Shown here piece by piece: positions 1 to 64,000 of a DNA stretch of 64,000 nucleotides (the stretch's first letter is position 1; every line of letters begins with the position of its first letter). The notes beneath the pieces were generated by a model, which was not told the DNA's origin, did no database searches, and saw only the letters and a list, made by a program, of their open reading frames with translations. Location: the NCBI GenBank assembly GCA_001184205.1, contig LBMP01000006.1, forward strand, positions 186,001-250,000, in the 5' to 3' direction. The DNA is from Desulfocarbo indianensis (lineage in GTDB: Bacteria; Desulfobacterota; Desulfarculia; Desulfarculales; Desulfarculaceae). The position numbers were made by a program, and so were the translations under genes.

Positions 1-83
1 GCGAAGGTCTCGCGCGGGCCTAAGGATTGCTTTAATGATAGGGCCGTGCTGCCGGCCCCACGCTTAGGGCTGGAAGCCCTGGT

Positions 84-956
84 TTATTTTTGGGCCTTGG
101 CCGTATCCAGCATGCGGGGGAAGTTGGAGTCGAAGTAGGGGCCCTGCACCATCTGGTCGCAAAAGGCATAGCCGGCGGAGACCACGCTGTTTACTTTCAG
201 GCCATCCTCTTTTGATATGAGCCAGGGGCCTCCCGAGGAGCCGCTGGTGAAGGACGACCCCACCCAAATCGGTTTGGGCTCGCCCATGCTGTCGTTGGCC
301 GCGCCGAAGGCGGATTCGTTATACCAGAGACGGTAGCCGTCGTAGGCGGGCTCTCCCGGATAGCCGGCTTGCTGCCAGGTGTGATAATAGCCCTCTGTCC
401 AGGCCGTGCCCAGCCAGCCGGTGGTGTGGCCCGGCGTGCTGTGCAATTTCACCATGGCGTAGTCGAAACGGAAATCGCCGTAATTGATCCACGACGCCCA
501 GGCCCAAAGGTATTTTCCGTAATGCAGGCCGAAGGGAGCCGAATCGTTGCGATAGCCCGGCACGAATACCATCTGGCTGGACCACACGCCGTTGTAGACC
601 ACGCAATGGCCGGCGGTTATGATCAGGTTTGCTTCCACCAGGGAGGCGCTGCAGGCGTACCATTGGTCGCCCTGCTTGACGAAGAGCCTGCCAATGGCTG
701 AATGGGGATAGGCGGTGGTGTTGGTTTCCTCCCAGGTGCGATAAGGCGAGGGAGGGCAGGAGGGCGTTTCGCTGACGCCGAAGGGGGAGTCCAGTTTCAC
801 GTCCAGGGGTTTGGCCTGGGCGGCGATTTCCGCCAGGTTCAGTTCGGACAGGCTGAAATCGCGTTCTATCTCCTTGCCCACCAGTTCCGGACCGGCCCAG
901 GCCGGAGCCCAGAGGGCCGTCAACAGCAGCATCAGCATCAACAGCTTGAATTTCAT
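84..956 (-). CDS. Secreted trypsin-like (V8-type) serine protease
   Basis: A 290-residue secreted chymotrypsin-fold peptidase. Residues 1-21 form a signal peptide (MKFKLL, Leu-rich core, AWA before Gly22), so the protein leaves the cytoplasm. The catalytic triad is visible: His117 in TAGHC, Asp165 in FDYAMVKL and Ser241 in SGSSGGP. The spacing and the short N-terminal pro-region (about residues 22-85) resemble V8/glutamyl-endopeptidase-like proteins of family S1. The start has a GAGGA Shine-Dalgarno 7 bases upstream. It stands alone, divergent from the PBP gene, and the left window edge hides what follows. The substrate is unknown. Catalytic assignment is firm, physiological role is not. Confidence 0.88.
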   Translation of the reverse strand: MKFKLLMLMLLLTALWAPAWAGPELVGKEIERDFSLSELNLAEIAAQAKPLDVKLDSPFGVSETPSCPPSPYRTWEETNTTAYPHSAIGRLFVKQGDQWYACSASLVEANLIITAGHCVVYNGVWSSQMVFVPGYRNDSAPFGLHYGKYLWAWASWINYGDFRFDYAMVKLHSTPGHTTGWLGTAWTEGYYHTWQQAGYPGEPAYDGYRLWYNESAFGAANDSMGEPKPIWVGSSFTSGSSGGPWLISKEDGLKVNSVVSAGYAFCDQMVQGPYFDSNFPRMLDTAKAQK

Positions 957-1174
957 CTTTGCATCCTCGCCAGGTCTTCGAATTTTTCGGTCCAGCGGGC
1001 GGCGCTCGCTGCCAGCCCCAAAAAACTAAACTAGTAACGAGTGAAGTAGCATTTTATAGGTGATCGTCGCGATTGTTCAAGTCGAAATTGGGTGAAATCT
1101 TGTCATATATGCCAACGCCTTACCGGAGGGGTTATTTAAAGAGGGGTGTCTGGGCGGTCATATATCGCTTCTGG

Positions 1175-1180
1175 TATAGT
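1175..1180 (+). promoter_or_regulatory. Possible -10 element for the PBP1b gene
   Basis: TATAGT lies 65 bases before the PBP1b ATG in the divergent 957-1245 spacer, which holds no gene. I see no convincing -35 hexamer, so this is weak. Confidence 0.3.
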
Positions 1181-1245
1181 GCCACCATGGGTTCCATAAC
1201 GGGGCCTTGCCCGGCAACCCGCAACCCTCACGAACGTCGAACGTC

Positions 1246-3642
1246 ATGGCCAAAAGGCCCAAAACCCATCCGTCCCCGGCAAAAAAGAAGCGGTCGCCAG
1301 CGCGGAACGCGAAAAAGGCAAGCCGCCGCGGAGCCTTTTCCTGGCGCTGGCTGGGCGTGAAATCCGCCCTGTGGGCCATTTTGATCCTGGCCGCGGCCGG
1401 CGGCTTATACGCCTGGTATTTATCGCACACCATAGAATCACGTTTCGCCGGGCGGCTCTGGAGCATCCCCTCCAGGATTTACGCGGACAGCACCATGCTC
1501 TTCGCCGGCCAGGCCCGCGACCAGCGGCAAGTGCTGGCCATCCTGGCGGCCCTGGGTTATCGCCGGGATTGGGACGGCGGCCTGGCCCCCGGCCAGTACC
1601 GGCTTGCCCCCCAGGGCCTGGAGGTATGCCTGCGGCCGCTGGCCATGCCGGGCCACGGCCGCGCCGCCCTGGCCGTGGGCCTGAGCTTCGACCGCAGCGG
1701 CATCAGGGACATCCGCCGCCTGGATGGAAAGGGTTCGCCGGGGGTGGTGGAGTTGGAGCCCCGGCAGATCGCCCAGTTGTTCGGCCCGGAACGGGAGAGC
1801 CGCATCGTGGTTTCCCGCTCGCAGATACCCCTGCATTTGACCAGGGCGGTGCTGGCCGCCGAGGACGCTGATTTCTACCAGCATCCCGGCGTGGACTTGT
1901 TCGGGGTCCTGCGCGCGCTGTGGGTGAACCTGAAGGCCGGCGGCATACGCCAAGGCGGCTCCACCATTACCCAGCAATTGGCCAAGAGCTATTTCCTGAC
2001 CCCCGAGCGCACCATCTGGCGAAAACTGCGCGAGCTGTTCTTCGCCATGGTGATGGAATTCAAATACGACAAGGACACGATTCTAGAAATATATCTGAAT
2101 GACGTGTATCTGGGGCAAATGGGCTCGGTGGCGGTGAACGGGGTGGGCGAGGCGGCCCACTTTTATTTCGGCAAACCGGCCGAGGAACTCAACCTGGCGG
2201 AATCGGCCCTATTGGCCGCGCTGATCAGGGGGCCCAACCGCTACTCGCCGCATCGCCATCCCGACCGGGCCAAGCCCCGGCGCGACTGGGTATTGGCGGA
2301 GATGGCCCAGCAGGGCTGGATCAAGGAGGACCAGCTCAAGCAGGCCAAAGCCACGGGCCTGGGAGTGATCCCCCATAGATCGTACCGGCAGATGGCGCCT
2401 TATTTTGTGGATTACGTTTCCCAGCAGTTGAGCGAGCTGTACCCCAAGGCGGAGTTGGCCAGCCTGGGCCTGGGCATCTACACCACCCTGGACATGGAGG
2501 TGCAGGCCGCGGCGGAAAAAGCGCTGGAGCGCGGCCTGGAGCGTCTGGAAAAGGCCCGCCCCAAACTCAAGGCCAAAGACCCGGCCAAGCGCTTGCAGGG
2601 CGCGGTGATCGTGATGCAGCCGCAGACCGGCAACATAATCGCCTTGGCGGGGGGGCGCGATTATGGGCACAGCCAGTTCAACCGCGCCACCCAGGCCAAG
2701 CGCCAGCCGGGCAGCACCTTCAAGCCCTTCGTGTATTTGGCGGCCCTGGAGGATTTCAATCCGGCCACGCGGCTTTCCAACCAGCCCAGGACTTATAAGG
2801 TCGGCGGGGCGCGCTGGCGGCCCAAAAACTACAAGCCTTATCCGGCCAGCCAGGTGAGTTTCCGTTCGGCCCTGGCCCTGAGCCTGAATATCCCCACCGT
2901 GGATCTGGCCATGCGGGTGGGCCTGGCGCGGGTGGCGGCGGTGGCCAGGGGGTTCGGCTTCAGCGGGCCCATGCCGGCTTATCCTTCCCTGGCCTTGGGT
3001 TCCCTGGAGGTGCGGCCCCTGGAGCTGGCCAGGGCCTATTGCGCCTTTGCCGCCGATGGGGTGCTGCCTTATCCCTTGAGCCTGCACAAGGTGGCCGACG
3101 GCAAGGGAAAGGTGGCGCACCGGCGGCACGTGAGCAAGGAAAGCGTCACCACCCCGGCCAAGGCCTATATAATGGATTCCCTGTTGCGCAGCGTGGTGTT
3201 GGAGGGAACCGCCCAAGGCCTGGGACGCATGGGGGTGGACTTGCCGGTGGCGGGCAAGACCGGCACCACCGATGACTACCGCGACGCCTGGTTCGTGGGT
3301 TACACCCCGGATATACTTGCCCTGGTGTGGGTGGGCTTCGACGACGGCCGCTCCACGAGCTATAGCGGAGCCGGCGCCGCGTTGCCCATCTGGGCCGAAT
3401 TGATGAAGGCCATCCCTTGGCGCACCTCGGGCGAATGGTTCACCGAGCCGCCCGGCGTGGTGATGGCCAGGGTCTGCGCGCTAAGCGGCAAGAGCCCCAC
3501 CAGCGGCTGCCCCAAGGTGGTGGAAGAAGTTTTCCTGGCGGGCAGGGTTCCCACGGAGCCGTGCCCCCTCCACGGATTCCATGATTCCATGGGCGATGAT
3601 TCGAGGTCATTGGGCGATGTCATACGCGAATTTTTCCATTAG
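1246..3642 (+). CDS. mrcB: Class A penicillin-binding protein, PBP1b type
   Basis: A bifunctional peptidoglycan synthase of 798 residues: glycan-strand polymerase plus DD-transpeptidase, anchored in the inner membrane. A Lys/Arg-rich cytoplasmic tail precedes one membrane helix (about 40-59). Residues about 85-150 resemble the UB2H domain that marks PBP1b. The GT51 domain starts with the catalytic Glu206 motif EDADFYQHPG and carries GGSTITQQLAK. The transpeptidase motifs are Ser490-T-F-Lys493, Ser546-L-Asn548 and Lys671-T-G. I chose ATG 1246 (MAKRPK) over an upstream TTG at 1207, because the basic tail starts there. The stop codon lies inside the next gene (26-base overlap), so the two are probably translated together. 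Length is normal for the family. Confidence 0.93.
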   Translation: MAKRPKTHPSPAKKKRSPARNAKKASRRGAFSWRWLGVKSALWAILILAAAGGLYAWYLSHTIESRFAGRLWSIPSRIYADSTMLFAGQARDQRQVLAILAALGYRRDWDGGLAPGQYRLAPQGLEVCLRPLAMPGHGRAALAVGLSFDRSGIRDIRRLDGKGSPGVVELEPRQIAQLFGPERESRIVVSRSQIPLHLTRAVLAAEDADFYQHPGVDLFGVLRALWVNLKAGGIRQGGSTITQQLAKSYFLTPERTIWRKLRELFFAMVMEFKYDKDTILEIYLNDVYLGQMGSVAVNGVGEAAHFYFGKPAEELNLAESALLAALIRGPNRYSPHRHPDRAKPRRDWVLAEMAQQGWIKEDQLKQAKATGLGVIPHRSYRQMAPYFVDYVSQQLSELYPKAELASLGLGIYTTLDMEVQAAAEKALERGLERLEKARPKLKAKDPAKRLQGAVIVMQPQTGNIIALAGGRDYGHSQFNRATQAKRQPGSTFKPFVYLAALEDFNPATRLSNQPRTYKVGGARWRPKNYKPYPASQVSFRSALALSLNIPTVDLAMRVGLARVAAVARGFGFSGPMPAYPSLALGSLEVRPLELARAYCAFAADGVLPYPLSLHKVADGKGKVAHRRHVSKESVTTPAKAYIMDSLLRSVVLEGTAQGLGRMGVDLPVAGKTGTTDDYRDAWFVGYTPDILALVWVGFDDGRSTSYSGAGAALPIWAELMKAIPWRTSGEWFTEPPGVVMARVCALSGKSPTSGCPKVVEEVFLAGRVPTEPCPLHGFHDSMGDDSRSLGDVIREFFH

Positions 3643-4147
3643 AAAGCATATTAACGCCGCCTTGTTCTGGGGAGCGGCGGCCTGGGCCGCCTTGCTCTTG
3701 GGCGGCTGCTCGTTGCTAACTTCCCCCTATCCGGGCCCGCGTTCGCCCGGCGCGTCGCCCTCGGTTGCCCGGCCGGCCCCGCCTCCGCAGGAGGCTGCTC
3801 CCCCGGCAGAAGCGCCGGGGGAATCCGCGGCCGAGATACCGCCGGCGCCCAAGCCCAAGGACACCCCCCGCTCCCAAGCCTCCCTGAACGTCACCGAGCA
3901 GGGGCGGAGGCTTTTATTGGGCGGCCAGGAGGATGAAGCCATATCGGTTTTGGAGCGCGCCATTGGCATCAATCCCAACAACGGCGAGGCTTACTACTGG
4001 CTGGCCGAGGCCTGGCTGAAAAAAGGCAATAAATCGCAGGCTCTTGAATATCATCATCAAGCCTGGCTCCGCCTGCGGGGCCTGGGCGTCTGGGACGGAC
4101 GGCTGCGGGAGCAACGCCGCCGCCTGGAGGGAGCCGCAAAGTTATAA
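3617..4147 (+). CDS. TPR lipoprotein, candidate PBP1b activator (LpoP-like)
   Basis: A 176-residue predicted lipoprotein. A hydrophobic signal ends in the lipobox LLGG-Cys31, followed by a Pro/Ala-rich linker (about 38-85) and one or two TPR units (about 93-152, NPNNGEAYYWLAEAWLKKG). ATG 3617 overlaps the last 26 bases of the PBP1b gene. In Pseudomonas and Acinetobacter the TPR lipoprotein LpoP is encoded with PBP1b and stimulates it; the same architecture and gene order suggest the same job here. That function is inference from context, because sequence similarity to LpoP cannot be tested by eye. Only Gly residues precede the Cys, and Ser at +2 favours outer-membrane sorting. Confidence 0.75.
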   Translation: MSYANFSIRKHINAALFWGAAAWAALLLGGCSLLTSPYPGPRSPGASPSVARPAPPPQEAAPPAEAPGESAAEIPPAPKPKDTPRSQASLNVTEQGRRLLLGGQEDEAISVLERAIGINPNNGEAYYWLAEAWLKKGNKSQALEYHHQAWLRLRGLGVWDGRLREQRRRLEGAAKL

Positions 4148-4197
4148 TAAAAGGTTAAACCAATACTTCCTGGTTTTTTTTTCCAAAAAACCTATGC

Positions 4198-4203
4198 TAT
4201 CAT
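4198..4203 (+). promoter_or_regulatory. Extended -10 promoter before the hybrid kinase
   Basis: TGCTATCAT is an extended -10 (TG at 4195-4196, TATCAT at 4198-4203) in an AT-rich stretch, about 48 bases before the kinase start. No clear -35 is needed for this promoter class. Confidence 0.4.
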
Positions 4204-4211
4204 GCCTCCAG

Positions 4212-4253
4212 ATTCTCTGGGGGTAACGGTGATATTCTCTGGGGGTAACGGTG
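4212..4253 (+). repeat. 22-bp tandem duplication over the kinase start
   Basis: Two copies of ATTCTCTGGGGGTAACGGTG (4212-4231 and 4234-4253) repeat with a period of 22 bases. The second copy carries the GTG start at 4251; the first offers a GTG in another frame. The GGGGGTAAC block can serve as the Shine-Dalgarno. Confidence 0.85.
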
Positions 4254-7034
4254 GTGGCTTCGGCCTCCGCCACTCTAAATAAATCTAAATCTACATGGGG
4301 GTGTAGTTTGCCTTGTTTAAGGTGCGTTTGCCTGTCCGCGCGCCTTGCCACGATCGCTTGCATCTCAGCGATGGTTGCGTTGCTTGTCAATGGAACGCTG
4401 GCCGTTCATTCCGCGTTTGCCCAAGCCCACTCGCCTCGCAAACAGGTTCTGGTAGTCCATTCCTACCACCAGGGCTATGGCTGGACCGATAGTATAAACC
4501 GGGGCATTCAGGCAATCCTGGGCCAGGGCCAGGCGAATTGCGACGTTCACGTGGAATACCTGGACGCCAAGCATTTCGGCCGGGAAAAAGTGTTTCCCAT
4601 CATGGCCCGGCTCATGGCTGAAAAATACCGAGGCGCCAAGTTTGACCTTGTCCTGACTAGCGACGACTGCGCCCTGGATTTCGCGCTGGAGCAAAGGGCG
4701 CGTCTGTTTCCGGGCGCGCCCTTGGTTTTCTGCGGCCTGAACGATTATTCGCCCCAGCGCATCGCCGGTCAACGGGATTGCACCGGCGTGGCGGAGAACT
4801 TCAACCTGGCGGGCACCCTGGGCCTCATGTTGGGCCTGCATCCCCAGGCCAGGCAGGTGGCGGTGGTGAGCGACGTGACGCCCACCGGCCAGCTCAACCT
4901 GAAACGTTTGCGCGAGGTGGCTCCCCGCTTCCAGGGAAGGGCGGAGTTCCTGGAATTGGCCGGACTGAGCGCCGACGAACTTACCAAGAAGTTGCAAGCG
5001 CTGCCCGAAGACAGCCTGGTATTGAACCTCTCCTTCTGGCGCGAACCAGGCGGGTGTTCCTTTGAATTCCATCAGGGTCTGGCCATCGTGACCAGGGCCA
5101 GCCCCGTGCCGGTGTATTCGCCTTGGGATTACATGATTTGCCAGGGAACGGTGGGGGGGCTGGTCATAAGCGGGGAACTGCAAGGCAAGGAAGCCGCCAG
5201 GCTGGGCCTCATGATCTTAAACGGCAAACCCGCCTCCGAGATACCCGTCATCACCAAAAATCCAGACTTGCCCCTATTCGATTACCGTGCCTTGCAGCGC
5301 TTCAACATAGCCCTGGAAGATCTGCCCGAAGACAGCGTGCTTCTCAACCAGCCGCAAAACTTCTACCGGCGCTACCGCGTGCTGATTTGGCTGACGGCCG
5401 CCTTCATCGCGGCCCAAAGCGTGGCCATCGTCGCCCTGGGGGTCAACATGGCCCGCCGGCGGCGGGCCGAAACGGCCTTGAAGGGCTCCGAACAAAGGTA
5501 TCGGGACCTGTTCGACTCCATCAGCGATCTCATCTACACCCAAGACATGGCCGGCCGGTTCTTGAGCGTGAACCGCGCCCTGGCCGATTTCCTGGGCTGC
5601 AAGCGCGAGGAAATCATCGGCCGGGCGGCGGTGGAGTTCATGCCGCTGGAAACCGCGGATTCCTTTGAGCACAAATACCTGAAGGGGCTGCGCGAAAAAG
5701 GCCATTACGAGGGGATCGCCGCCTATCTGGACCGCAGGGGACAGAGGCGTTATCTGGAATACCGCAACGCCCTGGTGCGCCCCCAAAGCGGGGTTCCCTA
5801 TATATCCGGTTCAGGCCGCGAAGTGACCGAACGCATGCAGACCGAAAAGCAGCTTCGCTTCCTGCAACGCCAACTGATGCAATCGCAGAAAATGGAAGCC
5901 ATCGGCACCCTCGCCGGCGGCATCGCCCATGACTTCAATAACATCCTGGGCGTAGTGCTGGGTTATACCGAACTGGCCCTGGCCCTGGCTCAAAACGGCG
6001 ATGCCGCCCAGGAGGAACTGCAGGCGGTGCTGCAGGCCTGCGAACGCGGGCGCGATCTGGTCAAGCAAATCCTGGCCTTCAGCCGGCAGGGCGAGCCCCA
6101 GCGCCAGACGGTGAATCTGGCCGTCAGCATCAGGGAAGGGCTCAAATTGCTGCGCGCCTCCCTGCCGCGCACCATTGAGATCAAATCTTCCTCCCTGAAC
6201 AAGCGGGCGCTCGCCGTGGCCGACCCCACCCAATTGCATCAAGTGCTGATGAACCTCTGCGCCAACGCGTCCCACGCCATGCGGGAAAAGGGAGGGATTC
6301 TGGACGTCAGCTTGAGCAAGGTGGAGTTGGACGAAAACGAGGTCCAGGAATACCCTCCTCTCAAGCCCGGATCATATTATATGATCATGGTGAGCGACAC
6401 CGGCCACGGCATGAGCCACGAAGTGCTTGACCGCATATTCGATCCGTTTTTCACCACCAAGCCCCAGGGCGAGGGAACCGGCATGGGGCTGGCCATGGTG
6501 CACGGCATCGTCAGCGCCCACGGAGGGGCCGTAAGGGTGTGGAGCGCGCCGGAACAAGGCTCGCGCTTCGAAATCCTTTTGCCCGAAGCCCAAGAGGCCG
6601 ACCAGGCCAGCCCCCCCGACATCGAGCCGCCCATGGGAGGCCAAGAGAGCATCATTCTGGTGGACGACGAGCCGGACATCCTGGAGGTGTTGCAGCGGGC
6701 CCTGCGCAACCAGGGCTATAAGGTTGAAGCCTTCGGGGACAGCCGGCAGGCCTTGCAGGCCATAAAGGAGCGGCCGCAGGATTTCGATTTGCTGTTCACC
6801 GATCAAACCATGCCCGGCCTGACCGGCGCCGGGCTGGCGCGGGAGGCGCTCACAGTGCGGCCGGACTTGCCGGTGGTCCTTTGCACCGGATTCAGCGAGT
6901 CCATCGACCAGGAGCAGGCCTTGGAGCTGGGCGTGCGGGAATTCGTCATGAAGCCGGTTTTGATGGCCGATCTGGCGCGGGCCGTGCGCAGGGCCCTGGA
7001 CGGCGCCAGTTCCGGCCAGGAAGGCGCGGCCTGA
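4251..7034 (+). CDS. Hybrid histidine kinase with periplasmic ABC-type sensor, PAS and receiver domains
   Basis: A 927-residue membrane kinase. After an N-terminal hydrophobic segment (about 30-58), residues about 63-360 look like a periplasmic binding-protein fold of the ABC_sub_bind family (QVLVVHSYHQGYGWTDS). A second membrane helix is near 377-399. A PAS domain (about 415-530) follows, then the dimerisation domain with phospho-acceptor His560 (GIAHDFNN), an HATPase domain with Asn672 and GEGTGMGL, and a receiver domain with Asp851 (LLFTDQTMPG). The GTG start is uncertain, since the first 40 residues are not needed for the signal anchor. It is followed 21 bases later by a PAS-LuxR gene, probably in one operon. 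The ligand is unknown. Confidence 0.88.
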   Translation: MVASASATLNKSKSTWGCSLPCLRCVCLSARLATIACISAMVALLVNGTLAVHSAFAQAHSPRKQVLVVHSYHQGYGWTDSINRGIQAILGQGQANCDVHVEYLDAKHFGREKVFPIMARLMAEKYRGAKFDLVLTSDDCALDFALEQRARLFPGAPLVFCGLNDYSPQRIAGQRDCTGVAENFNLAGTLGLMLGLHPQARQVAVVSDVTPTGQLNLKRLREVAPRFQGRAEFLELAGLSADELTKKLQALPEDSLVLNLSFWREPGGCSFEFHQGLAIVTRASPVPVYSPWDYMICQGTVGGLVISGELQGKEAARLGLMILNGKPASEIPVITKNPDLPLFDYRALQRFNIALEDLPEDSVLLNQPQNFYRRYRVLIWLTAAFIAAQSVAIVALGVNMARRRRAETALKGSEQRYRDLFDSISDLIYTQDMAGRFLSVNRALADFLGCKREEIIGRAAVEFMPLETADSFEHKYLKGLREKGHYEGIAAYLDRRGQRRYLEYRNALVRPQSGVPYISGSGREVTERMQTEKQLRFLQRQLMQSQKMEAIGTLAGGIAHDFNNILGVVLGYTELALALAQNGDAAQEELQAVLQACERGRDLVKQILAFSRQGEPQRQTVNLAVSIREGLKLLRASLPRTIEIKSSSLNKRALAVADPTQLHQVLMNLCANASHAMREKGGILDVSLSKVELDENEVQEYPPLKPGSYYMIMVSDTGHGMSHEVLDRIFDPFFTTKPQGEGTGMGLAMVHGIVSAHGGAVRVWSAPEQGSRFEILLPEAQEADQASPPDIEPPMGGQESIILVDDEPDILEVLQRALRNQGYKVEAFGDSRQALQAIKERPQDFDLLFTDQTMPGLTGAGLAREALTVRPDLPVVLCTGFSESIDQEQALELGVREFVMKPVLMADLARAVRRALDGASSGQEGAA

Positions 7035-7055
7035 TCATGGTGGAACCAGCCTGAG

Positions 7056-7982
7056 ATGCCGGACAATAGACAAAGCCAACACGCCGGCCAGGATGCCTGG
7101 CTGGAGTTGCGCAAGGTCAAGGAAGCGCTGGCCGAAAGCGAGGAACGCTTCCGCGCCGCTTTTGAGCAGGCGCCGGTGGGCATCGTGCAGGGAGACCTGC
7201 GGGGCGCCCTGCGCCTCACCAACCGGCGAGTCCGCGAGCTGTTCGGCTATGAGACCGAATCCGAATTCCTGGATTTGCGGCTTTGGAAATGCACCCATCC
7301 GGCGGATTTCTGGACGGTGGATCAATTCAAGGATCTTCTGGCCGGCAAGATCGAGGACTACGTGGTGGAAAAACGCTATCTGCGCAGGGACGGCAGCATA
7401 TGGTGGGCCAGGGTCAGCGCCTCCATGGTGCGCGACGATTCCGGGCAGCCCAAGTATTTCATCGTTATCGTGGAGGATATCAACGACCGCAAGCTGGCCG
7501 AGGAGGCGCTCCGCAAGGCCCACGAGCACATGGAGGCCAAGGTGCTGGAGCGCACCTCTGAATTGGCCGCCGCCAACACCGCCTTGAAGGTGCTGCTGGA
7601 CCAGCGGGAGCAGGAGAAAAAGGAGATCGAGCAGAAGATGCTGGCCAGCGCCAAGCGCCTGGTTTTGCCGTTTTTGGATAAGCTGCGCTCCAGCGGCCTG
7701 AACCCGGAGCAGCGCGCCCTGGCCGAGGTCATCAAGGCGGGCGTGAAGGAGATAACCTCTCCGTTCGCCCAAAACCTCTCCTCCAGCCTGATAGGCCTCA
7801 CCCCCCGGGAGCTTTCCGTGGCCGCCCTGGTCAAGGAGGGCAAGCCCAGCGCCCAGATCGCGGAAATCCTGGGCATGTCGGACAACGCCGTGGCCTTTCA
7901 CCGGCAGAACATCAGGCGCAAGCTGGGTTTGCTCAATAAAAACATAAATCTTTGCAGCTACTTAAACCATTTGCCCGAATAG
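7056..7982 (+). CDS. PAS-domain LuxR-type transcriptional regulator
   Basis: A 308-residue soluble regulator. A PAS/PAC sensor occupies about residues 28-150 (ESEERFRAAFEQAPVGIV at its start), a long charged coiled coil about 150-200, and a LuxR/GerE helix-turn-helix about 245-295 (LTPRELSVAALVKEGKPSAQ, then IAEILGMSDNAVAFHRQNIR). It has no receiver domain, so it is not a classical response regulator. It is encoded 21 bases after the hybrid kinase and is probably cotranscribed. It may respond to its own PAS ligand or act with the kinase. Target genes are unknown; the transporter locus downstream is a possibility only. Confidence 0.85.
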   Translation: MPDNRQSQHAGQDAWLELRKVKEALAESEERFRAAFEQAPVGIVQGDLRGALRLTNRRVRELFGYETESEFLDLRLWKCTHPADFWTVDQFKDLLAGKIEDYVVEKRYLRRDGSIWWARVSASMVRDDSGQPKYFIVIVEDINDRKLAEEALRKAHEHMEAKVLERTSELAAANTALKVLLDQREQEKKEIEQKMLASAKRLVLPFLDKLRSSGLNPEQRALAEVIKAGVKEITSPFAQNLSSSLIGLTPRELSVAALVKEGKPSAQIAEILGMSDNAVAFHRQNIRRKLGLLNKNINLCSYLNHLPE

Positions 7983-8069
7983 CCGCCGGCCTGGAAGCAA
8001 CCCCCGCCGCCAATCCGCCGACAGCCCAAGCGACCCTGATGAAATAAGGATTCACAGTCCATTGCGGCT

Positions 8070-8096
8070 GGCAAGGGCTTGCCTCTGGCGTTTTTT
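8070..8096 (+). terminator. Weak terminator-like hairpin after the PAS-LuxR gene
   Basis: GGCAAG/CTTGCC (8070-8083) forms a 6-bp stem with a 2-base loop, and a run of six T (8091-8096) follows after seven bases. The stem and the spacing are both poor, so this is tentative. Confidence 0.35.
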
Positions 8097-8119
8097 GGCG
8101 CGGCAGGCTCGACATGGGT

Positions 8120-8148
8120 TTGGTTACCTAATAATAGTTTTATACTAT
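8120..8148 (+). promoter_or_regulatory. Sigma70-like promoter upstream of the TAXI-TRAP genes
   Basis: TTGGTT (8120-8125) and TACTAT (8143-8148) are separated by 17 bases in an AT-rich island inside the 432-base gap 7983-8414. Transcription from here would give a leader of about 260 bases before the receptor gene. That gap holds no convincing coding sequence. Confidence 0.5.
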
Positions 8149-8170
8149 TTAAAACCTATCGATAAATTAT

Positions 8171-8184
8171 ATTGGTGGACCAAT
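8171..8184. promoter_or_regulatory. Palindrome just downstream of the TAXI promoter
   Basis: ATTGGT-GG-ACCAAT is a perfect 14-bp dyad about 23 bases after the -10 box. It is placed where a repressor could block transcription. GntR-family operators often contain TGGT and ACCA half-sites, but the regulator is not in this window. Confidence 0.4.
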
Positions 8185-8235
8185 AGCTCTCTCCTATCAT
8201 AAGTAAACATGCACTGGCGACCAGGGCGTGGCCAT

Positions 8236-8280
8236 CCATTATCGGGGGCGAGAAAGCATCTCGAAAGACTTGAATAATGG
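8236..8280 (+). other. Nested stem-loop in the TAXI leader
   Basis: An outer stem CCATTAT/ATAATGG (8236-8242 with 8274-8280) encloses an inner stem CGAGA/TCTCG (8249-8253 with 8259-8263). If transcribed from the promoter at 8120 this lies in the 5' leader. It matches no riboswitch class I recognise. Confidence 0.35.
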
Positions 8281-8309
8281 CATATGCCGCGCGGGGGCAA
8301 ACGGGGCAT

Positions 8310-8344
8310 CCGGTCTGACCGGCCGACTAAGCCGGTCAGACCGG
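8310..8344. promoter_or_regulatory. Tandem palindromic operator, CCGGTCnGACCGG twice
   Basis: CCGGTCTGACCGG (8310-8322) and CCGGTCAGACCGG (8332-8344) are each 13-bp palindromes with an odd centre. Their centres are 22 bases apart, about two helical turns. Together they also form a 14-bp inverted repeat with a 7-base loop. The GGTC-n-GACC core resembles operators of the FadR/LldR branch of GntR regulators. The site is 71 bases before the TAXI receptor start. Confidence 0.6.
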
Positions 8345-8414
8345 AGTCTTGCTTGATGACAACCACGGCGCCGGCTGGTGGCGAGGCCGGGCCGATCTTA
8401 TGGGGAGAGGTTGA

Positions 8415-9473
8415 ATGAGAAAGCTGGTTCTACTGTTGACGATGCTGGCCTGTCTGGGCCTGGCCGCGTTTCCGGCCTGGGGCGCTGAGTCCGCCAAGGA
8501 CATCTACCGGGTGGAGGCGCGCACCACCACCTTCGGAGGCTCCAGCTACATCCTGGGATTCGGCATCTGCGACCTCTTGAACAAGCATTCTCCGTGGGTG
8601 CGCGGCTCGGTCCTGGAATCCACCGGAACCCCGGAAAACATCCGCTCGGTGGGGCAGGACGCGGGCAAGCGCAAACGCACCTTTTTCACCCTGTCCGCCG
8701 AGATGTTCGAAAAGGCGCGCAAGGGCGTGCCCCCCTACGACGACAAGCCCGAGGCCTACAAGGACTTGATGGTGCTGGGCTTCCAGCAGGCCCTGGCCGG
8801 GGTGATCATCACCCTGGACCCGGAGATCAAGACCCTGGCCGATCTCAAGGGCAAAAGGGTGGCCACCTGGCCCAAGGGCACCACCAAGTTCGATCTCACC
8901 TACACGCTTATAGCCGGGGCCGGCAAGGAGGTGGTGGATTCCATCAAGTGGCAATTCACCGCCTACGCGGGCTACAACGACATGATCCTGGGCAAGGTTG
9001 ACGCGGCCTTCACCTTCCTGCCCGAGGTGGGGCCCGATCATTACACCACCGTGCCCAAGCTCAAGGAGCTCATGAGCAAGCGCAAGGTGTATTTCGTCAC
9101 CGCCACCAAGGCCATGCGGGAGCGTTCGGCCCAGCTCTTCGGCGAGGCCTACGGCTCCACCGCCACGGTGCCGGCCGGCGCCCTGGGCGACGGCGTGCCC
9201 CGCCACAAGGTGACCGGCTGGAACATAGTGCTGGGCTGGGGCGTTTACGCGGACATGCCGGAGGAGGTGGTATACGAAATCCTGAAAATAGCCGACCAGT
9301 ACCGCGCAGAGATGGGCGGCTATCACAAGGCCGGCAAGAGCTGGACCCCGGAGCGCTATGGGGCCTATCCGGCCAAGAAGGAGGCCTGGCATCCGGGGGC
9401 GCGCAAATTCTTCGAGGAAAAAGGCATCCCCTACGGCACCGAATATTTCTTTAAGGTATACCCCATGGAATAG
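8415..9473 (+). CDS. TAXI-family TRAP transporter solute-binding protein
   Basis: A 352-residue periplasmic receptor. The signal peptide is residues 1-24 (MRKLVLLLTMLACLGLAAFP, then AWG). The mature part starts with the TAXI-type pattern (TTFGGSSYILGFGICDLLN) and contains ITLDPEIKTLADLKGKRVAT, typical of this family. The Shine-Dalgarno GGGGAGAGG lies just before ATG. The permease gene follows after 44 bases with a hairpin between them. TAXI receptors capture small organic acids, often dicarboxylates or amino acids; the neighbouring acyl-CoA ligase suggests a carboxylic acid that is activated after uptake. The substrate cannot be read from sequence. Confidence 0.88.
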   Translation: MRKLVLLLTMLACLGLAAFPAWGAESAKDIYRVEARTTTFGGSSYILGFGICDLLNKHSPWVRGSVLESTGTPENIRSVGQDAGKRKRTFFTLSAEMFEKARKGVPPYDDKPEAYKDLMVLGFQQALAGVIITLDPEIKTLADLKGKRVATWPKGTTKFDLTYTLIAGAGKEVVDSIKWQFTAYAGYNDMILGKVDAAFTFLPEVGPDHYTTVPKLKELMSKRKVYFVTATKAMRERSAQLFGEAYGSTATVPAGALGDGVPRHKVTGWNIVLGWGVYADMPEEVVYEILKIADQYRAEMGGYHKAGKSWTPERYGAYPAKKEAWHPGARKFFEEKGIPYGTEYFFKVYPME

Positions 9474-9480
9474 CCGGGGA

Positions 9481-9498
9481 GCCCGGCTCATGCCGGGC
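9481..9498 (+). other. Intercistronic hairpin between receptor and permease
   Basis: GCCCGG-CTCATG-CCGGGC forms a 6-bp GC stem right after the receptor stop, with no T-run. Such a structure commonly stabilises the upstream message so that the receptor is made in excess of the permease. Confidence 0.5.
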
Positions 9499-9517
9499 CT
9501 TGGCATTTAGCCAATAA

Positions 9518-11461
9518 GTGACGCCGGGGGGAAGGGATATCTCTTCCCCCCTTCAACCCAGCGAAGGCCCCTCAAGCCCCCGCCGCCAGAGGCCGAAACG
9601 GATTGCGTGCGATTTGTTTAACAAGGCTTTGGACATAGCGGTAGCCGCCGCGGCGATGATCATGGCCCTTTATCACCTGGGCGATGTTTATTTTTCCATT
9701 GCCGGCACCATCCAGCACCGCATGATCCACCTGCTCCTGGCCCTGGTCCTGATTTTCCTGAGCGCGGCCAAGGACGGCAAGCGGGCCTGGCCCTATTTCC
9801 TGCTCATGGCCGCGTCCCTGGCCACGGTGGGCTATCTCTGGCTGAACCTGGAACAGCTCCTGTTCAACCAGGGCTTTCCCCGCACCCCGGACATTGTGGT
9901 CGGTTTCGCCGTTCTTTTCATCGTGCTCACCGCCTGCTGGCGCAGCTTCGGCTTCATCCTGCCCATGATGGCTCTCTTGTTGCTGGCCTACGGGTTCTGG
10001 GGGCATTACCTGGGCGGGCCCATCCTGTCGGTGGGCGAGGTGATCACCACCGTGGCCCTGACCTTTGGCTCCTATGATCTCTGGGGCAGCATCCTGGTGA
10101 TTTCCGCCAATATCATATTTTTGTTCGTCCTTTTCGGCGGCATGCTGGGCGGGCTGGGGGCCAACGGCTTTTTCCTGGAGCTGGGCAAGCTGGTGGGCCA
10201 TCATTCGCGCAGCGGGCCCGCCATGACCGCGGTGGTGGCCAGCGCCCTCATGGGCACCACCACCGGCCAGGCCACCCCCAACATAGCAGTGACCGGGGCC
10301 TTTACCATTCCACTGATGAAACGGGTGGGCTATAGGCCGGCGGTGGCCGCCTCGGTGGAGGCGGCGGCTTCGGGCGGCGCCCAGATCATGCCGCCCATCA
10401 TGGGGGCCGGCGCCTTTGTCATGGCCGATCTTTTGGGCACCACCTACGGCGAGATCATCGTCGCCGCCACTTTGCCCGCGCTGCTCTATTTCTTTTCCGT
10501 GGGGCTTTTCGTGCATTTCCACGCCCTGAAAAGCAACGTGGCCCTGGTGCGCGAAAAGCCGGATTTGGCCAAGCTGGCCTGGTTCGCGCCCCTGTTCGTG
10601 GTGCCCATAGGCTGCATCCTGGGCCTCCTGTTCATGGGCTACCCGGAGATGTTCGCGGCGTTTTGGGGCATTGCGAGCCTCTTGGCTTTGAGCTTCTTGT
10701 TCCCGGCCACCCGCCCCACCTGGCGGCAGGTCAGGGACGGCTGCCTGAACGGGGCCTTGACCGGGGCCAAGGTGGCCGTGGCCTGCGCCACCCTGGGGCC
10801 CATCATCGCCCTGGTCACCAAGACCGGCCTGGGGCTCACCATAGGCTATTCGGTGGAGGCCTGGTCCCACGGCAGCCTTTTCCTGGCCCTGATCATCTGC
10901 ATGGGCTGCGTCATCGTGCTGGGCCTGGAAGTGCCCACGGTGGCCGCCTACCTGCTGGCCGCCCTGGTGGCGATTCCGGCCTTGCAGCGCCTGGGGCTGG
11001 AGCCCATCCAGGCCCACATGTTCGCCTTTTATTTCGGGGCTTTTTCCGCCTTAACCCCGCCGGTGGGCATGGCCGCCATAGTGGCCTCGCGCATAGCCAA
11101 GGCGCCCTATATCCGCACGGCCTGGCATTCCATGGCCGCGGCTGGAGCCGGCTTCCTCATCCCCTTTGTGTTCGCCTATAACGGGGCCCTGCTGCTGGCG
11201 CCGGGCTACAACTGGTGGGACGCCGCCTTTGCCGCGCTTCTGACCATGGCCGGCCTGGTCATCTTTCAGGTGGGCTTCGTGGGCTATTTCGTGACCCACT
11301 TGAAAACCGCCGAAAGGGTACTCTCGGTCCTGAGCGGCCTGGGTTTCATGGTTTTCGCCGCCTCGGGAAATTACCTGGTGCTGTTGCCCGCGGCCCTGGT
11401 GCTGTGCGCGGTCCTGGCCCTGAACCTCAAAAGGAGCCGGCCGGCCAGCGAGGCTTTTTAA
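9518..11461 (+). CDS. TRAP transporter fused permease (DctQM-type)
   Basis: A 647-residue polytopic inner-membrane protein that combines the small (about 4 helices, residues about 30-170) and large (about 12 helices) TRAP subunits, the usual arrangement for TAXI systems. The large-subunit signature region is visible around GTTTGQATPNIAVTGAFTIP and the proline-rich FSALTPPVGMAAIVAS. It uses a sodium or proton gradient to import the ligand delivered by the TAXI receptor. The GTG start at 9518 has no good Shine-Dalgarno, and a start a few codons downstream is possible. The end overlaps a 10-bp tandem repeat. Confidence 0.87.
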   Translation: MTPGGRDISSPLQPSEGPSSPRRQRPKRIACDLFNKALDIAVAAAAMIMALYHLGDVYFSIAGTIQHRMIHLLLALVLIFLSAAKDGKRAWPYFLLMAASLATVGYLWLNLEQLLFNQGFPRTPDIVVGFAVLFIVLTACWRSFGFILPMMALLLLAYGFWGHYLGGPILSVGEVITTVALTFGSYDLWGSILVISANIIFLFVLFGGMLGGLGANGFFLELGKLVGHHSRSGPAMTAVVASALMGTTTGQATPNIAVTGAFTIPLMKRVGYRPAVAASVEAAASGGAQIMPPIMGAGAFVMADLLGTTYGEIIVAATLPALLYFFSVGLFVHFHALKSNVALVREKPDLAKLAWFAPLFVVPIGCILGLLFMGYPEMFAAFWGIASLLALSFLFPATRPTWRQVRDGCLNGALTGAKVAVACATLGPIIALVTKTGLGLTIGYSVEAWSHGSLFLALIICMGCVIVLGLEVPTVAAYLLAALVAIPALQRLGLEPIQAHMFAFYFGAFSALTPPVGMAAIVASRIAKAPYIRTAWHSMAAAGAGFLIPFVFAYNGALLLAPGYNWWDAAFAALLTMAGLVIFQVGFVGYFVTHLKTAERVLSVLSGLGFMVFAASGNYLVLLPAALVLCAVLALNLKRSRPASEAF

Positions 11462-11470
11462 GGCTTTTTA
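11451..11470 (+). repeat. 10-bp tandem repeat spanning the permease stop
   Basis: AGGCTTTTTA occurs twice head to tail, and the TAA stop (11459-11461) spans the junction. It is probably a slippage duplication. Confidence 0.8.
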
Positions 11471-11547
11471 CCCGCGGGCGTTGTTGAGCGCGCCGTTGCC
11501 GTGCTGATATCCGCCGCCGACGCGGCGCTGGGAAAGGACCTCTCCTC

Positions 11548-13083
11548 ATGCTCATGGGCAAAGCCCTCACCCGCAGCGCGGGCCTGTTTCCCGATAAAAC
11601 CGCCGTGATTCACGGCGGCCAGGCGATGAGCTACCGCGAGTTCAATTCACGGGTGAACCGCCTGGCCGGCGCGGCCCAGGCCCTGGGCCTGGCCAAGGGC
11701 GACAAGATGGCCATCCTGGCCAAGAACTGCCCCGAATACCTGGAGACTTATCACGCCCTGGCCAAGATCGGGGTCTGGCTGGTGCCCGTCAATCACCGCC
11801 TCAAACCCAGGGAGGTCAATTACCGCCTGACCCACAGCCAGACCAGCGCCCTGGTGATCGAGCCCGAGTTCGTCGGGGTGCTCGGCCAGTTGGACGCCGA
11901 GGTGGGCGAGCGCCTGGCGGGAAGGGTGCTGGTCCTGGGCCAGGGCAAAGCCCCTCAGGGCCTTTTATCCTATGAAGCGGCCCTGGCCCAAGCCGCTGAT
12001 GAGGAGCCCGAGGCGGACTTGCACCACGAGGACACCTTGTTCCTGGGCTATACCGGGGGCACCACCGGCCGCTCCAAGGCGGCCGTCATCTCCAACCGGG
12101 CCATCGTGGTGGGCTATCTTTACAAGCACCTGGAGTACGGCTACGACCAGGACGAGGTGGCGCTTTATCCCGGCCCCTATTGGCACACCGCGCCCCGCAA
12201 TTGCTGCCTGGCCTTTTATTTCGGCGGCTCGGTGGTGGTCAGCCGGGATTTCAGGCCCCGCGAATACCTGGAGCTGGTGCAGCGCCATGGGGTCACCTCC
12301 AGTTTCCTGGTGCCCACCATGTACAAGGCCATCCTGGATCTGCCGGATCAGCAAAAGTACGACACCTCCAGCCTCAGGGTATTGAACAGCGGCGGCGCGC
12401 CCATGCCGGTGGAGTTGAAGCGCCGGGTGGTGGAGCGTTTCGGGCCCATTCTTTTCGAGCACTACGCTTCCACCGAAACCCTGATCCTCTGCACCATAGG
12501 CGGCCAAGCCATGCTGGAGCGGCCCCGCTCGGTGGGCCGCCCGGTTTACGACGTGCATATCAAGCTGGTGGACGACTACGGACGGCAGGTGCCCCAGGGC
12601 CAGGTGGGCGAGATATTCATCAAGGCTCCGTCTCTGTTCAGCGGCTATTACCGGGACGAGGAAAAGACCCAGCGGGCTTTCCGGGACGGCTGGTTCACCC
12701 TGGGCGACATGGGCCGCTTTGACGAGGACGGCTATCTTTACATCGTCGACCGCAAGATCGACATGGTGATAAGCGGCGGGGAGAATATCTACCCCAAAGA
12801 GGTGGAGGAGGTATTGAACTCCCACGCCAAGGTGTCCGAAGCGGCGGTGGTGGGCGTGCCCGACGCCCACTGGGGCGAGTCCCTCAAGGCCCTCGTCATC
12901 CTGCAGCCGGGGCAGCGGGCCAGCGAAGAGGAAATAATGGCCTTTTGCGGCCAACGCCTGCCGGACTACCTGAAACCCAAGAGCATCGAGTTCGTGGAGG
13001 ACCTTCCCAGAAGCCCCATGGGCAAGGTGCTCAAGCGCAAGATCCGCGAGCAATACTGGGGCAACCGCGATACCAAGGTTTGA
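11548..13083 (+). CDS. AMP-dependent acyl-CoA ligase
   Basis: A 511-residue adenylate-forming enzyme that converts a carboxylic acid, ATP and CoA into acyl-CoA, AMP and PPi. The P-loop motif is GYTGGTTGRSK (about residues 168-178), followed by the A5-like ASTET, the hinge region YLYIVDRKIDMVISGGENIY and the C-terminal catalytic lysine in SPMGKVLKRKIRE. Length is typical of medium/long-chain or aromatic acid ligases. The Shine-Dalgarno AAAGGA precedes the ATG. It lies 86 bases after the TRAP permease in the same direction, so its substrate is probably the acid that the transporter imports. The exact acid is not known. Confidence 0.87.
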   Translation: MLMGKALTRSAGLFPDKTAVIHGGQAMSYREFNSRVNRLAGAAQALGLAKGDKMAILAKNCPEYLETYHALAKIGVWLVPVNHRLKPREVNYRLTHSQTSALVIEPEFVGVLGQLDAEVGERLAGRVLVLGQGKAPQGLLSYEAALAQAADEEPEADLHHEDTLFLGYTGGTTGRSKAAVISNRAIVVGYLYKHLEYGYDQDEVALYPGPYWHTAPRNCCLAFYFGGSVVVSRDFRPREYLELVQRHGVTSSFLVPTMYKAILDLPDQQKYDTSSLRVLNSGGAPMPVELKRRVVERFGPILFEHYASTETLILCTIGGQAMLERPRSVGRPVYDVHIKLVDDYGRQVPQGQVGEIFIKAPSLFSGYYRDEEKTQRAFRDGWFTLGDMGRFDEDGYLYIVDRKIDMVISGGENIYPKEVEEVLNSHAKVSEAAVVGVPDAHWGESLKALVILQPGQRASEEEIMAFCGQRLPDYLKPKSIEFVEDLPRSPMGKVLKRKIREQYWGNRDTKV

Positions 13084-13175
13084 TGGCCGGGGGGCTTGTT
13101 TTGGCAAGCGGCGTTCCGCGCCCCCCCAAGCGCCGGCCCAGCCAATAGGCAACCACATAAAAACGCATAAAGGGC

Positions 13176-13204
13176 TTGACTGAGAGCCTCCAATGCCTTG
13201 ATAT
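13176..13204 (+). promoter_or_regulatory. Promoter for the GNAT/ATP-grasp pair
   Basis: TTGACT (13176-13181) and TGATAT (13199-13204) are 17 bases apart, in an AT-richer patch. The -35 is good and the -10 is mediocre. The leader to the GTG at 13301 would be about 90 bases. Confidence 0.45.
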
Positions 13205-13300
13205 TAGTTGCCTAAAGCCATCGGACCCCTGGCCGCGGCATGCCGCCCCCTTAAACACTCATCAGGCCCAGGACCGAGGTTCGGAAGGATAACGAAGCCC

Positions 13301-15100
13301 GTGACCCCAAAGCGTCCCGCGCTGATTGTGGTGCCGCCGCTTATTTGTCCGGCCTCACCACCGCCCTTGGCGGCCCAAGCCATGGCCTGCCTGCAAGAGG
13401 CCGGAGCCGGGGCCGCTGTTTACGACGCCAACCTGGATTTTCTCAGCGGCCATCTCTTCAGGCCGGAGGCCCTGGATTCATTTCTGCCGCTCATCGCCCA
13501 GCGCCAGAGCCGGGGCGATTACCAGGACCTGGCCGACCCGGCCTTGACCCGGCTCCTGGCGGACGCCACCGGAGATGCCGTCTGGATGACCGGCCTGGCC
13601 GCGCAAACGCCGGACGCCCTGGCGACGATGCGGGGAGAGCGGTTTTACGATCCCGCCTCCCTGGTGGCCGCGCGCCGGGTTTTGGAAGCCTGTTACGGCT
13701 TGGCCTCCCTGGCCTATTATCCCCTGAGGCTGCACTGGCACGGCCTGCACCACCCAGAGGCGCGCGACTGGCAGGAGGCCCTGGCCTTGGCCTCCGGGCG
13801 CGGGCATCCCTTCGGGGTTTTGTCCGCCTCCCTGGTGGAGAAGCTCGCGGAGGCGGAGCATCTGGTTTTTTGCCTGGAAAAGCCGGACCAGGCGCTGGCG
13901 GCCCTGGCTCTGGGAGCGGCCGCCCGGCGGGCGCGGCCGGAGCTTGCCATTATTTGCTGGGGGCCCGGCCTCAAGGCGCCCGCGCCGCCTTCTGATCTGG
14001 TCTGGCTGCCAGGCCGCGATCCGGGCGCGCTCTTAAAGGCCTTGGGTCTCCCCGCGCGCCAAGCCGGCGCGCCCGGGGAACTGGCCGCTGAAGGCTATCT
14101 GGCGCCGGAAGCGGTCCGGCAGGAGATGCGGGCGATAGACCTGGGAGCCGCGCCGCCCACGCCCGAGGAATTGAAAAGCCTCCGCGACTCCGGAGCGCGC
14201 GCGGTGCGCTGGCTGGTGCCGGAGACAGACGAGTCTTCGCTTCTGGAGGCGTCGTTGCGCGCGGCTTCGCGGGCCGGCCTCTGGAGCCAGGTGGAACTGC
14301 CCTGGGGCCCGGAGCATCCCGTGGCCCAGTGGTGCGCGGCCAATCCCAACCTGGCCCATTCGCTGCTGGTGAACGCCGGGGCCGGGAGCTGGTTCAGCGG
14401 CCCGGCTTACGATTCCGCCGCGCCCGAACCCAGGGTGGGCGTCTTGGAGCCCATGCCCGGCCGGCCCTTGTGGCGCTGGCTGGAAGCGCCGGCCCATTTG
14501 CTGCTTTATCTGCGCCGGCACGGGGCCAGGTTCCTCAGAACCCATCGCGTGCGCGCCGACGGCAGCCTCTACCGTTTGGGCGAAAATGTCGCCTATACCT
14601 TTTTGCATTACCCCGATCTCGATCAATGGCACCTGGAGCGCATCCTGAAGTTGATCGTGTCGGCCGGCAAGGTCAAGCCGGATTGGCTGCGCCACAACCT
14701 GGAGCGGTCGTTCCTCATAGCCCACGCCGTGGAAGAAGGGGTGATGGTGGCCACGGAAACCCTCAAGCACCCCCGGCCGGAGTATATTCAAAAAGTGCGC
14801 GAACGCACCGGTTTGGACTTCTCCAGACACCTGGAGCGCGGGTATATAGTGGTGCGTCCCGAGTACCGCGGCCTGGGGGTGGGCGATGAGCTGGTCAGGG
14901 GATGCCTGGCCAGGGCGCCGGGCTACAAGACTTTCCTGGCCATAGCCGCGGAAAACAAGATCGCCCAGGAACTGACCGCCCGCCATGGTTCGCGCATGCT
15001 CACCCGCTACTATAGCCATGAAATGGGCAAGGAGGTGGAGATCTGGACGCCCAGGGACCAGGAGGACCTGCCGGAGGCCCGCGAGGGGCAATGCGAATAG
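13301..15100 (+). CDS. B12-binding/radical-SAM-like protein without cluster cysteines, fused to a GNAT domain
   Basis: A 599-residue protein of unknown function. Residues about 7-230 follow the layout of the N-terminal B12-binding part of radical SAM enzymes: PALIVVPPLICP and a YDANLDFL strand end, then FYDPASLVAARRVLEACYGL and LAYYP, then ARPELAIICWGPGL. The cobalamin DxHxxG motif and the radical SAM CxxxCxxC motif are both absent, so this half is probably a non-catalytic relic or a binding domain. The C-terminal part (about 440-590) is a GNAT acyltransferase with the acetyl-CoA loop VRPEYRGLGVGDEL. I chose GTG 13301 because GGAAGGA lies 11 bases upstream; a TTG at 13208 is possible. Its end overlaps the ATP-grasp gene by 10 bases. 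Confidence 0.65.
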   Translation: MTPKRPALIVVPPLICPASPPPLAAQAMACLQEAGAGAAVYDANLDFLSGHLFRPEALDSFLPLIAQRQSRGDYQDLADPALTRLLADATGDAVWMTGLAAQTPDALATMRGERFYDPASLVAARRVLEACYGLASLAYYPLRLHWHGLHHPEARDWQEALALASGRGHPFGVLSASLVEKLAEAEHLVFCLEKPDQALAALALGAAARRARPELAIICWGPGLKAPAPPSDLVWLPGRDPGALLKALGLPARQAGAPGELAAEGYLAPEAVRQEMRAIDLGAAPPTPEELKSLRDSGARAVRWLVPETDESSLLEASLRAASRAGLWSQVELPWGPEHPVAQWCAANPNLAHSLLVNAGAGSWFSGPAYDSAAPEPRVGVLEPMPGRPLWRWLEAPAHLLLYLRRHGARFLRTHRVRADGSLYRLGENVAYTFLHYPDLDQWHLERILKLIVSAGKVKPDWLRHNLERSFLIAHAVEEGVMVATETLKHPRPEYIQKVRERTGLDFSRHLERGYIVVRPEYRGLGVGDELVRGCLARAPGYKTFLAIAAENKIAQELTARHGSRMLTRYYSHEMGKEVEIWTPRDQEDLPEAREGQCE

Positions 15101-15987
15101 GCGTCATCACCGCCCGCGACGCTGATTATCACCCCAACCGGCGCTTCTTGGAGGCCGGCAACGCCCTGGGCTTGCAGGTAAGCCTGTTACATCCCTTCAA
15201 GCTGTGGAGCGGCCTGACCGCGGGCGGGCCCCTGGCCGCGGGCGCGGCGGATTTGGGGGGGCTGTCCGTGGTTCTGCCCAGGGTGGGCGCCACCATCAGC
15301 GACTATACCCTTACCCTGCTGCGGCAGCTGGAATTGATGGGGCTGCCCTTGCTCAACGGGTCGCGGGCCATCGCCGTCTGCCGCCATAAATACTATTCAT
15401 TGCAGGTGCTTTCCGCGGCCGGCCTGCCGGTGCTGGAGACCTATCTGGTCAATTCGCTGCCAGGCTACGCCGACGCCAAAAAGAGACTTGGCGGCCCGCC
15501 GCTGGTGATCAAGCTGGTCAGCGGCCGCCAGGGCTCGGGCGTGTTCCTGGTTAACGATGACGATCCAGACCCCCTGGTTGACGGCAGGAGGCTCGGCCAG
15601 GTCATGGAGCAGCGCCAGGGCGTCCTGGCCCAGCGCTTCCTGCCTCCCCAGGGCAGGCGCGACGTGCGGGTGCTGCTCATGGGCGGGGAGGCGGCCGGAG
15701 CCATGGAGATCACGCCCGCTCCGGGCGAGTTCCGGGCCAACGTCCATCTGGGGGGTCAGGGACGGGTGCTCTCGGCAAAGGGGCGCTTGCTGGAGCTGGC
15801 GAAGAAGGCCGGGGAGGCCGTCGGGCTGGAGGTGGCCGGGGTCGACCTGATGCAGGACGCCGGCGGCGCCTGGTGGCTGGGCGAGGTGAATTTCACCCCC
15901 GGCTTCCAGGGGCTGGAGCAGGCCACCGGGCAGGATATTGCCACGCGAATACTGGAATTCGCCTTGACCAAGGCCGCGTCGGCTTAA
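15091..15987 (+). CDS. RimK-like ATP-grasp ligase
   Basis: A 298-residue ATP-grasp enzyme expected to join a carboxylate to an amine through an acyl-phosphate. Residues 1-85 form the N-terminal alpha/beta lobe, then come NGSRAIAVCRHKYYSLQVLS, the ATP-binding strand PLVIKLVSGRQGSGVFLV (about 136-153) and the metal ligands Asp252, Glu265 and Asn267 (GVDLMQ, GEVNFTPGF). Similarity is to RimK/LysX/GshB-type ligases. The ATG lies inside the last codons of the GNAT gene (ATGCGAATAG), so translation is coupled. A GNAT plus ATP-grasp pair recalls N-acetylated dipeptide or peptide-tag synthesis, but the product is unknown. Confidence 0.82.
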   Translation: MRIGVITARDADYHPNRRFLEAGNALGLQVSLLHPFKLWSGLTAGGPLAAGAADLGGLSVVLPRVGATISDYTLTLLRQLELMGLPLLNGSRAIAVCRHKYYSLQVLSAAGLPVLETYLVNSLPGYADAKKRLGGPPLVIKLVSGRQGSGVFLVNDDDPDPLVDGRRLGQVMEQRQGVLAQRFLPPQGRRDVRVLLMGGEAAGAMEITPAPGEFRANVHLGGQGRVLSAKGRLLELAKKAGEAVGLEVAGVDLMQDAGGAWWLGEVNFTPGFQGLEQATGQDIATRILEFALTKAASA

Positions 15988-16017
15988 TATCCGGTCGGCG
16001 GTGCGGGCCGTTTACAT

Positions 16018-16046
16018 TTGATAATGATTATTATATACTGTTTAAT
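16018..16046 (+). promoter_or_regulatory. Promoter of the oligopeptide-type ABC operon
   Basis: TTGATA (16018-16023) and TTTAAT (16041-16046) are 17 bases apart in a strongly AT-rich island. A perfect 12-bp palindrome TTGTTCGAACAA (16054-16065) follows just after the expected start site and could be a second operator. Confidence 0.5.
16019..16033. promoter_or_regulatory. Near-perfect Fur box
   Basis: TGATAAT-G-ATTATTA matches the 7-1-7 Fur consensus (TGATAAT-n-ATTATCA) at all but one position. It overlaps the -35 and spacer of the promoter for the peptide-type ABC operon, the position of a repressor site. Fur itself is not in the window. Confidence 0.6.
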
Positions 16047-16145
16047 TATGTCGTTGTTCGAACAAGACTTTATACTATAACTAATCAATGGCTTGCCGAC
16101 CGGCGGGCCGCAACGCTGCCACCCTTGATAAACAGGGAGTTACAG

Positions 16146-17879
16146 GTGGTTACCATAAAGAAGTTCCGTCGCCTGCTTCTTAATTTGCCGGCCGCCGCTC
16201 TTTTGGCGGCCATCGCCGTTTTGGCGGTTTGGGCTGCCCCCGCCCAGTCCGCCGGCAACGGCATACTCAAAATCGGCGTTTTGGAAGAGCCCAAAAGCCT
16301 TAACCTTTGGCTGGCCTCCGACGCCTGGTCCAACCGAATTTTGAGTCTGATGTATCAGCCCCTGTACCTGCGCGAACCCAACAGCATGGAACTGGTTCCC
16401 TGGCTGGCGGCCGAGCAGCCGGATTTCGATCACAAGACGCTCACCTGTACGGTGAAGCTGCGTCCGGCCAAATGGTCAGACGGCAGCGACTTCACGGCCG
16501 AGGACGTGGTTTTCACCGGCCATATGATCTACCTGTATCAAATGCCGCGGCATTACTCCAAATGGAAGTTCATCGAAAAGGTCGAGGCGGTGGACAAACA
16601 CACCGTGCGCTTTGTCTTGAACAAGCCCATGGCCATATTCCTTTCCCGCACCTTGACCACGCCCATCGTGCAAAAGAAGCAGTGGGCTTCCTTGGTCAAG
16701 CAGTTGGAGGGCTCGGAAAGGGCCCTGCAGGAAATATTGCAGCATGATTTCGAGGAGCCGTCGGTGACCGGGCCCTTCGTGGTGGATAAGTGGAAAAAGG
16801 GGGTGTTCGTCTACATGAAGAAGAACCCTCACTTTTTCGGCCAGGGCCAGACCATCGGCGGCCATAAGCTGGGGCCCCACATCAAGGGCATTATATTCAA
16901 GATATACGGCACCGCCGACGCGGCCATCCTGGCCCTGCGCAAGGGCGACATAGATTTCTATTGGAACGACATTCAGGCCGGCTACCTGAAAAGCATAGAA
17001 AACGACCCCGATATCAAGCTCTTCACCAACACCAAGAGCGGGGTTTACTATCTGGGCTTCAACCTGCGGCGGGCGCCCATGGACGACGTGGCCTTCCGGC
17101 GGGCGGTGGCCACCCTCATCGCCAAGGAATTCATTATCAAGCGCATCTTGCAGGGCTACGGCGAGGTGCTGCACTCCATGATTCCGCCGGGCAACGAGGT
17201 GTTCTACAACCCCAACGTGCCCAAGCACGGCGCCGGCCTGGACCGCGCCCAGCGCGTCAAGGCGGCCTATGAAATATTGAGCAGGGCCGGCTACACCTGG
17301 GAGACCCCGCCGGTGGACGCCCAGGGCAAGGTGCAAAAGGCCCGCGGCATCAAGACGCCCGACGGCAAGCCCCTGCGGGAGGTGGTCATCCTGACGCCGC
17401 CGGCCGACTATGACCCCCACCGCGCCATGAGCGGCCAGATGATCCAGGAATGGCTCCGCGAGGTGGGCATCCCCGTGGTTTCCAGGCCCATGGCCTTTGG
17501 GGCGCTCATCCAAACCGTCAAAACCCAGCATGATTTCGATTGCTTCGTGCTGGGCTACGGCAAGCTGGCCCTGGACCCCGGCTATCTGCGGGCCTTTTTC
17601 CATTCCTCCCAGGACAAGCCCAAGGGATGGAACATGTCGGGCTACAACAATCCCGAGTTCGATCAATTGGCCACCGAATCCGATGAAACCATGGACACGG
17701 CCAAGCGCCGGGACCTGATATTCAAGATGCAGGAGATATTGATGTCGGAGGTGCCCTACATTCCCTTGTATAATCCGGTTTTGGTGGAGGGGGTGCGGGC
17801 CGACCGTTTCACGGGATGGGTGCCCGCCCTGGGCGGCATAGGCAACATCTGGTCCCTGTGCGAAATCCAAGCCAAGTGA
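16146..17879 (+). CDS. ABC transporter substrate-binding protein, oligopeptide/nickel family
   Basis: A 577-residue periplasmic receptor of SBP family 5 (DppA/OppA/NikA-like). The GTG start at 16146 is supported by AGGGAG about 7 bases upstream and by the signal peptide that begins there (VVTIKKFRRLLLNLP, ending near AQSA at residue 35). A much longer upstream reading frame is not needed. Family features include LKIGVLEEPKSLNLW, KWSDGSDFTAEDVVFT and YYLGFNLRRAPMDDVAFRRA. It heads a five-gene operon (receptor, two permeases, two ATPases). The Fur box in the promoter hints at an iron- or metal-linked ligand rather than plain peptides, but this is inference. Confidence 0.87.
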   Translation: MVTIKKFRRLLLNLPAAALLAAIAVLAVWAAPAQSAGNGILKIGVLEEPKSLNLWLASDAWSNRILSLMYQPLYLREPNSMELVPWLAAEQPDFDHKTLTCTVKLRPAKWSDGSDFTAEDVVFTGHMIYLYQMPRHYSKWKFIEKVEAVDKHTVRFVLNKPMAIFLSRTLTTPIVQKKQWASLVKQLEGSERALQEILQHDFEEPSVTGPFVVDKWKKGVFVYMKKNPHFFGQGQTIGGHKLGPHIKGIIFKIYGTADAAILALRKGDIDFYWNDIQAGYLKSIENDPDIKLFTNTKSGVYYLGFNLRRAPMDDVAFRRAVATLIAKEFIIKRILQGYGEVLHSMIPPGNEVFYNPNVPKHGAGLDRAQRVKAAYEILSRAGYTWETPPVDAQGKVQKARGIKTPDGKPLREVVILTPPADYDPHRAMSGQMIQEWLREVGIPVVSRPMAFGALIQTVKTQHDFDCFVLGYGKLALDPGYLRAFFHSSQDKPKGWNMSGYNNPEFDQLATESDETMDTAKRRDLIFKMQEILMSEVPYIPLYNPVLVEGVRADRFTGWVPALGGIGNIWSLCEIQAK

Positions 17880-17916
17880 TCGCGGTTTCCCGGCGGGGCC
17901 AACAGGCGGATCAGGC

Positions 17917-18888
17917 ATGAAAAGATTTATTATCAAGCGTATGGCGCAGGTCGTGGTGGTCCTGTTTTTGATCCTCACGGTGCTGTTCGTGCTTTTCCGC
18001 CTGGCCCCCGGCGACCCGGTGGAGCGCATGGTGGACCCCAACCTCACCCTCGAGGAAGCGGAACACCTGGTGGAGCAACTGGGCCTCAAGGAGCCGATTC
18101 TCACCCAGTACGGCATCTATCTGAAAAACTTCGCCATGGGCCACTTCGGCCACTCGTTTCATTATGGCCAGCCCGTGGCCGAGGTCATCTGGGAGAAGCT
18201 GCCCAACACCATATTGCTCTTCACCACGGCGGTTATCCTGGCCGCCCTGGTGGGCGTTTCCTGGGGCAAGATCGCGGCCTGGTCCAAGGGAAAATGGAAG
18301 GATTTGGCCTTCACCGTGGCCGCCCTGGTGACCCACACCCTGTTCCTGCCCTGGCTGGCCCTGCTCCTGGTCTGGTTCTTCGGCTACCGCCTGGAATGGT
18401 TCCCCATAACCGGCATGATGTCCGAGGAGGTCTGGCTGGACCCGGACACCGCCTGGTGGCAAAAGGCCTGGGACGTGGGCTATCACATGATGCTGCCGCT
18501 GCTCACCCTGTTCCTGATTCACTTCGGGTCCTATCTGTTGGTGATGCGCAGCTCCATGCTGGACACCCTTAAAGAGGACTACATCGTCACCGCCAGGGCC
18601 AAGGGGCTTTCCGAAAAGGCCATCCGCAACCGGCACGCCGCGCCCAACGCCATGCTGCCGGTGGTGACCAGCGTGGGACTGTCCCTGGCCTTTTCCATAA
18701 ACGGCGGCGCGCTCACCGAGACCGTGTTCTCCTGGCCTGGCATCGGCCGGGAACTGGTCTTCGCCGTGAGCCACAACGACTACCCCCTGGCCCAGGCCTG
18801 CTTCCTGTTGATCGCCACCGTGGTGCTGTTCTCCAATGTGGTGGTGGACGTGCTTTATGCTTATCTGGACCCCAGGATTCGGTATTAA
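17917..18888 (+). CDS. ABC transporter permease, DppB/OppB type
   Basis: A 323-residue inner-membrane subunit with about six helices. The N-terminus MKRFIIKRMAQVVVVLFLIL and the RLAPGDPVERMV segment are hallmarks of the DppB/OppB family. The cytoplasmic coupling loop is near residues 220-250 (DYIVTARAKGLSEKAIRNRH). It forms the translocation channel with the next gene product. The gene follows the receptor by 37 bases and precedes the second permease by 15 bases. No anomaly is seen. Confidence 0.92.
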   Translation: MKRFIIKRMAQVVVVLFLILTVLFVLFRLAPGDPVERMVDPNLTLEEAEHLVEQLGLKEPILTQYGIYLKNFAMGHFGHSFHYGQPVAEVIWEKLPNTILLFTTAVILAALVGVSWGKIAAWSKGKWKDLAFTVAALVTHTLFLPWLALLLVWFFGYRLEWFPITGMMSEEVWLDPDTAWWQKAWDVGYHMMLPLLTLFLIHFGSYLLVMRSSMLDTLKEDYIVTARAKGLSEKAIRNRHAAPNAMLPVVTSVGLSLAFSINGGALTETVFSWPGIGRELVFAVSHNDYPLAQACFLLIATVVLFSNVVVDVLYAYLDPRIRY

Positions 18889-18903
18889 GGAAATCGGCGC
18901 ATC

Positions 18904-19833
18904 ATGAATCAGCAAGCGGCCATGGACTTGCGTCAAGCCCGGCGTTCCCTGTGGCGGGAGCGCCTGGCCGAGGATTGGCGGGTGTTCCGCCGCAATCCCC
19001 TGGGACGGATCGGGCTCACCCTCTTGATAATGTTCGGTCTCATGGCGGTCTGTTCCTACATTCCGCCCATGATCAACCCCATGTACAACCCCATGACCGG
19101 GGTGGACCCCCACATCATGGCCTCCACCGGGCCCAGCGCCCGGCATTGGCTGGGCACCGATTTCATGGGCCGCGATATTTTCGCCCAGCTCCTGGCCGGG
19201 GCCAGGGTGGCCTTCATGGTGGGGGTGAGCGCGGCTTTCATGGCGGTGGTCTTGGGCACCGCCCTCGGCATGACCGCGGGCTACATGGGCGGGCTCACCG
19301 ATACCCTGCTCATGCGGGCGGCGGACATGATAATGGTGATGCCCACCCTGCTGGTGGTGCTGATGCTGGCCGCGCTTTTCGGCCAGCTCAATATCTGGAC
19401 CATCGTGCTGATGATCGCCCTTTTCCGCTGGCCCGGCGTTTCGCGGGTGGTGCGGGCCCAGACCTTGTCCCTGAAGCAAAGGCCCTTCATCGACGCGGCC
19501 CGGGTGGCGGGCGCCAGCCACCCGCGCATCATCTTCCGCCACATCATGCCCAACGTGCTGCCTTTGGCCTTTCTTTACATGACTTTCAGGGTAACCTCGG
19601 CCATCGTCATCGAGGCGGCCCTGGCCTTTTTGGGCTTCGGCGACCCCGGAACCGTGAGCTGGGGCATGATGCTGCAATGGGTTTGGAAGACCGGCCACAT
19701 GTTCCAGGCCATGTATTGGCTGCTGCCGCCGGGCCTGTGCATTTCGTTGATCACCTTGTCTTTCTACATGCTGGGCCGGGCCATGGACGAGGTCCTGGAC
19801 CCCCGCCTGAGAGACGAAACCTCGGCTGGCTAA
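18904..19833 (+). CDS. ABC transporter permease, DppC/OppC type
   Basis: A 309-residue partner permease. A cytoplasmic N-terminal stretch with RRNPLGRIGLTLLIMFGLMA precedes the first helix, as usual in DppC. The extracytoplasmic HWLGTDFMGRDIFAQLLAGA motif and the coupling loop FIDAARVAGASHPRIIFRH are characteristic. The gene sits between the first permease (15 bases) and the first ATPase (3 bases), so the operon is tight. No odd features. Confidence 0.92.
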   Translation: MNQQAAMDLRQARRSLWRERLAEDWRVFRRNPLGRIGLTLLIMFGLMAVCSYIPPMINPMYNPMTGVDPHIMASTGPSARHWLGTDFMGRDIFAQLLAGARVAFMVGVSAAFMAVVLGTALGMTAGYMGGLTDTLLMRAADMIMVMPTLLVVLMLAALFGQLNIWTIVLMIALFRWPGVSRVVRAQTLSLKQRPFIDAARVAGASHPRIIFRHIMPNVLPLAFLYMTFRVTSAIVIEAALAFLGFGDPGTVSWGMMLQWVWKTGHMFQAMYWLLPPGLCISLITLSFYMLGRAMDEVLDPRLRDETSAG

Positions 19834-19836
19834 AAT

Positions 19837-20787
19837 ATGACGCTCTTGGACGTACAAAATCTGAGCATCGGCTACCAGACCGCCGAAGGCCTGTTGCAGG
19901 CGGTGGAAGGGGTCAGCTTCAGCCTGGAGGCCGGGCAATCCCTGGGCCTGGTGGGCGAGAGCGGCTGCGGCAAGACCACCATCGGCATGGCGCTCATGGG
20001 CCTGCTGCCGCCCAACGGGCGCATAACCGGCGGCCACGTGCTTTTGAACGGGCGCGACCTGCGGGAGCTGACCGAGGAAGAGATGCGCCAGGTGCGCTGG
20101 AAAGAGGTGGCCATGATCTTCCAGGCCGCCATGAACGCGCTCAATCCCGTGCAGCGGGTCGGCGATCAGATGATCGAGGCCATCGTGGAGCACCAGCCGG
20201 TGAGCAAAGCCCAGGCCCGGCAAAGGGTGGAGGGGCTTTATCAGCTGGTGGGCATGCCGGTGGAGCGCATCGACGATTATCCCCATCAATACTCGGGCGG
20301 CATGAAGCAAAGGGCCATCATCGCCATGGCCCTGGCCAACAAGCCCAAGCTCATAATCGCCGACGAGCCCACCACCGCCCTGGACGTGATCGTGCAGGAT
20401 CAGATATTGCAGGAGACCAAGAACCTGCAACATGAGTTCAACATCGGCATAATCTTCATCAGCCACGACATATCCATCGTGGCCGAGGTATGCCAGACCA
20501 TCGGCGTGATGTACGCCGGCCAGTTGGTGGAGATAGGCGGCGCCGAGCAGGTCTTCTACGACCCGCGCCACCCCTACACCAAGGCCCTGGTGGCCTCTTT
20601 CCCCACCCTGGCCGGCGAGCGCAAGGAACTGAAACCCATTCCCGGCGAGCCGCCCCATTTGATCAACGCCATCATGGGCTGCCGTTTTTGCGACCGCTGC
20701 CCCCGTTCCGAGGCCCAGTGCAAGCTGGACCGTCCGGCCTGGCAGCAGGTGGCGGCCGGCCATCACGTGCTTTGCGACCATTGCTGA
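19837..20787 (+). CDS. ABC transporter ATPase, DppD/OppD type
   Basis: A 316-residue ATP-hydrolysing subunit. Walker A is GESGCGKTT (about residues 40-48), the signature is YSGGMKQR, and Walker B is LIIADEPTTAL. The C-terminal oligopeptide-family extension carries four or more cysteines (GCRFCDRCPRSEAQC and CDHC), a cluster often seen in OppD/DppD proteins and able to hold an iron-sulfur cluster in some. It pairs with the next ATPase to power the two permeases. Start ATG lies three bases after the permease stop. Confidence 0.92.
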   Translation: MTLLDVQNLSIGYQTAEGLLQAVEGVSFSLEAGQSLGLVGESGCGKTTIGMALMGLLPPNGRITGGHVLLNGRDLRELTEEEMRQVRWKEVAMIFQAAMNALNPVQRVGDQMIEAIVEHQPVSKAQARQRVEGLYQLVGMPVERIDDYPHQYSGGMKQRAIIAMALANKPKLIIADEPTTALDVIVQDQILQETKNLQHEFNIGIIFISHDISIVAEVCQTIGVMYAGQLVEIGGAEQVFYDPRHPYTKALVASFPTLAGERKELKPIPGEPPHLINAIMGCRFCDRCPRSEAQCKLDRPAWQQVAAGHHVLCDHC

Positions 20788-20820
20788 GGGGTTAGAGGGC
20801 CCGTGGAGAGGCAAGCCAAC

Positions 20821-21858
20821 ATGAGTTCAGCCCAAGAAACCATCCTGGAGCTTCGCCAGGTGACCAAGCGCTACCAAACCCGGGGCAATATTCTGGGCCG
20901 CGGCAAAAAGGAAGTGCTGGCCCTCAACCGGATTTCCTTGCAGGTGCGGGCCGGGGAGATCTTCGGGCTGGTGGGAGAAAGCGGCTCCGGCAAGACCACG
21001 GCGGGCCGGCTCATCGTGGGCCTGGAAAAGCCCGACGAGGGCGGCATCTTCCTGAACGGCCAGGACATCGTGGGCCTCCAGGGAAAGGCGCTCAGGCGCT
21101 ACCGCCGCCAGGTCCAGATGGTTTTCCAGGACCCCTATCAATCCTTCAATCCCCAGGTCTCCATCATGGACAGCGTGGGCGAGCCCCTGCTCACCCAGGG
21201 CGTCGCCAAGGGCGTCGAGCGCGAGCAGATGGTGCTGGCCGCCCTCAAGGAAGCCGGGCTTTCGCCGGCCGAAAGCTATGCCTTCCGTTTCCCCCACCAG
21301 CTCTCCGGCGGGCAGCGGCAAAGGGTGGCCATCGCCCGGGCCATGATCTTGGAGCCCTCGCTATTGGTGGCCGACGAGCCCACCAGCATGCTGGACGCGT
21401 CCTACTCGGCCCAGATTTTCGACTTGCTTTTGGGGGTGCGCGGCCGGTTGGGCGCCACGGTGCTGTTCATCACCCACAGCCTGGCCTCGGCCCGCTATCT
21501 TTGCGACCGGGTGGCCGTGATCTACCGCGGCAACCTCATGGAAATCGGCCCGGCCCAGGAGGTCATCCGGAACCCCCGCCACCCCTACACCCAGGCGCTC
21601 CTGGACGCCACGCCCAAGTTCGGCCGCTGCGAGGACATCCCCCGCTTCAACACCCTTCTGCGGGCGGAGCGGCCGGCGGCCGACTCCGGGGTGGGTTGCG
21701 GATTTTTCCGCCGTTGCGGCCTGGCCCAGCGGGCGCGCTGCTCGATGGAAGCGCCGGAATTCCGCGCCATGGGCGAGGGGCACCTTTGCGCCTGTCATTA
21801 CGCGGAACCGGGGCCGGCCCAGGCCGATCAGGGCGGAGAATGCCACCTGGGCGCATGA
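20821..21858 (+). CDS. ABC transporter ATPase, DppF/OppF type
   Basis: A 345-residue second ATPase of the transporter. Walker A is GESGSGKTT, the signature [15 protein letters not shown] and Walker [12 protein letters not shown]. The C-terminal family extension contains [17 protein letters not shown] preferred ATG 20821 (MSSAQE), with GGAGAGG about 8 bases upstream, to a GTG at 20803. It ends the operon; 89 bases later a new unit begins. Both ATPases being present, with intact motifs, means that the transporter is complete. Confidence 0.9.
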
Positions 21859-21947
21859 TCCCTCCCGGCGTCCTGCTTGCGCGTTATAGGCTGGCGATAT
21901 ATGATGGCCAATACTTTTAGCGCGTTAGGAAACACGCGGGTGGGTTC

Positions 21948-24900
21948 ATGAAGAAAGCCATCAAGAATTTTTTCCAGATTCAGCCGGAGGAAATGGCGCT
22001 CTTCCTCTGGTCGGCGGCGCTTTTATTCCTGATCCGCGGCTCCAACCTGCTGTTCGACAATTTCGCGGAAACCGCCTTTCTCAAGCGATTCGGCGTGGAG
22101 TACCTGCCACTGGTCTACATGGCCAACGCCTTCGCCACCTTCATCCTCATGGGCTTCATGGCCGGCCTGATGCGCAAGGTCAGCAGCGCCAAGCTTTTGG
22201 CCTACACGCTGTTTTGCTGCGGGGCCATGGTGGCGGCGCTGCGGCTGCCGGTTTACCTGCATATTGATTACGTGTATCCGGTTTTATTTCTCTTGAAAGC
22301 CCAGTTCGAGGCCTTGTTCGCCCTGTTGTTCTGGAACCTGGCCAACGATCTCTTTAACACCCGGCAAAGCAAGCGCATCTTCCCCCTTATCGCGGCCGGC
22401 GGCGTTCTGGGCGCCATCGTGGGCAGCTTCGGCACTCCCCAGTTGGCCAAGCTCATACGCATGGACAATCTGATGTTCGCCTACCTGGTGAGCACCGCCA
22501 TCGCCGCCGCGGTGGGCCGGCAGATGGACATAATTTTCCCCACCTTGCCCATAAGCGAACGCAGAGCCAGGAAGGGCCAGCCCAAGACGTCGTTCTTCCA
22601 GGAACTCAAGCAGGTGTGGCCCATGATGAAGGAGTCCACCCTGGTCAAGATTCTGGTGCTCCTTACTTTCTTGCCCAACGTCCTGATACCCATCATGAAC
22701 TACCAGTTCAACTTCGCGGTGAATCAGGCGTTCGGCACCGAACATGGGCTCATTCAGTTCCTGGGCTATTTCCGGGGCGCGCAAAACGTCATCAGCCTCG
22801 TCATCCTTTTGTTCGTGGGCAAGCTTTACAACCGCTGGGGCCTGCCCGTGGCCTTGATGTTCCATCCCTTCAACTACGTCCTCGCCTTTATCGGCTTCCT
22901 CTGGCGTTTCGACGTGGTGGCGGCCATCTACGCCCGCATCACCACGGTGGTCATCCGCTTCACCATCAACAACCCGGCCCGGGATATCCTCATGGGCCTG
23001 TTCCCGCCCCAGATGAGGCCGGTGATGCGGCCATTTTTGCGGGGCACCGTGGTGCGCATCGCCACCTTGCTGGGCTCCGGTTTCATTCTCCTGGCCGAGG
23101 GCGTGATGCACCCGCGCTATTTATCCATCATCGGCATCGTGTTCGGCTTGATGTGGGTGGCCACCAGCATTTGGCTCAAGAGGGTCTATTCCGACATCCT
23201 GCTGGATCTGGTGGCGCAGAACGTTATCGACCTGCGCTCTCTGGAAGAGCGCGATCTGGGCCATATGTTCGGGGACAAGCGCGCCCAGGATCGGCTGCTG
23301 CGCGCCTGCAGCGACGCCCAGGGGCAGGCTTGCGTTTTATACGCCGAGATGCTGAAAACCCAAAAGGTGCCCGAGGCCGACCGGCATTTGCTGTCCTTGA
23401 TCAAGGACCGCGACCCCCGCACCGCCTCCGAGCTGGTGCGGTTGATCTCACCCGAGGCCGGCGAGGAGGCCATCAAGGTTTTCGAGGAACTGGCCCAGAC
23501 CGGCCAGCCCGAGCTGAGCGTGGCCATGGCCGGCGCGGCCGCCCGTTTCCCCAAGGAGCATTCGGAAGGATTCCTGCGCGGGCTTTTAAAGGAAAACAAT
23601 CCGCCGCTGGTGCGGGCCCAGGCCATGGGCGGCCTTTATGAGGAAAAGCCCGAACGCTACGATCAGATCATTCACGGCTGGCTGCATTCCGAGGATCCCG
23701 CGGAGCGGCGGGCCGGCGCCCTGGCCGCCGGCGCCTCGGGCAACCGGCAATTCATCAAGCCGCTGAGGGCGCTTCTCAACCGCGAAAAAGAAAGCCCGGT
23801 CATCGGCGAAACCCTGTTGGCCCTGACCCGCCTGAACGACCCCAACGGGCGGGCCACGGTGCTGGAGCGGCTGGCCAAGCGCCCCAACCAGGTGCCTCTG
23901 GCGGTGCTGGAAACCCTTCCCGTGGAGGACCAGGCCACGGCCAGGGCCTTCATCCGCATGCTGGGCGACCCGAACCCGGAAAGGGCCGGATTGGCCCAGC
24001 GCAAGCTGAGGACCGCGCCGGACTTGGACCTGGAGCTCTTGATCGAAGGCTTGGCCACGCCGCACCGCCAGGTGCGCGAGGGCCTGTATCAGCTCATGGA
24101 GTCCTTGAAGATCAGCAACCAGGACGTAATCAACTTCACCCGCGCCCACCTGCAAAAAGCCTATGGCCATCTCCTGGAGGCGCGGGAGGTGGAGAAGGCT
24201 TTCGCCGAGTCCGCGGAGCGCGATCTTCTGGCCCAGCATTTGCGCGACAAGCAGGAGGCGCTGGTCGATAACATCCTGCGGGTGCTGGCCACCCAGGATC
24301 ACAGCGGGCAACTGAGAATGGTCTTGCGGGGGTTGGAATCCAATGACGACCGCCTGCGCTCCAACGCGTTGGAGGCACTGGACGAATTGGTGGGGCATTC
24401 CTTGAGCGAGTCCATGGTGCCGCTTTTGGAGAAAGCGGACCCGGCCCAGCGCCTGGCGGTGGGCCGCCGCATTTTCAAGCTTCCCAAGGACCTGGGCGGC
24501 CGCGACGAACTGATTCGGCGCTTCCTGGCCTTGGATGATGATTGGCTGGCCCAGTATCTGATTTTGGTTTTATGTTCCAAGCTCGAAGACCCGCCCCTGG
24601 ATTCCCTGGAATGCGAGCGCCTCATGGGTTCGGCCCACAGCCACGTGTGGGTGCTGGCCGGCATCCTGCGCGCGGCCGGCGAAAAGTCTCAACCAGTGGA
24701 GAAGGCTGTCATGCAAGAGGCCACCAACCTTACCGACAAGATAGTGCTCTTACGGGGCATGGAAATCTTCCAAGGCCTCACGGTGAAAGAATTGGCCGCC
24801 ATCGCCTCCTTGTGCGAGGAACAGGAGTTCCCGCCCGGCCAGACCATAATCAGCGAAGGCGAGGTGGGCGACAACATGTTCCTGGTGGTGGACGGCGAGG

Positions 24901-25178
24901 TGGTGGTCAGCAAGAACGCTGACGACGGTTGCAGCGTGGACCTGGCCACCATGGGCGTGGGCGATTATTTCGGCGAAATGGCGCTTTTCGACAACTCGCC
25001 GCGCTCGGCCACGGTTACCGCCAAGAACAGCACCCGCTGCCTGGTGCTGCATAAGCGCGAGTTCAACGAGGCGGTGCACGAATACCCTCAGGTGGCCTTG
25101 CAGATGTGCACCGAGCTGAGCCGCCGCTTGCGCCTGCTGCACAACAAGATTCAATCCATGCCGGTGTGCATGACCTAG
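21948..25178 (+). CDS. Nucleotide-translocase-like transporter fused to HEAT repeats and a cyclic-nucleotide-binding domain
   Basis: A 1076-residue three-part protein. Residues 1-420 hold about 12 membrane helices in the ATP/ADP-translocase/MFS style (FLIRGSNLLFDNFAETAFLK near the start). Residues about 440-920 are helical HEAT-like repeats (for example DPAERRAGALAAGASGNRQF). Residues about 930-1065 form a CRP-type domain with the phosphate-binding cassette FGEMALFDNSPRSATV, including the Glu and Arg that contact cyclic nucleotides. It probably sits in the inner membrane with the sensor in the cytoplasm. An adenylate cyclase gene lies 5.6 kb downstream. The transported solute is unknown; nucleotide exchange is only a family-based guess. 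Confidence 0.78.
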   Translation: MKKAIKNFFQIQPEEMALFLWSAALLFLIRGSNLLFDNFAETAFLKRFGVEYLPLVYMANAFATFILMGFMAGLMRKVSSAKLLAYTLFCCGAMVAALRLPVYLHIDYVYPVLFLLKAQFEALFALLFWNLANDLFNTRQSKRIFPLIAAGGVLGAIVGSFGTPQLAKLIRMDNLMFAYLVSTAIAAAVGRQMDIIFPTLPISERRARKGQPKTSFFQELKQVWPMMKESTLVKILVLLTFLPNVLIPIMNYQFNFAVNQAFGTEHGLIQFLGYFRGAQNVISLVILLFVGKLYNRWGLPVALMFHPFNYVLAFIGFLWRFDVVAAIYARITTVVIRFTINNPARDILMGLFPPQMRPVMRPFLRGTVVRIATLLGSGFILLAEGVMHPRYLSIIGIVFGLMWVATSIWLKRVYSDILLDLVAQNVIDLRSLEERDLGHMFGDKRAQDRLLRACSDAQGQACVLYAEMLKTQKVPEADRHLLSLIKDRDPRTASELVRLISPEAGEEAIKVFEELAQTGQPELSVAMAGAAARFPKEHSEGFLRGLLKENNPPLVRAQAMGGLYEEKPERYDQIIHGWLHSEDPAERRAGALAAGASGNRQFIKPLRALLNREKESPVIGETLLALTRLNDPNGRATVLERLAKRPNQVPLAVLETLPVEDQATARAFIRMLGDPNPERAGLAQRKLRTAPDLDLELLIEGLATPHRQVREGLYQLMESLKISNQDVINFTRAHLQKAYGHLLEAREVEKAFAESAERDLLAQHLRDKQEALVDNILRVLATQDHSGQLRMVLRGLESNDDRLRSNALEALDELVGHSLSESMVPLLEKADPAQRLAVGRRIFKLPKDLGGRDELIRRFLALDDDWLAQYLILVLCSKLEDPPLDSLECERLMGSAHSHVWVLAGILRAAGEKSQPVEKAVMQEATNLTDKIVLLRGMEIFQGLTVKELAAIASLCEEQEFPPGQTIISEGEVGDNMFLVVDGEVVVSKNADDGCSVDLATMGVGDYFGEMALFDNSPRSATVTAKNSTRCLVLHKREFNEAVHEYPQVALQMCTELSRRLRLLHNKIQSMPVCMT

Positions 25179-25395
25179 GTGTAGCTGCTAAAGAGGTTGT
25201 TTATAGGCTTCCAGAAGTAGAGACTGGCGATTACCAGGTCAACCGTTTATACGCGGTGCGCCGGCTGACCCCCGGTTGCCGATGCACCTCCGAGACCTTC
25301 ACTCTTCCCGGCAAACTCTTTTTGGCTATCGACTCTCGGCTAAACCCCACGGTTCGGGCGTTCTGGCGTTGGTCGGTCACACGCCGCTCCTTCCC

Positions 25396-26163
25396 TTAAA
25401 GCAGGCGCGCGAAGTCCTTGAGCGCCGCCCACACCGCTTGCCGGGTTTGGTCCAATCTGACCGGGTCCACGGCCAATTGCGGCGTCAAATACAAGTCCGT
25501 GTTCAGTTCGATCTGCAGGGACGACTTGCCTTGCTCCCGCAGAAGGCCGCCGTAGTGCTTGGTGATGTAGCCGCCGGAATAGGGTTGGTTGAGGGAAACG
25601 CTCAGGCCCTGGGCTTCCAGGGCGCGGGCCAGCCCCCTGATGAGCGAGGCGGGGCAGGTGGCCTCGTCCTTGCCGGGGATGGCTTCGCCATCGGGACCGC
25701 CGCGATTGCCCAGGCTAACGTCGCACCTGACCCGGCCGGGGTCGGGGGCCTCGCTGGGGCCCACGCCGTCCATGGAATGGCAATCCAGGAGCAGGCGCAG
25801 GCCGGGCAGGGCCAGATTGTCGGTCAGTTCCCGGTGATAGGGCCGGTGATAAGCTTCCACCCGCTGGCGGGTTTCCCTTGGATCGGGCTCCTGGCCGAGC
25901 TTGAAGACCCGGCGTCCGAAATAATCGGCCAGGGCGATGACCCCCCTGTCGTCATAGCGGTCCGGCCTGCGGTTCAGGTCCGCCACCAGGCGCGACCAGC
26001 GGGCGGCCACGCAGGCCAGGGACGGCAGCCCGCTGAAAATCTCCCTGGTGCCATGGTCCTCGGATTCCGCCACTTGGGCGGGATTCAGGGCCATGGTATC
26101 GGCGATGAAAGGCGGCACCTCTATGCCGCAATGGGGAATGGAAAGCAGCAGGGGGAGAACCAT
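25396..26163 (-). CDS. N-formylglutamate amidohydrolase family protein
   Basis: A 255-residue cytoplasmic hydrolase expected to split N-formylglutamate or a related N-acyl amino acid. Visible family marks are SIPHCGIEVPP at the N-terminus, SRLVADLNRRPD, EAYHRPYH, LLLDCHSMDGVG and the C-terminal ELNTDLYL. The His and Asp/Glu residues in these blocks are the probable zinc ligands. It stands alone on the minus strand, with no other histidine-degradation gene in sight, so the substrate may differ from the classical one. It converges with the preceding plus-strand gene; the 217-base gap 25179-25395 shows no gene and no clear terminator. Confidence 0.85.
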   Translation of the reverse strand: MVLPLLLSIPHCGIEVPPFIADTMALNPAQVAESEDHGTREIFSGLPSLACVAARWSRLVADLNRRPDRYDDRGVIALADYFGRRVFKLGQEPDPRETRQRVEAYHRPYHRELTDNLALPGLRLLLDCHSMDGVGPSEAPDPGRVRCDVSLGNRGGPDGEAIPGKDEATCPASLIRGLARALEAQGLSVSLNQPYSGGYITKHYGGLLREQGKSSLQIELNTDLYLTPQLAVDPVRLDQTRQAVWAALKDFARLL

Positions 26164-26256
26164 TGGGCGCCTCCGGATGGCGATTCTGGGCCCGTTTGAG
26201 CGGCTGATTGCCGTTGCCCGCGTTTAGGCAAATCTAGCCCAGCCCGACCCATAAAA

Positions 26257-26285
26257 CAAGGGCGGCCCGCCTTGGCGAGCCGCCC
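26257..26285 (-). repeat. Hairpin direct repeat, copy 1
   Basis: A 29-base sequence, with arms GGGCGGC and GCCGCCC around a short inner stem, is repeated exactly at 26434-26462 in the same orientation. It lies about 200 bases after the beta-helix gene stop and just outside a palindromic element. Confidence 0.8.
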
Positions 26286-26286
26286 C

Positions 26287-26409
26287 AGGCTGCTGATAAA
26301 AACCCATCTGCGTCGTTGCTGCGGAAAAGGCTGAAACTCACGTAGGTCCAACTACGCTTCGTTCCAGCCTTTTCCTCGCGCCTAGCATCCGGGGCTTTCT
26401 GAGCAGCCT
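26287..26409. repeat. Short palindromic (MITE-like) element A
   Basis: A 123-base non-coding element. Its ends are imperfect inverted repeats (AGGCTGCTGATAAAAACCC against the complement of the right end, AGGCTGCTCAGAAAGCCCC). Inside is a hairpin with arms GGAAAAGGCTG and CAGCCTTTTCC. It occupies most of the 323-base gap 26164-26486, with no gene. The ends resemble those of element B at 32894. Confidence 0.6.
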
Positions 26410-26433
26410 GGTCAGCTTGGCTTTGTCATCAAG

Positions 26434-26462
26434 CAAGGGCGGCCCGCCTTGGCGAGCCGCCC
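26434..26462 (-). terminator. Hairpin direct repeat, copy 2, terminator of the beta-helix gene
   Basis: This copy lies 24 bases after the stop of the minus-strand beta-helix gene. Read on that strand it is a GC-rich hairpin (arms GGGCGGC and GCCGCCC) followed by TTGCTTG, a weak T-rich tail, so it probably ends that transcript. Confidence 0.5.
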
Positions 26463-26486
26463 TGATTCACGATGTGCGCAGCGCGG

Positions 26487-27905
26487 CTAGGGGCGTATGT
26501 CTATGGTGGGATACATGCCCTTGAGATCGCCCTCGGGATAGGGCTGCACGATGTTGAAGGAAATGTCCTGGGAACTCTGGGCGTGGCCCCGTTTTTCCTC
26601 GCCGCGCCAATAGGCCCCGTTGGCTTCCAGGATGTGATCGATGCGATGGCTGAAGGCGTGCACGAATTCGTGCCCGCTGCCGGTGAAAATCATCTTGCCG
26701 TGGATGACGTCGCCCGTCATTTTATCCAGTTCCGAGAGGGGCATGCTGTTTTGGGCCAGATCGGCGGCGTTGGCCACGAATCCCCAGAGCAGGGTGCCCG
26801 GCGGCACCTCCACCGCCTCTTCCAGGTCCACGATGGTGTGGGGCATCACCACGCAGCCTCCGCCGACTTTCAGCTCGGCTTGGGCCCTGCCCCTGAGGAA
26901 GGAGTTGAAGCCCACGAACACCTTTTCGCCCATGTCGGCCCGGATGATTTTCACGCCATGGGCGGTGACGTTGAGACCGGCCAGGCGCGAATCGATTATG
27001 TAGCAGTTCTCCTGGGCGTTGGCTCCCTGGCCCAGGTGGGCGTTTTCCAAATAGGCCCGCTGGGCCACCAGCACGTTTTCGCCCAGGGTGCATTCGCCCT
27101 TGACCACCGCGTAATGGCTCACCGAAGCGCCGGCCGGGATATCCAGGTCGCGCGAAATGGTCACCGAGTTGAAGACTTCCTCGAAATCGCTCTCCCTGGA
27201 TTCTATGAAGTCGATGAATTCGCCCTCGGTGCGCTGGCCCGGTTCCTGGCGGACGTAGCGGGCCAGCACCTGGGGATCGTGGCGGTATTTGAAATCGAAA
27301 TGCGGGCCGGATATCCAGATTTGGCCGGGGGCCACGTAGTGATGGGCCATCTCGCCGGTTTGCAGATAGGCGAATTCGCCGATCACCGTATCATGCACCG
27401 TGGTCAGGTCTATGGTGGAGAAGGGGCCCAGGAAGGAGCCCTCCACCGGCGAGCCGTGGATATTGGCGTAGGGCAGGGAGGCGGTGTTCTGGATGAGGAA
27501 CTCCTCGGGCGCCTCCGGATCGTGGGAGAAATTGTGCACCAGGGTCTTTATCAAAAACGAGTCCTTGATGTGGATCACCTCGTCGTCGTGCAGGGGAATC
27601 TTGAGCCCGTCAAAAAGGAAATCGTCGTGCTTGCTCTTAAGCTCGTCGCCCCGGATGTCGCTTTTGTAGATCATGGAGTGCTCCACCACGCACTTGCCCA
27701 GGAAATAGCTGCCCGCCATGGTGGAATTGGAGAAATGGAAGTGCAGGGGGTGATAAGGGGTGAGACCGTAAAAAGCGTAGAACTTGGCGAATTGTTCCAA
27801 AGGCACCAGGGCCTGCAAAAAAGGCCGCACGTCGAAATCCATCTCGCGCAGGTTCACGTTGACCCGGTTTTCTATGCGTTCCCTTAAATCGCTCAATTTT
27901 TTCAT
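26487..27905 (-). CDS. Left-handed beta-helix (hexapeptide-repeat) protein of unknown function
   Basis: A 472-residue protein. The C-terminal half (about 255-410) shows hexapeptide periodicity, with imperfect turns such as VSHYAVVKGECTLGENVLVA and GGGCVVMPHTIVDLEEAVEV, as in trimeric acyl- or nucleotidyl-transferases. The N-terminal 230 residues (MKKLSDLRERIENRVNVNLR at the start) are not a domain that I recognise. The chosen ATG 27905 has GGGGAG about 9 bases upstream; a longer frame to 28004 has no such signal. No membrane segments. It is a single gene ending in the hairpin at 26434. A sugar or acyl transferase role is possible but unproven. Confidence 0.7.
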   Translation of the reverse strand: MKKLSDLRERIENRVNVNLREMDFDVRPFLQALVPLEQFAKFYAFYGLTPYHPLHFHFSNSTMAGSYFLGKCVVEHSMIYKSDIRGDELKSKHDDFLFDGLKIPLHDDEVIHIKDSFLIKTLVHNFSHDPEAPEEFLIQNTASLPYANIHGSPVEGSFLGPFSTIDLTTVHDTVIGEFAYLQTGEMAHHYVAPGQIWISGPHFDFKYRHDPQVLARYVRQEPGQRTEGEFIDFIESRESDFEEVFNSVTISRDLDIPAGASVSHYAVVKGECTLGENVLVAQRAYLENAHLGQGANAQENCYIIDSRLAGLNVTAHGVKIIRADMGEKVFVGFNSFLRGRAQAELKVGGGCVVMPHTIVDLEEAVEVPPGTLLWGFVANAADLAQNSMPLSELDKMTGDVIHGKMIFTGSGHEFVHAFSHRIDHILEANGAYWRGEEKRGHAQSSQDISFNIVQPYPEGDLKGMYPTIDIRP

Positions 27906-28169
27906 GGATTTTTTCTCCCCACCGGCTGGAGACAGACCACGGCGCCGTGAGCCGCCCGCGGCTACCCCCGGAAATGCATCTGTCCGTGGCGCCGGTCCTC
28001 CCACTGCCCTGGGGGACCGACTGGGTTCTTTTAGCAGATAGCGGCCAGCTTGGGAAGCCCGATTAATGCCGCCCCAAAACCCGCAAACGGTCAGGAGTTT
28101 TTTGTGACGGAAGCAAAGCTTTTTCCCGGCGGGCCCAACTGGGTGTGGGCCAGGGCGGGCTTATGCTGC

Positions 28170-28175
28170 TACAAT
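28170..28175 (+). promoter_or_regulatory. Extended -10 promoter of the PstS-like gene
   Basis: TGCTACAAT gives an extended -10 (TACAAT at 28170-28175), 44 bases before ATG 28219. Otherwise the 313-base divergent gap 27906-28218 holds only a 12-bp palindrome CACGGCGCCGTG (27938-27949). Confidence 0.45.
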
Positions 28176-28218
28176 AATGCACAATCCCTTTAAAACACCT
28201 TCCCTTAGGAGTGTAGCC

Positions 28219-29037
28219 ATGCCCAGGAAAGCTGTAATAGCGTTGTTGTTGGCCGTCATGCTGGCGCCGGCCGCCATGGCGCTGGCCGGTCAAGCCATCA
28301 CCATATCCGGCTCGACCACGGTGTTGCCCCTGGCGCAAAGGACCGCCGAGGAATACATGAAACGCTACCCCGACGTGCGTATTTCCGTGGCGGGCACCGG
28401 CAGCGGGGACGGCATCAGGGCGCTCATCGACGGCACCGCCGATATAGGCAATTCCTCCCGCGACCTCAAGGACAAGGAAAAAAAGCTGGCGCTCCAAAAG
28501 GGCGTGGAAGTGGCCAAGCACGTGGTGGCCCTGGATTGCATCGTGCCCGTGGTGCATCCCAGCAATCCCGTTTCCGACCTGACCACCGAGCAACTGGGCG
28601 CCATTTATGCCGGCAAGGTGCGCAACTGGAGCCAGGTGGGCGGCGAGGACCGCCAGGTGGTGGCGATTTCGCGCGATTCATCCTCCGGCACCTTTGAGGT
28701 GTGGAATCACAAGGTGCTGGGCGAGCGCGTGCGGGTGAGGCCGGACGCCCAGTTGCAGGCCAGCAACGGCGCCGTGGCCCAGGCGGTGGCCGGCAATAAA
28801 TACGCCATAGGTTACGTGGGGTTGGGCTATGTGCATGAGCAGGTGAAGGCGCTCAAGGTAAACGGCGTCAAGCCCAGCCCGGAGACCGCCCGCAGCGGGG
28901 CCTATCCCATAGCCCGCGGCCTGAACATGTTCACCAAAGCCTCCCCCAAAGTGGCGGTGCAGGGCTTCATTGACTTCGTGCTGAGCCCCCTGGGCCAGGA
29001 AATCGTGGTCCGGGAGGGCTTTGTGCCGGTCCGCTAG
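28219..29037 (+). CDS. PstS-like phosphate-binding periplasmic protein
   Basis: A 272-residue receptor. The signal peptide is residues 1-22 (MPRKAVIALLLAVMLAPAAM, then ALA before GQ). The phosphate-pocket segments are SGSTTV near the N-terminus, GTGSGDGIRALIDGTADI and SRDSSSGT. ATG 28219 has AGGAG 8 bases upstream, and the signal peptide starts exactly there. No pstC, pstA or pstB genes follow, so it may serve a transporter elsewhere or act as a phosphate sensor or scavenger. A strong hairpin follows the stop. Length is typical of the short PstS class. Confidence 0.87.
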   Translation: MPRKAVIALLLAVMLAPAAMALAGQAITISGSTTVLPLAQRTAEEYMKRYPDVRISVAGTGSGDGIRALIDGTADIGNSSRDLKDKEKKLALQKGVEVAKHVVALDCIVPVVHPSNPVSDLTTEQLGAIYAGKVRNWSQVGGEDRQVVAISRDSSSGTFEVWNHKVLGERVRVRPDAQLQASNGAVAQAVAGNKYAIGYVGLGYVHEQVKALKVNGVKPSPETARSGAYPIARGLNMFTKASPKVAVQGFIDFVLSPLGQEIVVREGFVPVR

Positions 29038-29055
29038 CTTGCGGAAAATATAATG

Positions 29056-29099
29056 ACCCCGGCCGCCAGACCCCTTGTAACCCGACCGGCGGCCGGGGT
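29056..29099 (+). terminator. Strong hairpin after the PstS-like gene
   Basis: ACCCCGGCCGCC (29056-29067) and GGCGGCCGGGGT (29088-29099) form a perfect 12-bp stem with a 20-base loop, 18 bases after the stop. There is no T-run, so it may end, protect or regulate the transcript. It lies directly before the asparagine-synthase-like gene. Confidence 0.5.
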
Positions 29100-29140
29100 A
29101 TCATGCCGCCAGATTCATCTCCTTTCAGATCGACGGCCGC

Positions 29141-30745
29141 TTGCCGGTCAAGGGGGCCAGCTTGGAGCTAAGCTTTGACAATGCCCGGGTGGAGATGTCC
29201 CGCCATGCTCCGCTCTGCCAGGCCGGCCGCCTGGATTTGGCCGGCTATCAGGTGCAGGTTTTGGGCTTTCCCGGCTGGCTGGTGGTGTATGAAGACCTTT
29301 CCTATGAAACCCACCAGGCCGAAGTGGCCCGCAGTCTGGAAGCCCTGACCAGGGCCTACCTGGAGGACCCCAGCCTGAGCCACGGCCTGGCCCGGCTCTC
29401 GGGCGAGTTCATGCTGCTGGTGAGCCGGGAGGGCCGCCTGGAGCGCCTGATAACCTCGGACGGCTTTCCCAACAACGTGTATTGGTTTCTGGACGACGGC
29501 CACCTGGTGATCAGCGACGACCTGTGGCGTCACCTGGATATCTTCGCCCCCCTGGAGCCGGGTTCCTATGACCAGCGCAACCTGACCTATCTAAGCAAGA
29601 AAAAGACCTGTGTGCCGGGACACACCTATCTGCGGGGCCTGCATCGCCTGCAACCGGCCACCATCTACCAGGTGGAAATAGGCGGCCTAAACCGGCTCAA
29701 GGCGGTGTATCCCAAGAAAATGCACGACCGGGAGCTAAATTACCGGGACTTCCTGGCGGTCATCGGACGCCGCCTGGAGCCGGGGCCCTACACCCTGGCC
29801 TACAGCTCGGGCATCGATTCCCATCATCTTCTGGAAACCTTTGACGACCGCATTGCCGAGGTTTTCAACATTTATTTCCATCCGCCCTTTCAAGACGCCG
29901 AACGCAGCAAGGAGGCGGCCGCCGCGGTGATCAACTGCGCCAACCTGGGCCGCAAGCTCACCCACATCGCGGTGGATTTCGAGGCCCCGGAAAACCTGGC
30001 CTGGCTGCGCCACGCCGCCGACCGGGACCCCTTTGCCTGCCATTACAATTTCACCATGTACCATTTCTTTCGCCAGGCCGGCACCGACCGGGTCATGACC
30101 GGGCAAAACGCCGACACCGTGCAATGGTTCGGGCTCACTTCGGAGATACCTTTCGGCTGGGCCTTCCTCACCAGCAAACTGCCCAACTATTACAGCGATT
30201 GGATCAGGCTCTATTACCGCTGGTGCGTGCAGCGCTCCTACGACCGCCTGGCCGGCGAGAGCTTTTTGAACCACCGCCTGTTTTACGGGGTCTGGCCGGA
30301 GGTGGGCCATTTGGTGGGCCGGGACGGCTATTGGCCGTTCATGTATTTCAAGATGATAAACAACATGACCTCCGGCAACACTCAGCTATTCCGCAACGCG
30401 GCTTCTTTTTTCAATAAAAAGGTGTTTTTTCCCTATATCGAACCTCTGGTGCTTTACGTGTCCTGTTATTGGCGGCGGCCCCTGGGTTCCATCCGCAAAC
30501 CAAAGGCCGGCCTGCGCGCCCTGCATCCCAAGTGCATGCACTACCGCGATATACCCCGCCGGGTGACCCAGGGATTGGATTTTTCCCACACGCCCGCCTT
30601 CAAACAGGTGGCCGGCGAAATGGATCAGCTGAGCCCCAAGCTCAAGCAAATGTTCGACGCCGCGGCCGCCAACCCCCAAGCCAGGGCGTTCCTCTATCTT
30701 TTCGCCTTGGGCGCGGCCGGGCAAAGGCCCCGGGGCGCGTCGTGA
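29141..30745 (+). CDS. Asparagine-synthase-like protein lacking the glutaminase cysteine
   Basis: A 534-residue protein. The N-terminal 170 residues follow the class II amidotransferase fold (GEFMLLVSREGRLERLITSD, LVISDDLWRHL) but do not start with Met-Cys, so glutamine hydrolysis is not expected. The synthetase domain has the PP-loop SSGIDS (222-227) and a divergent second ATP motif, TGQNADTVQWFG. It should adenylate a carboxylate and join it to an amine. No ATG exists between the upstream stop (29078) and Met19; the TTG at 29141 is the best start, without a clear Shine-Dalgarno. It is followed by the cyclase and GshB genes. Lasso, lactam or sugar-modifying homologues exist; the product here is unknown. 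Confidence 0.7.
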   Translation: MPVKGASLELSFDNARVEMSRHAPLCQAGRLDLAGYQVQVLGFPGWLVVYEDLSYETHQAEVARSLEALTRAYLEDPSLSHGLARLSGEFMLLVSREGRLERLITSDGFPNNVYWFLDDGHLVISDDLWRHLDIFAPLEPGSYDQRNLTYLSKKKTCVPGHTYLRGLHRLQPATIYQVEIGGLNRLKAVYPKKMHDRELNYRDFLAVIGRRLEPGPYTLAYSSGIDSHHLLETFDDRIAEVFNIYFHPPFQDAERSKEAAAAVINCANLGRKLTHIAVDFEAPENLAWLRHAADRDPFACHYNFTMYHFFRQAGTDRVMTGQNADTVQWFGLTSEIPFGWAFLTSKLPNYYSDWIRLYYRWCVQRSYDRLAGESFLNHRLFYGVWPEVGHLVGRDGYWPFMYFKMINNMTSGNTQLFRNAASFFNKKVFFPYIEPLVLYVSCYWRRPLGSIRKPKAGLRALHPKCMHYRDIPRRVTQGLDFSHTPAFKQVAGEMDQLSPKLKQMFDAAAANPQARAFLYLFALGAAGQRPRGAS

Positions 30746-30770
30746 GTTTTCGGCAAGCCCGCCCGCCTGC

Positions 30771-30776
30771 TATACT
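30771..30776 (+). promoter_or_regulatory. Extended -10 promoter of the cyclase gene
   Basis: TGCTATACT (TATACT at 30771-30776) lies about 30 bases before the cyclase start, a compact promoter with an extended -10. Confidence 0.45.
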
Positions 30777-30805
30777 CCCCGGAGAGACTGAGCAGGATCA
30801 TGACC

Positions 30806-31723
30806 ATGGCAGATGAAAGCAAAGTCTTCAAGCAATTGGTGGAAGTGACCCGCCAGGTGGCGGGGGGCGATTATTCCAGGGCCGCTGAGCTGTTCGATCT
30901 CACCATGGCGGGCAAGGCCAACGACGCCATCGGCGAGCTGGCCGAGGCCTTCGGCATGATGCTGGTGCAGGTGGAGGGCCGGGAGTTCCGTCTGGAGCAG
31001 CTCATCGAGGAGCTGAAAGAGACCAACCGGCGCCTGGAAAGCACCCTGCACAAGGTCAAGCTCCTGGAGAGCATCGAGGCCCATCTCTCCAAGTTCGTGC
31101 CCCAATCGGTGACCAAGCTCATCCAGGCCAATCCCGAGGCCCCGGATTTGGCCAAGCATGACCGGGACGTGTCGGTGCTGTTTCTGGACGTGGCCGGCTA
31201 CACCCGCATGAGCGAGAAGGTGGCCGCCGAGCAGATGAATTTCTTGATCGAAAGCTATTTTTCCTCTTTTCTGGATGACATTCACCGCAATCGCGGCGAC
31301 ATCAACGAGACCGCCGGCGACGGCTTGATGATCATCTTCCAGCACGAGGACAACCGGCAGAACGCGCTGGACGCGGTGAGCACCGCGCTCAGCATCCAGG
31401 GCAAGGTCAGGCGCATCAACCAGAGCAACGAGGGGAGTTTCGAGCCGGTGGCGGTTAACATCGGCATCAACTCGGGGACTTGCTCGGTGGGCTCCACCTG
31501 CTTCGAAGGCGTTTCCGGCACCCGCTGGACCTTCACCGCCTCCGGCCCGGTGACCAACACCGCCGCCCGCATCGGAGCCCTGGCCACCGACGGCAGGGTG
31601 CTGGTGGGCGAGGAAACCAGGCAAAGGGTGAAGGACGATTTTCAGGTGACCGATTTTGGGCGGCACCAGCTCAAAAATGTAAGCCAGCCGGTGCAGGTGT
31701 GGGAGGTCGCTATTCCTACCTAG
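30806..31723 (+). CDS. Class III adenylate/guanylate cyclase
   Basis: A 305-residue soluble cyclase that makes cAMP or cGMP from the nucleoside triphosphate. An N-terminal HAMP-like/coiled-coil stretch (about 1-95) leads into the catalytic domain (about 120-300). The first metal-binding aspartate is Asp128 (VLFLDVAGYTRMSEK) and the second lies in ETAGDGLMIIF. Later motifs are VNIGINSGTCSVGS and SGPVTNTAARI. It has no membrane helices. AGGA suits ATG 30806 better than ATG 30800, which is only six bases upstream. A cyclic-nucleotide-binding transporter is encoded 5.6 kb upstream, a possible effector. Confidence 0.88.
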   Translation: MADESKVFKQLVEVTRQVAGGDYSRAAELFDLTMAGKANDAIGELAEAFGMMLVQVEGREFRLEQLIEELKETNRRLESTLHKVKLLESIEAHLSKFVPQSVTKLIQANPEAPDLAKHDRDVSVLFLDVAGYTRMSEKVAAEQMNFLIESYFSSFLDDIHRNRGDINETAGDGLMIIFQHEDNRQNALDAVSTALSIQGKVRRINQSNEGSFEPVAVNIGINSGTCSVGSTCFEGVSGTRWTFTASGPVTNTAARIGALATDGRVLVGEETRQRVKDDFQVTDFGRHQLKNVSQPVQVWEVAIPT

Positions 31724-31767
31724 TATAAAGCCCTAGTTTGCTTATATATCTCAAGCGGGGTTTATGT

Positions 31768-31773
31768 TATATT
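31768..31773 (+). promoter_or_regulatory. Extended -10 promoter of the GshB-like gene
   Basis: TGTTATATT (TATATT at 31768-31773) lies in an AT-rich stretch about 104 bases before the ATG. A TTGTTACAA dyad covers the expected start site and could be an operator. Confidence 0.4.
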
Positions 31774-31876
31774 GTTACAAAAGCGTTACGCCCGCCGGCG
31801 GCTGGCAGGCGTGGCGCGTTGTAACTTTGATGTGTTAACCATTTTGCGAGTAACCCTACCGGGGGATGCCTAAGCA

Positions 31877-32896
31877 ATGGTGATCGCCTTTATCATGGAC
31901 CCCTTGGAGTCTATCGAGCCCCTCAACGAAACCACCAGCCATCTGATGTACGAATGTAACGAGCGCGGGCATACGGTTCTGTTCCTGGAACCGCACGATC
32001 TCTACGTTCGCAACAGCCGCCTGGTGGCCCGCATGCGCAACGTGACTTTACCGCCGGGGCTGGGCATGCAGGAGTATTGGCAGCGGGCCATAGCCTGTTT
32101 GAAAAGGGACGAGCTGATATTCGAGGAAATTACCGACATAGACGCGGTCTTTCTGCGCAAGGACCCGCCGCTGATCTACGAGTGCATGGAGTTCCTCACC
32201 CACGCCAGCGATCATGTGTTCATCATCAACAGCACCCAGGGGCAGATGATCGCCAACAGCAAGCTGTATCTGCTCAATTTCCCGGAGATCATCCCGGAAA
32301 CCCACATCTCGCGCGATCCCCAGCGCCTGAGAAAGATCATCGACGAGTTCGGCGGCACTATGGTGGTCAAGCCCCTGTCGCGCTCCAAGGGGGAGGGCGT
32401 CATCAAGGTCAGCATGCAGGACCGGGACAACCTGAACAGCCTGATTCATTACTATGTGCGCTCCTTTGAGCCCTACCCGCGGCGCGACGCGGTGATGGTG
32501 CAGGAATACCTTTCCCAGGTGAAAAAAGACGGCGACGTCCGCATCCTGCTTTTGAACGGCGAAATCTTGGGAGCCATGCGCCGCATACCCGCCGAGGGCG
32601 ACTTCCGCACCAATATCCATGCCGGGGCCACGCCGGCCAAGCACGTCATCACCGAAAGCGACAGGCGAATCTGTCGCACCGTGGCTCCCAGGCTCATCAG
32701 GGACGGCCTTTATTTCGTGGGTATAGACATCATCGGTGATAAATTGATAGAGATAAATTGCGTGAGTCCGGGGGGCATCCCCCGCATCAACCGCTTGGAC
32801 GGATTGCACATTGAGGCCAAGGTAATCGATTTCGTGGAGTGCAAGGTCGCGGAGATGCGTTCACCGGGCCGGAAAACGGCGGTGGACCTGGCTTAG
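31877..32896 (+). CDS. gshB: Glutathione-synthetase-like ATP-grasp ligase
   Basis: A 339-residue ATP-grasp enzyme resembling bacterial glutathione synthetase, which joins gamma-glutamylcysteine and glycine. Typical blocks are IAFIMDPLESI, VFLRKDPP, FPEIIPETHISRD, MVVKPLSRSKGEGVI, FRTNIHAGATPAK and the metal-site strand FVGIDIIGDKLIEINCVSPG. Length is close to the family norm (about 315-340). No gamma-glutamylcysteine ligase gene is nearby, so the true substrates are open. The Shine-Dalgarno is GGGGGAT. The stop TAG (32894-32896) is also the first three bases of palindromic element B, so the native C-terminus may have been altered by its insertion. Confidence 0.85.
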   Translation: MVIAFIMDPLESIEPLNETTSHLMYECNERGHTVLFLEPHDLYVRNSRLVARMRNVTLPPGLGMQEYWQRAIACLKRDELIFEEITDIDAVFLRKDPPLIYECMEFLTHASDHVFIINSTQGQMIANSKLYLLNFPEIIPETHISRDPQRLRKIIDEFGGTMVVKPLSRSKGEGVIKVSMQDRDNLNSLIHYYVRSFEPYPRRDAVMVQEYLSQVKKDGDVRILLLNGEILGAMRRIPAEGDFRTNIHAGATPAKHVITESDRRICRTVAPRLIRDGLYFVGIDIIGDKLIEINCVSPGGIPRINRLDGLHIEAKVIDFVECKVAEMRSPGRKTAVDLA

Positions 32897-33052
32897 CAGG
32901 GTGTTGCAAAACATCCTGCCAAGCGGGCCATGGACGGCCCGCCAATTTGCGCGGTTTTGAAGAAACAAGCAAATTGCCCAACTTGGCAAAACCTGCGCTT
33001 TTGCCAAGTTGGGATTGAAAAAGGCCAGGAGGCCTTTTTCGACAACCTGCTA
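32894..33052. repeat. Short palindromic (MITE-like) element B, providing the gshB stop
   Basis: A 159-base non-coding element. The left end TAGCAGGGTGTTGCAAAA and the complement of the right end TAGCAGGTTGTCGAAAAA agree at 15 of 18 positions. Internal perfect arms are CCCAACTTGGCAAAA with TTTTGCCAAGTTGGG, plus GCGGGCC/GGCCCGC and AAAAGGCC/GGCCTTTT. It encodes no transposase. It fills the space between the GshB-like gene and the CoA-transferase. Confidence 0.75.
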
Positions 33053-33081
33053 GTTCATCGCCGACTGGGAGATCATCTCAG

Positions 33082-34383
33082 ATGTATCAGGACATTTATC
33101 GCCGGAAACTGCTGACTCCTCATCAAGCCGCCGGACTGATTCAGGAAAAGATGACCCTGGCCCATGGCCTGACCATGGCCGAACCGCCGGCCCTTTTGGC
33201 GGCGGTGGCCGACAGGCTGCGGGCCGGCGACCTGCGCAAGCTGAAGGTTTTTTCGCTGCTGCCCCTGAAGCACGCCCTGGAAACCGTGTTGGCCCCGGAA
33301 CTGTCCGACTGCGTGGAGGCCATATCCGGGTTCGTGAGCGGCGGCGAACGCGGCCTGGTGTCGGTGGGGCTGAACTATTACATGCCCAATCATTTCCACC
33401 AGGTCCCCCGCCTGCTCACCGAGTTTCTGGGCGTGGACGCGCTGGTCACCACGGTTTCTCCCATGGACAAGGCCGGCTACTTCAGCTTCGGCACGGCCAA
33501 CGACTATACCTCCACCGTGGCCCGCAGCGCCAAACTGTGCATCGTGGAAGTCAATCCCAACATGCCCAGGGTGTTCGGCGATTCCCTGCTGCACGTCTCG
33601 GAGGTGACCGCGGTGGTGGAAAATGACGAACCGCTCCTGGAAATGCCGGCCGTCGACCCCTCCCCGGAAGACGAGGCCATCGGCCGGGCGGTGGCCGAGC
33701 TGGTGCCCGACGGCGCTTGCCTGCAATTGGGCTTCGGGGGCCTGCCCAACGCGGTGGCGGGCTTTTTGGAGGGGCACCGGGATCTGGGCGTGCACACCGA
33801 GGTGTTCGGGCCGGGCATGGCGCAATTGATCAAAAAGGGCATCGTCACCGGCCGGCGCAAAAACCTGCACCCCAGGAAACACGTTTTCACGGTGGCTCAG
33901 GGCGACAAGGATATGCTGGATTTCATGGACGACAATCCCGCCATGGTCAGCTATCCGGTTTCCTACACCAACCAGCCCTCGATCATCGCCCGCAACGAAA
34001 AGCTGATCTCCATCAATTCCATTATTCAGGTCGACCTGCTGGGCCAATGCAACGCCGAGTTCCTGGCCGGTCATCAATTCTCCGGCACCGGCGGGCAATT
34101 GGATTTCGTGCGCGGGGCCTTTGATTCGCCGGGGGGCAAATCGATCCTGGCTTTCCACAGCACGGCCAAACAGGGCACGGTGAGCCGGGTGGTGCCCTGC
34201 CTGGATTATGGCGCCATGGTCACCACCCCTCGCATGGACGCCCATTACCTGGTCACCGAGCACGGCGCGGCCAACCTGAAGGGGCGCTCCAGCCGGGAGC
34301 GGGCCCTGGCCATAATCGGTCTGGCCGCGCCCCAGTTCCGCGATGATCTTATGCGCCAGGCCGAGGATATGTATTTGTTGTGA
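33082..34383 (+). CDS. Acetyl-CoA hydrolase/4-hydroxybutyrate CoA-transferase family protein
   Basis: A 433-residue family I CoA-transferase that moves CoA from acetyl-CoA (or another acyl-CoA) to a carboxylic acid. Visible blocks are VTTVSPMDKAGYFSFGTAND, LQLGFGGLPNAVAGFL and LGVHTEVFGPGM. Glu240 in HTEVF sits where the family's catalytic glutamate is found (about residue 238 in 4-hydroxybutyrate CoA-transferase). The C-terminal segment HGAANLKGRSSRERALAIIG is typical. It is a single gene between element B and a terminator at 34392. In this organism a role in fermenting or activating short acids is likely; the exact acid cannot be told. Confidence 0.87.
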   Translation: MYQDIYRRKLLTPHQAAGLIQEKMTLAHGLTMAEPPALLAAVADRLRAGDLRKLKVFSLLPLKHALETVLAPELSDCVEAISGFVSGGERGLVSVGLNYYMPNHFHQVPRLLTEFLGVDALVTTVSPMDKAGYFSFGTANDYTSTVARSAKLCIVEVNPNMPRVFGDSLLHVSEVTAVVENDEPLLEMPAVDPSPEDEAIGRAVAELVPDGACLQLGFGGLPNAVAGFLEGHRDLGVHTEVFGPGMAQLIKKGIVTGRRKNLHPRKHVFTVAQGDKDMLDFMDDNPAMVSYPVSYTNQPSIIARNEKLISINSIIQVDLLGQCNAEFLAGHQFSGTGGQLDFVRGAFDSPGGKSILAFHSTAKQGTVSRVVPCLDYGAMVTTPRMDAHYLVTEHGAANLKGRSSRERALAIIGLAAPQFRDDLMRQAEDMYLL

Positions 34384-34391
34384 GGCCTGAA

Positions 34392-34412
34392 GCCCTGCCG
34401 GGCGCTTTTTTT
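34392..34412 (+). terminator. Rho-independent terminator of the CoA-transferase gene
   Basis: A short GCCC-TGCC-GGGC stem-loop is followed by GC and seven T (34406-34412), eight bases after the stop. Confidence 0.6.
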
Positions 34413-34452
34413 GCCACGGTTTTTGTGGTATATTTTCAATCAATAAGTTGCT

Positions 34453-34489
34453 TATAATCGCGGGGTCCTTTAGAGGGCCCTTTTTATTT
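34453..34489 (+). promoter_or_regulatory. Perfect -10 followed by a terminator hairpin in the FKBP leader
   Basis: TATAAT (34453-34458) is followed at once by GGGTCC-TTTAGA-GGGCCC (34463-34480) and TTTTTATTT (34481-34489). This intrinsic-terminator shape lies 43 bases before the FKBP start. It may stop read-through, or act as an attenuator for transcripts begun at a further -10, TATATT at 34429. Confidence 0.5.
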
Positions 34490-34531
34490 GGCAAAGTCGC
34501 CTTGGGCAGGCGGCGGAAAAGGAGCGGGTTG

Positions 34532-34957
34532 ATGCCGCAGGCAAAGCAAGGCGACAAGGTGCAAATTCACTACACCGGCAAGTTTCCGGACGGTACCGTT
34601 TTCGACAGCTCGCAGGGCGGCCAGCCCTTGGAGTTCACCGCCGGCGGCGCTGATCTGATTCCGGGAGTGAGTCAGGCCGTGGTGGGCATGGCGCCGGGCG
34701 AGACCAAGACCGTGGAGATCGCCCCGGCCGATGGCTACGGCCAGCGGCAGGAGGGCATGGAGCAAAAGGTGGCCCGGGAGATGCTGCCCCCCCAGGTCAA
34801 GGAGGGCGATCCCTTGCAGGCCCAGGCCGGCGATCAGACCATCGTGGTTTGGGTGAAGGAGCTGGGCGAGCAGGAAGCCGTCTTGGACGCCAACCACCCC
34901 CTGGCCGGCAAGACCCTGGTTTTCGATCTTGAAATGGTTTCGATCATTCCCGCCTAG
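34532..34957 (+). CDS. FKBP-type peptidyl-prolyl cis-trans isomerase
   Basis: A 141-residue cytoplasmic proline isomerase and chaperone of the SlyD/FKBP group. The FKBP half-domains flank an insert-in-flap region: KVQIHYTGKFPDGTVFDSS at the start, then the insert (about 65-120, EMLPPQVKEGDPLQAQAGDQ), then NHPLAGKTLVFDLEMVSI at the end. ATG 34532 (MPQAKQ) has AAGGAG 8 bases upstream; an earlier in-frame start at 34448 would add 28 residues unlike the family. It has no His-rich SlyD tail. It converges with the hybrid kinase gene 12 bases away. Confidence 0.9.
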   Translation: MPQAKQGDKVQIHYTGKFPDGTVFDSSQGGQPLEFTAGGADLIPGVSQAVVGMAPGETKTVEIAPADGYGQRQEGMEQKVAREMLPPQVKEGDPLQAQAGDQTIVVWVKELGEQEAVLDANHPLAGKTLVFDLEMVSIIPA

Positions 34958-34969
34958 GCAGCTTCGCGG

Positions 34970-37138
34970 TCAGGACAAGGGCCCCTCGTCAAGAGGGGCT
35001 TTTTGCTTGGCCAGCGCGGTCACCTTGTCCAACAGCTCCTTTCGATCCACCGGCTTGGCCAGATAACCGGCCGGAGGAGCCATGCCTTGGGGCAGGGGGT
35101 TCAACTGGTCGTCGTTCCACCCTGAAACCACCAGTATGGGGGCCGGCTCCTGGCCCAGGGACTTCATCCTGGCCCGCAAGGAGGCCAGCACCTCCCAGCC
35201 CGAGCCGTCGGGCAGGCCCAAATCGCAAAGCACCAGGTCGGGCGGCCCCAGCTCCAGTTTTGTGAGGGCTTGGGCCAGGCAATCCGCCCGGCCCACGTGA
35301 TGGCCGGCTTCGTTCAATAGGGCCTGGATGCCCATGGCCACCAGGCCCTCGTCTTCCACCAAAAGCAGCTGCAATCCCTTGCGGCCTTCGGACTTGATTT
35401 CGCTGCTGGGGCGCACCGGAAGGTTGTCCGCCAAGGGCAGGCGCAGGCTGATCAGCAAGCCGTGACCGGTTTCGTTGAAGGCGCGTATGGAGCCGCCGTG
35501 TGATTGCACGATGCCCTTGCTGACCGCCAGGCCCAGACCCTGGCCGGCCACCCCCTTGGTGGTGAAAAACGGATCGAACATGCGGGCCAGGAAGTCCTGG
35601 CTCACGCCGGGGCCGGAATCCAGGAATTCTATGGCCACCTGGTTGTCCGCCGCCTGGCCGCTGATCCTCAGCCGGCCGCCTTCCGGCATGGCTTCCACCG
35701 CGTTTTTGACTATATTGAGAAGCACTTCCATGAGCTCGCCGCGAACGCCGTTCACGTAGAGGCCGCTTGCCACCGCCAGGTCCAGCTCCAGCTTGCCGCT
35801 GGCGAAAAGCGGCCAGATGCCGGGCAGCGATTTACGCAAGGAGTGCAGCAATTCCCCGATATCCAGCACTTCGGTCACGCCTCGCATGCCCTGGCGCCTG
35901 CCCACGAATCGGCTGAGGCGATGCACCACGTCGCGCCCCCCCCGGGCGCCCTGCACCACGTTGTCCAAAAGGCGGGCGGCTTGCTCCAAGTCGAGGGGCT
36001 GTCCGCCCAGTTCCTGCTGAGCGGCCTGGGCATTGCCCAGGATGGCCATGAGGACGTTGTTGAAATTGTGGGCCACCCCCGCCGCCAGCTGCATGAGCGC
36101 TTCCTCGGCCCTTTTGCGGTCGGTGATGTCTTGGATATGGGCCACCGAATAGACCGGACGGTTTTGAGCGTCCCGCACCAGCGAGGCGCTCACCGTGACC
36201 CAGATGAAATGCCCCTCTTTATGGGTGCAACGCTTTTCCAGGGCTAACAGCTCTTTGGCCCCCGTGCTCAAAGCTTGGAAATGCTTGAGGAATTCTTCCA
36301 GGTCCTCGGGGTGGGTGAAATCGGCCAGGTGTTTGCCGACCATTTCCTGGGGCCGATGGCCCAACATGCGGCTCAAGGAATGGTTCACCTGCAGGAAGGT
36401 GCCCTCTGGATTTATCAGGGCCATGCCCACCCCGGCGTGCTCAAAGGCCCGCCGGAAACGCTCCTCGCTTTCGCGGAAGGCCTGCTCGGTCAGTTCGCGT
36501 TCGGCTATCTCCTGTTGAAGCTGGCGGTTGGCCGCCTCCAGGCGGGCGGTGCGCTGGGCCACCAATTGCTCCAGCCTCTCGCGGTGCTTGGCCAATTCCC
36601 TTTCAGCCCGCACATGATCGGTGACGTCGATCATGATGCCGTTGACAAAGGCGATATCGCCATCGGCCGTCAGGGCGCCGGTGGCGATGGCCTGTATCCA
36701 GCGCCATTCCTTTTTGCCTTCGTGCCAGACCCGCGCCATCTGGCTGAACCGGTTGCTGCCAAAGGCCCGCTCGTTGGCCTCCATGATTCTTGGGCGATCG
36801 TCCGGATGTATCTGGGCGAACCAGGTTTCCAAATTGGAGGCGTCCCGCACGCCCAGGAGTTCGCGGATGGAGGGGCTGACGAAAACGACCTTGAAGTGGT
36901 GCGGCGATTGGTGATCCACGGCCAGCCGGTACACCACGAAATTGGTGGCCGTATCCATGAGCGAGCGGAGATGGGCCTCGTTTTCCGCCAGCGCCCTCTC
37001 GGCCAAGTCCTTGGCCTCTTGGGCGTCCTCCAGTTGGGACACCTGGCGCTGAAGCTCTTTGATCCGGCGAAGCAGTTCCTCGCGGTTGGCGCTTTGATCT
37101 TCCATGGCCTGCGGGCAATCCATCTTTAGGCTACTCAT
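34970..37138 (-). CDS. PAS-PAS hybrid histidine kinase with receiver domain
   Basis: A cytoplasmic sensor kinase of about 722 residues without membrane helices. After a coiled coil come two PAS/PAC domains (about 60-180 and 225-350; ESEERFRRAFEHAGVGMALI starts the second). The dimerisation helix has phospho-acceptor His in GVAHNFNNVL. The ATPase domain has NIVKNAVEAM, DSGPGV and GQGLGLAV. The receiver domain holds LLLVEDEG, the acceptor Asp in LVLCDLGLPDGSG and the Lys in YLAKPVD. The start is uncertain: ATG 37138, 37123 and 37105 are possible, and none has a strong Shine-Dalgarno. No cognate regulator gene adjoins it. Confidence 0.87.
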   Translation of the reverse strand: MSSLKMDCPQAMEDQSANREELLRRIKELQRQVSQLEDAQEAKDLAERALAENEAHLRSLMDTATNFVVYRLAVDHQSPHHFKVVFVSPSIRELLGVRDASNLETWFAQIHPDDRPRIMEANERAFGSNRFSQMARVWHEGKKEWRWIQAIATGALTADGDIAFVNGIMIDVTDHVRAERELAKHRERLEQLVAQRTARLEAANRQLQQEIAERELTEQAFRESEERFRRAFEHAGVGMALINPEGTFLQVNHSLSRMLGHRPQEMVGKHLADFTHPEDLEEFLKHFQALSTGAKELLALEKRCTHKEGHFIWVTVSASLVRDAQNRPVYSVAHIQDITDRKRAEEALMQLAAGVAHNFNNVLMAILGNAQAAQQELGGQPLDLEQAARLLDNVVQGARGGRDVVHRLSRFVGRRQGMRGVTEVLDIGELLHSLRKSLPGIWPLFASGKLELDLAVASGLYVNGVRGELMEVLLNIVKNAVEAMPEGGRLRISGQAADNQVAIEFLDSGPGVSQDFLARMFDPFFTTKGVAGQGLGLAVSKGIVQSHGGSIRAFNETGHGLLISLRLPLADNLPVRPSSEIKSEGRKGLQLLLVEDEGLVAMGIQALLNEAGHHVGRADCLAQALTKLELGPPDLVLCDLGLPDGSGWEVLASLRARMKSLGQEPAPILVVSGWNDDQLNPLPQGMAPPAGYLAKPVDRKELLDKVTALAKQKAPLDEGPLS
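34981..35004 (+). terminator. Terminator of the FKBP gene, inside the kinase 3' end
   Basis: GCCCCTC-GTCAA-GAGGGGC and TTTTT make a classic intrinsic terminator for the plus strand. It overlaps the last codons of the minus-strand kinase gene. Confidence 0.75.
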
Positions 37139-37299
37139 TGAAAAGGATTCTACACTATAAGACGCCGCCCCGGGCAATCAAGCCTTCGAGGTTTCGCAAT
37201 AAGTTGCCGCCAATGCTTGACCAAACGGCCCGGGGGTGTCAATCTTGACGCCATGCGGAGCCGCTTGCGGCGGCCCGCCCAAAGCGGGTGCCTTGTAAG

Positions 37300-38019
37300 A
37301 TGAGCGCATCGTATTGGCTGACATATCTCCTCATTGGGCTGGCGGTTGTGGGCGCCTTGCTCATGGGGCCCATGTTGTTCGGCCGGATGTTCATGCCCCG
37401 GCTGACCTTGACCCTGTTCAACCGTTTCGGCGGCTGGGTGGGGCGTCTTCTCGACCGCATCAGCCCCGGCTTGGACCTGAGGCTCATAGTGCGGGCGGGC
37501 AATAAGTATTACCGCAAGAAGTTCGGCCAAGCTCCATTTGAGAAGAGGGTGCTTTTCCTGCCTTTTTGCCTGCGGCCCCGGCATTGCCTGGCCGAGGTGA
37601 ATCCTGAAAAAGGCCTGGTATGCGACGCGGCTTGCGAGGCCTGCGAAATCGGCGAGATCAGCCGCCAGGCCAAAAAGCTGGGCTACGCGGCCGTGTACGT
37701 GGTGCCCAGCTCCCGCATGCTGCCCGGCCGGGGGCTCATGCCCAGCGACCAGTTCATCAAGGCCAAGCTCAAGGAACACGCGCCGGACGCGGCCCTGGGA
37801 GTGGTGTGCCCCTGGCATTTGCGCAACCGCTTGCTGAAAAAGCACACGGTGGGCCGGCGCGGTCTGCCCACCGGCCAGCAAGGCGTGCGCTCGGCCCTGC
37901 AGGGCGTGCTGCTGGAGGGGCGCAACTGCCGCGCGGCCAAGGTGGATTGGGAACAGGTCCGCAAACTCATGTCCTTGGCTCCGGAACGTTGCGCCTCCGC
38001 GCCCTACCCGGAGGGGTAG
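37300..38019 (+). CDS. DUF116 family membrane-anchored protein
   Basis: A 239-residue protein. One N-terminal hydrophobic segment (about 6-31) anchors it, and the rest matches DUF116: VLFLPFCLRPRHCLAEV, then GLVCDAACEACEIGEI, YVVPSSRMLP and GVVCPWHLRN. The conserved cysteines (about four in the CDAACEAC region plus those in FCLRPRHC) could bind metal or an iron-sulfur cluster. The biochemical function of DUF116 is unknown. ATG 37300 is chosen over GTG 37288. The gene ends 21 bases before the antiporter gene, so they may be cotranscribed. In other Desulfobacterota DUF116 genes often sit in housekeeping operons, which is not the case here. Confidence 0.78.
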   Translation: MSASYWLTYLLIGLAVVGALLMGPMLFGRMFMPRLTLTLFNRFGGWVGRLLDRISPGLDLRLIVRAGNKYYRKKFGQAPFEKRVLFLPFCLRPRHCLAEVNPEKGLVCDAACEACEIGEISRQAKKLGYAAVYVVPSSRMLPGRGLMPSDQFIKAKLKEHAPDAALGVVCPWHLRNRLLKKHTVGRRGLPTGQQGVRSALQGVLLEGRNCRAAKVDWEQVRKLMSLAPERCASAPYPEG

Positions 38020-38040
38020 CGGCCGCCTGCCGGCTAAAGC

Positions 38041-39903
38041 ATGCATTACGAACTGCTGCCACTATTGCTCATAACCTTCCTGGCCGCCGTGGTCCCCTTT
38101 CTGGCCAACCGCCTGAAAAGAATAAGCCTGCCCATCGTGGTGGGCGAGCTAATCGCCGGCATGCTCATCGGCAAAAGCGGCCTGGACCTGGTCAAGCCCA
38201 CGCCGGAGTTGACCTTCCTGGCCGATTTCGGCTTCATCTACCTCATGTTCCTCTCCGGCCTGGAGATGAATTTCTCGGTGCTGGTGCGCTCGCAACCCGT
38301 TGCGGAGGGAGCGGCCTGGTGGCGGCGGCCGGTTTCCTTGGCCTCGGCCATGTTCGTCTGCACCGTGGCCTTGGCCCTGGCGGTGGGCTATGCCCTGGCC
38401 GGCGCCGGCCTGGCCCGGAGCGGCCTGCTCATGGGCCTGATCCTCTCCACCACCTCGCTGGGCATCGTGTTGCCGGTGCTCAAGGAAAAGGGCCACACCA
38501 AGGGCCTCTACGGCCAATGTCTGCTCCTGGCCGCCCTGATCTCGGATTTCGTTACCCTTCTGCTATTGAGCGTGGCCATCGCCCTGGAGAGCGGAGGAGC
38601 CTCCTTCAACCTGCTGTTCATCCTGGGTTTGCTGGTCGCTTTTGCCGGGGCGGTCAACGCCGGGCAAAGGGTGCGCCGCTTGCCCCTGCTCTCGCGCACC
38701 CTGGAAGAGCTTTCCCACGCCACCGCCCAGATCAGGGTGCGCGGGGCCTTCGCCATCATGGTGGCCTGGGTGTTCCTGGCGCAAAAGCTGGGAGCCGAGG
38801 TGATCCTGGGGGCCTTTCTGGCCGGGGCGCTGATCAGCATCATCTCGGGCAAGGCCGAGGAGGTGCACCGCCAGAAGCTGGAGGCCATCGGCTACGGCTT
38901 CTTTATCCCCATTTTTTTCATCCACGTGGGGACCCAATTCGATCTGGGCGCGTTGCTGGCCTCCCACACGGCCATGCTCCTGGTGCCGCTGCTCATGGCG
39001 GCGGCCTATTTCGTAAAGCTGATCCCCTCGCTTTTGCTGCGCCTGTCTTTTTCCTGGCGCCAGGCCCTGGGGGGCGGCGTGCTGCTTTCCTCGCGGCTTT
39101 CCCTGATCATCGCGGCGGCGGCCATCGCCCTGGATCTCGGCATGATAAGCCCCGCCGCCAACGCGGCGGTCATCCTCACCGCCATTTTGACCTGCACGGT
39201 TTCGCCGGTGCTCTTCACCCGCCTGGTGCGGCCCAGCGCCGGGCCGCTACGCAGCGGGGTGATCATCGCCGGCTCCGAGCAATTGGGCATGTTTTTGGGG
39301 GAGCGCCTGAAGCTATCGGGCGAGGCGGTTACCTTCGCGGTTGATCATTACGATCATTCGGCCAGGCTCCGCGGCGGCGGCTTCAAGGTGGTGCATGGCG
39401 AGGCCGGGAGTCTCTCTCTTTTGGAGCGGGCCGGGGCCGAGCAGGCTCAGAGCCTGGTGGCCATATACAATGACGATGAGACGACCCTGCGAACCTGCCG
39501 GCTGGCCAAAAGCCGCTTCGCCGTACCCTCGGTGGTGGGCCTGGCCCACAGCCAGGAAAGCGCCCAGGAAATGGAAAAGCTGGGGGCGAGGGCCGTGCAG
39601 ACGCACCTGGCCGCGGCCTTGGCCCTGGAGGGGGCCATCCACTTCCCGGCCACCTTCGAGATGTTGACCGACGTTTCCTACGGCTTTGAATTGTCCGACG
39701 GCCTGGTGCTCAACCGGGCCCTGGCCGGCCAGCCGCTTAGAAAAGTGACCTTGCCGGGCGGCGTGCTGGTGGTGGGCATCCGCCGCGCCGGCGAGGCCAT
39801 CGTGCCCAACGCCGACACCCGCTTGGAGCTGGACGACGTGCTCACCCTGGCGGGCAAGCCAGATGAGCTCAAGGAGGCGCGGGACATGGTGGAGGGCTCA
39901 TAG
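38041..39903 (+). CDS. Kef-type monovalent cation:proton antiporter with TrkA domains (CPA2)
   Basis: A 620-residue inner-membrane antiporter. About 12 helices fill residues 1-395, with the CPA2-style segments LIAGMLIGKSGLDLV, GFIYLMFLSGLEM and VILGAFLAGALIS. A cytoplasmic TrkA-N (RCK) domain follows (about 405-520, GVIIAGSEQLGMFLGERL), then TrkA-C (about 540-612). The Rossmann glycine pattern is degenerate, so nucleotide gating may differ. It probably exchanges K+ or Na+ for H+. Start ATG 38041 has no obvious Shine-Dalgarno. A hairpin at 39954 follows. Confidence 0.88.
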   Translation: MHYELLPLLLITFLAAVVPFLANRLKRISLPIVVGELIAGMLIGKSGLDLVKPTPELTFLADFGFIYLMFLSGLEMNFSVLVRSQPVAEGAAWWRRPVSLASAMFVCTVALALAVGYALAGAGLARSGLLMGLILSTTSLGIVLPVLKEKGHTKGLYGQCLLLAALISDFVTLLLLSVAIALESGGASFNLLFILGLLVAFAGAVNAGQRVRRLPLLSRTLEELSHATAQIRVRGAFAIMVAWVFLAQKLGAEVILGAFLAGALISIISGKAEEVHRQKLEAIGYGFFIPIFFIHVGTQFDLGALLASHTAMLLVPLLMAAAYFVKLIPSLLLRLSFSWRQALGGGVLLSSRLSLIIAAAAIALDLGMISPAANAAVILTAILTCTVSPVLFTRLVRPSAGPLRSGVIIAGSEQLGMFLGERLKLSGEAVTFAVDHYDHSARLRGGGFKVVHGEAGSLSLLERAGAEQAQSLVAIYNDDETTLRTCRLAKSRFAVPSVVGLAHSQESAQEMEKLGARAVQTHLAAALALEGAIHFPATFEMLTDVSYGFELSDGLVLNRALAGQPLRKVTLPGGVLVVGIRRAGEAIVPNADTRLELDDVLTLAGKPDELKEARDMVEGS

Positions 39904-39953
39904 CCCGGCTGGTTGCCGCGCCATGCTTGAGCAGGCGCGTGAGACAAAGTAAA

Positions 39954-39986
39954 CGCCCCTTTGCCTCGGTCGGTGGCAGAGGGGCG
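39954..39986. terminator. Bidirectional hairpin between convergent genes
   Basis: CGCCCCTTTGCC and GGCAGAGGGGCG form a long stem (one mismatch) with a 9-base loop between the antiporter and RACo-like genes. Neither side has a good T-run, so termination is likely but not sure. Confidence 0.5.
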
Positions 39987-40030
39987 CTGGATTTCGAGCG
40001 GGGCCCCGGCGGCGGGGCCGGGTTCGCCAT

Positions 40031-42007
40031 CTATTTTTTCAAATCACGCAAAGCCTGACGGGCTTCCTTGAGCCTGCCGCAGATCACGGGGAAGAGCCGC
40101 TCGCATTCGGTATGGGGCAGGAACAGGCTGCTGGTGTAATTGTCCATGTAGCCCGGCGCCACCGAGAGTTCGAAGTTGGTCATCTTTTCCACGATCTCGC
40201 CCACCTCCGCGCGCAGGGAATTGGACATGCAGGCCAGGCGCGCGCCCAAGAGGGAGCCGTTGCCCACGAAGGTGAAGCGGTCGGCGGGCAGCTCGGGCAT
40301 GAGCCCGATTATCTGGGATCTTTCCAGGTTGATGCTCTGGCCGAATCCGCCGGCCAGGATTACCCGCTCCAGGTCCTGGATGGAAAGCCCCACCCCCGCC
40401 AGCAGGGTCATGTAGGCCGCGTACATGGCGCCCTTGGCGCGCATCAGGTTGTCGATGTCCGGCTCGGTGAGGGTGATGTCGCGGCCGCCGTCGGCGTCAG
40501 CCGCCCAGACCAGCACGTATTCCGGGCCGTCCTCGCCCTCGCGCACCCGGTCGGAGGGATGGTCCAGGTTGAAGCGGCCCCGTTCGTCCAGGATGCCGCT
40601 CATGAATAAAGCAGCCACCGCCGCTATCAGACCCGAGCCGCAGATGCCCTTGGGCAGGGCGCGGCCCACGGTGAGGATGGCGGGCTCGCCGGTGACCGGG
40701 TTCACCGAAAAGTTTTCAATGGCGCCCTTGGCGGCGCGCATGCCGAACTTGATGCCGCCGCCTTCAAAGGCGGGGCCGGCCGAGGCCGCCGCGCAGGCCA
40801 GCCAGTCCTTGTTGCCCACCACCACTTCGCCGTTGGTGCCCAGGTCGATGAACAAGGTCAGGCGCTCGTCCTTGTGCATGCCCGTGCCCATGACGCCGGC
40901 CACCACGTCGCCGCCCACGTAGGAGGCCACCGACGGGAAAACCAGGAGCCCCACGTGGTCCGGCAGGGCCAGGCCGAAACGCGAGGCTTTCAGCGGCGGG
41001 TAATAGGCGGCGGTGGGAACGTAGGGTTCCAGGCGGATGTACTGGGGGTCCATCTCCAGAAAGAGCTGGGTCATGGTGGTGTTGCCGGCCAGCAGGCAGA
41101 TGCTGATGTGGTTCAGATCCACGTTGGTGTTGCGGGCCAGGGTCTTGATCACGCCGTTTATGGACTTGGAAGCGGCCTCTTGCAGGCGCCGCATGCCGCC
41201 GGGCTTGCCGGCGTATACGATGCGGGTGATGACGTCCTCGCCGAAGCCGATCTGGGAATTGAAGTCGCCTTCGGTGCCCAACACCTCGCCGGAATTGAGG
41301 TCTATGAACTGGGCCCAGACCGTGGTGGTGCCCAGGTCCACCGCCACCGCGATATTGTGGGCGCTGGCGTCGCCCGGCTCCACTCTCAGGATGTGGTTGT
41401 GGCCGCTTTCGCCGTAAACCGCCCGCAGCACCGTGGCGGTCGCCTGCCAATCGCCTTTGCGCCAGGCTCCGGGCAGCTCGCGGATGGCCTCGTATTCCAG
41501 GGCGAAGCGGTGCTCGCCTTTTTCCTTGAGGCCCATAAGCAGCCGGTCCACGTCGTTGCGGTTGTCGCCCAGGGTGGCCGGCTGGGCCTTCACCGCTATT
41601 TTTTCCACGGCGGGCTGGTAGCGGCCCTCGGCTTTCAATTGTTCCGCGCCGATAAGCGTGGCCTGCTGGGCCGGGCCCGAGGCCAGGGCCTTCAAGGCGT
41701 CCTTGTTAAGGGCCGATTCATCGGTGACGCGCACCGTGACGTCGCCGCTCAGTTTGGCTTGGCAGGCCAGGCGGATGCCCTGTTCGCGGTCCTTCTGGGA
41801 GAGCTTTTCGCTTAGGCCGCCCTGGACTTCGCCGTCTTCGATGAGCACGCGGCATTTGCCGCAAACCCCCTTGCCGCCGCAAGAGGCGTTGATGTGCACG
41901 CCGGCTTCCAGGGCCACGTCCAATAAGGCGGTGCCGGGTTGGGCCTTGGCCGTCAGGCCGGAGGGTTCAAAGCGGATGTTCACCAGTTCGCTGGCTCGTT
42001 CATTCAT
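40031..42007 (-). CDS. RACo-like reductive activator of corrinoid proteins (2Fe-2S plus ASKHA, DUF4445)
   Basis: A 658-residue protein. Residues 1-95 form a plant-type [2Fe-2S] ferredoxin domain with Cys43, Cys49, Cys52 and Cys82 (ASCGGKGVCGKC, ACQ). The large C-terminal part is an ASKHA-type ATPase (about 215-640; VAVDLGTTTVWAQFIDLNSG, LFIDLGTNGEVVVGN, VILAGGFGQSINLE). Known homologues use ATP to reduce Co(II) of inactive corrinoid proteins back to Co(I). No methyltransferase or corrinoid-protein gene lies in the window, so its partner is elsewhere. It is transcribed alone, downstream of lpd. Length and motifs are normal for the family. Confidence 0.87.
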   Translation of the reverse strand: MNERASELVNIRFEPSGLTAKAQPGTALLDVALEAGVHINASCGGKGVCGKCRVLIEDGEVQGGLSEKLSQKDREQGIRLACQAKLSGDVTVRVTDESALNKDALKALASGPAQQATLIGAEQLKAEGRYQPAVEKIAVKAQPATLGDNRNDVDRLLMGLKEKGEHRFALEYEAIRELPGAWRKGDWQATATVLRAVYGESGHNHILRVEPGDASAHNIAVAVDLGTTTVWAQFIDLNSGEVLGTEGDFNSQIGFGEDVITRIVYAGKPGGMRRLQEAASKSINGVIKTLARNTNVDLNHISICLLAGNTTMTQLFLEMDPQYIRLEPYVPTAAYYPPLKASRFGLALPDHVGLLVFPSVASYVGGDVVAGVMGTGMHKDERLTLFIDLGTNGEVVVGNKDWLACAAASAGPAFEGGGIKFGMRAAKGAIENFSVNPVTGEPAILTVGRALPKGICGSGLIAAVAALFMSGILDERGRFNLDHPSDRVREGEDGPEYVLVWAADADGGRDITLTEPDIDNLMRAKGAMYAAYMTLLAGVGLSIQDLERVILAGGFGQSINLERSQIIGLMPELPADRFTFVGNGSLLGARLACMSNSLRAEVGEIVEKMTNFELSVAPGYMDNYTSSLFLPHTECERLFPVICGRLKEARQALRDLKK

Positions 42008-42146
42008 GTGTTTCCATCCCGCTGGGTTCTGCGGTTCGGGCTAGCCGCAGTGATCAGTTGTAAGAGCTGCTCCAAATCAAAAGTCCTGCTCCGCCTGGAT
42101 AATTAAATCATATCGTTGATTCTTCAGGCCGGCAACGAAAGCCTGT

Positions 42147-43589
42147 TTAGCGCTCGGGCATTGAATGCAAGCCCAGGCCCAGGCAGGCCTCCGCCGTCTC
42201 GCGGATGGCCTCGCCCAGGGTGGGGTGGGCGTGAATGGTGTCGGCCAGATCGGCCGCCGTGGCACCCAAGCTTAAACCCAGGGCGCATTCGTGGATAAGG
42301 TCGGCCGCGTGGGGGCCTATGATATGCGCGCCCAGGAGCTTCAGGGTGGTTGGCTCGCAGATCAGCTTGCACTGGCCGGCCAGTTCGCCCAGGGCCTGGC
42401 TTTTGCCAAGGGCGCGGAAGGCGAAGGTCTTGCTGACGGCCTCCAGGTCGCGCTGGGCCGCCTGGGAAGGGCTCAGGCCCACCCAGGCCACTTCCGGGCT
42501 GGTGAAGGCCGCCGCCGGCACCACATCATAGGGCACGGTCTCGCCGCCGCCCAGGGCGTTGGCCGCCGCGGCCACCCCCTCGGCTCCGGCCAGGTGAGCC
42601 AGCATGGGCCGCGCCGCGCCCAGGATATCGCCCACCGCATAGACGCCATCGGCCGTGGTGCGCAGGCCGGCGTCCACCTTCACGGCGCCGCGCTCGTCGC
42701 GTTCCACCCCGGCGGCGGCCAGGCCGAGGCCCGAGGTGTTGAGGCCGCGCCCCACCGCCAGCAACACCTTGTCCGCCGTGAGCGTCTGGGGCTTGGGCGG
42801 GCGCTTGCCGTGATCCACCAGGGGCGAGGGGCCCAGCTCCAGCTCCACCCGGCCGTCCCTGGCTTGCCAGCCGCCCACCACCATGCCGGTGAGGGCCTTG
42901 ATTTTGCGTTTCTTGAACTCGCGCTGCAAAATCCGCGAGCAATCCTGATCCAGGGAGGGCAGGGGCAGCAAGCGGTCCAGGGCCTCTATGATGGTCACCT
43001 GGCTGCCCAGGGCGCTCATCAGGCTGGCGAACTCGCAGCCCACCACGCCGCCCCCCACCACGGCCAGGCTGGCGGGGATGGCGGCCAGGGCGAACATGTC
43101 GTCGGAATTGAGGAAGCGCTCGCCGTCGCGGGTCAGCCCCGGCGGATCGGCCGGGCGGGAGCCGGTGGCCAGGATCACCCGCTCGCACTGCAAGCTCAGG
43201 CTGCCGCCCTGGGCGAGCGCCACTTCCACCCGCGAGGGGCCGGCCAGGCGGGCCCGGCCGCGCACCAGCTCCACCCCGTTGGCCTCGAAGAGCTTTTCCA
43301 GCGCCTGGGTTTGCAGCTCCACCACCCTGTCCTTGCGGGCCAGCATGGCCGGCCAGTCGGCAACGACCCGGCCCTCCAGGCGCAGGCCCAATTCCTCCAG
43401 CCGGCCCACCGTCTCCAGGGCGTTGGCCGAAGCCAAAAGCGTCTTGGTGGGGATGCAGCCCCAGTGGAGGCAGGTGCCGCCGACCCCGGCGGCCTCCACC
43501 AATTGCACCCGGCCGCCCAACTGCGCCGCGCGCAGGGCGGCCTGATAGCCTCCGGGCCCGGCTCCGATGACCACGATTCGCCTTGCCAA
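42147..43589 (-). CDS. lpdA: Dihydrolipoamide dehydrogenase
   Basis: A 480-residue FAD flavoprotein that reoxidises dihydrolipoamide with NAD+. The FAD site is IVVIGAGPGGYQAALRAAQL, the redox disulfide is Cys40/Cys45 in GGTCLHWGCIPTK, the NAD loop is VVGGGVVGCEFASLM, and the C-terminal His-Glu pair lies in HAHPTLGEA. I chose TTG 43589, which gives MARRIVVIGAG with TAGGAG 8 bases upstream; a longer frame from 43640 would run through the preceding gene's stop. It follows a tiny DUF2080-like gene by 11 bases. No other 2-oxoacid dehydrogenase or glycine-cleavage gene is nearby, so its complex is unknown. Confidence 0.9.
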   Translation of the reverse strand: MARRIVVIGAGPGGYQAALRAAQLGGRVQLVEAAGVGGTCLHWGCIPTKTLLASANALETVGRLEELGLRLEGRVVADWPAMLARKDRVVELQTQALEKLFEANGVELVRGRARLAGPSRVEVALAQGGSLSLQCERVILATGSRPADPPGLTRDGERFLNSDDMFALAAIPASLAVVGGGVVGCEFASLMSALGSQVTIIEALDRLLPLPSLDQDCSRILQREFKKRKIKALTGMVVGGWQARDGRVELELGPSPLVDHGKRPPKPQTLTADKVLLAVGRGLNTSGLGLAAAGVERDERGAVKVDAGLRTTADGVYAVGDILGAARPMLAHLAGAEGVAAAANALGGGETVPYDVVPAAAFTSPEVAWVGLSPSQAAQRDLEAVSKTFAFRALGKSQALGELAGQCKLICEPTTLKLLGAHIIGPHAADLIHECALGLSLGATAADLADTIHAHPTLGEAIRETAEACLGLGLHSMPER

Positions 43590-43600
43590 GAAAACCGCTC

Positions 43601-43777
43601 CTAATCCAAGCGCACGATTTTGACCCGCTTGCCGACCCAAGTGGGGGGCAGGTAGATGCGCCCCGAGTTGCCGCTTTGCCGAACCTGCTTGGTGATGAGC
43701 TCCAATCCGTGGACCTCGAACCTCACCGACCCGCGCTGAATCGGCCCGCCTTGTTTGGGAGAGTCGTTGTCTGCCAA
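43601..43777 (-). CDS. DUF2080-like small protein (58 residues)
   Basis: A 58-residue basic protein, too short for usual gene-length cut-offs. It starts at TTG 43777 (MADNDSPKQGG), reads RFEVHGLELITKQVRQSGNS and ends GRIYLPPTWVGKRVKIVRLD. This fits the DUF2080 family, small proteins annotated as transposon-encoded, mostly from archaea, with an SGNSGR-YLP-W-GK-V core that recalls AbrB/SpoVT-type DNA-binding folds. A GGGGG run 12 bases upstream may act as Shine-Dalgarno. It lies 17 bases after the MBL-fold gene and 11 bases before lpd, all on the minus strand, so the three are probably cotranscribed. No transposase gene is next to it. Function unknown; autoregulation of the operon is conceivable. 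Confidence 0.78.
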   Translation of the reverse strand: MADNDSPKQGGPIQRGSVRFEVHGLELITKQVRQSGNSGRIYLPPTWVGKRVKIVRLD

Positions 43778-43794
43778 CTTGCTAATCGCCCCCG

Positions 43795-44535
43795 CTAGTC
43801 AATGACTCCCTTCTGGCCAGGCCACAGGGAATGGCAAGGCAAGATGAGATCGATTTCGCCGGACTCCTTCATTCGCTTAACCAAGTTGGCGGATTCCCAT
43901 CCGGCTATGGCATCGGTGTGCACTCCCGGGCACACCGCCGGTCCCGCGCCGGGGAAGTTAAGATCGTTGCAACAGAAGCCGGTTATCAGAACCTTGCCGC
44001 TGTTGGCGGTGTTCACGATAACCGATTGCCCGCCCGGCGTGTGGCCCGGCGTGAAGATCACCCGCAGCCCCGGCGCTATCTCCGCCTCGCCCCGCAAGGG
44101 CTGCAATTGACAGCCCTCCAGATAGGCGGCGTCATAGCGATGGTCCAGGGGATGGGGGTCTCGCATGAAGTCCAACTCCGCCTGTTGCGCGTAGACCTTG
44201 GCCTTGCCGCAAAGCGCGTCGTTCTCGCAATGATCATTGTGCAGATGGGTATGCACGATTATGTCGATATCGTCGGGCGTCAGGCCCAGGCGCTGCAACC
44301 CGTCCTCGAAGTATTCGCACTTGAGCCCCAGCTCCTCCTCCACCCCGTCGTCCACCATGAAATCTTCCAGGCCGGTGTCTATCAATATCTTGGGCGCGTC
44401 CGGGTCAACGCCCTTGAGGTAGAAAACATAGATGGGGATGTGGATGCGTTTGCCGTAGTGCCGCTGGTAGGTCATTATGCCCTGGTCGGTGGCGTTCAAT
44501 CCAGTGATTACGGGATAGATGGCATAGGCGCTCAC
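43795..44535 (-). CDS. MBL-fold metallo-hydrolase, N-acyl-homoserine-lactonase-like
   Basis: A 246-residue metallo-beta-lactamase-fold enzyme. The zinc motif is His97-L-His99-N-Asp101-His102 (HTHLHNDH), followed by VIFTPGHTPGGQSVIV (third His), the bridging Asp/His region VLITGFCCNDLNF and a C-terminal LPCHSLWP. The ordering is that of the AHL-lactonase-like subfamily, but many members hydrolyse other esters or lactones. A GTG start at 44535 is used, with AGGA upstream. It precedes the DUF2080-like gene and lpd. The real substrate is unknown; no acyl-homoserine-lactone system is visible here. Confidence 0.82.
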   Translation of the reverse strand: MSAYAIYPVITGLNATDQGIMTYQRHYGKRIHIPIYVFYLKGVDPDAPKILIDTGLEDFMVDDGVEEELGLKCEYFEDGLQRLGLTPDDIDIIVHTHLHNDHCENDALCGKAKVYAQQAELDFMRDPHPLDHRYDAAYLEGCQLQPLRGEAEIAPGLRVIFTPGHTPGGQSVIVNTANSGKVLITGFCCNDLNFPGAGPAVCPGVHTDAIAGWESANLVKRMKESGEIDLILPCHSLWPGQKGVID

Positions 44536-44596
44536 GGTTGTCCTGATCCTTTCCGCCGAGGCTCCGGGCGGGCGGCGCGGCTGATGAATCGGCTGG

Positions 44597-46327
44597 TCAT
44601 TCTTCCTCGGCGGGCAGTATGGGTTCGCCCCATTTCTTCACCGCCGCCACGCCGCCGCTTAAGTTGTAGGTGTTTTTTATGCCGGCCGCGTCCAGCATGA
44701 CCTGGGCCTCATAGGAACGCACCCCGGAGTTGCACACCAGCACCACGTCCCTGTCGCGGGGCACCTCGTCCAGGCGCTGGGTAAGGGTTTCCTGGGGCAG
44801 ATGCACCCAGCGGGGGGCCAGGCTCTCCAGGAACGGGGCGGCGTTGTCAATGGCCCGCATGTCCAGGAAACAGGTCTTGCCGTCTTCTTCGTGCAAGCGC
44901 CGCGAGAATTCCTCGGGCGGCATGGGCCGCAGCTTGCCGGCGATCAGGTTCTCGGCGGTATTGGCCGCCGCGTTCAGGATGTCCACCGCCGCCCCCAGGG
45001 GAGGCGAGTAGGCCAGCTCCAGGTTGGAGACCTCTTCCACCTTGGCGCCGAAGGGCAGCATGCCCGCGACGGCGTTGACCCGTCCCACCACCGCGTCGCC
45101 GTTTTCGCCCAAGGCTGTGCAGCCCAATACCTTGCGCGATTCCTTTTCCACGGTGAGCTTGAGGTACATGAGCCGCATGTCCGGGTGGAAATGGGCGCGG
45201 TCGGCCTGCACCACCAGGGGAGACACCGCCTCGATGCCCAGCTTGCGGCATTGGGCCTCGTCCAGGCCGGTGCGCGCCGCGCTGAGCCCGAAAAGCTTGA
45301 TGCAGAAGGTGCCCAGCACGCCGGGGAACACGGCCCGGCCGCCGCAGATGTTGCTGCCCAGCACCCGGCCCTGGCGGTTGGCCAGGGAGCCGGAGGGTAT
45401 GTAAAGCTCTTCGCCGGAAAGAAGATGGCGCACCGCCACGCAATCGCCCGCCGCGAAAACGGCCGGGTCCGCGGTGCGCATGGCCTGGTCGACCCGGATG
45501 GCCCCGTTGGCGGCCAGCTCCAGGCCGGCTTCGCGGGCCAAATCCGCGCTGGGTTTCACGCCGGTGGCCATTATCACCAGGTCGGCCTCGTATTCAGCGC
45601 CGTCCGCCTTGACCGCCGCCGCCCGCCCGTCCTCGCCGGGCAGGATGGCCTCCACCTTGGCGCCCAAATGCAGGTTGATCCCCTCCTGGGCCCGCAGATG
45701 GTTGGCCAGCATGTGGGCCACCTCCTGGTCCAAGGCGCCGGGGAGCACCTGGGCGGCCATCTCGAAGACGTGCACCTCCACGCCCCACAGGTCGGCCATG
45801 GCCTCGGCCATTTCCAGGCCGGTGGCGCCGGCGCCGATCACCGCGGCGCTGGACACCTGGCCCTGGGCCACCAGGCTCTTGATGGTCTCGGCGTGGTGCA
45901 GATCGGCCACCGGCATGACGCCCGGCAGGTCCGCGCCGGGAATGGGGGGGATGAACGGCTGGGAGCCGGTGGCGATCACCAGGTAGTCATAAGCCAGGTC
46001 GTATTCCTCGCCGGCCTTCATATCCCTGACCCGCAGGGTCTTGGCGGCGCGGTCGATGGCCAGGGCCTCGTGGCCGGCGCGAACCTCGATTCCCTTGGCC
46101 CCGCGGAAAAAGTCGGCGTCGCGCACCATGTGGAAGCTGGTGGACATGAGGCCCTGAAGCTCGCTTACGTCCCCCGAGACGTAATAGGGGATGCCGCAGC
46201 CTCCGTAGGAAATCAGATCGTCGCGGTCCAACATGATCACTTGGGCTTCGGGCAGGAGGCGCTTGATGCGGCAGCCGGCCTTGGGGCCGGCGGCCACCGC
46301 GCCGATTATTACAACCTTGAGACTCAA
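44597..46327 (-). CDS. CoA-disulfide reductase-like flavoprotein fused to a rhodanese domain
   Basis: A 576-residue fusion. The pyridine-nucleotide-disulfide oxidoreductase part (about 1-440) has the FAD motif VVIIGAVAAGPKAGCRIKRL, the active Cys in SYGGCGIPYYVSG and VFAAGDCVAV. The rhodanese domain (about 470-570) has its catalytic Cys in LVCNSGVRSYEAQ and ends LSGGVAAVKKWGEPIL. Known relatives (CoADR-RHD, Npsr) reduce CoA-disulfide, CoA-polysulfide or elemental sulfur with NAD(P)H. A TTG start at 46327 has GAGGTG six bases upstream and begins directly at the FAD strand; ATG 46348 is the alternative. It probably supports sulfur or thiol metabolism. Confidence 0.85.
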   Translation of the reverse strand: MSLKVVIIGAVAAGPKAGCRIKRLLPEAQVIMLDRDDLISYGGCGIPYYVSGDVSELQGLMSTSFHMVRDADFFRGAKGIEVRAGHEALAIDRAAKTLRVRDMKAGEEYDLAYDYLVIATGSQPFIPPIPGADLPGVMPVADLHHAETIKSLVAQGQVSSAAVIGAGATGLEMAEAMADLWGVEVHVFEMAAQVLPGALDQEVAHMLANHLRAQEGINLHLGAKVEAILPGEDGRAAAVKADGAEYEADLVIMATGVKPSADLAREAGLELAANGAIRVDQAMRTADPAVFAAGDCVAVRHLLSGEELYIPSGSLANRQGRVLGSNICGGRAVFPGVLGTFCIKLFGLSAARTGLDEAQCRKLGIEAVSPLVVQADRAHFHPDMRLMYLKLTVEKESRKVLGCTALGENGDAVVGRVNAVAGMLPFGAKVEEVSNLELAYSPPLGAAVDILNAAANTAENLIAGKLRPMPPEEFSRRLHEEDGKTCFLDMRAIDNAAPFLESLAPRWVHLPQETLTQRLDEVPRDRDVVLVCNSGVRSYEAQVMLDAAGIKNTYNLSGGVAAVKKWGEPILPAEEE

Positions 46328-46452
46328 CGGAGACACCTCGCTTGCCATGAGTGCGCGCGGTCAGACGCGGTTCGTTGTGACTATCATCACAAAACCATAC
46401 TATCCCCGCCCACAGGAAGCAACCCGAGGATGGGGCGCGGCGCAGGGCGGGA

Positions 46453-48621
46453 TCAGGTGCGTTTTCCCAGGCGGCGGACCAGGGCCTCGGCCAGATGCAT
46501 CACCTTGACGCGCGAACCGCGCTGGTCCAAACCGCCCCTCAACTGCAAGACGCAGCCGGGGCAATCGGTGACCAGGAGCTCGGCCCCGCTTTTTTCCACC
46601 TCGGCCAGTTTGCGCTCCAGCACCCGGGCCGATATCTCCGGGAAATCCACCGAGTAGGAGCCTCCGAAACCGCAACAGACCTCCTCGTTATCGGTGGGCG
46701 CGTAGTCCAGGCCCGCGGCCTGGATGAGCTGGCGGGGGGCCTGGCGCACGCCCAGGCCGCGGCAGAGATGGCAGGGCGCGTGATAGGCGGTTTTGGGGCC
46801 CAGGGCGCTTTGGCTTTCTATGTTGAGCACCTGCCTGGCGAACGAGCTGAAATCCATGATCTTGGAAGCCAACTGCTCGGCGCGGGGGCCCCAGACCTTT
46901 TCACGGGCCAGCAATCTGGGATAACCCTCCCTGATGTGCGAGGCGCAGGAGGCGCACAGGGTGAGCACGTAATCATGGGCCGCCGGGTCGAGGGCCCGTA
47001 TGTTCTGCCGGGCCACGATGCGGGCGGTCTGCTCCTCGGCCATCATGGCCGCGGGCAGGCCGCAGCAGGTCTGCTCCATGGGGTACGACAGCTCGATGGG
47101 CCTGTCCGCCAGGAGGGCCGCCACGGCTTCGCCCTGTTCGGGATAGACGAAATCCACCAGGCAGCCGCCGAACAGGGCCACCTTCAGCGTGGGCCGGCCT
47201 TTGCTCTTTGGCTGGTTGAGCTTCTTCCAGCGGGCGCGCAGGGGTTTGGCCGCCACCACCGGCAGGCTGCGGAAGCCGTGGGCCGGGTCGAAAAACCTGG
47301 GCAAATGGCGCAGCAGGGGAGCGCTGCCGGCCAAGGGCTTTTGCACCAAATAGGCGCGGCGCAGTATCTGATGAAAGAGCCTGCGGTTGGGCAGCACCTT
47401 GGCCAGCATCTGGTTCTTCAGGGGGCGGGTTCCCTCCTCATCCATTATGCGGGCGTGGACTTTCTTGATGAGGCGCGGCAGGTCGATCTGGGCCGGGCAC
47501 ACCGCGCGGCAGGCCTGGCAGTTGAGGCAGTTGCTCACCAGGGCGCGGGCGTTGCGCCGGCCATGATAGAAATAGGTGAGGATCAGGCCGATGGCCCCGA
47601 TGTAGACGTGGCCGTAGTTGTGCCCGCCCACCAGGTCGTAGATGGGGCACAAATTGGCGCAGGCTCCGCAGCGGATGCAGCGCAGGGCTTCCCGGAAATC
47701 CGGGTCCTTGGCCAGGGCCAGGCGGCCGTTATCCAGGAAGACCACGTGCGTCTCCTTGCGGCCCTCCTGGCCGGCCGCGCATTCATTGGCCCCGGTGATC
47801 CAGGTCACATAGGAGCTGATGTTCTGGCCGGTGGCGTTTTTGGGCAAGACCCGCAGGATGTTAAGGGCGCTGTTCAAATCGGGCAGCAGTTTATCCAGAC
47901 CGACCAGGGCCACGTGCACCCGGGGCAGGGTGGTGACCAGGCGGGCGTTGCCTTCATTGGTGACCAAGCCCAAGGTGCCGGTATCGGCGATGGCGAAGTT
48001 GGCCCCGGAGACGCCCATGTCCGCCTCCAAGAAGGCGCGGCGCAACTCCCGCCGGGCCAGGGCCACCATGCCGCCTATGTCGTCGGGGTCCATGGCCTGG
48101 CCGCTCACCCGGCTGAAAAGCCGCGCCACCTGCCCGCGCGAGAGATGGATGGCCGGCAGCACCATGTGGGAAGGGCCCTCCCGCCGAAGCTGGATGATCC
48201 ACTCGCCCAGATCGGTCTCGGTCACCTCCAGGTCGGCGGCTTCCAGATGGTCGTTGAGGTGGGTCTCCTCGGCGGTCATGGACTTGGATTTGACTATGCG
48301 CTTGACGCCCGCCTGGTAGGCTATGCGGCTGATGATGGCGTTGGCCTCGCCGGCGGTGGCGGCCAGATGCACCTTGGCTCCGGCCTCCTCGGCGTGCAGG
48401 CGGAATTCATCGTAAAGGGCCATGAGCCTGGAGAGGCTGGCGTCCTTGGCCTGGACCACGGCCTTGGCCAGCTCGGAGAAGTCCTGTCCCTGAAACGCGG
48501 CGGCCCGGCTTTTGCCGTAGGCCTGGGCGAAATTGGCCAGGGTTTGGCCCAGGAAGTGATTGCCCAGGGCCGCCCGCAACTGGCGGCGGTATTGCTTGGG
48601 ATCGGAAGGCGTTTGGCTCAT
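46453..48621 (-). CDS. LutB-LutA fusion: LUD domain, two 4Fe-4S motifs and CCG domains
   Basis: A 722-residue iron-sulfur oxidoreductase. Residues about 60-290 are the LUD domain of LutB. Two ferredoxin motifs follow (CIRCGACANLCPIYD and CLNCQACRAVCPAQID). The last 260 residues carry two cysteine-rich CCG blocks (TCCGLPAAM with LCASCASHI, and CCGFGGSYSVDF with TDCPGC), which in Bacillus form the separate protein LutA. The complex oxidises L-lactate or a similar 2-hydroxy acid and passes electrons to the membrane or to ferredoxin. The ATG overlaps the stop of the LutC-like gene (ATGA), so translation is coupled; the frame upstream of 48621 is not coding. The fusion order B-A is less common than separate genes. 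Confidence 0.88.
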   Translation of the reverse strand: MSQTPSDPKQYRRQLRAALGNHFLGQTLANFAQAYGKSRAAAFQGQDFSELAKAVVQAKDASLSRLMALYDEFRLHAEEAGAKVHLAATAGEANAIISRIAYQAGVKRIVKSKSMTAEETHLNDHLEAADLEVTETDLGEWIIQLRREGPSHMVLPAIHLSRGQVARLFSRVSGQAMDPDDIGGMVALARRELRRAFLEADMGVSGANFAIADTGTLGLVTNEGNARLVTTLPRVHVALVGLDKLLPDLNSALNILRVLPKNATGQNISSYVTWITGANECAAGQEGRKETHVVFLDNGRLALAKDPDFREALRCIRCGACANLCPIYDLVGGHNYGHVYIGAIGLILTYFYHGRRNARALVSNCLNCQACRAVCPAQIDLPRLIKKVHARIMDEEGTRPLKNQMLAKVLPNRRLFHQILRRAYLVQKPLAGSAPLLRHLPRFFDPAHGFRSLPVVAAKPLRARWKKLNQPKSKGRPTLKVALFGGCLVDFVYPEQGEAVAALLADRPIELSYPMEQTCCGLPAAMMAEEQTARIVARQNIRALDPAAHDYVLTLCASCASHIREGYPRLLAREKVWGPRAEQLASKIMDFSSFARQVLNIESQSALGPKTAYHAPCHLCRGLGVRQAPRQLIQAAGLDYAPTDNEEVCCGFGGSYSVDFPEISARVLERKLAEVEKSGAELLVTDCPGCVLQLRGGLDQRGSRVKVMHLAEALVRRLGKRT

Positions 48622-49172
48622 AGCTCCCCCTCCGGCAGAATCAGCACGTGCAACTGGGCCGGCCCGTGCACGCCGATGGTGAGCACCCGCTCGATATCGG
48701 CGGTGCGGCTGGGGCCGGTGATGAAGGCCAGATAGCTGGTTCCGGTCATGAGCCGGGCCAACTCGGCGGCGATGTCCGTGAGGCGGGCCACGATCTTGTC
48801 CCGGCTCAGCAAGGCCACATGCGCCAGGGGCAGCATGGTGGCCAGGCGCAGCTCCTCGGAGCGCGAATCGATAATCAGGGTGCCGGTTTCGGCCACGCCC
48901 CAATCGGCCAAGGTCAGGCCAATGCCTATCTCGTCGGCGGCCGCGCGCAGGCCGTCTTGCACCAGCGGCACGCCGGCTTCTTGGCACAGCCCGGCCAGGC
49001 GGTCGCCCGCGGCCGCGGGTAGTCCCGGCGCGGCCAGGCCGCCGCGGTTTTGTTCGCGGGCCAGGTCCACCGCGTAAGCCAGGGCCTGCTCCAGGTTATC
49101 CGGGAAGAAGACCCGAGCCGACGCGGCCTTGGCCTCCTGCCGAAATTGTTCGATCACGTCGGTTTGGGACAT
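48618..49172 (-). CDS. lutC: LutC-like LUD-domain protein
   Basis: A 184-residue LUD-domain protein, equivalent to LutC/LldG of lactate-utilisation complexes. Visible blocks are QEAKAASARVFFPDNLEQAL, DWGVAETGTLIIDSRSEELR, MLPLAHVALLSRDKIVARL and FITGPSRTADIERVLTIGVH with GPAQLHVLIL. ATG 49172 has GAGG 8 bases upstream; a TTG six bases earlier is less likely. It overlaps the LutB-LutA fusion by four bases. No lactate permease of the LctP type adjoins it, but an AEC carrier gene lies 55 bases upstream on the same strand. Confidence 0.87.
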   Translation of the reverse strand: MSQTDVIEQFRQEAKAASARVFFPDNLEQALAYAVDLAREQNRGGLAAPGLPAAAGDRLAGLCQEAGVPLVQDGLRAAADEIGIGLTLADWGVAETGTLIIDSRSEELRLATMLPLAHVALLSRDKIVARLTDIAAELARLMTGTSYLAFITGPSRTADIERVLTIGVHGPAQLHVLILPEGEL

Positions 49173-49227
49173 ATGCAACCTCTTCTAATCTGCAAAGGCG
49201 CATCAGCTAATCGCGCAAAGAAGAAAA

Positions 49228-50151
49228 TCAAGCGAACCAGGCCAGGCTGAGCGACAGGGTGACGAATGAGAGCAAGGTGGAGAGCACGATGGCGGCGCCG
49301 GCCAGGTCGGCGTCGGAGTTCATCTGCGACGACAATATATAGGCGCTGGTGGCGGTGGGAAGCGTGAAAAACACCATGGCCACGGCCAGCGACAGGGGTT
49401 CCACTTCCCAAAGCCGCAACAGGGCGTAACCCGCCAGCGGCATGAAAACCAGCTTCAAGACGCAGGAGACCAGGCTCAGGCGCATCCTTCCCTTGAGTCT
49501 TTCCAGGGCCAGGCTGGCGCCGATGGAAAGCAGGGCCATGGGCAGAGTGATGGCCGAAAGCAAGGCCAGGGTCTTGTTCACGAATATGGGCAAGGGCGGA
49601 GCCAGGCGGGCGTAGGCGATGCCGGCCAGGCAGGCCAGAATCAGGGGGTTGATGGCCAGTTCCCGGATCAGCACCTTGATTCTCTGGGTCAGGGTGTAGT
49701 CGGTCTGGGAATACCAGACCAGGGTGGAGACCACCAGCAGATTGATGAAGGGGATGGCCAGGCTGATGATTATGCCAAAGCGGGCGACGCCGTCCTCGCC
49801 AAAGGCCCCCAACACCACCGCCATGCCGATGTAGGTGTTGAAGCGATAGCTGACCTGGCTGAAGCTGCCGGCCTGAAAGGGCGTGACCCGGGCCAGGCGG
49901 ATGTAGGCCAGGCTGGCCAGCCAGGTGAGAAAAATGGTGGTCAGCACCGCCAGGATGAGCCCCTGGGGCAGCTCCAGGCCGGGGCCGGCCGAGCCGATTT
50001 TCCAGAACAATAGCGCCGGGAAAAAGATGAAATAGACCAACTTGTCGGAAGTTTTAAAGAAAACCTCGCCGGCCAGGCCCGAGCGCATCAGGATTTTGCC
50101 CAGGGCCAAAAGCAGGAACACCGGCAATACATTGTTCAGGACGTGAGCCAT
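49228..50151 (-). CDS. AEC-family transporter (auxin efflux carrier-like)
   Basis: A 307-residue inner-membrane protein with about ten helices, in two five-helix repeats. The start MAHVLNNVLPVFLLLALGKI and the segment SQVSYRFNTYIGMAVVLGAF are typical of AEC carriers, as is the C-terminal PTATSAYILSSQMNSDADLA. Bacterial members carry malate, malonate or other small acids. Position upstream of the LUD genes suggests a hydroxy-acid transporter for that pathway, which is inference. ATG 50151 is chosen because the first helix starts there; a frame to 50220 adds a non-homologous tail. Confidence 0.83.
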   Translation of the reverse strand: MAHVLNNVLPVFLLLALGKILMRSGLAGEVFFKTSDKLVYFIFFPALLFWKIGSAGPGLELPQGLILAVLTTIFLTWLASLAYIRLARVTPFQAGSFSQVSYRFNTYIGMAVVLGAFGEDGVARFGIIISLAIPFINLLVVSTLVWYSQTDYTLTQRIKVLIRELAINPLILACLAGIAYARLAPPLPIFVNKTLALLSAITLPMALLSIGASLALERLKGRMRLSLVSCVLKLVFMPLAGYALLRLWEVEPLSLAVAMVFFTLPTATSAYILSSQMNSDADLAGAAIVLSTLLSFVTLSLSLAWFA

Positions 50152-50283
50152 GCCCGCCAAAACTCTCCCGGTGGGTGATGCTTCATAGCCTATACCCGCC
50201 GTGTCCCGCCGACAAGCCACCCCCCGCCGGGAGGCCGCGCCCGCGCGATAGGCCGGGGCTCGCGCCCGGCCGGATCGCTGGGG

Positions 50284-51525
50284 CTAGAGCCCGGCCTCCT
50301 GCAACCAGACCCGTATCTCGGCTTTCAGCGTGTGGTAGGCGCTGAAGCCGGCATAGTGGGCCAGGGGGCTCTCGAAAACCAGGAGGCGGGCGCCTGGGAT
50401 GGCGGCCGCGGTCTTGCGGGCTTGCAGGGGGCGCAGCCAGTTGTCGCCGGACGCGTGGATGATCAGGGTCTTGGCCTTGATACGGTTCAGATCGGCGTCG
50501 ATATCAAAGCCGGCGATGGCCTGGTTGCGGTACAAAAGGTCGATCACGTCGTATCTTTCGGCTTCTTTTTTCAGCCAGGCGCTCTCCTCGCCCTTGGGCT
50601 CCCAATAAAATACCTCGGGGCGCAGGGCGTCCCAGCCCTGCCTGAGGCGGAAGTCGTGGCCGAAGCCGCTTTGGGCCAGGAGGGACCAGCCGAACATGAA
50701 GCCCTGGTTGGGGTGCTGGGATTTGGGCAGGCGGTAATAATCGCCCTTGGTGCGTTGCCAGACCGGATCGCTTTTTAGGGCGGCGTTCATGAGCTGGAAC
50801 AGCCAGCGCGCCACCGCGTCGTTTTTGATGTTGGAAGCTCCGGCGATGGGCAGGATGGCCTCCACCATCTCGGGGTGCAGAAGCGCCCAGGCGTAGCTCT
50901 GCATGGCTCCCAGGGAAAAGCCGGTGGCCAGCTTGACCTTGGCCACCTTGAGATGATCTTTCAGCAGGCGGTAGTTGGCCTGCGCCATGTCCAGGCAGCT
51001 GTATTGGGGAAAGCCGGTGCCCAGGCCGTGGCTGGGCTTGCTGGCCCCCCACAGGCCCAGGGCGTCCAGGAAGATCACATAGTATTTATCGGTGTCGATC
51101 AAGAGGCCGGGCCCCACCGCCGCTCCCTGGGCAAAGCCGTTGCCCGCCTGGCCCTGATACCAGAAATGGTAGGAAAAGCTGGCGTCGCCCGCGTAATAGG
51201 GGCTGATGACCACCGCGTTGATTATCTCGCCCTTTTGGTTTCTTTGGGCGTGGCCCACCGCGATGTAACCCAGGCGCAAGGGGCCGGCGTGCAGGGATTC
51301 CAAGGTGACGCCGCCCGCTCCGCCGGATTCATAGGCCCTGGGATCGCCCAGGCGGTAGGTCCCGCCTATCTTGAAGTGGGGCACCTGGTAATAGCGCTTG
51401 AGGCGGCCCAGCTCGGCCACGCCGGCGTCGCCGGTGATGCCCTGGGCCTGGGCCCAGGAGGCCAGGGCTAAAAGCAGCAACAGGGCCCATGACGCCCCCA
51501 GGGCCAGCGCGGGTTTGCGGCGCAT
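50284..51525 (-). CDS. Secreted alpha/beta hydrolase, homoserine-acetyltransferase (MetX)-like fold
   Basis: A 413-residue exported protein. The signal peptide is residues 1-28 (MRRKPALALGASWALLLLLA, then SWAQAQ). The alpha/beta hydrolase core has the nucleophile in ATGFSLGAMQSYAWALLHPE, the acid in IIHASGDNWLRP and the histidine in SPLAHYAGFSAYH. The layout (RLGYIAVGHAQRNQKGEI early, WYQGQAGNGFAQGA) is that of the MetX family, but the signal peptide argues against methionine synthesis and for a periplasmic esterase or acyltransferase. ATG 51525 has GGGGAG 9 bases upstream. It follows the acetoacetyl-CoA synthetase gene by 26 bases on the same strand. Confidence 0.8.
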   Translation of the reverse strand: MRRKPALALGASWALLLLLALASWAQAQGITGDAGVAELGRLKRYYQVPHFKIGGTYRLGDPRAYESGGAGGVTLESLHAGPLRLGYIAVGHAQRNQKGEIINAVVISPYYAGDASFSYHFWYQGQAGNGFAQGAAVGPGLLIDTDKYYVIFLDALGLWGASKPSHGLGTGFPQYSCLDMAQANYRLLKDHLKVAKVKLATGFSLGAMQSYAWALLHPEMVEAILPIAGASNIKNDAVARWLFQLMNAALKSDPVWQRTKGDYYRLPKSQHPNQGFMFGWSLLAQSGFGHDFRLRQGWDALRPEVFYWEPKGEESAWLKKEAERYDVIDLLYRNQAIAGFDIDADLNRIKAKTLIIHASGDNWLRPLQARKTAAAIPGARLLVFESPLAHYAGFSAYHTLKAEIRVWLQEAGL

Positions 51526-51551
51526 GACTCTATTCTCCCCTGCCAAGCTTT

Positions 51552-53504
<1,953 letters not shown>

Positions 53505-54012
53505 TGGCGATTCACCTTTCCGGCGTCAAGCAATGACGCCTCCACGTTGTTAAAAGCGCGGCGTGGGGGTCGGCTGGCCCGGGAGGCCGCCGGGCTCATG
53601 CGCGAAAGCGAAATCAAGCCTGTGCGGCGCGCCGCCCCAGGCTGCGGGATGCTCTCAACCCAAGCACTCCCGCGTCCCAAGAATTTAATTCACCTGTGCC
53701 AGCTTGAATTTTATATGCATCCCCATTGACCAGGGCATCGCTGCCACGCCAGGAAAACGAGGTGACCTGATAATAGAACAAAACCGGTTCGCAATCCAGA
53801 TCTTCTTGCATTTATTAGCTTTTTCACTATGTGTAATCGCCGGGCCAGGATTGATCGGCAGGGGAATCTTTGCTTGCCGGGCGGCGGCCGGCCAAGGGGA
53901 GGCCGCTCTGGCGCATTGACCCCGGCGCGCCAACAGGGTTAGTCTGGGAACGTTACCATTACTCACCAACAGCCAACCGATCCTAAGGCAGCTTGTCAAG
54001 GGAGGATGACGC
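53505..54012. other. 508-base non-coding divergent spacer
   Basis: Between the acetoacetyl-CoA synthetase and nitroreductase genes I find no supportable gene. An AT-richer patch (about 53690-53850) may hold promoters. The minus-strand frame 53614-53811 has a few protein-like residues but no Shine-Dalgarno, and I do not call it. Confidence 0.5.
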
Positions 54013-54555
54013 ATGAGCGAAGTGTTGAACGCCATCAAGCAGCGCCGCAGCATACGTAAATTCACGGAGCAGCAGGTCTCCGACCAGGTATTGCAACAGC
54101 TTCTGGAAGCGGTGCAATGGGCGCCGTCCTGGGCCAACAGCCAGTGCTGGGAATTGGTGGTGGTCAAAGACCCGGCCCAGCGCGAAAAGTTGCAGGCCGC
54201 CATGGGCAAGGGCAACCCCGCCACCAAGGCCATCGTCAGCGCGCCGCTTCTGGTGGTGCTTTGCGGAAAGCTGAAGGAAGCCGGTTATTACAAGGGCCAG
54301 GTCACCACCAAGTTCGGCGACTGGTTCCTCTATGACCTGGGCATCGCCGGCCAGAACCTGCACCTGGCTTGCCACGCCCTGGGCCTGGGCACGGTGCCGG
54401 TGGGGCTTTTCGACCAGGCCGCCGCGGCCAAGGCGCTGGGCGTGCCGGAGGGCTACGAGGTGGTGTCCATGTTCCCCATCGGCTACCCCGACCAGGAAGT
54501 CAAGCCGCCCAAGCGCAAGGAGATCAGCGAGTTCACCCATTACGACCGCTGGTAG
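54013..54555 (+). CDS. Nitroreductase family FMN protein
   Basis: A 180-residue flavoprotein of the nitroreductase family, which reduces nitro groups, quinones or enones with NAD(P)H. The N-terminal FMN-phosphate motif is IKQRRSIRKFTEQQVS, followed by APSWANSQCWELVVVKDP and the C-terminal FPIGYPDQEVKPPKRKEISE. The single-domain length suits a homodimer. The Shine-Dalgarno GGGAGGA lies about 8 bases upstream of ATG. An alpha/beta hydrolase gene follows after 35 bases, probably in one operon. Physiological substrate unknown. Confidence 0.88.
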   Translation: MSEVLNAIKQRRSIRKFTEQQVSDQVLQQLLEAVQWAPSWANSQCWELVVVKDPAQREKLQAAMGKGNPATKAIVSAPLLVVLCGKLKEAGYYKGQVTTKFGDWFLYDLGIAGQNLHLACHALGLGTVPVGLFDQAAAAKALGVPEGYEVVSMFPIGYPDQEVKPPKRKEISEFTHYDRW

Positions 54556-54590
54556 GCGGCGCTTGGCGGCCGGAAGCCGCCGGGGCGGGC

Positions 54591-55361
54591 ATGACGGAAA
54601 CCATTTTCATGATCCACGGCATGTGGGGGAGGCCCCACCTGTGGGATAACTACAAGGCCTTTTTCCAGGAGCGCGGCTTCGACTGCCTCACGCCCACCCT
54701 GCGCCTGCATGACGTGAGCCCGGTCGACCCGCCGGCCGGCCTGGGCTCCATCAGCCTCCTGGACTATGCGGCCGATCTGGAGGCTCAGGTCAGGGGGCTG
54801 CCCCAGGAGCCCATAATCATGGGGCATTCCATGGGCGGCCTTCTGGCCCAGATGCTGGCGGCGAGGGGCCTGGGCAAGGCGGCGGTTTTTCTCACCCCGG
54901 TTTCGCCGGCGGGCATCCTGGCCCTGCGCTGGTCGGTGATCCGCGCCTTCAGGAGTTCGCTGTTGCGTTGGGGCTTTTGGCGGCGGCCCACCATGCCCAC
55001 TTTCAACGAAGCCAGCCATGCCATGATGCATTTGCTGGCCCCGGAGGCGCAGAGGGAAGCCTACGGCCGCTTGGTGCATGATTCCGGCCGGGCCGCCGCG
55101 GAGATCGGGCTCTGGCTATTGGACCGCCGGCACGCCTCGCGGGTGGATGAGAAAAATATCAAATGCCCGGTGCTGGTCATCGCCGGCGGCCAGGACCGCA
55201 TCACCCCAGCGCCGGTGGTGCGCAAGATCGGGGTGAAGTACGCGGCCACCGGCGCCTACAAGGAATTCCCCCGGCACGCCCATTGGGTGATCGGTGAGCC
55301 CGGCTGGCAGGAGGTGGCCGAATACATCCATAAGTGGCTCATGGGCATGGCCCTGGTCTAA
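54591..55361 (+). CDS. Alpha/beta hydrolase
   Basis: A 256-residue cytoplasmic hydrolase. The oxyanion region is FMIHGMWGRPHLWDNY, the nucleophile elbow MGHSMGGLLAQM, the acid VIAGGQDRITP, and the histidine EFPRHAHWVIGEPGWQEV. It belongs to the broad lysophospholipase/esterase group and has no signal peptide. The ATG at 54591 follows GGGGCGGG; an overlapping longer frame from 54369 runs through the nitroreductase gene and is not real. Its stop TAA is directly followed by palindromic element C. Substrate unknown. Confidence 0.84.
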   Translation: MTETIFMIHGMWGRPHLWDNYKAFFQERGFDCLTPTLRLHDVSPVDPPAGLGSISLLDYAADLEAQVRGLPQEPIIMGHSMGGLLAQMLAARGLGKAAVFLTPVSPAGILALRWSVIRAFRSSLLRWGFWRRPTMPTFNEASHAMMHLLAPEAQREAYGRLVHDSGRAAAEIGLWLLDRRHASRVDEKNIKCPVLVIAGGQDRITPAPVVRKIGVKYAATGAYKEFPRHAHWVIGEPGWQEVAEYIHKWLMGMALV

Positions 55362-55617
55362 CCCGCATATTTCGGCGAGGGCCGCGCGTCCGGCTGCGCC
55401 AGCCAGCGGCACCCTGCGTTGCTGGCCGCTCTCGGGCTTCGACGTAGCTTTGGCTACGCCTGCGGCCCTCGCTTGCCAGACGCCTTGTCTGCCGGCGGCT
55501 GGCTGTGCCGGGCCCGAGTGCGAACCGTCCCTTGATTATGATGCGGCCTTTTCCATGCGAGTCCTTTGAGGTATAGCTTGTCGCTAAATGCCGCCCGCCC
55601 CTCGTGAAATATGCGGG
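55362..55617. repeat. Short palindromic (MITE-like) element C
   Basis: A 256-base non-coding element with inverted ends CCCGCATATTTCGGCGAGGG and the complement of CCCTCGTGAAATATGCGGG. Inside are the arms GCGAGGGCCGC/GCGGCCCTCGC and a hairpin CGTAGC-TTTG-GCTACG. It begins at the base after the hydrolase stop codon. No transposase is encoded. Confidence 0.72.
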
Positions 55618-55657
55618 CTGAACCCGGCGAGGCCGGCGCTACCTAGAGGCGAAAGAT

Positions 55658-55694
55658 AAAAAGCGGGCGGGACCATCGGCCCCGCCCGCTTTTT
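55658..55694. terminator. Bidirectional rho-independent terminator
   Basis: A perfect 14-bp stem (AAAAAGCGGGCGGG and CCCGCCCGCTTTTT) with a 9-base loop has T-runs in both directions. It serves the hydrolase gene on plus and the copA gene on minus. Confidence 0.88.
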
Positions 55695-55713
55695 ACGTAA
55701 TTGCGAAGGCGGG

Positions 55714-58176
55714 TTAAAGCCTGGCCCGCCCCAGCCGCAGGCTGTTCAGCACCACGGTTACGCTGCTGAAAGCCATGGCCCCGGCCGCCATGGCCGGATG
55801 CAGATCGCGGATAAAGCCGGGCACCCAAGGCACGCCGTGCAGCGCGCCGGCCGCCACCGGCACCAGGATCAGGTTGTAGAAAAAGGCCCAGAAAAGATTT
55901 TGCTTGATGGTGCGCATGGTGGCCCGCGAAAGCTTGATGGCCCGGGCCACGCCGGCCAGTTCGCCGCCCACCAGGGTCACGTCGGAGGCTTCCATGGCCA
56001 CGTCGGCCCCGGTGCCGATGGCGATGCCCACGTGGGCCCGGGCCAGGGCCGGGGCGTCGTTGATGCCGTCGCCCACCATGCCCACCAGGCGGCCCTGTTC
56101 CATGGCCTGGCGCACCACCTCTTCCTTGCGGTCGGGCAGCACCTCGGCCTCCACCTGAGTTATGCCCACCCTGGCGGCGATGGCCTGGGCTGCCTTCTGG
56201 TTGTCTCCGGTCAGCATCACCGGTCTGATGCCCAGGTCCTTGAGTTCGGCGATGGCCTGGCCGGCGTCTTCCTTTTCCTGGTCCGCCACGGCCAGGATGC
56301 CGGCGGGTTGGCCGTCCACGCCCACCAGCATCACGGTCTTGCCCTGGCCGGACAATTGCTCGACGCGATCGGCCAGTTCAGAGGATAGCCGGCCTTGCTC
56401 GGCGAACCAGGCCGGTTTGCCCACGCTAACCTGGCGGCCCCTGACCACGGCCTCCACGCCGAAGCCGCTTTTGGCCTGGAACTGCTCCGGCTCGGCGATC
56501 TCCGCCCCGCGCTCCCTGGCTCCGGCCAGAAGGGCCTTGGCGATGGGATGCTCGGAAGCGCTTTCCGCGCTGGCGGCCAGGCTGAGCGCCTCCTGGCCCT
56601 GCTCGGCGGAGCCGGCCAAAGGCTCCCAATCGGTGAGCCGGGGCTTGCCCTGGGTTATGGTGCCCGTCTTATCGAACATGATGGTGTCCAGGCGCTGGGC
56701 GGTTTCCAGGGATTCCGAGTTCTTGAACAGGATTCCCATGCCCGCGCCCTTGCCGGTGCCCACCATCACCGCGGTGGGCGTGGCCAGACCCAGGGCGCAG
56801 GGGCAGGCTATCACCAACACCGCCACCATGCGGATCATGGCCGGCACGAACTCGCCGCCCAAAGCCCACCACAGGCCGAAGGTGATGAGGCCTATGGCGA
56901 TGATGGCCGGCACGAACACCGCGGCCACCTGGTCGGCCAGGCGCTGGATGGGGGCCTTGGAGCCCTGGGCCTGGCGCACCAGGCGGATGATTTGGGCCAG
57001 GGCGGTTTCCGCGCCCACGCCGGCGGCCTTTATCTTGAGGCGGCCCTGCTGGTTCAAGGTGGCCCCGAAGACCCGGTCGCCCGGTGTTTTATCCACCGGA
57101 ATGCTTTCGCCGGTGAGCATGCTTTCATCCACCGCGCTGGACCCGCCCACCACCTCGCCGTCCACCGGCACCCGTTCGCCGGGCCGCACGGCCACCACCT
57201 GGCCGGGGCGCACCTGGTTGGCGGGCACGTCGCGCTCGGAGCCGTCGGCCTCCACCAGATGAGCCACCTTGGGAGCCAGGTCCATCAGCTTCTTGATGGC
57301 GGCGGAAGCCTGGCCCTTGGCCGAGGATTCCAACAGCTTGCCCAGCTTGATCAGGGTGATGATCATCGCGCTGGTCTCGAAATAGACGTGCGAGCCCAGG
57401 CCGGGTAACACCAGCAGGGCCAGGGAATAGAAATAGGCCGTGGAGGAGCCCAGGGCCACCAGCACGTCCATGTTGGCCGCGCCGTTTTTTAGGCTTTTCC
57501 AGCCGCCGGAATAAAAGCCGCCGCCGGTGTAGAACTGCACCGGGGTGGCCAGGGCCAAAAACAGCCAGTTCACCCAGCCGGCATGGGCCCAGGCGCCCAC
57601 CAGGCCGAAATCACGGGCCATGGAGAGCAGGAACAAGGGCAGGGTGAAGACCACTCCGACGACGAAGGCCTTGAGGTTGGCTTGATATTCCGCCTGCCTG
57701 GCCAGGGTCTCCGCGTCCGGCCCCGCCTCCTCCTCGCCCTCGGCGGGCAGCACCAGTTCATAGCCCGCGTTTTTCACGGCCTGGGCCATGGCTTCCAGGG
57801 AGGTCCGGCTGGGGTCGAAATCAATGCTGGCGGTTTCGGTGGCGAAGTTGACCTGGGCCTGATCCACGCCGGGCACCTTCTTGTTCAAGGTGCGCTCCAC
57901 CGCGGCCGAGCAGCGGGTGCAGGTCATGCCCAATACCGGCAGTTCCACGTGACGTTTTTCCGGCAGCACCAGCTGATAGCCCGCGTTTTTCACGGCCTGG
58001 GCCATGGCCTCCAGATCGGCCTGATCCGGGTCGTAATCGATGCCCACCGTTTCGGAGGCGAAGTTGACCTGGGCCTGGTCCACGCCGGGCACCTTTTTGG
58101 TCAAGGTGCGCTCCACCGCCGCGGCGCAACGCGCGCAGCTCATCCCCACCACGGGCAGTTCTATATGCTCAGCCAC
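55714..58176 (-). CDS. copA: Copper-exporting P1B-type ATPase with two HMA domains
   Basis: An 820-residue inner-membrane pump that exports Cu(I) at the cost of ATP. Two N-terminal metal-binding domains carry GMSCARC and GMTCTRC (about residues 10-75 and 78-145). The membrane metal site is CPC in [12 protein letters not shown], the phosphorylated Asp is in [11 protein letters not shown], the ATP-domain motif is SEHPIAKAL, and the hinge is [11 protein letters not shown]. Eight helices are expected. A GTG start at 58176 ([12 protein letters not shown]) is preferred over a longer frame to 58206. It follows copZ by 58 bases, with a perfect palindrome between. Copper specificity rests on the CPC and CxxC motifs. 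Confidence 0.92.
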
Positions 58177-58208
58177 GATAGCCCATCCCAACGCTGATAA
58201 AAGCAATA

Positions 58209-58226
58209 AGCGGGTCTAGACCCGCT
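58209..58226 (-). other. Perfect palindrome between copZ and copA
   Basis: AGCGGGTCTAGACCCGCT is an 18-bp perfect dyad, 8 bases after the copZ stop. As RNA it gives a short hairpin followed by TATTGCTTTTATC, which could partly end transcription and favour chaperone over pump. It could also bind a regulator. Confidence 0.55.
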
Positions 58227-58234
58227 GAAGCCGC

Positions 58235-58441
58235 CTATGCTTGCGGCGGATAGCCGGCGTCCTTGAGCGCGGCCTCGATCTGGGACCATTCCGCCGGCGC
58301 GTCCCACTGGAAAGTGACCTTCTTGGATTCAAGGTCGCCTTCCACGCTGGTGACGCCTTGCACCTCGCCGGCCTCCCGTTTGACGTTGGCCAGGCAGTGT
58401 CCGCAGGACATGTCAGGGATGCTCACGGTTTTCTCGGGCAT
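58235..58441 (-). CDS. copZ: CopZ-like copper chaperone (HMA domain)
   Basis: A 68-residue heavy-metal-associated protein with the metal site MSCGHC near residue 9 and the usual beta-alpha-beta-beta-alpha-beta length. It carries Cu(I) in the cytoplasm and hands it to CopA. ATG 58441 (MPEKTVSIPDMSCGHC) has AAGGAG 9 bases upstream; the longer frame to 58492 adds 17 residues with no support. A His replaces the more common Ala/Asp before the second Cys. It is the first gene of the copZ-copA operon, behind a good promoter at 58492-58520. Confidence 0.88.
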   Translation of the reverse strand: MPEKTVSIPDMSCGHCLANVKREAGEVQGVTSVEGDLESKKVTFQWDAPAEWSQIEAALKDAGYPPQA

Positions 58442-58491
58442 GGTAACAGCTCCTTTTATGTAAATCCGGCCCTTATTAGGTATTTCAAACA

Positions 58492-58520
58492 AAGTTAAGC
58501 ACTATTCTGTTTTCTGTCAA
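58492..58520 (-). promoter_or_regulatory. Promoter of copZ-copA
   Basis: On the minus strand a perfect TTGACA (58520-58515) is followed after 17 bases by TAACTT (58497-58492), about 50 bases before copZ. No regulator gene of the CueR or CsoR type is nearby. The 369-base gap 58442-58810 holds little else, apart from a hairpin AGCAGGCC-GGT-GGCCTGCT at 58676-58694. Confidence 0.55.
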
Positions 58521-58810
58521 CCCTGTAAGCTTGAAGCAGGCCAGACAGGCTGAACCCAAAGATTAACTTTAGTTGATTATGACTCCCAATACGCGGCAGC
58601 GCCAATCATGGAAGGGACAGGAGCAGGCTTGACAAGGCTTTGCTTTGTCTGGCTTATTGAGAAGAGAAAATGATAAGCAGGCCGGTGGCCTGCTGAAATC
58701 GCCGATGCCTGCCTGTAAAACCGCTTGTCCCACCCCCGTCAAGCCAACTTGGCCCACATCCTTAAAAACGCGATGGGCGTGATTGCCAGACGATTACGCC
58801 CCAAAAGCAT

Positions 58811-59032
58811 TTGCCAGGCGGAAAGGCTCCATGGGCGCTGATAAATAATCCTATTAGCCTGAAACGGCCCAAGATAGATAGCGATACCCTGGAGGCCTGT
58901 TTTGACGCCCGCGATAAAGTCACCTCCGCGGCCTATCAGACCTGCATCATGAGCGGGCAACCTGCGGTTGCCTGCCGAGTGGCCGCGGAGGCCGGTTTCG
59001 AATCATGCTGCGACGCCTGCCAGGACTTGTGA
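58811..59032 (+). CDS. Possible small cysteine-containing protein
   Basis: A 73-residue frame that starts at TTG. The C-terminal 50 residues look protein-like: DTLEACFDARDKVTSAAYQT, a Cys, then PAVACRVAAEAGFESCCDAC. Six cysteines at irregular spacing might bind metal or form disulfides, and its position beside the copper genes makes metal handling conceivable. There is no Shine-Dalgarno before the TTG and the first 20 residues are not convincing, so the true start may be later or the frame may not be a gene. I recognise no family. Confidence 0.35.
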   Translation: MPGGKAPWALINNPISLKRPKIDSDTLEACFDARDKVTSAAYQTCIMSGQPAVACRVAAEAGFESCCDACQDL

Positions 59033-59059
59033 GATCATGCAATGCCTGAAAAAGTGGTA

Positions 59060-59085
59060 GCCCCTGGGGGCCGGCTCCCAGGGGC
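59060..59085 (-). terminator. Terminator of the benzoyl-CoA lower-pathway operon
   Basis: GCCCCTGGG and CCCAGGGGC form a 9-bp stem with an 8-base loop. On the minus strand a T5 run (59053-59049) follows after six bases. It lies 45 bases after the bamR stop. Confidence 0.6.
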
Positions 59086-59130
59086 ATTCGCGGCAGGCCA
59101 ACTCGAGCTAAATCCGGCCCAACTGCAACT

Positions 59131-59895
59131 TCACTCCTCTTTCCAAACCGGTTTGCGCTTCTCCAGGAAGGCCTTGAGACCTTCCTCGGCGTCGCGGGTT
59201 TTCATGAGTTCGTCAAGATACACTTTTTCGATGACCGCCAGGCCCTGGTCGCTGTCATCCTGCAGGCCGCCCACAAAGGCCTTTTTGGTGAGCTTGAGCA
59301 CCAGGCCCGACATGGCCAAGAGCTTGCCCACCAGCTTGTCGGTGGCCGCCTGCAATTCCTCGGGGGGCACCACCTGGTTGACCAAGCCCAATTGCTTGGC
59401 TTCGGCCGCGCCGATGGTGTCGCCGGTCACGATGAGCTCCAGTGCCTTTTTATAGCCGATCTGGCGGGGGAAGGTGAGGGCGGCGATGGGGGGGAAGACT
59501 CCCACCATGATCTCCGGCTGGCCCAGCTTGGCCTTTTCGGAGGCCACCACCAAGTCGCAAAAGGCGGCGACCTCGCAGCCGCCGCCCAGGGCCGCGCCCT
59601 GCACCGAAGCCACCGTGACCACGCCCAGCGCGTCCATGCGGCGGAAGATGCCGTGAAACACCTCGATCATCTCATGCACCTGGTCGCCCAGGTGCTCTCC
59701 CACGTCCACCCCGGCGCTGAAGGCCTTGCCCTCGGCGTTGATCAACAGCGCTTTCAAGGGTTGCCCCACCAGGCTGTCCAGGGCCTGGTTCATTTCCTTC
59801 ATCATGGCAATGTTCAAAACGTTCAGGGGCTCACGGCAGAGGGTCAAGGTGGCCAGGCCATTCTCGACCTTCAGCTTGATATGCTCATAAGCCAT
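59131..59895 (-). CDS. bamR: Cyclohexa-1,5-diene-1-carbonyl-CoA hydratase
   Basis: A 254-residue crotonase that adds water to cyclohexa-1,5-diene-1-carbonyl-CoA, the product of benzoyl-CoA reduction, giving 6-hydroxycyclohex-1-ene-1-carbonyl-CoA. The Dch/BamR character shows in PLNVLNIAMMKEMNQALDSL, FSAGVDVGEHLGDQVHEMIE and GQPEIMVGVFPPIAAL. The oxyanion and acid/base residues are present in GAALGGGCEVAAFCD and QPEI. TAAGGAG precedes the ATG. It is the last gene of a four-gene operon with bamA and bamQ, the other two steps of the same pathway, which makes the assignment strong. The benzoyl-CoA reductase genes are not in the window. Confidence 0.88.
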   Translation of the reverse strand: MAYEHIKLKVENGLATLTLCREPLNVLNIAMMKEMNQALDSLVGQPLKALLINAEGKAFSAGVDVGEHLGDQVHEMIEVFHGIFRRMDALGVVTVASVQGAALGGGCEVAAFCDLVVASEKAKLGQPEIMVGVFPPIAALTFPRQIGYKKALELIVTGDTIGAAEAKQLGLVNQVVPPEELQAATDKLVGKLLAMSGLVLKLTKKAFVGGLQDDSDQGLAVIEKVYLDELMKTRDAEEGLKAFLEKRKPVWKEE

Positions 59896-60035
59896 GCTTG
59901 GGCTCCTTATGGATCAATTGGGCTGTTCATGGGGTGATGCGTAAATGAAATGCCTCGCCAGCCCCCTAATCGCCTTCCCCCGCGGCCCGCGCCGAGGGGA
60001 GGGCCGTTATTTCGCATATTTGCGGTTGTGACCGC

Positions 60036-60072
60036 CCGGCAAACCCTTTCCCGTGGGGAGAGGGTTTGCCGG
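60036..60072 (-). other. Intercistronic hairpin between bamA and bamR
   Basis: CCGGCAAACCCT and AGGGTTTGCCGG form a perfect 12-bp stem, 20 bases after the bamA stop, with no T-run on the minus strand. It may protect the upstream message or lower expression of bamR. Confidence 0.55.
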
Positions 60073-60091
60073 CGGATTGCCAAACGGTTGA

Positions 60092-61246
60092 TTACTTGGG
60101 CTTAGCCATGACCTTCTCGAAGTTTTCCATGGAAGCTTCCGCACCCTGGGCGATGAGCTGGCGGAACTTGATGAAGTCGATGGTGTCGGTGCCAGTGATC
60201 TTCTTGGTGTTGAAGGAGCCGAAGCCCAGGAAGGCCTCGTAGTTCATGTTGGCCATGAGCCAATGCCGGTTGGGCAGCTTGGCCTGATCCCAGAAGAACT
60301 TCTTCTTGGCCCGGATGCCATCGATGGTCTTGATGGCGCAGCCGGGGAACAGGTTGGCGAAGGTCCAAACGATCTTGGCCACTTCCTTGTCCAGAAGCTC
60401 CGCGTCCTTGGGCAGTTCCTTGATCTTGGCCTTGGCCTCGCCCAGGGCGGCCTTGTCCTTCACATACTCGCCGTAGACGATCTCGCCGTCGTCCACGTAG
60501 CGGTCGGTGATGATCATGGGGTTGCGCACCCACTTGTCGCCGTCTTTGAGCACCGGCACCACCTTGGAGATGAGGTTTTTGGCCCTCATCTTGTAGGCCG
60601 ACCACATCTCGCAGGACACGCAGTTCCACATGGCGTCTTCCATGTTGAGCATCCAGGGCAGGAAGTCGCTGGAGCCGCCGTCCGGGGCCGAGCCGTGGCG
60701 GGCGCCGGCCTGGCCGAAGATGGCCAGGTCCGAGGCGATGGCCAGGTCGCAGGCCATGCCGATCTCCTGGCCGCCGGCCACGCGCATGCCGTTCACCCGG
60801 CAGATGGTGGGCTTCTTGCACATCAGGATGGAGTCCACCATCTCGTTGAACAGGTCCATGTACTCGCCGTACTCATTGGGCCGGCGGGAGTAGTATTCGG
60901 AGTATTCCTTGGTGTTGCCGCCGGTGCAGAAGGCGTCGTAGCCGGTGCCGGTGAACACCGTGGCCACCACCGAACGGTCGCCCGAGGCGGCCCGGAAGCC
61001 GGCGATCACGCCCTTGACCATGGTGGTGGTGTAGGAGTTGTACTGGCGGGGATTGTTGAGGCGCACCTCGGCCACGTACAGCTCCGGCACTTCCTCGCCG
61101 GTGAAGGGGTTGACCAGGGGTTTTTTGGTGTAGACCACGCAAGGGGCGTCGGCGTCGGTACCCCAATAGCGGCCCTGAACCATGTCTGCTTCAAAGAGTA
61201 GATGGTTCTTCAATTCATGTTCGCGGGGCATCCATTCCAGTGCCAT
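60092..61246 (-). CDS. bamA: 6-oxocyclohex-1-ene-1-carbonyl-CoA hydrolase (ring-cleaving)
   Basis: A 384-residue crotonase-superfamily enzyme that adds two waters and opens the ring to 3-hydroxypimelyl-CoA. BamA is the marker gene for anaerobic aromatic degradation. Characteristic blocks are FEADMVQGRYWGTDADAPCV, EVRLNNPRQYNSYTTTMVKG, GYDAFCTGGNTKEYSEYYSR, AGGQEIGMACDLAIASDLAI and GARHGSAPDGGSSDFLPWML. ATG 61246 (MALEWMPREHELK) has GGGAGG 10 bases upstream; a frame to 61294 is longer than needed. It lies between bamQ and bamR. Length is close to known BamA/Oah proteins. Confidence 0.95.
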   Translation of the reverse strand: MALEWMPREHELKNHLLFEADMVQGRYWGTDADAPCVVYTKKPLVNPFTGEEVPELYVAEVRLNNPRQYNSYTTTMVKGVIAGFRAASGDRSVVATVFTGTGYDAFCTGGNTKEYSEYYSRRPNEYGEYMDLFNEMVDSILMCKKPTICRVNGMRVAGGQEIGMACDLAIASDLAIFGQAGARHGSAPDGGSSDFLPWMLNMEDAMWNCVSCEMWSAYKMRAKNLISKVVPVLKDGDKWVRNPMIITDRYVDDGEIVYGEYVKDKAALGEAKAKIKELPKDAELLDKEVAKIVWTFANLFPGCAIKTIDGIRAKKKFFWDQAKLPNRHWLMANMNYEAFLGFGSFNTKKITGTDTIDFIKFRQLIAQGAEASMENFEKVMAKPK

Positions 61247-61321
61247 GCTGCTTTCCTCCCTTATGCTTAAAACAGGCTGCCGGGCCGGAATCACCGGCGC
61301 CGGCTGGTGATATCGTTTTCG

Positions 61322-62410
61322 TTAAAAGTCGGGCAAGAGCACCTGGCGCCGGTCAAACAAGCCGGCGTGCTGCTGCTCGAAAACCTGCTCTATCTGGCTC
61401 ATGGGCTTGGTCTCCAGGAACGGCTGGATCTGAACCTTGCCGCTCTGCACCATGTCCAGAATGTTCTTATAGTATTTGGGCAGGCATCCCCAGGTCCCTA
61501 TCATCTCCGCGTCGAAAGCCATGAGCTTGGAGAGCATGAAGGTATTGGGCTTGGGGTTGAAGCCCACCACGATGAGCTTGCCGATGAACGAGAGCATGCC
61601 CAAGGCGACATCCTGCCCCGGCGTGACGCCCGAGCACTCGAAAATCTTCCAGCCGTAATTGGCCGGCACGCCGGCCTGCTTGCAGATGTCCTTGTGCTCG
61701 GCCTTGATGGCCTTGATATCCTTGCCCATCACGTTGATGACGTAATCCGCGCCGAATTGCAGGGCACGTTCCAGCTTGGGCTGCACCACGTCGAGCCCCA
61801 CCACCACCTTGGCGCCCAGGGCCTTGGCTACCTGGGTCATGTAGACGCCCACGCCGCCGGCCGCGCCGGTGATCATGACCAGATCGCCTTCCTTGAGGTC
61901 TCCCCGCACGGCAGCCTGGTAGGGCGTGGTGCAGGCGTCGGCCACCACCGCGTAGTTGTTCAGGGGAAGTTTAAGCTCGTCGATTACGCAGAGGTCGCCG
62001 GCCGGGACCGGGATATGGCTGGAGAAGCCGCCGTATATACCCAGGCTGTTGCCGGGCATCTTCTGGCTCAGACAGCGGTTGCCCCGGCCCTGCGCGCAGA
62101 TGGGGCAGTTGTTGCACGGCATCACCGCCGGCACGATCACGTTCTTGCCCACCAGGCTGTCCGGCCCGGCCAGCACCGTGCCCGAGATTTCATGGCCCAG
62201 GGTCAAGGGCGGCTTGTTGACGGTTGGCACGCCGTCATAAAAATAGCCCAGGTCGGTGTGGCATACTCCACATCCGGCCACCTCCACCAGGGCGTCGTCC
62301 GGCCCCAATTCCGGCATGGGGATGCTGGTCCGCATGAGTTTGCCAGGCTTGCCGCCCGAGCCTTGTTCGGTCATCTGCCAGGTTTCGATTTTGTCCGGTA
62401 TACCCGCCAC
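61322..62410 (-). CDS. bamQ: 6-hydroxycyclohex-1-ene-1-carbonyl-CoA dehydrogenase
   Basis: A 362-residue zinc-dependent medium-chain alcohol dehydrogenase that oxidises the hydroxy-enoyl-CoA made by BamR to the 6-oxo compound with NAD+. The catalytic zinc site is GCGVCHTDLGYF with GHEISG, the structural zinc cysteines are CNNCPICAQGRGNRC, and the NAD loop is ITGAAGGVGVYMTQVAKALG. It starts with GTG 62410, with GGAGGT five bases upstream. The gene order bamQ-bamA-bamR supports the assignment, since alcohol dehydrogenases alone are hard to assign by motif. Confidence 0.9.
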   Translation of the reverse strand: MAGIPDKIETWQMTEQGSGGKPGKLMRTSIPMPELGPDDALVEVAGCGVCHTDLGYFYDGVPTVNKPPLTLGHEISGTVLAGPDSLVGKNVIVPAVMPCNNCPICAQGRGNRCLSQKMPGNSLGIYGGFSSHIPVPAGDLCVIDELKLPLNNYAVVADACTTPYQAAVRGDLKEGDLVMITGAAGGVGVYMTQVAKALGAKVVVGLDVVQPKLERALQFGADYVINVMGKDIKAIKAEHKDICKQAGVPANYGWKIFECSGVTPGQDVALGMLSFIGKLIVVGFNPKPNTFMLSKLMAFDAEMIGTWGCLPKYYKNILDMVQSGKVQIQPFLETKPMSQIEQVFEQQHAGLFDRRQVLLPDF

Positions 62411-62453
62411 AGCTACCTCCAGCTAGATAAATGCGCCCGCTTGGGACGCGGTA

Positions 62454-63206
62454 TCAGATCATGCCATAGCCGCCGTCCAGGCAAATAAGCTGGCCGGTGA
62501 TATAGGCTGCATCATCCGAAGCCAAGAACACGAACAATGGCGTCACGTCATCGGCCTCGGCAAAACGTTTGAGCAGAATACGGTTCATGTAGATTTCCTT
62601 GAGCTTCTCATCGGTGCGGATCTTCTCGGTCATGTCGGTGGCCACGATGCCCAGGGAAACCACGTTGGCGCAGGTGTTGAAGCGCGACATTTCGCGGGCG
62701 ATGCTTTTGGTCAGGCTGATCACGCCGCCCTTGGCCGCCGAGTAGTTGACCTGGCCCACGGTGCCCACCACGCCGGCCACGCTGGTGACGTTGATCACCC
62801 GGCCGGCCTTGCTCTGGGAGAGCTGGGGATGGGCGGCCTTGGTCATCAGCCACACGGCCTTCAGATGTATATCCAACACCGCGTTCCACTGGCCCTCATC
62901 CATCTTGTGCAACATAGCGGGGCGGGTGAAGCCGGCGTTGTTGACCACGATGTCCAAGCCGCCAAACTCGCTCACCGCCGCGTCCACCAGGAGCTGGCAA
63001 TCCTCGGCCTTGGCCACGTCGGCCTTCACGGCCACGGCCTTTTGGCCCATATTCTTGATTTGCTTAACTATCTCCATGGCAGGACCCTCGGAGGAGGAGT
63101 AGTTGACCACCACGTCGGCCCCCTCGCGTCCATAAGCCAGAGCCACCGAAGCTCCCACCCCACGGGAAGAACCGGTCACGATCGCCTTTTTACCTTTAAG
63201 CCGCAT
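62454..63206 (-). CDS. SDR-family 3-oxoacyl reductase/3-hydroxyacyl-CoA dehydrogenase
   Basis: A 250-residue classical short-chain dehydrogenase. The nucleotide motif is TGSSRGVGASVALAYG, followed by NNAG, the catalytic Ser in INVTSVAGVVG and Tyr-x-x-x-Lys in YSAAKGG. The C-terminal block is SDDAAYITGQLICLDGGYGM. FabG-like by sequence. As first gene of the bam operon it probably acts on a CoA thioester of the pathway, for example 3-hydroxypimelyl-CoA made by BamA; that is inference. The Shine-Dalgarno AAGGAGGGAGG is strong. Confidence 0.85.
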   Translation of the reverse strand: MRLKGKKAIVTGSSRGVGASVALAYGREGADVVVNYSSSEGPAMEIVKQIKNMGQKAVAVKADVAKAEDCQLLVDAAVSEFGGLDIVVNNAGFTRPAMLHKMDEGQWNAVLDIHLKAVWLMTKAAHPQLSQSKAGRVINVTSVAGVVGTVGQVNYSAAKGGVISLTKSIAREMSRFNTCANVVSLGIVATDMTEKIRTDEKLKEIYMNRILLKRFAEADDVTPLFVFLASDDAAYITGQLICLDGGYGMI

Positions 63207-63329
63207 CTAAGCCTCCCTCCTTACATACTTTTTTGTGTTGCTCCAAGCTGCGGCCCCTCTTTACGGGCAATATGCGGCAGCGGCTGTGCTCCACCTCTAC
63301 GCTTAAAATATAGCTATGTTGTAACTGTT

Positions 63330-63344
63330 TCGCAGACTGTGCGA
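63330..63344. promoter_or_regulatory. Dyad TCGCA-n5-TGCGA in the bam divergent spacer
   Basis: TCGCA-GACTG-TGCGA is a 5-5-5 inverted repeat in the spacer between the bam operon and the divergent crotonase gene. A minus-strand TTGACA (63354-63349) lies next to it but no good -10 is seen. It is a candidate operator for both units. Confidence 0.4.
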
Positions 63345-63467
63345 TTAATGTCAATAAAAATCAGTACCCACCAAAGCTACTAGGATTTGGCCCCTCCGAG
63401 GCTCGGGCGCTTTGACAGCGGGCCGGGCTTGAGCTAATTTTTCCGTGATAATAAAGGAGTGTGAAAC

Positions 63468-64000
63468 ATGGCGGAACCCACGGTATTGCAAAGCGGAACC
63501 GGGCCGGTGCGGATGCTGACCCTGAATCGTCCTCAGCGGCTCAACGCGCTGAACGAGGCCATGAAGGAGGACCTGATGGCGGCGCTGGCCGCCGCCGGGG
63601 AAGACGATTCAGTGGCGGCGGTGGTGCTGACCGGAGCGGGGCGCGCCTTCAGCGCCGGCGGCGATCTGGATCGCTTCGCCGCCCTGTATCAGGAGCAGGA
63701 TTTTTCAGCGGTGGAGCGCTTCACGGATTTGGCCTTCCCCCGCGCGGTGGCGGCTTTCAGCAAGCCTCTGATCGCCGCCATAAACGGGCCCGCGGTGGGT
63801 TGGGGCTTCACCTTGCCGCTCATGGCCGATATACGCATCTGCTCGCAAAAGGCGCGCTTCGTGTGCGGTTTCGTGCGGGTGGGCGTGACGCCTGAATTCG
63901 GCTCCTCGGCCTTGCTGCCCCGCATCATCGGCTTGGGCCGGGCCCTGGAGCTGGTGCTCACCGCGCGGGAGGTGGAGCCCCAGGAGGCCCTGGCCATGGG
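63468..64000 (+). CDS. Enoyl-CoA hydratase/isomerase, truncated by the window edge
   Basis: The first 177 residues of a crotonase-family protein. ATG 63468 has AAAGGAG 9 bases upstream and gives MAEPTVLQSGTGPVRMLTLN, with RPQRLNALNEAMKEDLMAAL next. The oxyanion residues are in GRAFSAGGDLDRF and INGPAVGWGFTLPL, and the catalytic glutamate may be in GVTPEFGSSALLPRI. It resembles PaaG/crotonase-like isomerases. It is divergent from the bam operon, so a beta-oxidation role downstream of ring cleavage is plausible. An overlapping frame at 63461-63895 is not coding. The 3' end lies outside the window. Confidence 0.88.
   Translation, partial: MAEPTVLQSGTGPVRMLTLNRPQRLNALNEAMKEDLMAALAAAGEDDSVAAVVLTGAGRAFSAGGDLDRFAALYQEQDFSAVERFTDLAFPRAVAAFSKPLIAAINGPAVGWGFTLPLMADIRICSQKARFVCGFVRVGVTPEFGSSALLPRIIGLGRALELVLTAREVEPQEALAM

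Follow-up and report, generated by a model that had tools for sequence, protein, structure and literature searches.

The 64,000-nucleotide stretch of Desulfocarbo indianensis DNA analysed here (the window) encodes a protein in which a GNAT acetyltransferase domain is fused to the remains of a TsrM-like cobalamin-binding/radical-SAM enzyme. Its N-terminal part of about 425 residues derives from such an enzyme, through an ancestral radical-SAM/GNAT fusion, and has lost the cysteine motif, and the domain has been maintained under selection, as judged from dN/dS. Together with the RimK-type ATP-grasp gene that overlaps it, the fusion gene is the front of a wider operon, apparently undescribed, to which both genes are linked across genomes. 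That the fusion has been reused as a non-catalytic substrate module, in a pathway of small-compound ligases and an importer, is a proposal to which we give an even chance. The features are listed in Table 1.

Table 1. Fusion gene, its domains and the neighbouring genes in the window.
Feature	Position	Strand	Basis or remark
Acyl-CoA synthetase-like AMP-binding enzyme	11548..13083	+	PF00501 E 2.5e-83; directly upstream of fusion
Cysteine-less radical-SAM-like/GNAT fusion	13301..15100	+	599 aa; GTG 13301 to TAG 15100
Fusion residues 1-428	13301..14584	+	Cobalamin-binding-like Rossmann with helical insert, then predicted partial radical-SAM-type barrel without Cys loop (AlphaFold2)
Fusion residues 430-599, GNAT acetyltransferase	14588..15097	+	Acetyl-CoA motif RGLGVG; PF00583; structure matches
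RimK-family ATP-grasp amide ligase	15091..15987	+	298 aa, ATG start; TIGR00768, PF08443, PDB 7qyr and 5zct families
Substrate-binding protein (SBP), Opp/Dpp/Nik-type ABC importer	16146..17879	+	PF00496 E 2.4e-66
ABC permease, DppB/OppB type	17917..18888	+	Family models
ABC permease, DppC/OppC type	18904..19833	+	Gene family and order in conserved loci
ABC ATPase, DppD/OppD type	19837..20787	+	Family models
ABC ATPase, DppF/OppF type	20803..21858	+	Gene family and order in conserved loci
Membrane protein, TLC/NTT-like transporter with HEAT repeats and C-terminal cyclic-nucleotide-binding domain (NTT-HEAT-cNMP)	21948..25178	+	1076 aa; PF03219, PF13646, PF00027
N-formylglutamate-amidohydrolase-like (FGase)	25396..26163	-	PF05013 E 6.7e-45
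GshB-like ATP-grasp ligase	31877..32896	+	PF02955 E 4.6e-54; only strong PF02955 match in genome

The gene coordinates given by an earlier, sequence-only reading were confirmed, as was the 10-nt overlap in which the ligase start codon lies inside the last codons of the fusion gene (ATGCGAATAG). The motifs FYDPASLV, LAYYP and YRGLGVG are all present in the fusion protein and, as that reading had also claimed, DxHxxG and CxxxCxxC are missing, with neither DxHxxG nor any Cx3-4Cx2C arrangement found along the window protein. The cysteine triad, searched as CxxxCxxC or CxxxxCxxC, is absent from the other cysteine-less fusions of the family too, and the alignment shows that the region is deleted. 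DxHxxG, on the other hand, is also lacking in relatives with intact cysteines; its absence therefore marks the lineage rather than decay and is not diagnostic. The sole Pfam match of the fusion protein is to the GNAT family PF00583 (residues 462–563, E 1.9e-7, 31.8 bits vs a cut-off of 20.7), with no match to Radical_SAM (PF04055) and none to any Pfam family within residues 1–430. The C-terminal domain has both the GNAT fold and the R/QxxGxG/A acyl-CoA motif, and in the whole-protein model it matched the structures of NatC, Ard1 and RimI at Z 15–17.

AlphaFold2 modelled the whole fusion protein from 16 homologues with a pLDDT of 81 and a pTM of 0.80. As the Foldseek list of the whole protein was dominated by GNAT structures, residues 1–428 were modelled separately (pLDDT 75.8, pTM 0.70). 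VIA realignment of this second model placed cobalamin-binding domains at the top (4jgi, Z 11.8; 7xcn, Z 11.4; 6oxd, Z 11.1) and matched TsrM (6wtf) at Z 10.4 over 233 residues spanning positions 4–375, that is, across both domains, so that the model appears to combine a cobalamin-type Rossmann fold with a radical-SAM-type barrel, the latter only partial. Plain Foldseek returned nothing for this model at E <= 0.001, and the structural case is therefore made by the VIA realignment and the sequence alignment together; TIM-barrel enolases proposed by Foldseek (rmsd about 20) were discarded. Since CheY-like and other Rossmann proteins were also among the VIA matches, the Rossmann part alone is unspecific, and it is the predicted span of the TsrM match, along with the sequence relatives, that carries the radical-SAM assignment. 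A phmmer search of the window protein against PDB sequences found no relative of the N-terminal part.

Relatives of the fusion were collected in two ways. Full-length relatives came from 297 surveyed genomes of the phylum, and 43 loci from 84,980 named genomes, which were scanned with a GNAT alignment by means of a single peptide pattern; all 43 are titled Desulfobacterota or unresolved Deltaproteobacteria/Proteobacteria. In phmmer alignments, residues 1–430 of the window protein align to proteins that score above the Pfam Radical_SAM cut-off, their B12-binding matches being mostly sub-threshold. One of these relatives (L033), with 770 aa, combines a Pfam-positive radical-SAM domain (GCYWGKCAFC) and a weak B12-binding match with the same GNAT domain, and together with L042 it matches PF04055 at E about 1e-18. 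Intact fusions, which in the named genomes lie at L068, L070, L074, L076 and L078, carry CYWGKC(T/A)FC with Cx4Cx2C spacing, and the window protein can be aligned with them from end to end; the best NCBIfam model of intact relatives is TIGR03975, though under its cut-off. Cysteine-less fusions were found in the same family as the window (L029, L030, L031) and in the named genomes (L048–L056, L058, L060). The existence of intact radical-SAM/GNAT fusions in other Desulfobacterota indicates that the window protein descends from such a fusion by decay and does not merely resemble one by chance. The B12-binding radical-SAM layout that had been read from the letters of the N-terminus, and the B12/barrel similarity expected of its predicted structure, are thus borne out by the phmmer relatives and by the AlphaFold2 model.

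The decay follows a size series, from intact proteins of about 760–790 aa through forms of about 640–690, 599 and about 411 aa to a stand-alone GNAT. The window protein is without the cysteine loop and roughly half of the barrel. In the alignment, the dead forms lack the GFPTE stretch and the first units of the barrel as well as the cysteine loop; what they retain is the PP...DA strand region at the N-terminus, the final strands of the barrel and the residues W..G.WNH...HS. Seven positions (W304, W328, N329, H330, H353, S354, and W391) are kept in dead and intact members and scarcely in six other B12-radical-SAM proteins, and the barrel half that remains, with these family-specific residues, is most readily interpreted as a module for substrate binding or docking. 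The window copy has WSQ instead of WNH (N329 to S, H330 to Q); with these two residues lost and a long branch, this copy may have an altered pocket.

Judged by substitution rates, the cysteine-less fusions are still under purifying selection. The NG86 dN/dS of the dead part in same-family pairs was below 1 in every comparison; the closest pairs ranged from 0.25 to 0.47, and wider comparisons reached 0.74. As the larger dS values are partly saturated, the result leans mainly on the close pairs. The GNAT domain gave 0.16–0.69, the dead part being higher. In the GNAT tree, the dead forms require three changes, vs a mean of 13.1 after shuffling, and the cysteine-less fusions make up at least two groups, one of them joining the window with seven other dead Desulfarculaceae-type rows (support 100/96). 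Within the family of the window, the GNAT domain is present in 14 of 20 genomes, lying inside a long reading frame in 10 and standing alone in four; stand-alone GNATs also occur in related genomes, including those of genus g4 of this family, and among the named genomes in Geothermobacter hydrogeniphilus and strain NaphS2.

The ligase gene belongs to the RimK family, as it scored 156.6 bits against the TIGR00768 cut-off of 143.4. Two specific assignments were rejected, that of ribosomal S6-glutamate ligase (NF007764, 146.5 bits vs a cut-off of 331) and that of glutathione synthase, excluded by its equivalog cut-off. The survey of genomes that the sequence-only reading had called for found RimK within 322 bp of the fused gene in 15 of 16 fused loci, the sixteenth (L074) starting at a contig edge, while the strongest RimK matches in the 297 genomes lie in the same operon, with weaker ones (L111–L114) outside it and, in L108–L110, an unfused radical-SAM gene in place of the fusion. 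Across loci, the radical-SAM-like domain and RimK were both present in 22, both absent in 11 and discordant in three (22/1/2/11; Fisher p 1.4e-6); this association reflects few independent events, with four supported pairs and a sign test that is not significant. Of the earlier proposal, therefore, these results support the repurposed B12/radical-SAM scaffold fused to a GNAT and its linkage to the ATP-grasp gene, but not the two-step synthesis of an acylated peptide or tag with both enzymes in a fixed ratio.

The neighbours that recur across loci, which the sequence-only reading had missed, comprise an Opp/Dpp-type importer (SBP, two permeases and two ATPases), the GshB-like ligase and the NTT-HEAT-cNMP protein, and all these core partners are present in the window. 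The GshB-like gene adjoins RimK in many relatives and lies 16 kb apart from it in the window; in L105, from the family of the window, the GNAT-RimK pair, the FGase-type gene and the GshB-like gene are found side by side. The NTT-HEAT-cNMP gene was found near the GNAT in 20 of 43 loci, and the window also holds a class III nucleotidyl cyclase gene (30,800–31,723). Some lineages add a PP-loop protein, a third ATP-grasp enzyme or an FGase-like gene. The PP-loop protein, of about 380 aa and with a CxxCxxC-like cysteine cluster, adjoins the GNAT in 14 of 43 loci (e.g., L034, 9947–11,083); it showed no Pfam or PDB sequence match and no counterpart in the genome of the window. At 29,141–30,745, two genes upstream of the GshB-like ligase, the window encodes a protein of 534 aa whose SSGIDS PP-loop motif resembles that of asparagine synthases and which matched neither Pfam nor NCBIfam models. 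The third ATP-grasp enzyme, biotin-carboxylase-like, is found at the distal end of the operon in those loci whose radical-SAM gene is intact (L042, 1949–3418; L038, 8431–10,020). The FGase-type gene lies beside the GNAT, the GshB-like gene or the operon in some relatives (L105, L058, L038), and in the set of 43 loci it was linked in three. Upstream of the fusion, TRAP-type permease-like and acyl-CoA-synthetase-like genes (9518–13,083) run in the same direction, in an order kept in Desulfarculaceae relatives only; the second of these enzymes is possibly the source of acyl-CoA for the GNAT. A search of the open-access literature found no description of this gene combination.

Regarding the product, ATP-grasp enzymes like RimK and GshB form amide bonds, GNATs acylate amines and SBP-dependent ABC systems import. 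No match to the GshA families PF04107 and PF04262 was found in the genome, which is 98.65% complete; glutathione itself is therefore an unlikely product, and the substrate of the GshB-like ligase is probably not gamma-glutamylcysteine made by enzymes of these two families. A search for a precursor peptide in 31 loci detected no conserved small ORF beside the operon, a result from which fast-evolving or distant ORFs would escape, and most recurring small ORFs nearby resemble shadow ORFs of the adjoining genes; with this same reservation, a RiPP reading is unsupported. The lack of a GshA of the tested families and of a conserved precursor ORF favours a non-ribosomal product that is free and is taken back after synthesis, and the conserved importer, the GshB-like ligase and their partners favour a small compound that is transported rather than a tag on proteins.

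On this basis we propose, tentatively and with clearly less than even confidence, that Desulfobacterota hold an undescribed pathway for a small, non-ribosomal, N-acylated and amide-linked compound, made by RimK-like and GshB-like ligases with a GNAT and recovered by an Opp-type importer, in which the GNAT-fused cobalamin radical-SAM enzyme was deprived of its metal centre on at least two occasions and survives as a pseudoenzyme that presents the substrate. In the explanation to which we give an even chance, the ancestor would have been a fusion of a cobalamin-type radical-SAM enzyme with a GNAT N-acyltransferase, acting with the RimK-like and GshB-like ligases, beside an Opp/Dpp importer, on a small peptide-like compound of non-ribosomal origin. 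In Desulfarculaceae and in a second group, deletion then removed the iron-sulfur/SAM part and left the cobalamin-domain-like Rossmann fold together with the half of the barrel on the substrate side; these would act as a non-catalytic binding or docking module, which might offer the substrate both to the GNAT in the same polypeptide and to the RimK ligase translated along with it. RimK and GshB would form amide bonds to amino acids, the GNAT would then acylate an amine, and the compound would exit the cell, to be retrieved, alone or as a complex, by the SBP-dependent ABC system. The product, the order of the steps and the scaffold role are what we infer from the gene set; the direction of transport and any exporter are assumptions.

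Among the alternatives, it is unlikely that the system tags proteins, the RimK-like ligase adding amino acids to a cellular protein and the GNAT acylating its terminal amine, with the transporter linkage being secondary. There is precedent in RimK, which acts on ribosomal S6, and RimI, which acts on S18, and both the RimK-family membership of the ligase and the structural proximity of the GNAT domain to N-terminal acetyltransferases (NatC, Ard1, RimI) agree with it, but no conserved substrate gene accompanies the pair, the S6-ligase score falls short of its cut-off, and the linkage to the Opp/Dpp importer and to a GshB-type small-molecule ligase is strong and recurrent. Quite unlikely, too, is a metallophore-like system, in which the ligases and the GNAT would make a peptide-type chelator that might leave the cell through the NTT-like protein and would return through a Nik/Opp-type ABC system, as in staphylopine-type operons. 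The layout, with synthesis genes, a membrane protein and an Opp-family importer, is the one expected, and the nickel families NikA, CntA and Opp2B appear among the sub-threshold matches of the SBP and permeases; however, no SBP or permease model reaches its cut-off, the peptide SBPs Opp4A and GsiB outscore NikA, and NTT-like proteins are not known to export such compounds. We regard as improbable a salvage or remodelling route that imports peptides or glutathione-like thiols to be reworked by the ligases, the GNAT and the amidohydrolase-like enzyme: SBP-dependent ABC systems are importers, the SBP scores as GsiB-like and an FGase-like gene is nearby, but ATP-consuming amide formation would be unusual in such a route, and the FGase linkage is patchy. 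Finally, that the N-terminal part is a functionless, decaying remnant and that the GNAT domain alone matters is very improbable, as the stand-alone GNATs and the higher N-terminal dN/dS that speak for it are outweighed by the long reading frame kept in 10 of the 14 GNAT-positive genomes of the family, by dN/dS values below 1 and by family-specific residues kept across two groups.

The proposed pathway, in which a retired enzyme serves as scaffold, would be of interest for two reasons. Radical-SAM pseudoenzymes are little documented, and one literature search on them found nothing relevant; as intact, cysteine-less, strongly reduced and lost versions occur beside the same partner genes, a non-radical role of the domain can be tested by swap or deletion. 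In addition, the operon recurs with clear boundaries in anaerobic sulfate reducers and their relatives, and it is a realistic target for metabolite discovery.

All the components come from known superfamilies, and their combination, with the retained cysteine-less form, matches no curated system tested. The cobalamin-dependent radical-SAM C-methyltransferases of the TsrM type and of TIGR03975 (rSAM_ocin_1) share the cobalamin-binding-like Rossmann fold followed by a radical-SAM-type barrel, whereas the window protein lacks the cysteine motif, has a partial barrel, is fused to a GNAT and is accompanied by no detected precursor peptide. The window ligase matches the family of RimK, MptN and LysX over its whole length and above the TIGR00768 cut-off, but it reaches no named equivalog cut-off, overlaps a GNAT fusion gene and belongs to a transporter operon. 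Synthesis of N-acetylglutaminylglutamine amide (NAGGN) also brings together an acetyltransferase and an ATP-grasp ligase, in a GNAT/ATP-grasp fusion (TIGR03103); membership was rejected at 21.2 bits vs 569, and the domain arrangement differs. The GAK system has an ATP-grasp enzyme as well, to which the resemblance is distant (TIGR04356, 43.5 bits vs a cut-off of 300), and membership was likewise rejected. Finally, the operons for the opine metallophores staphylopine and pseudopaline place small-molecule synthesis genes beside an Opp/Nik-type importer, as the window does, with biosynthetic enzymes that are unrelated to those described here.
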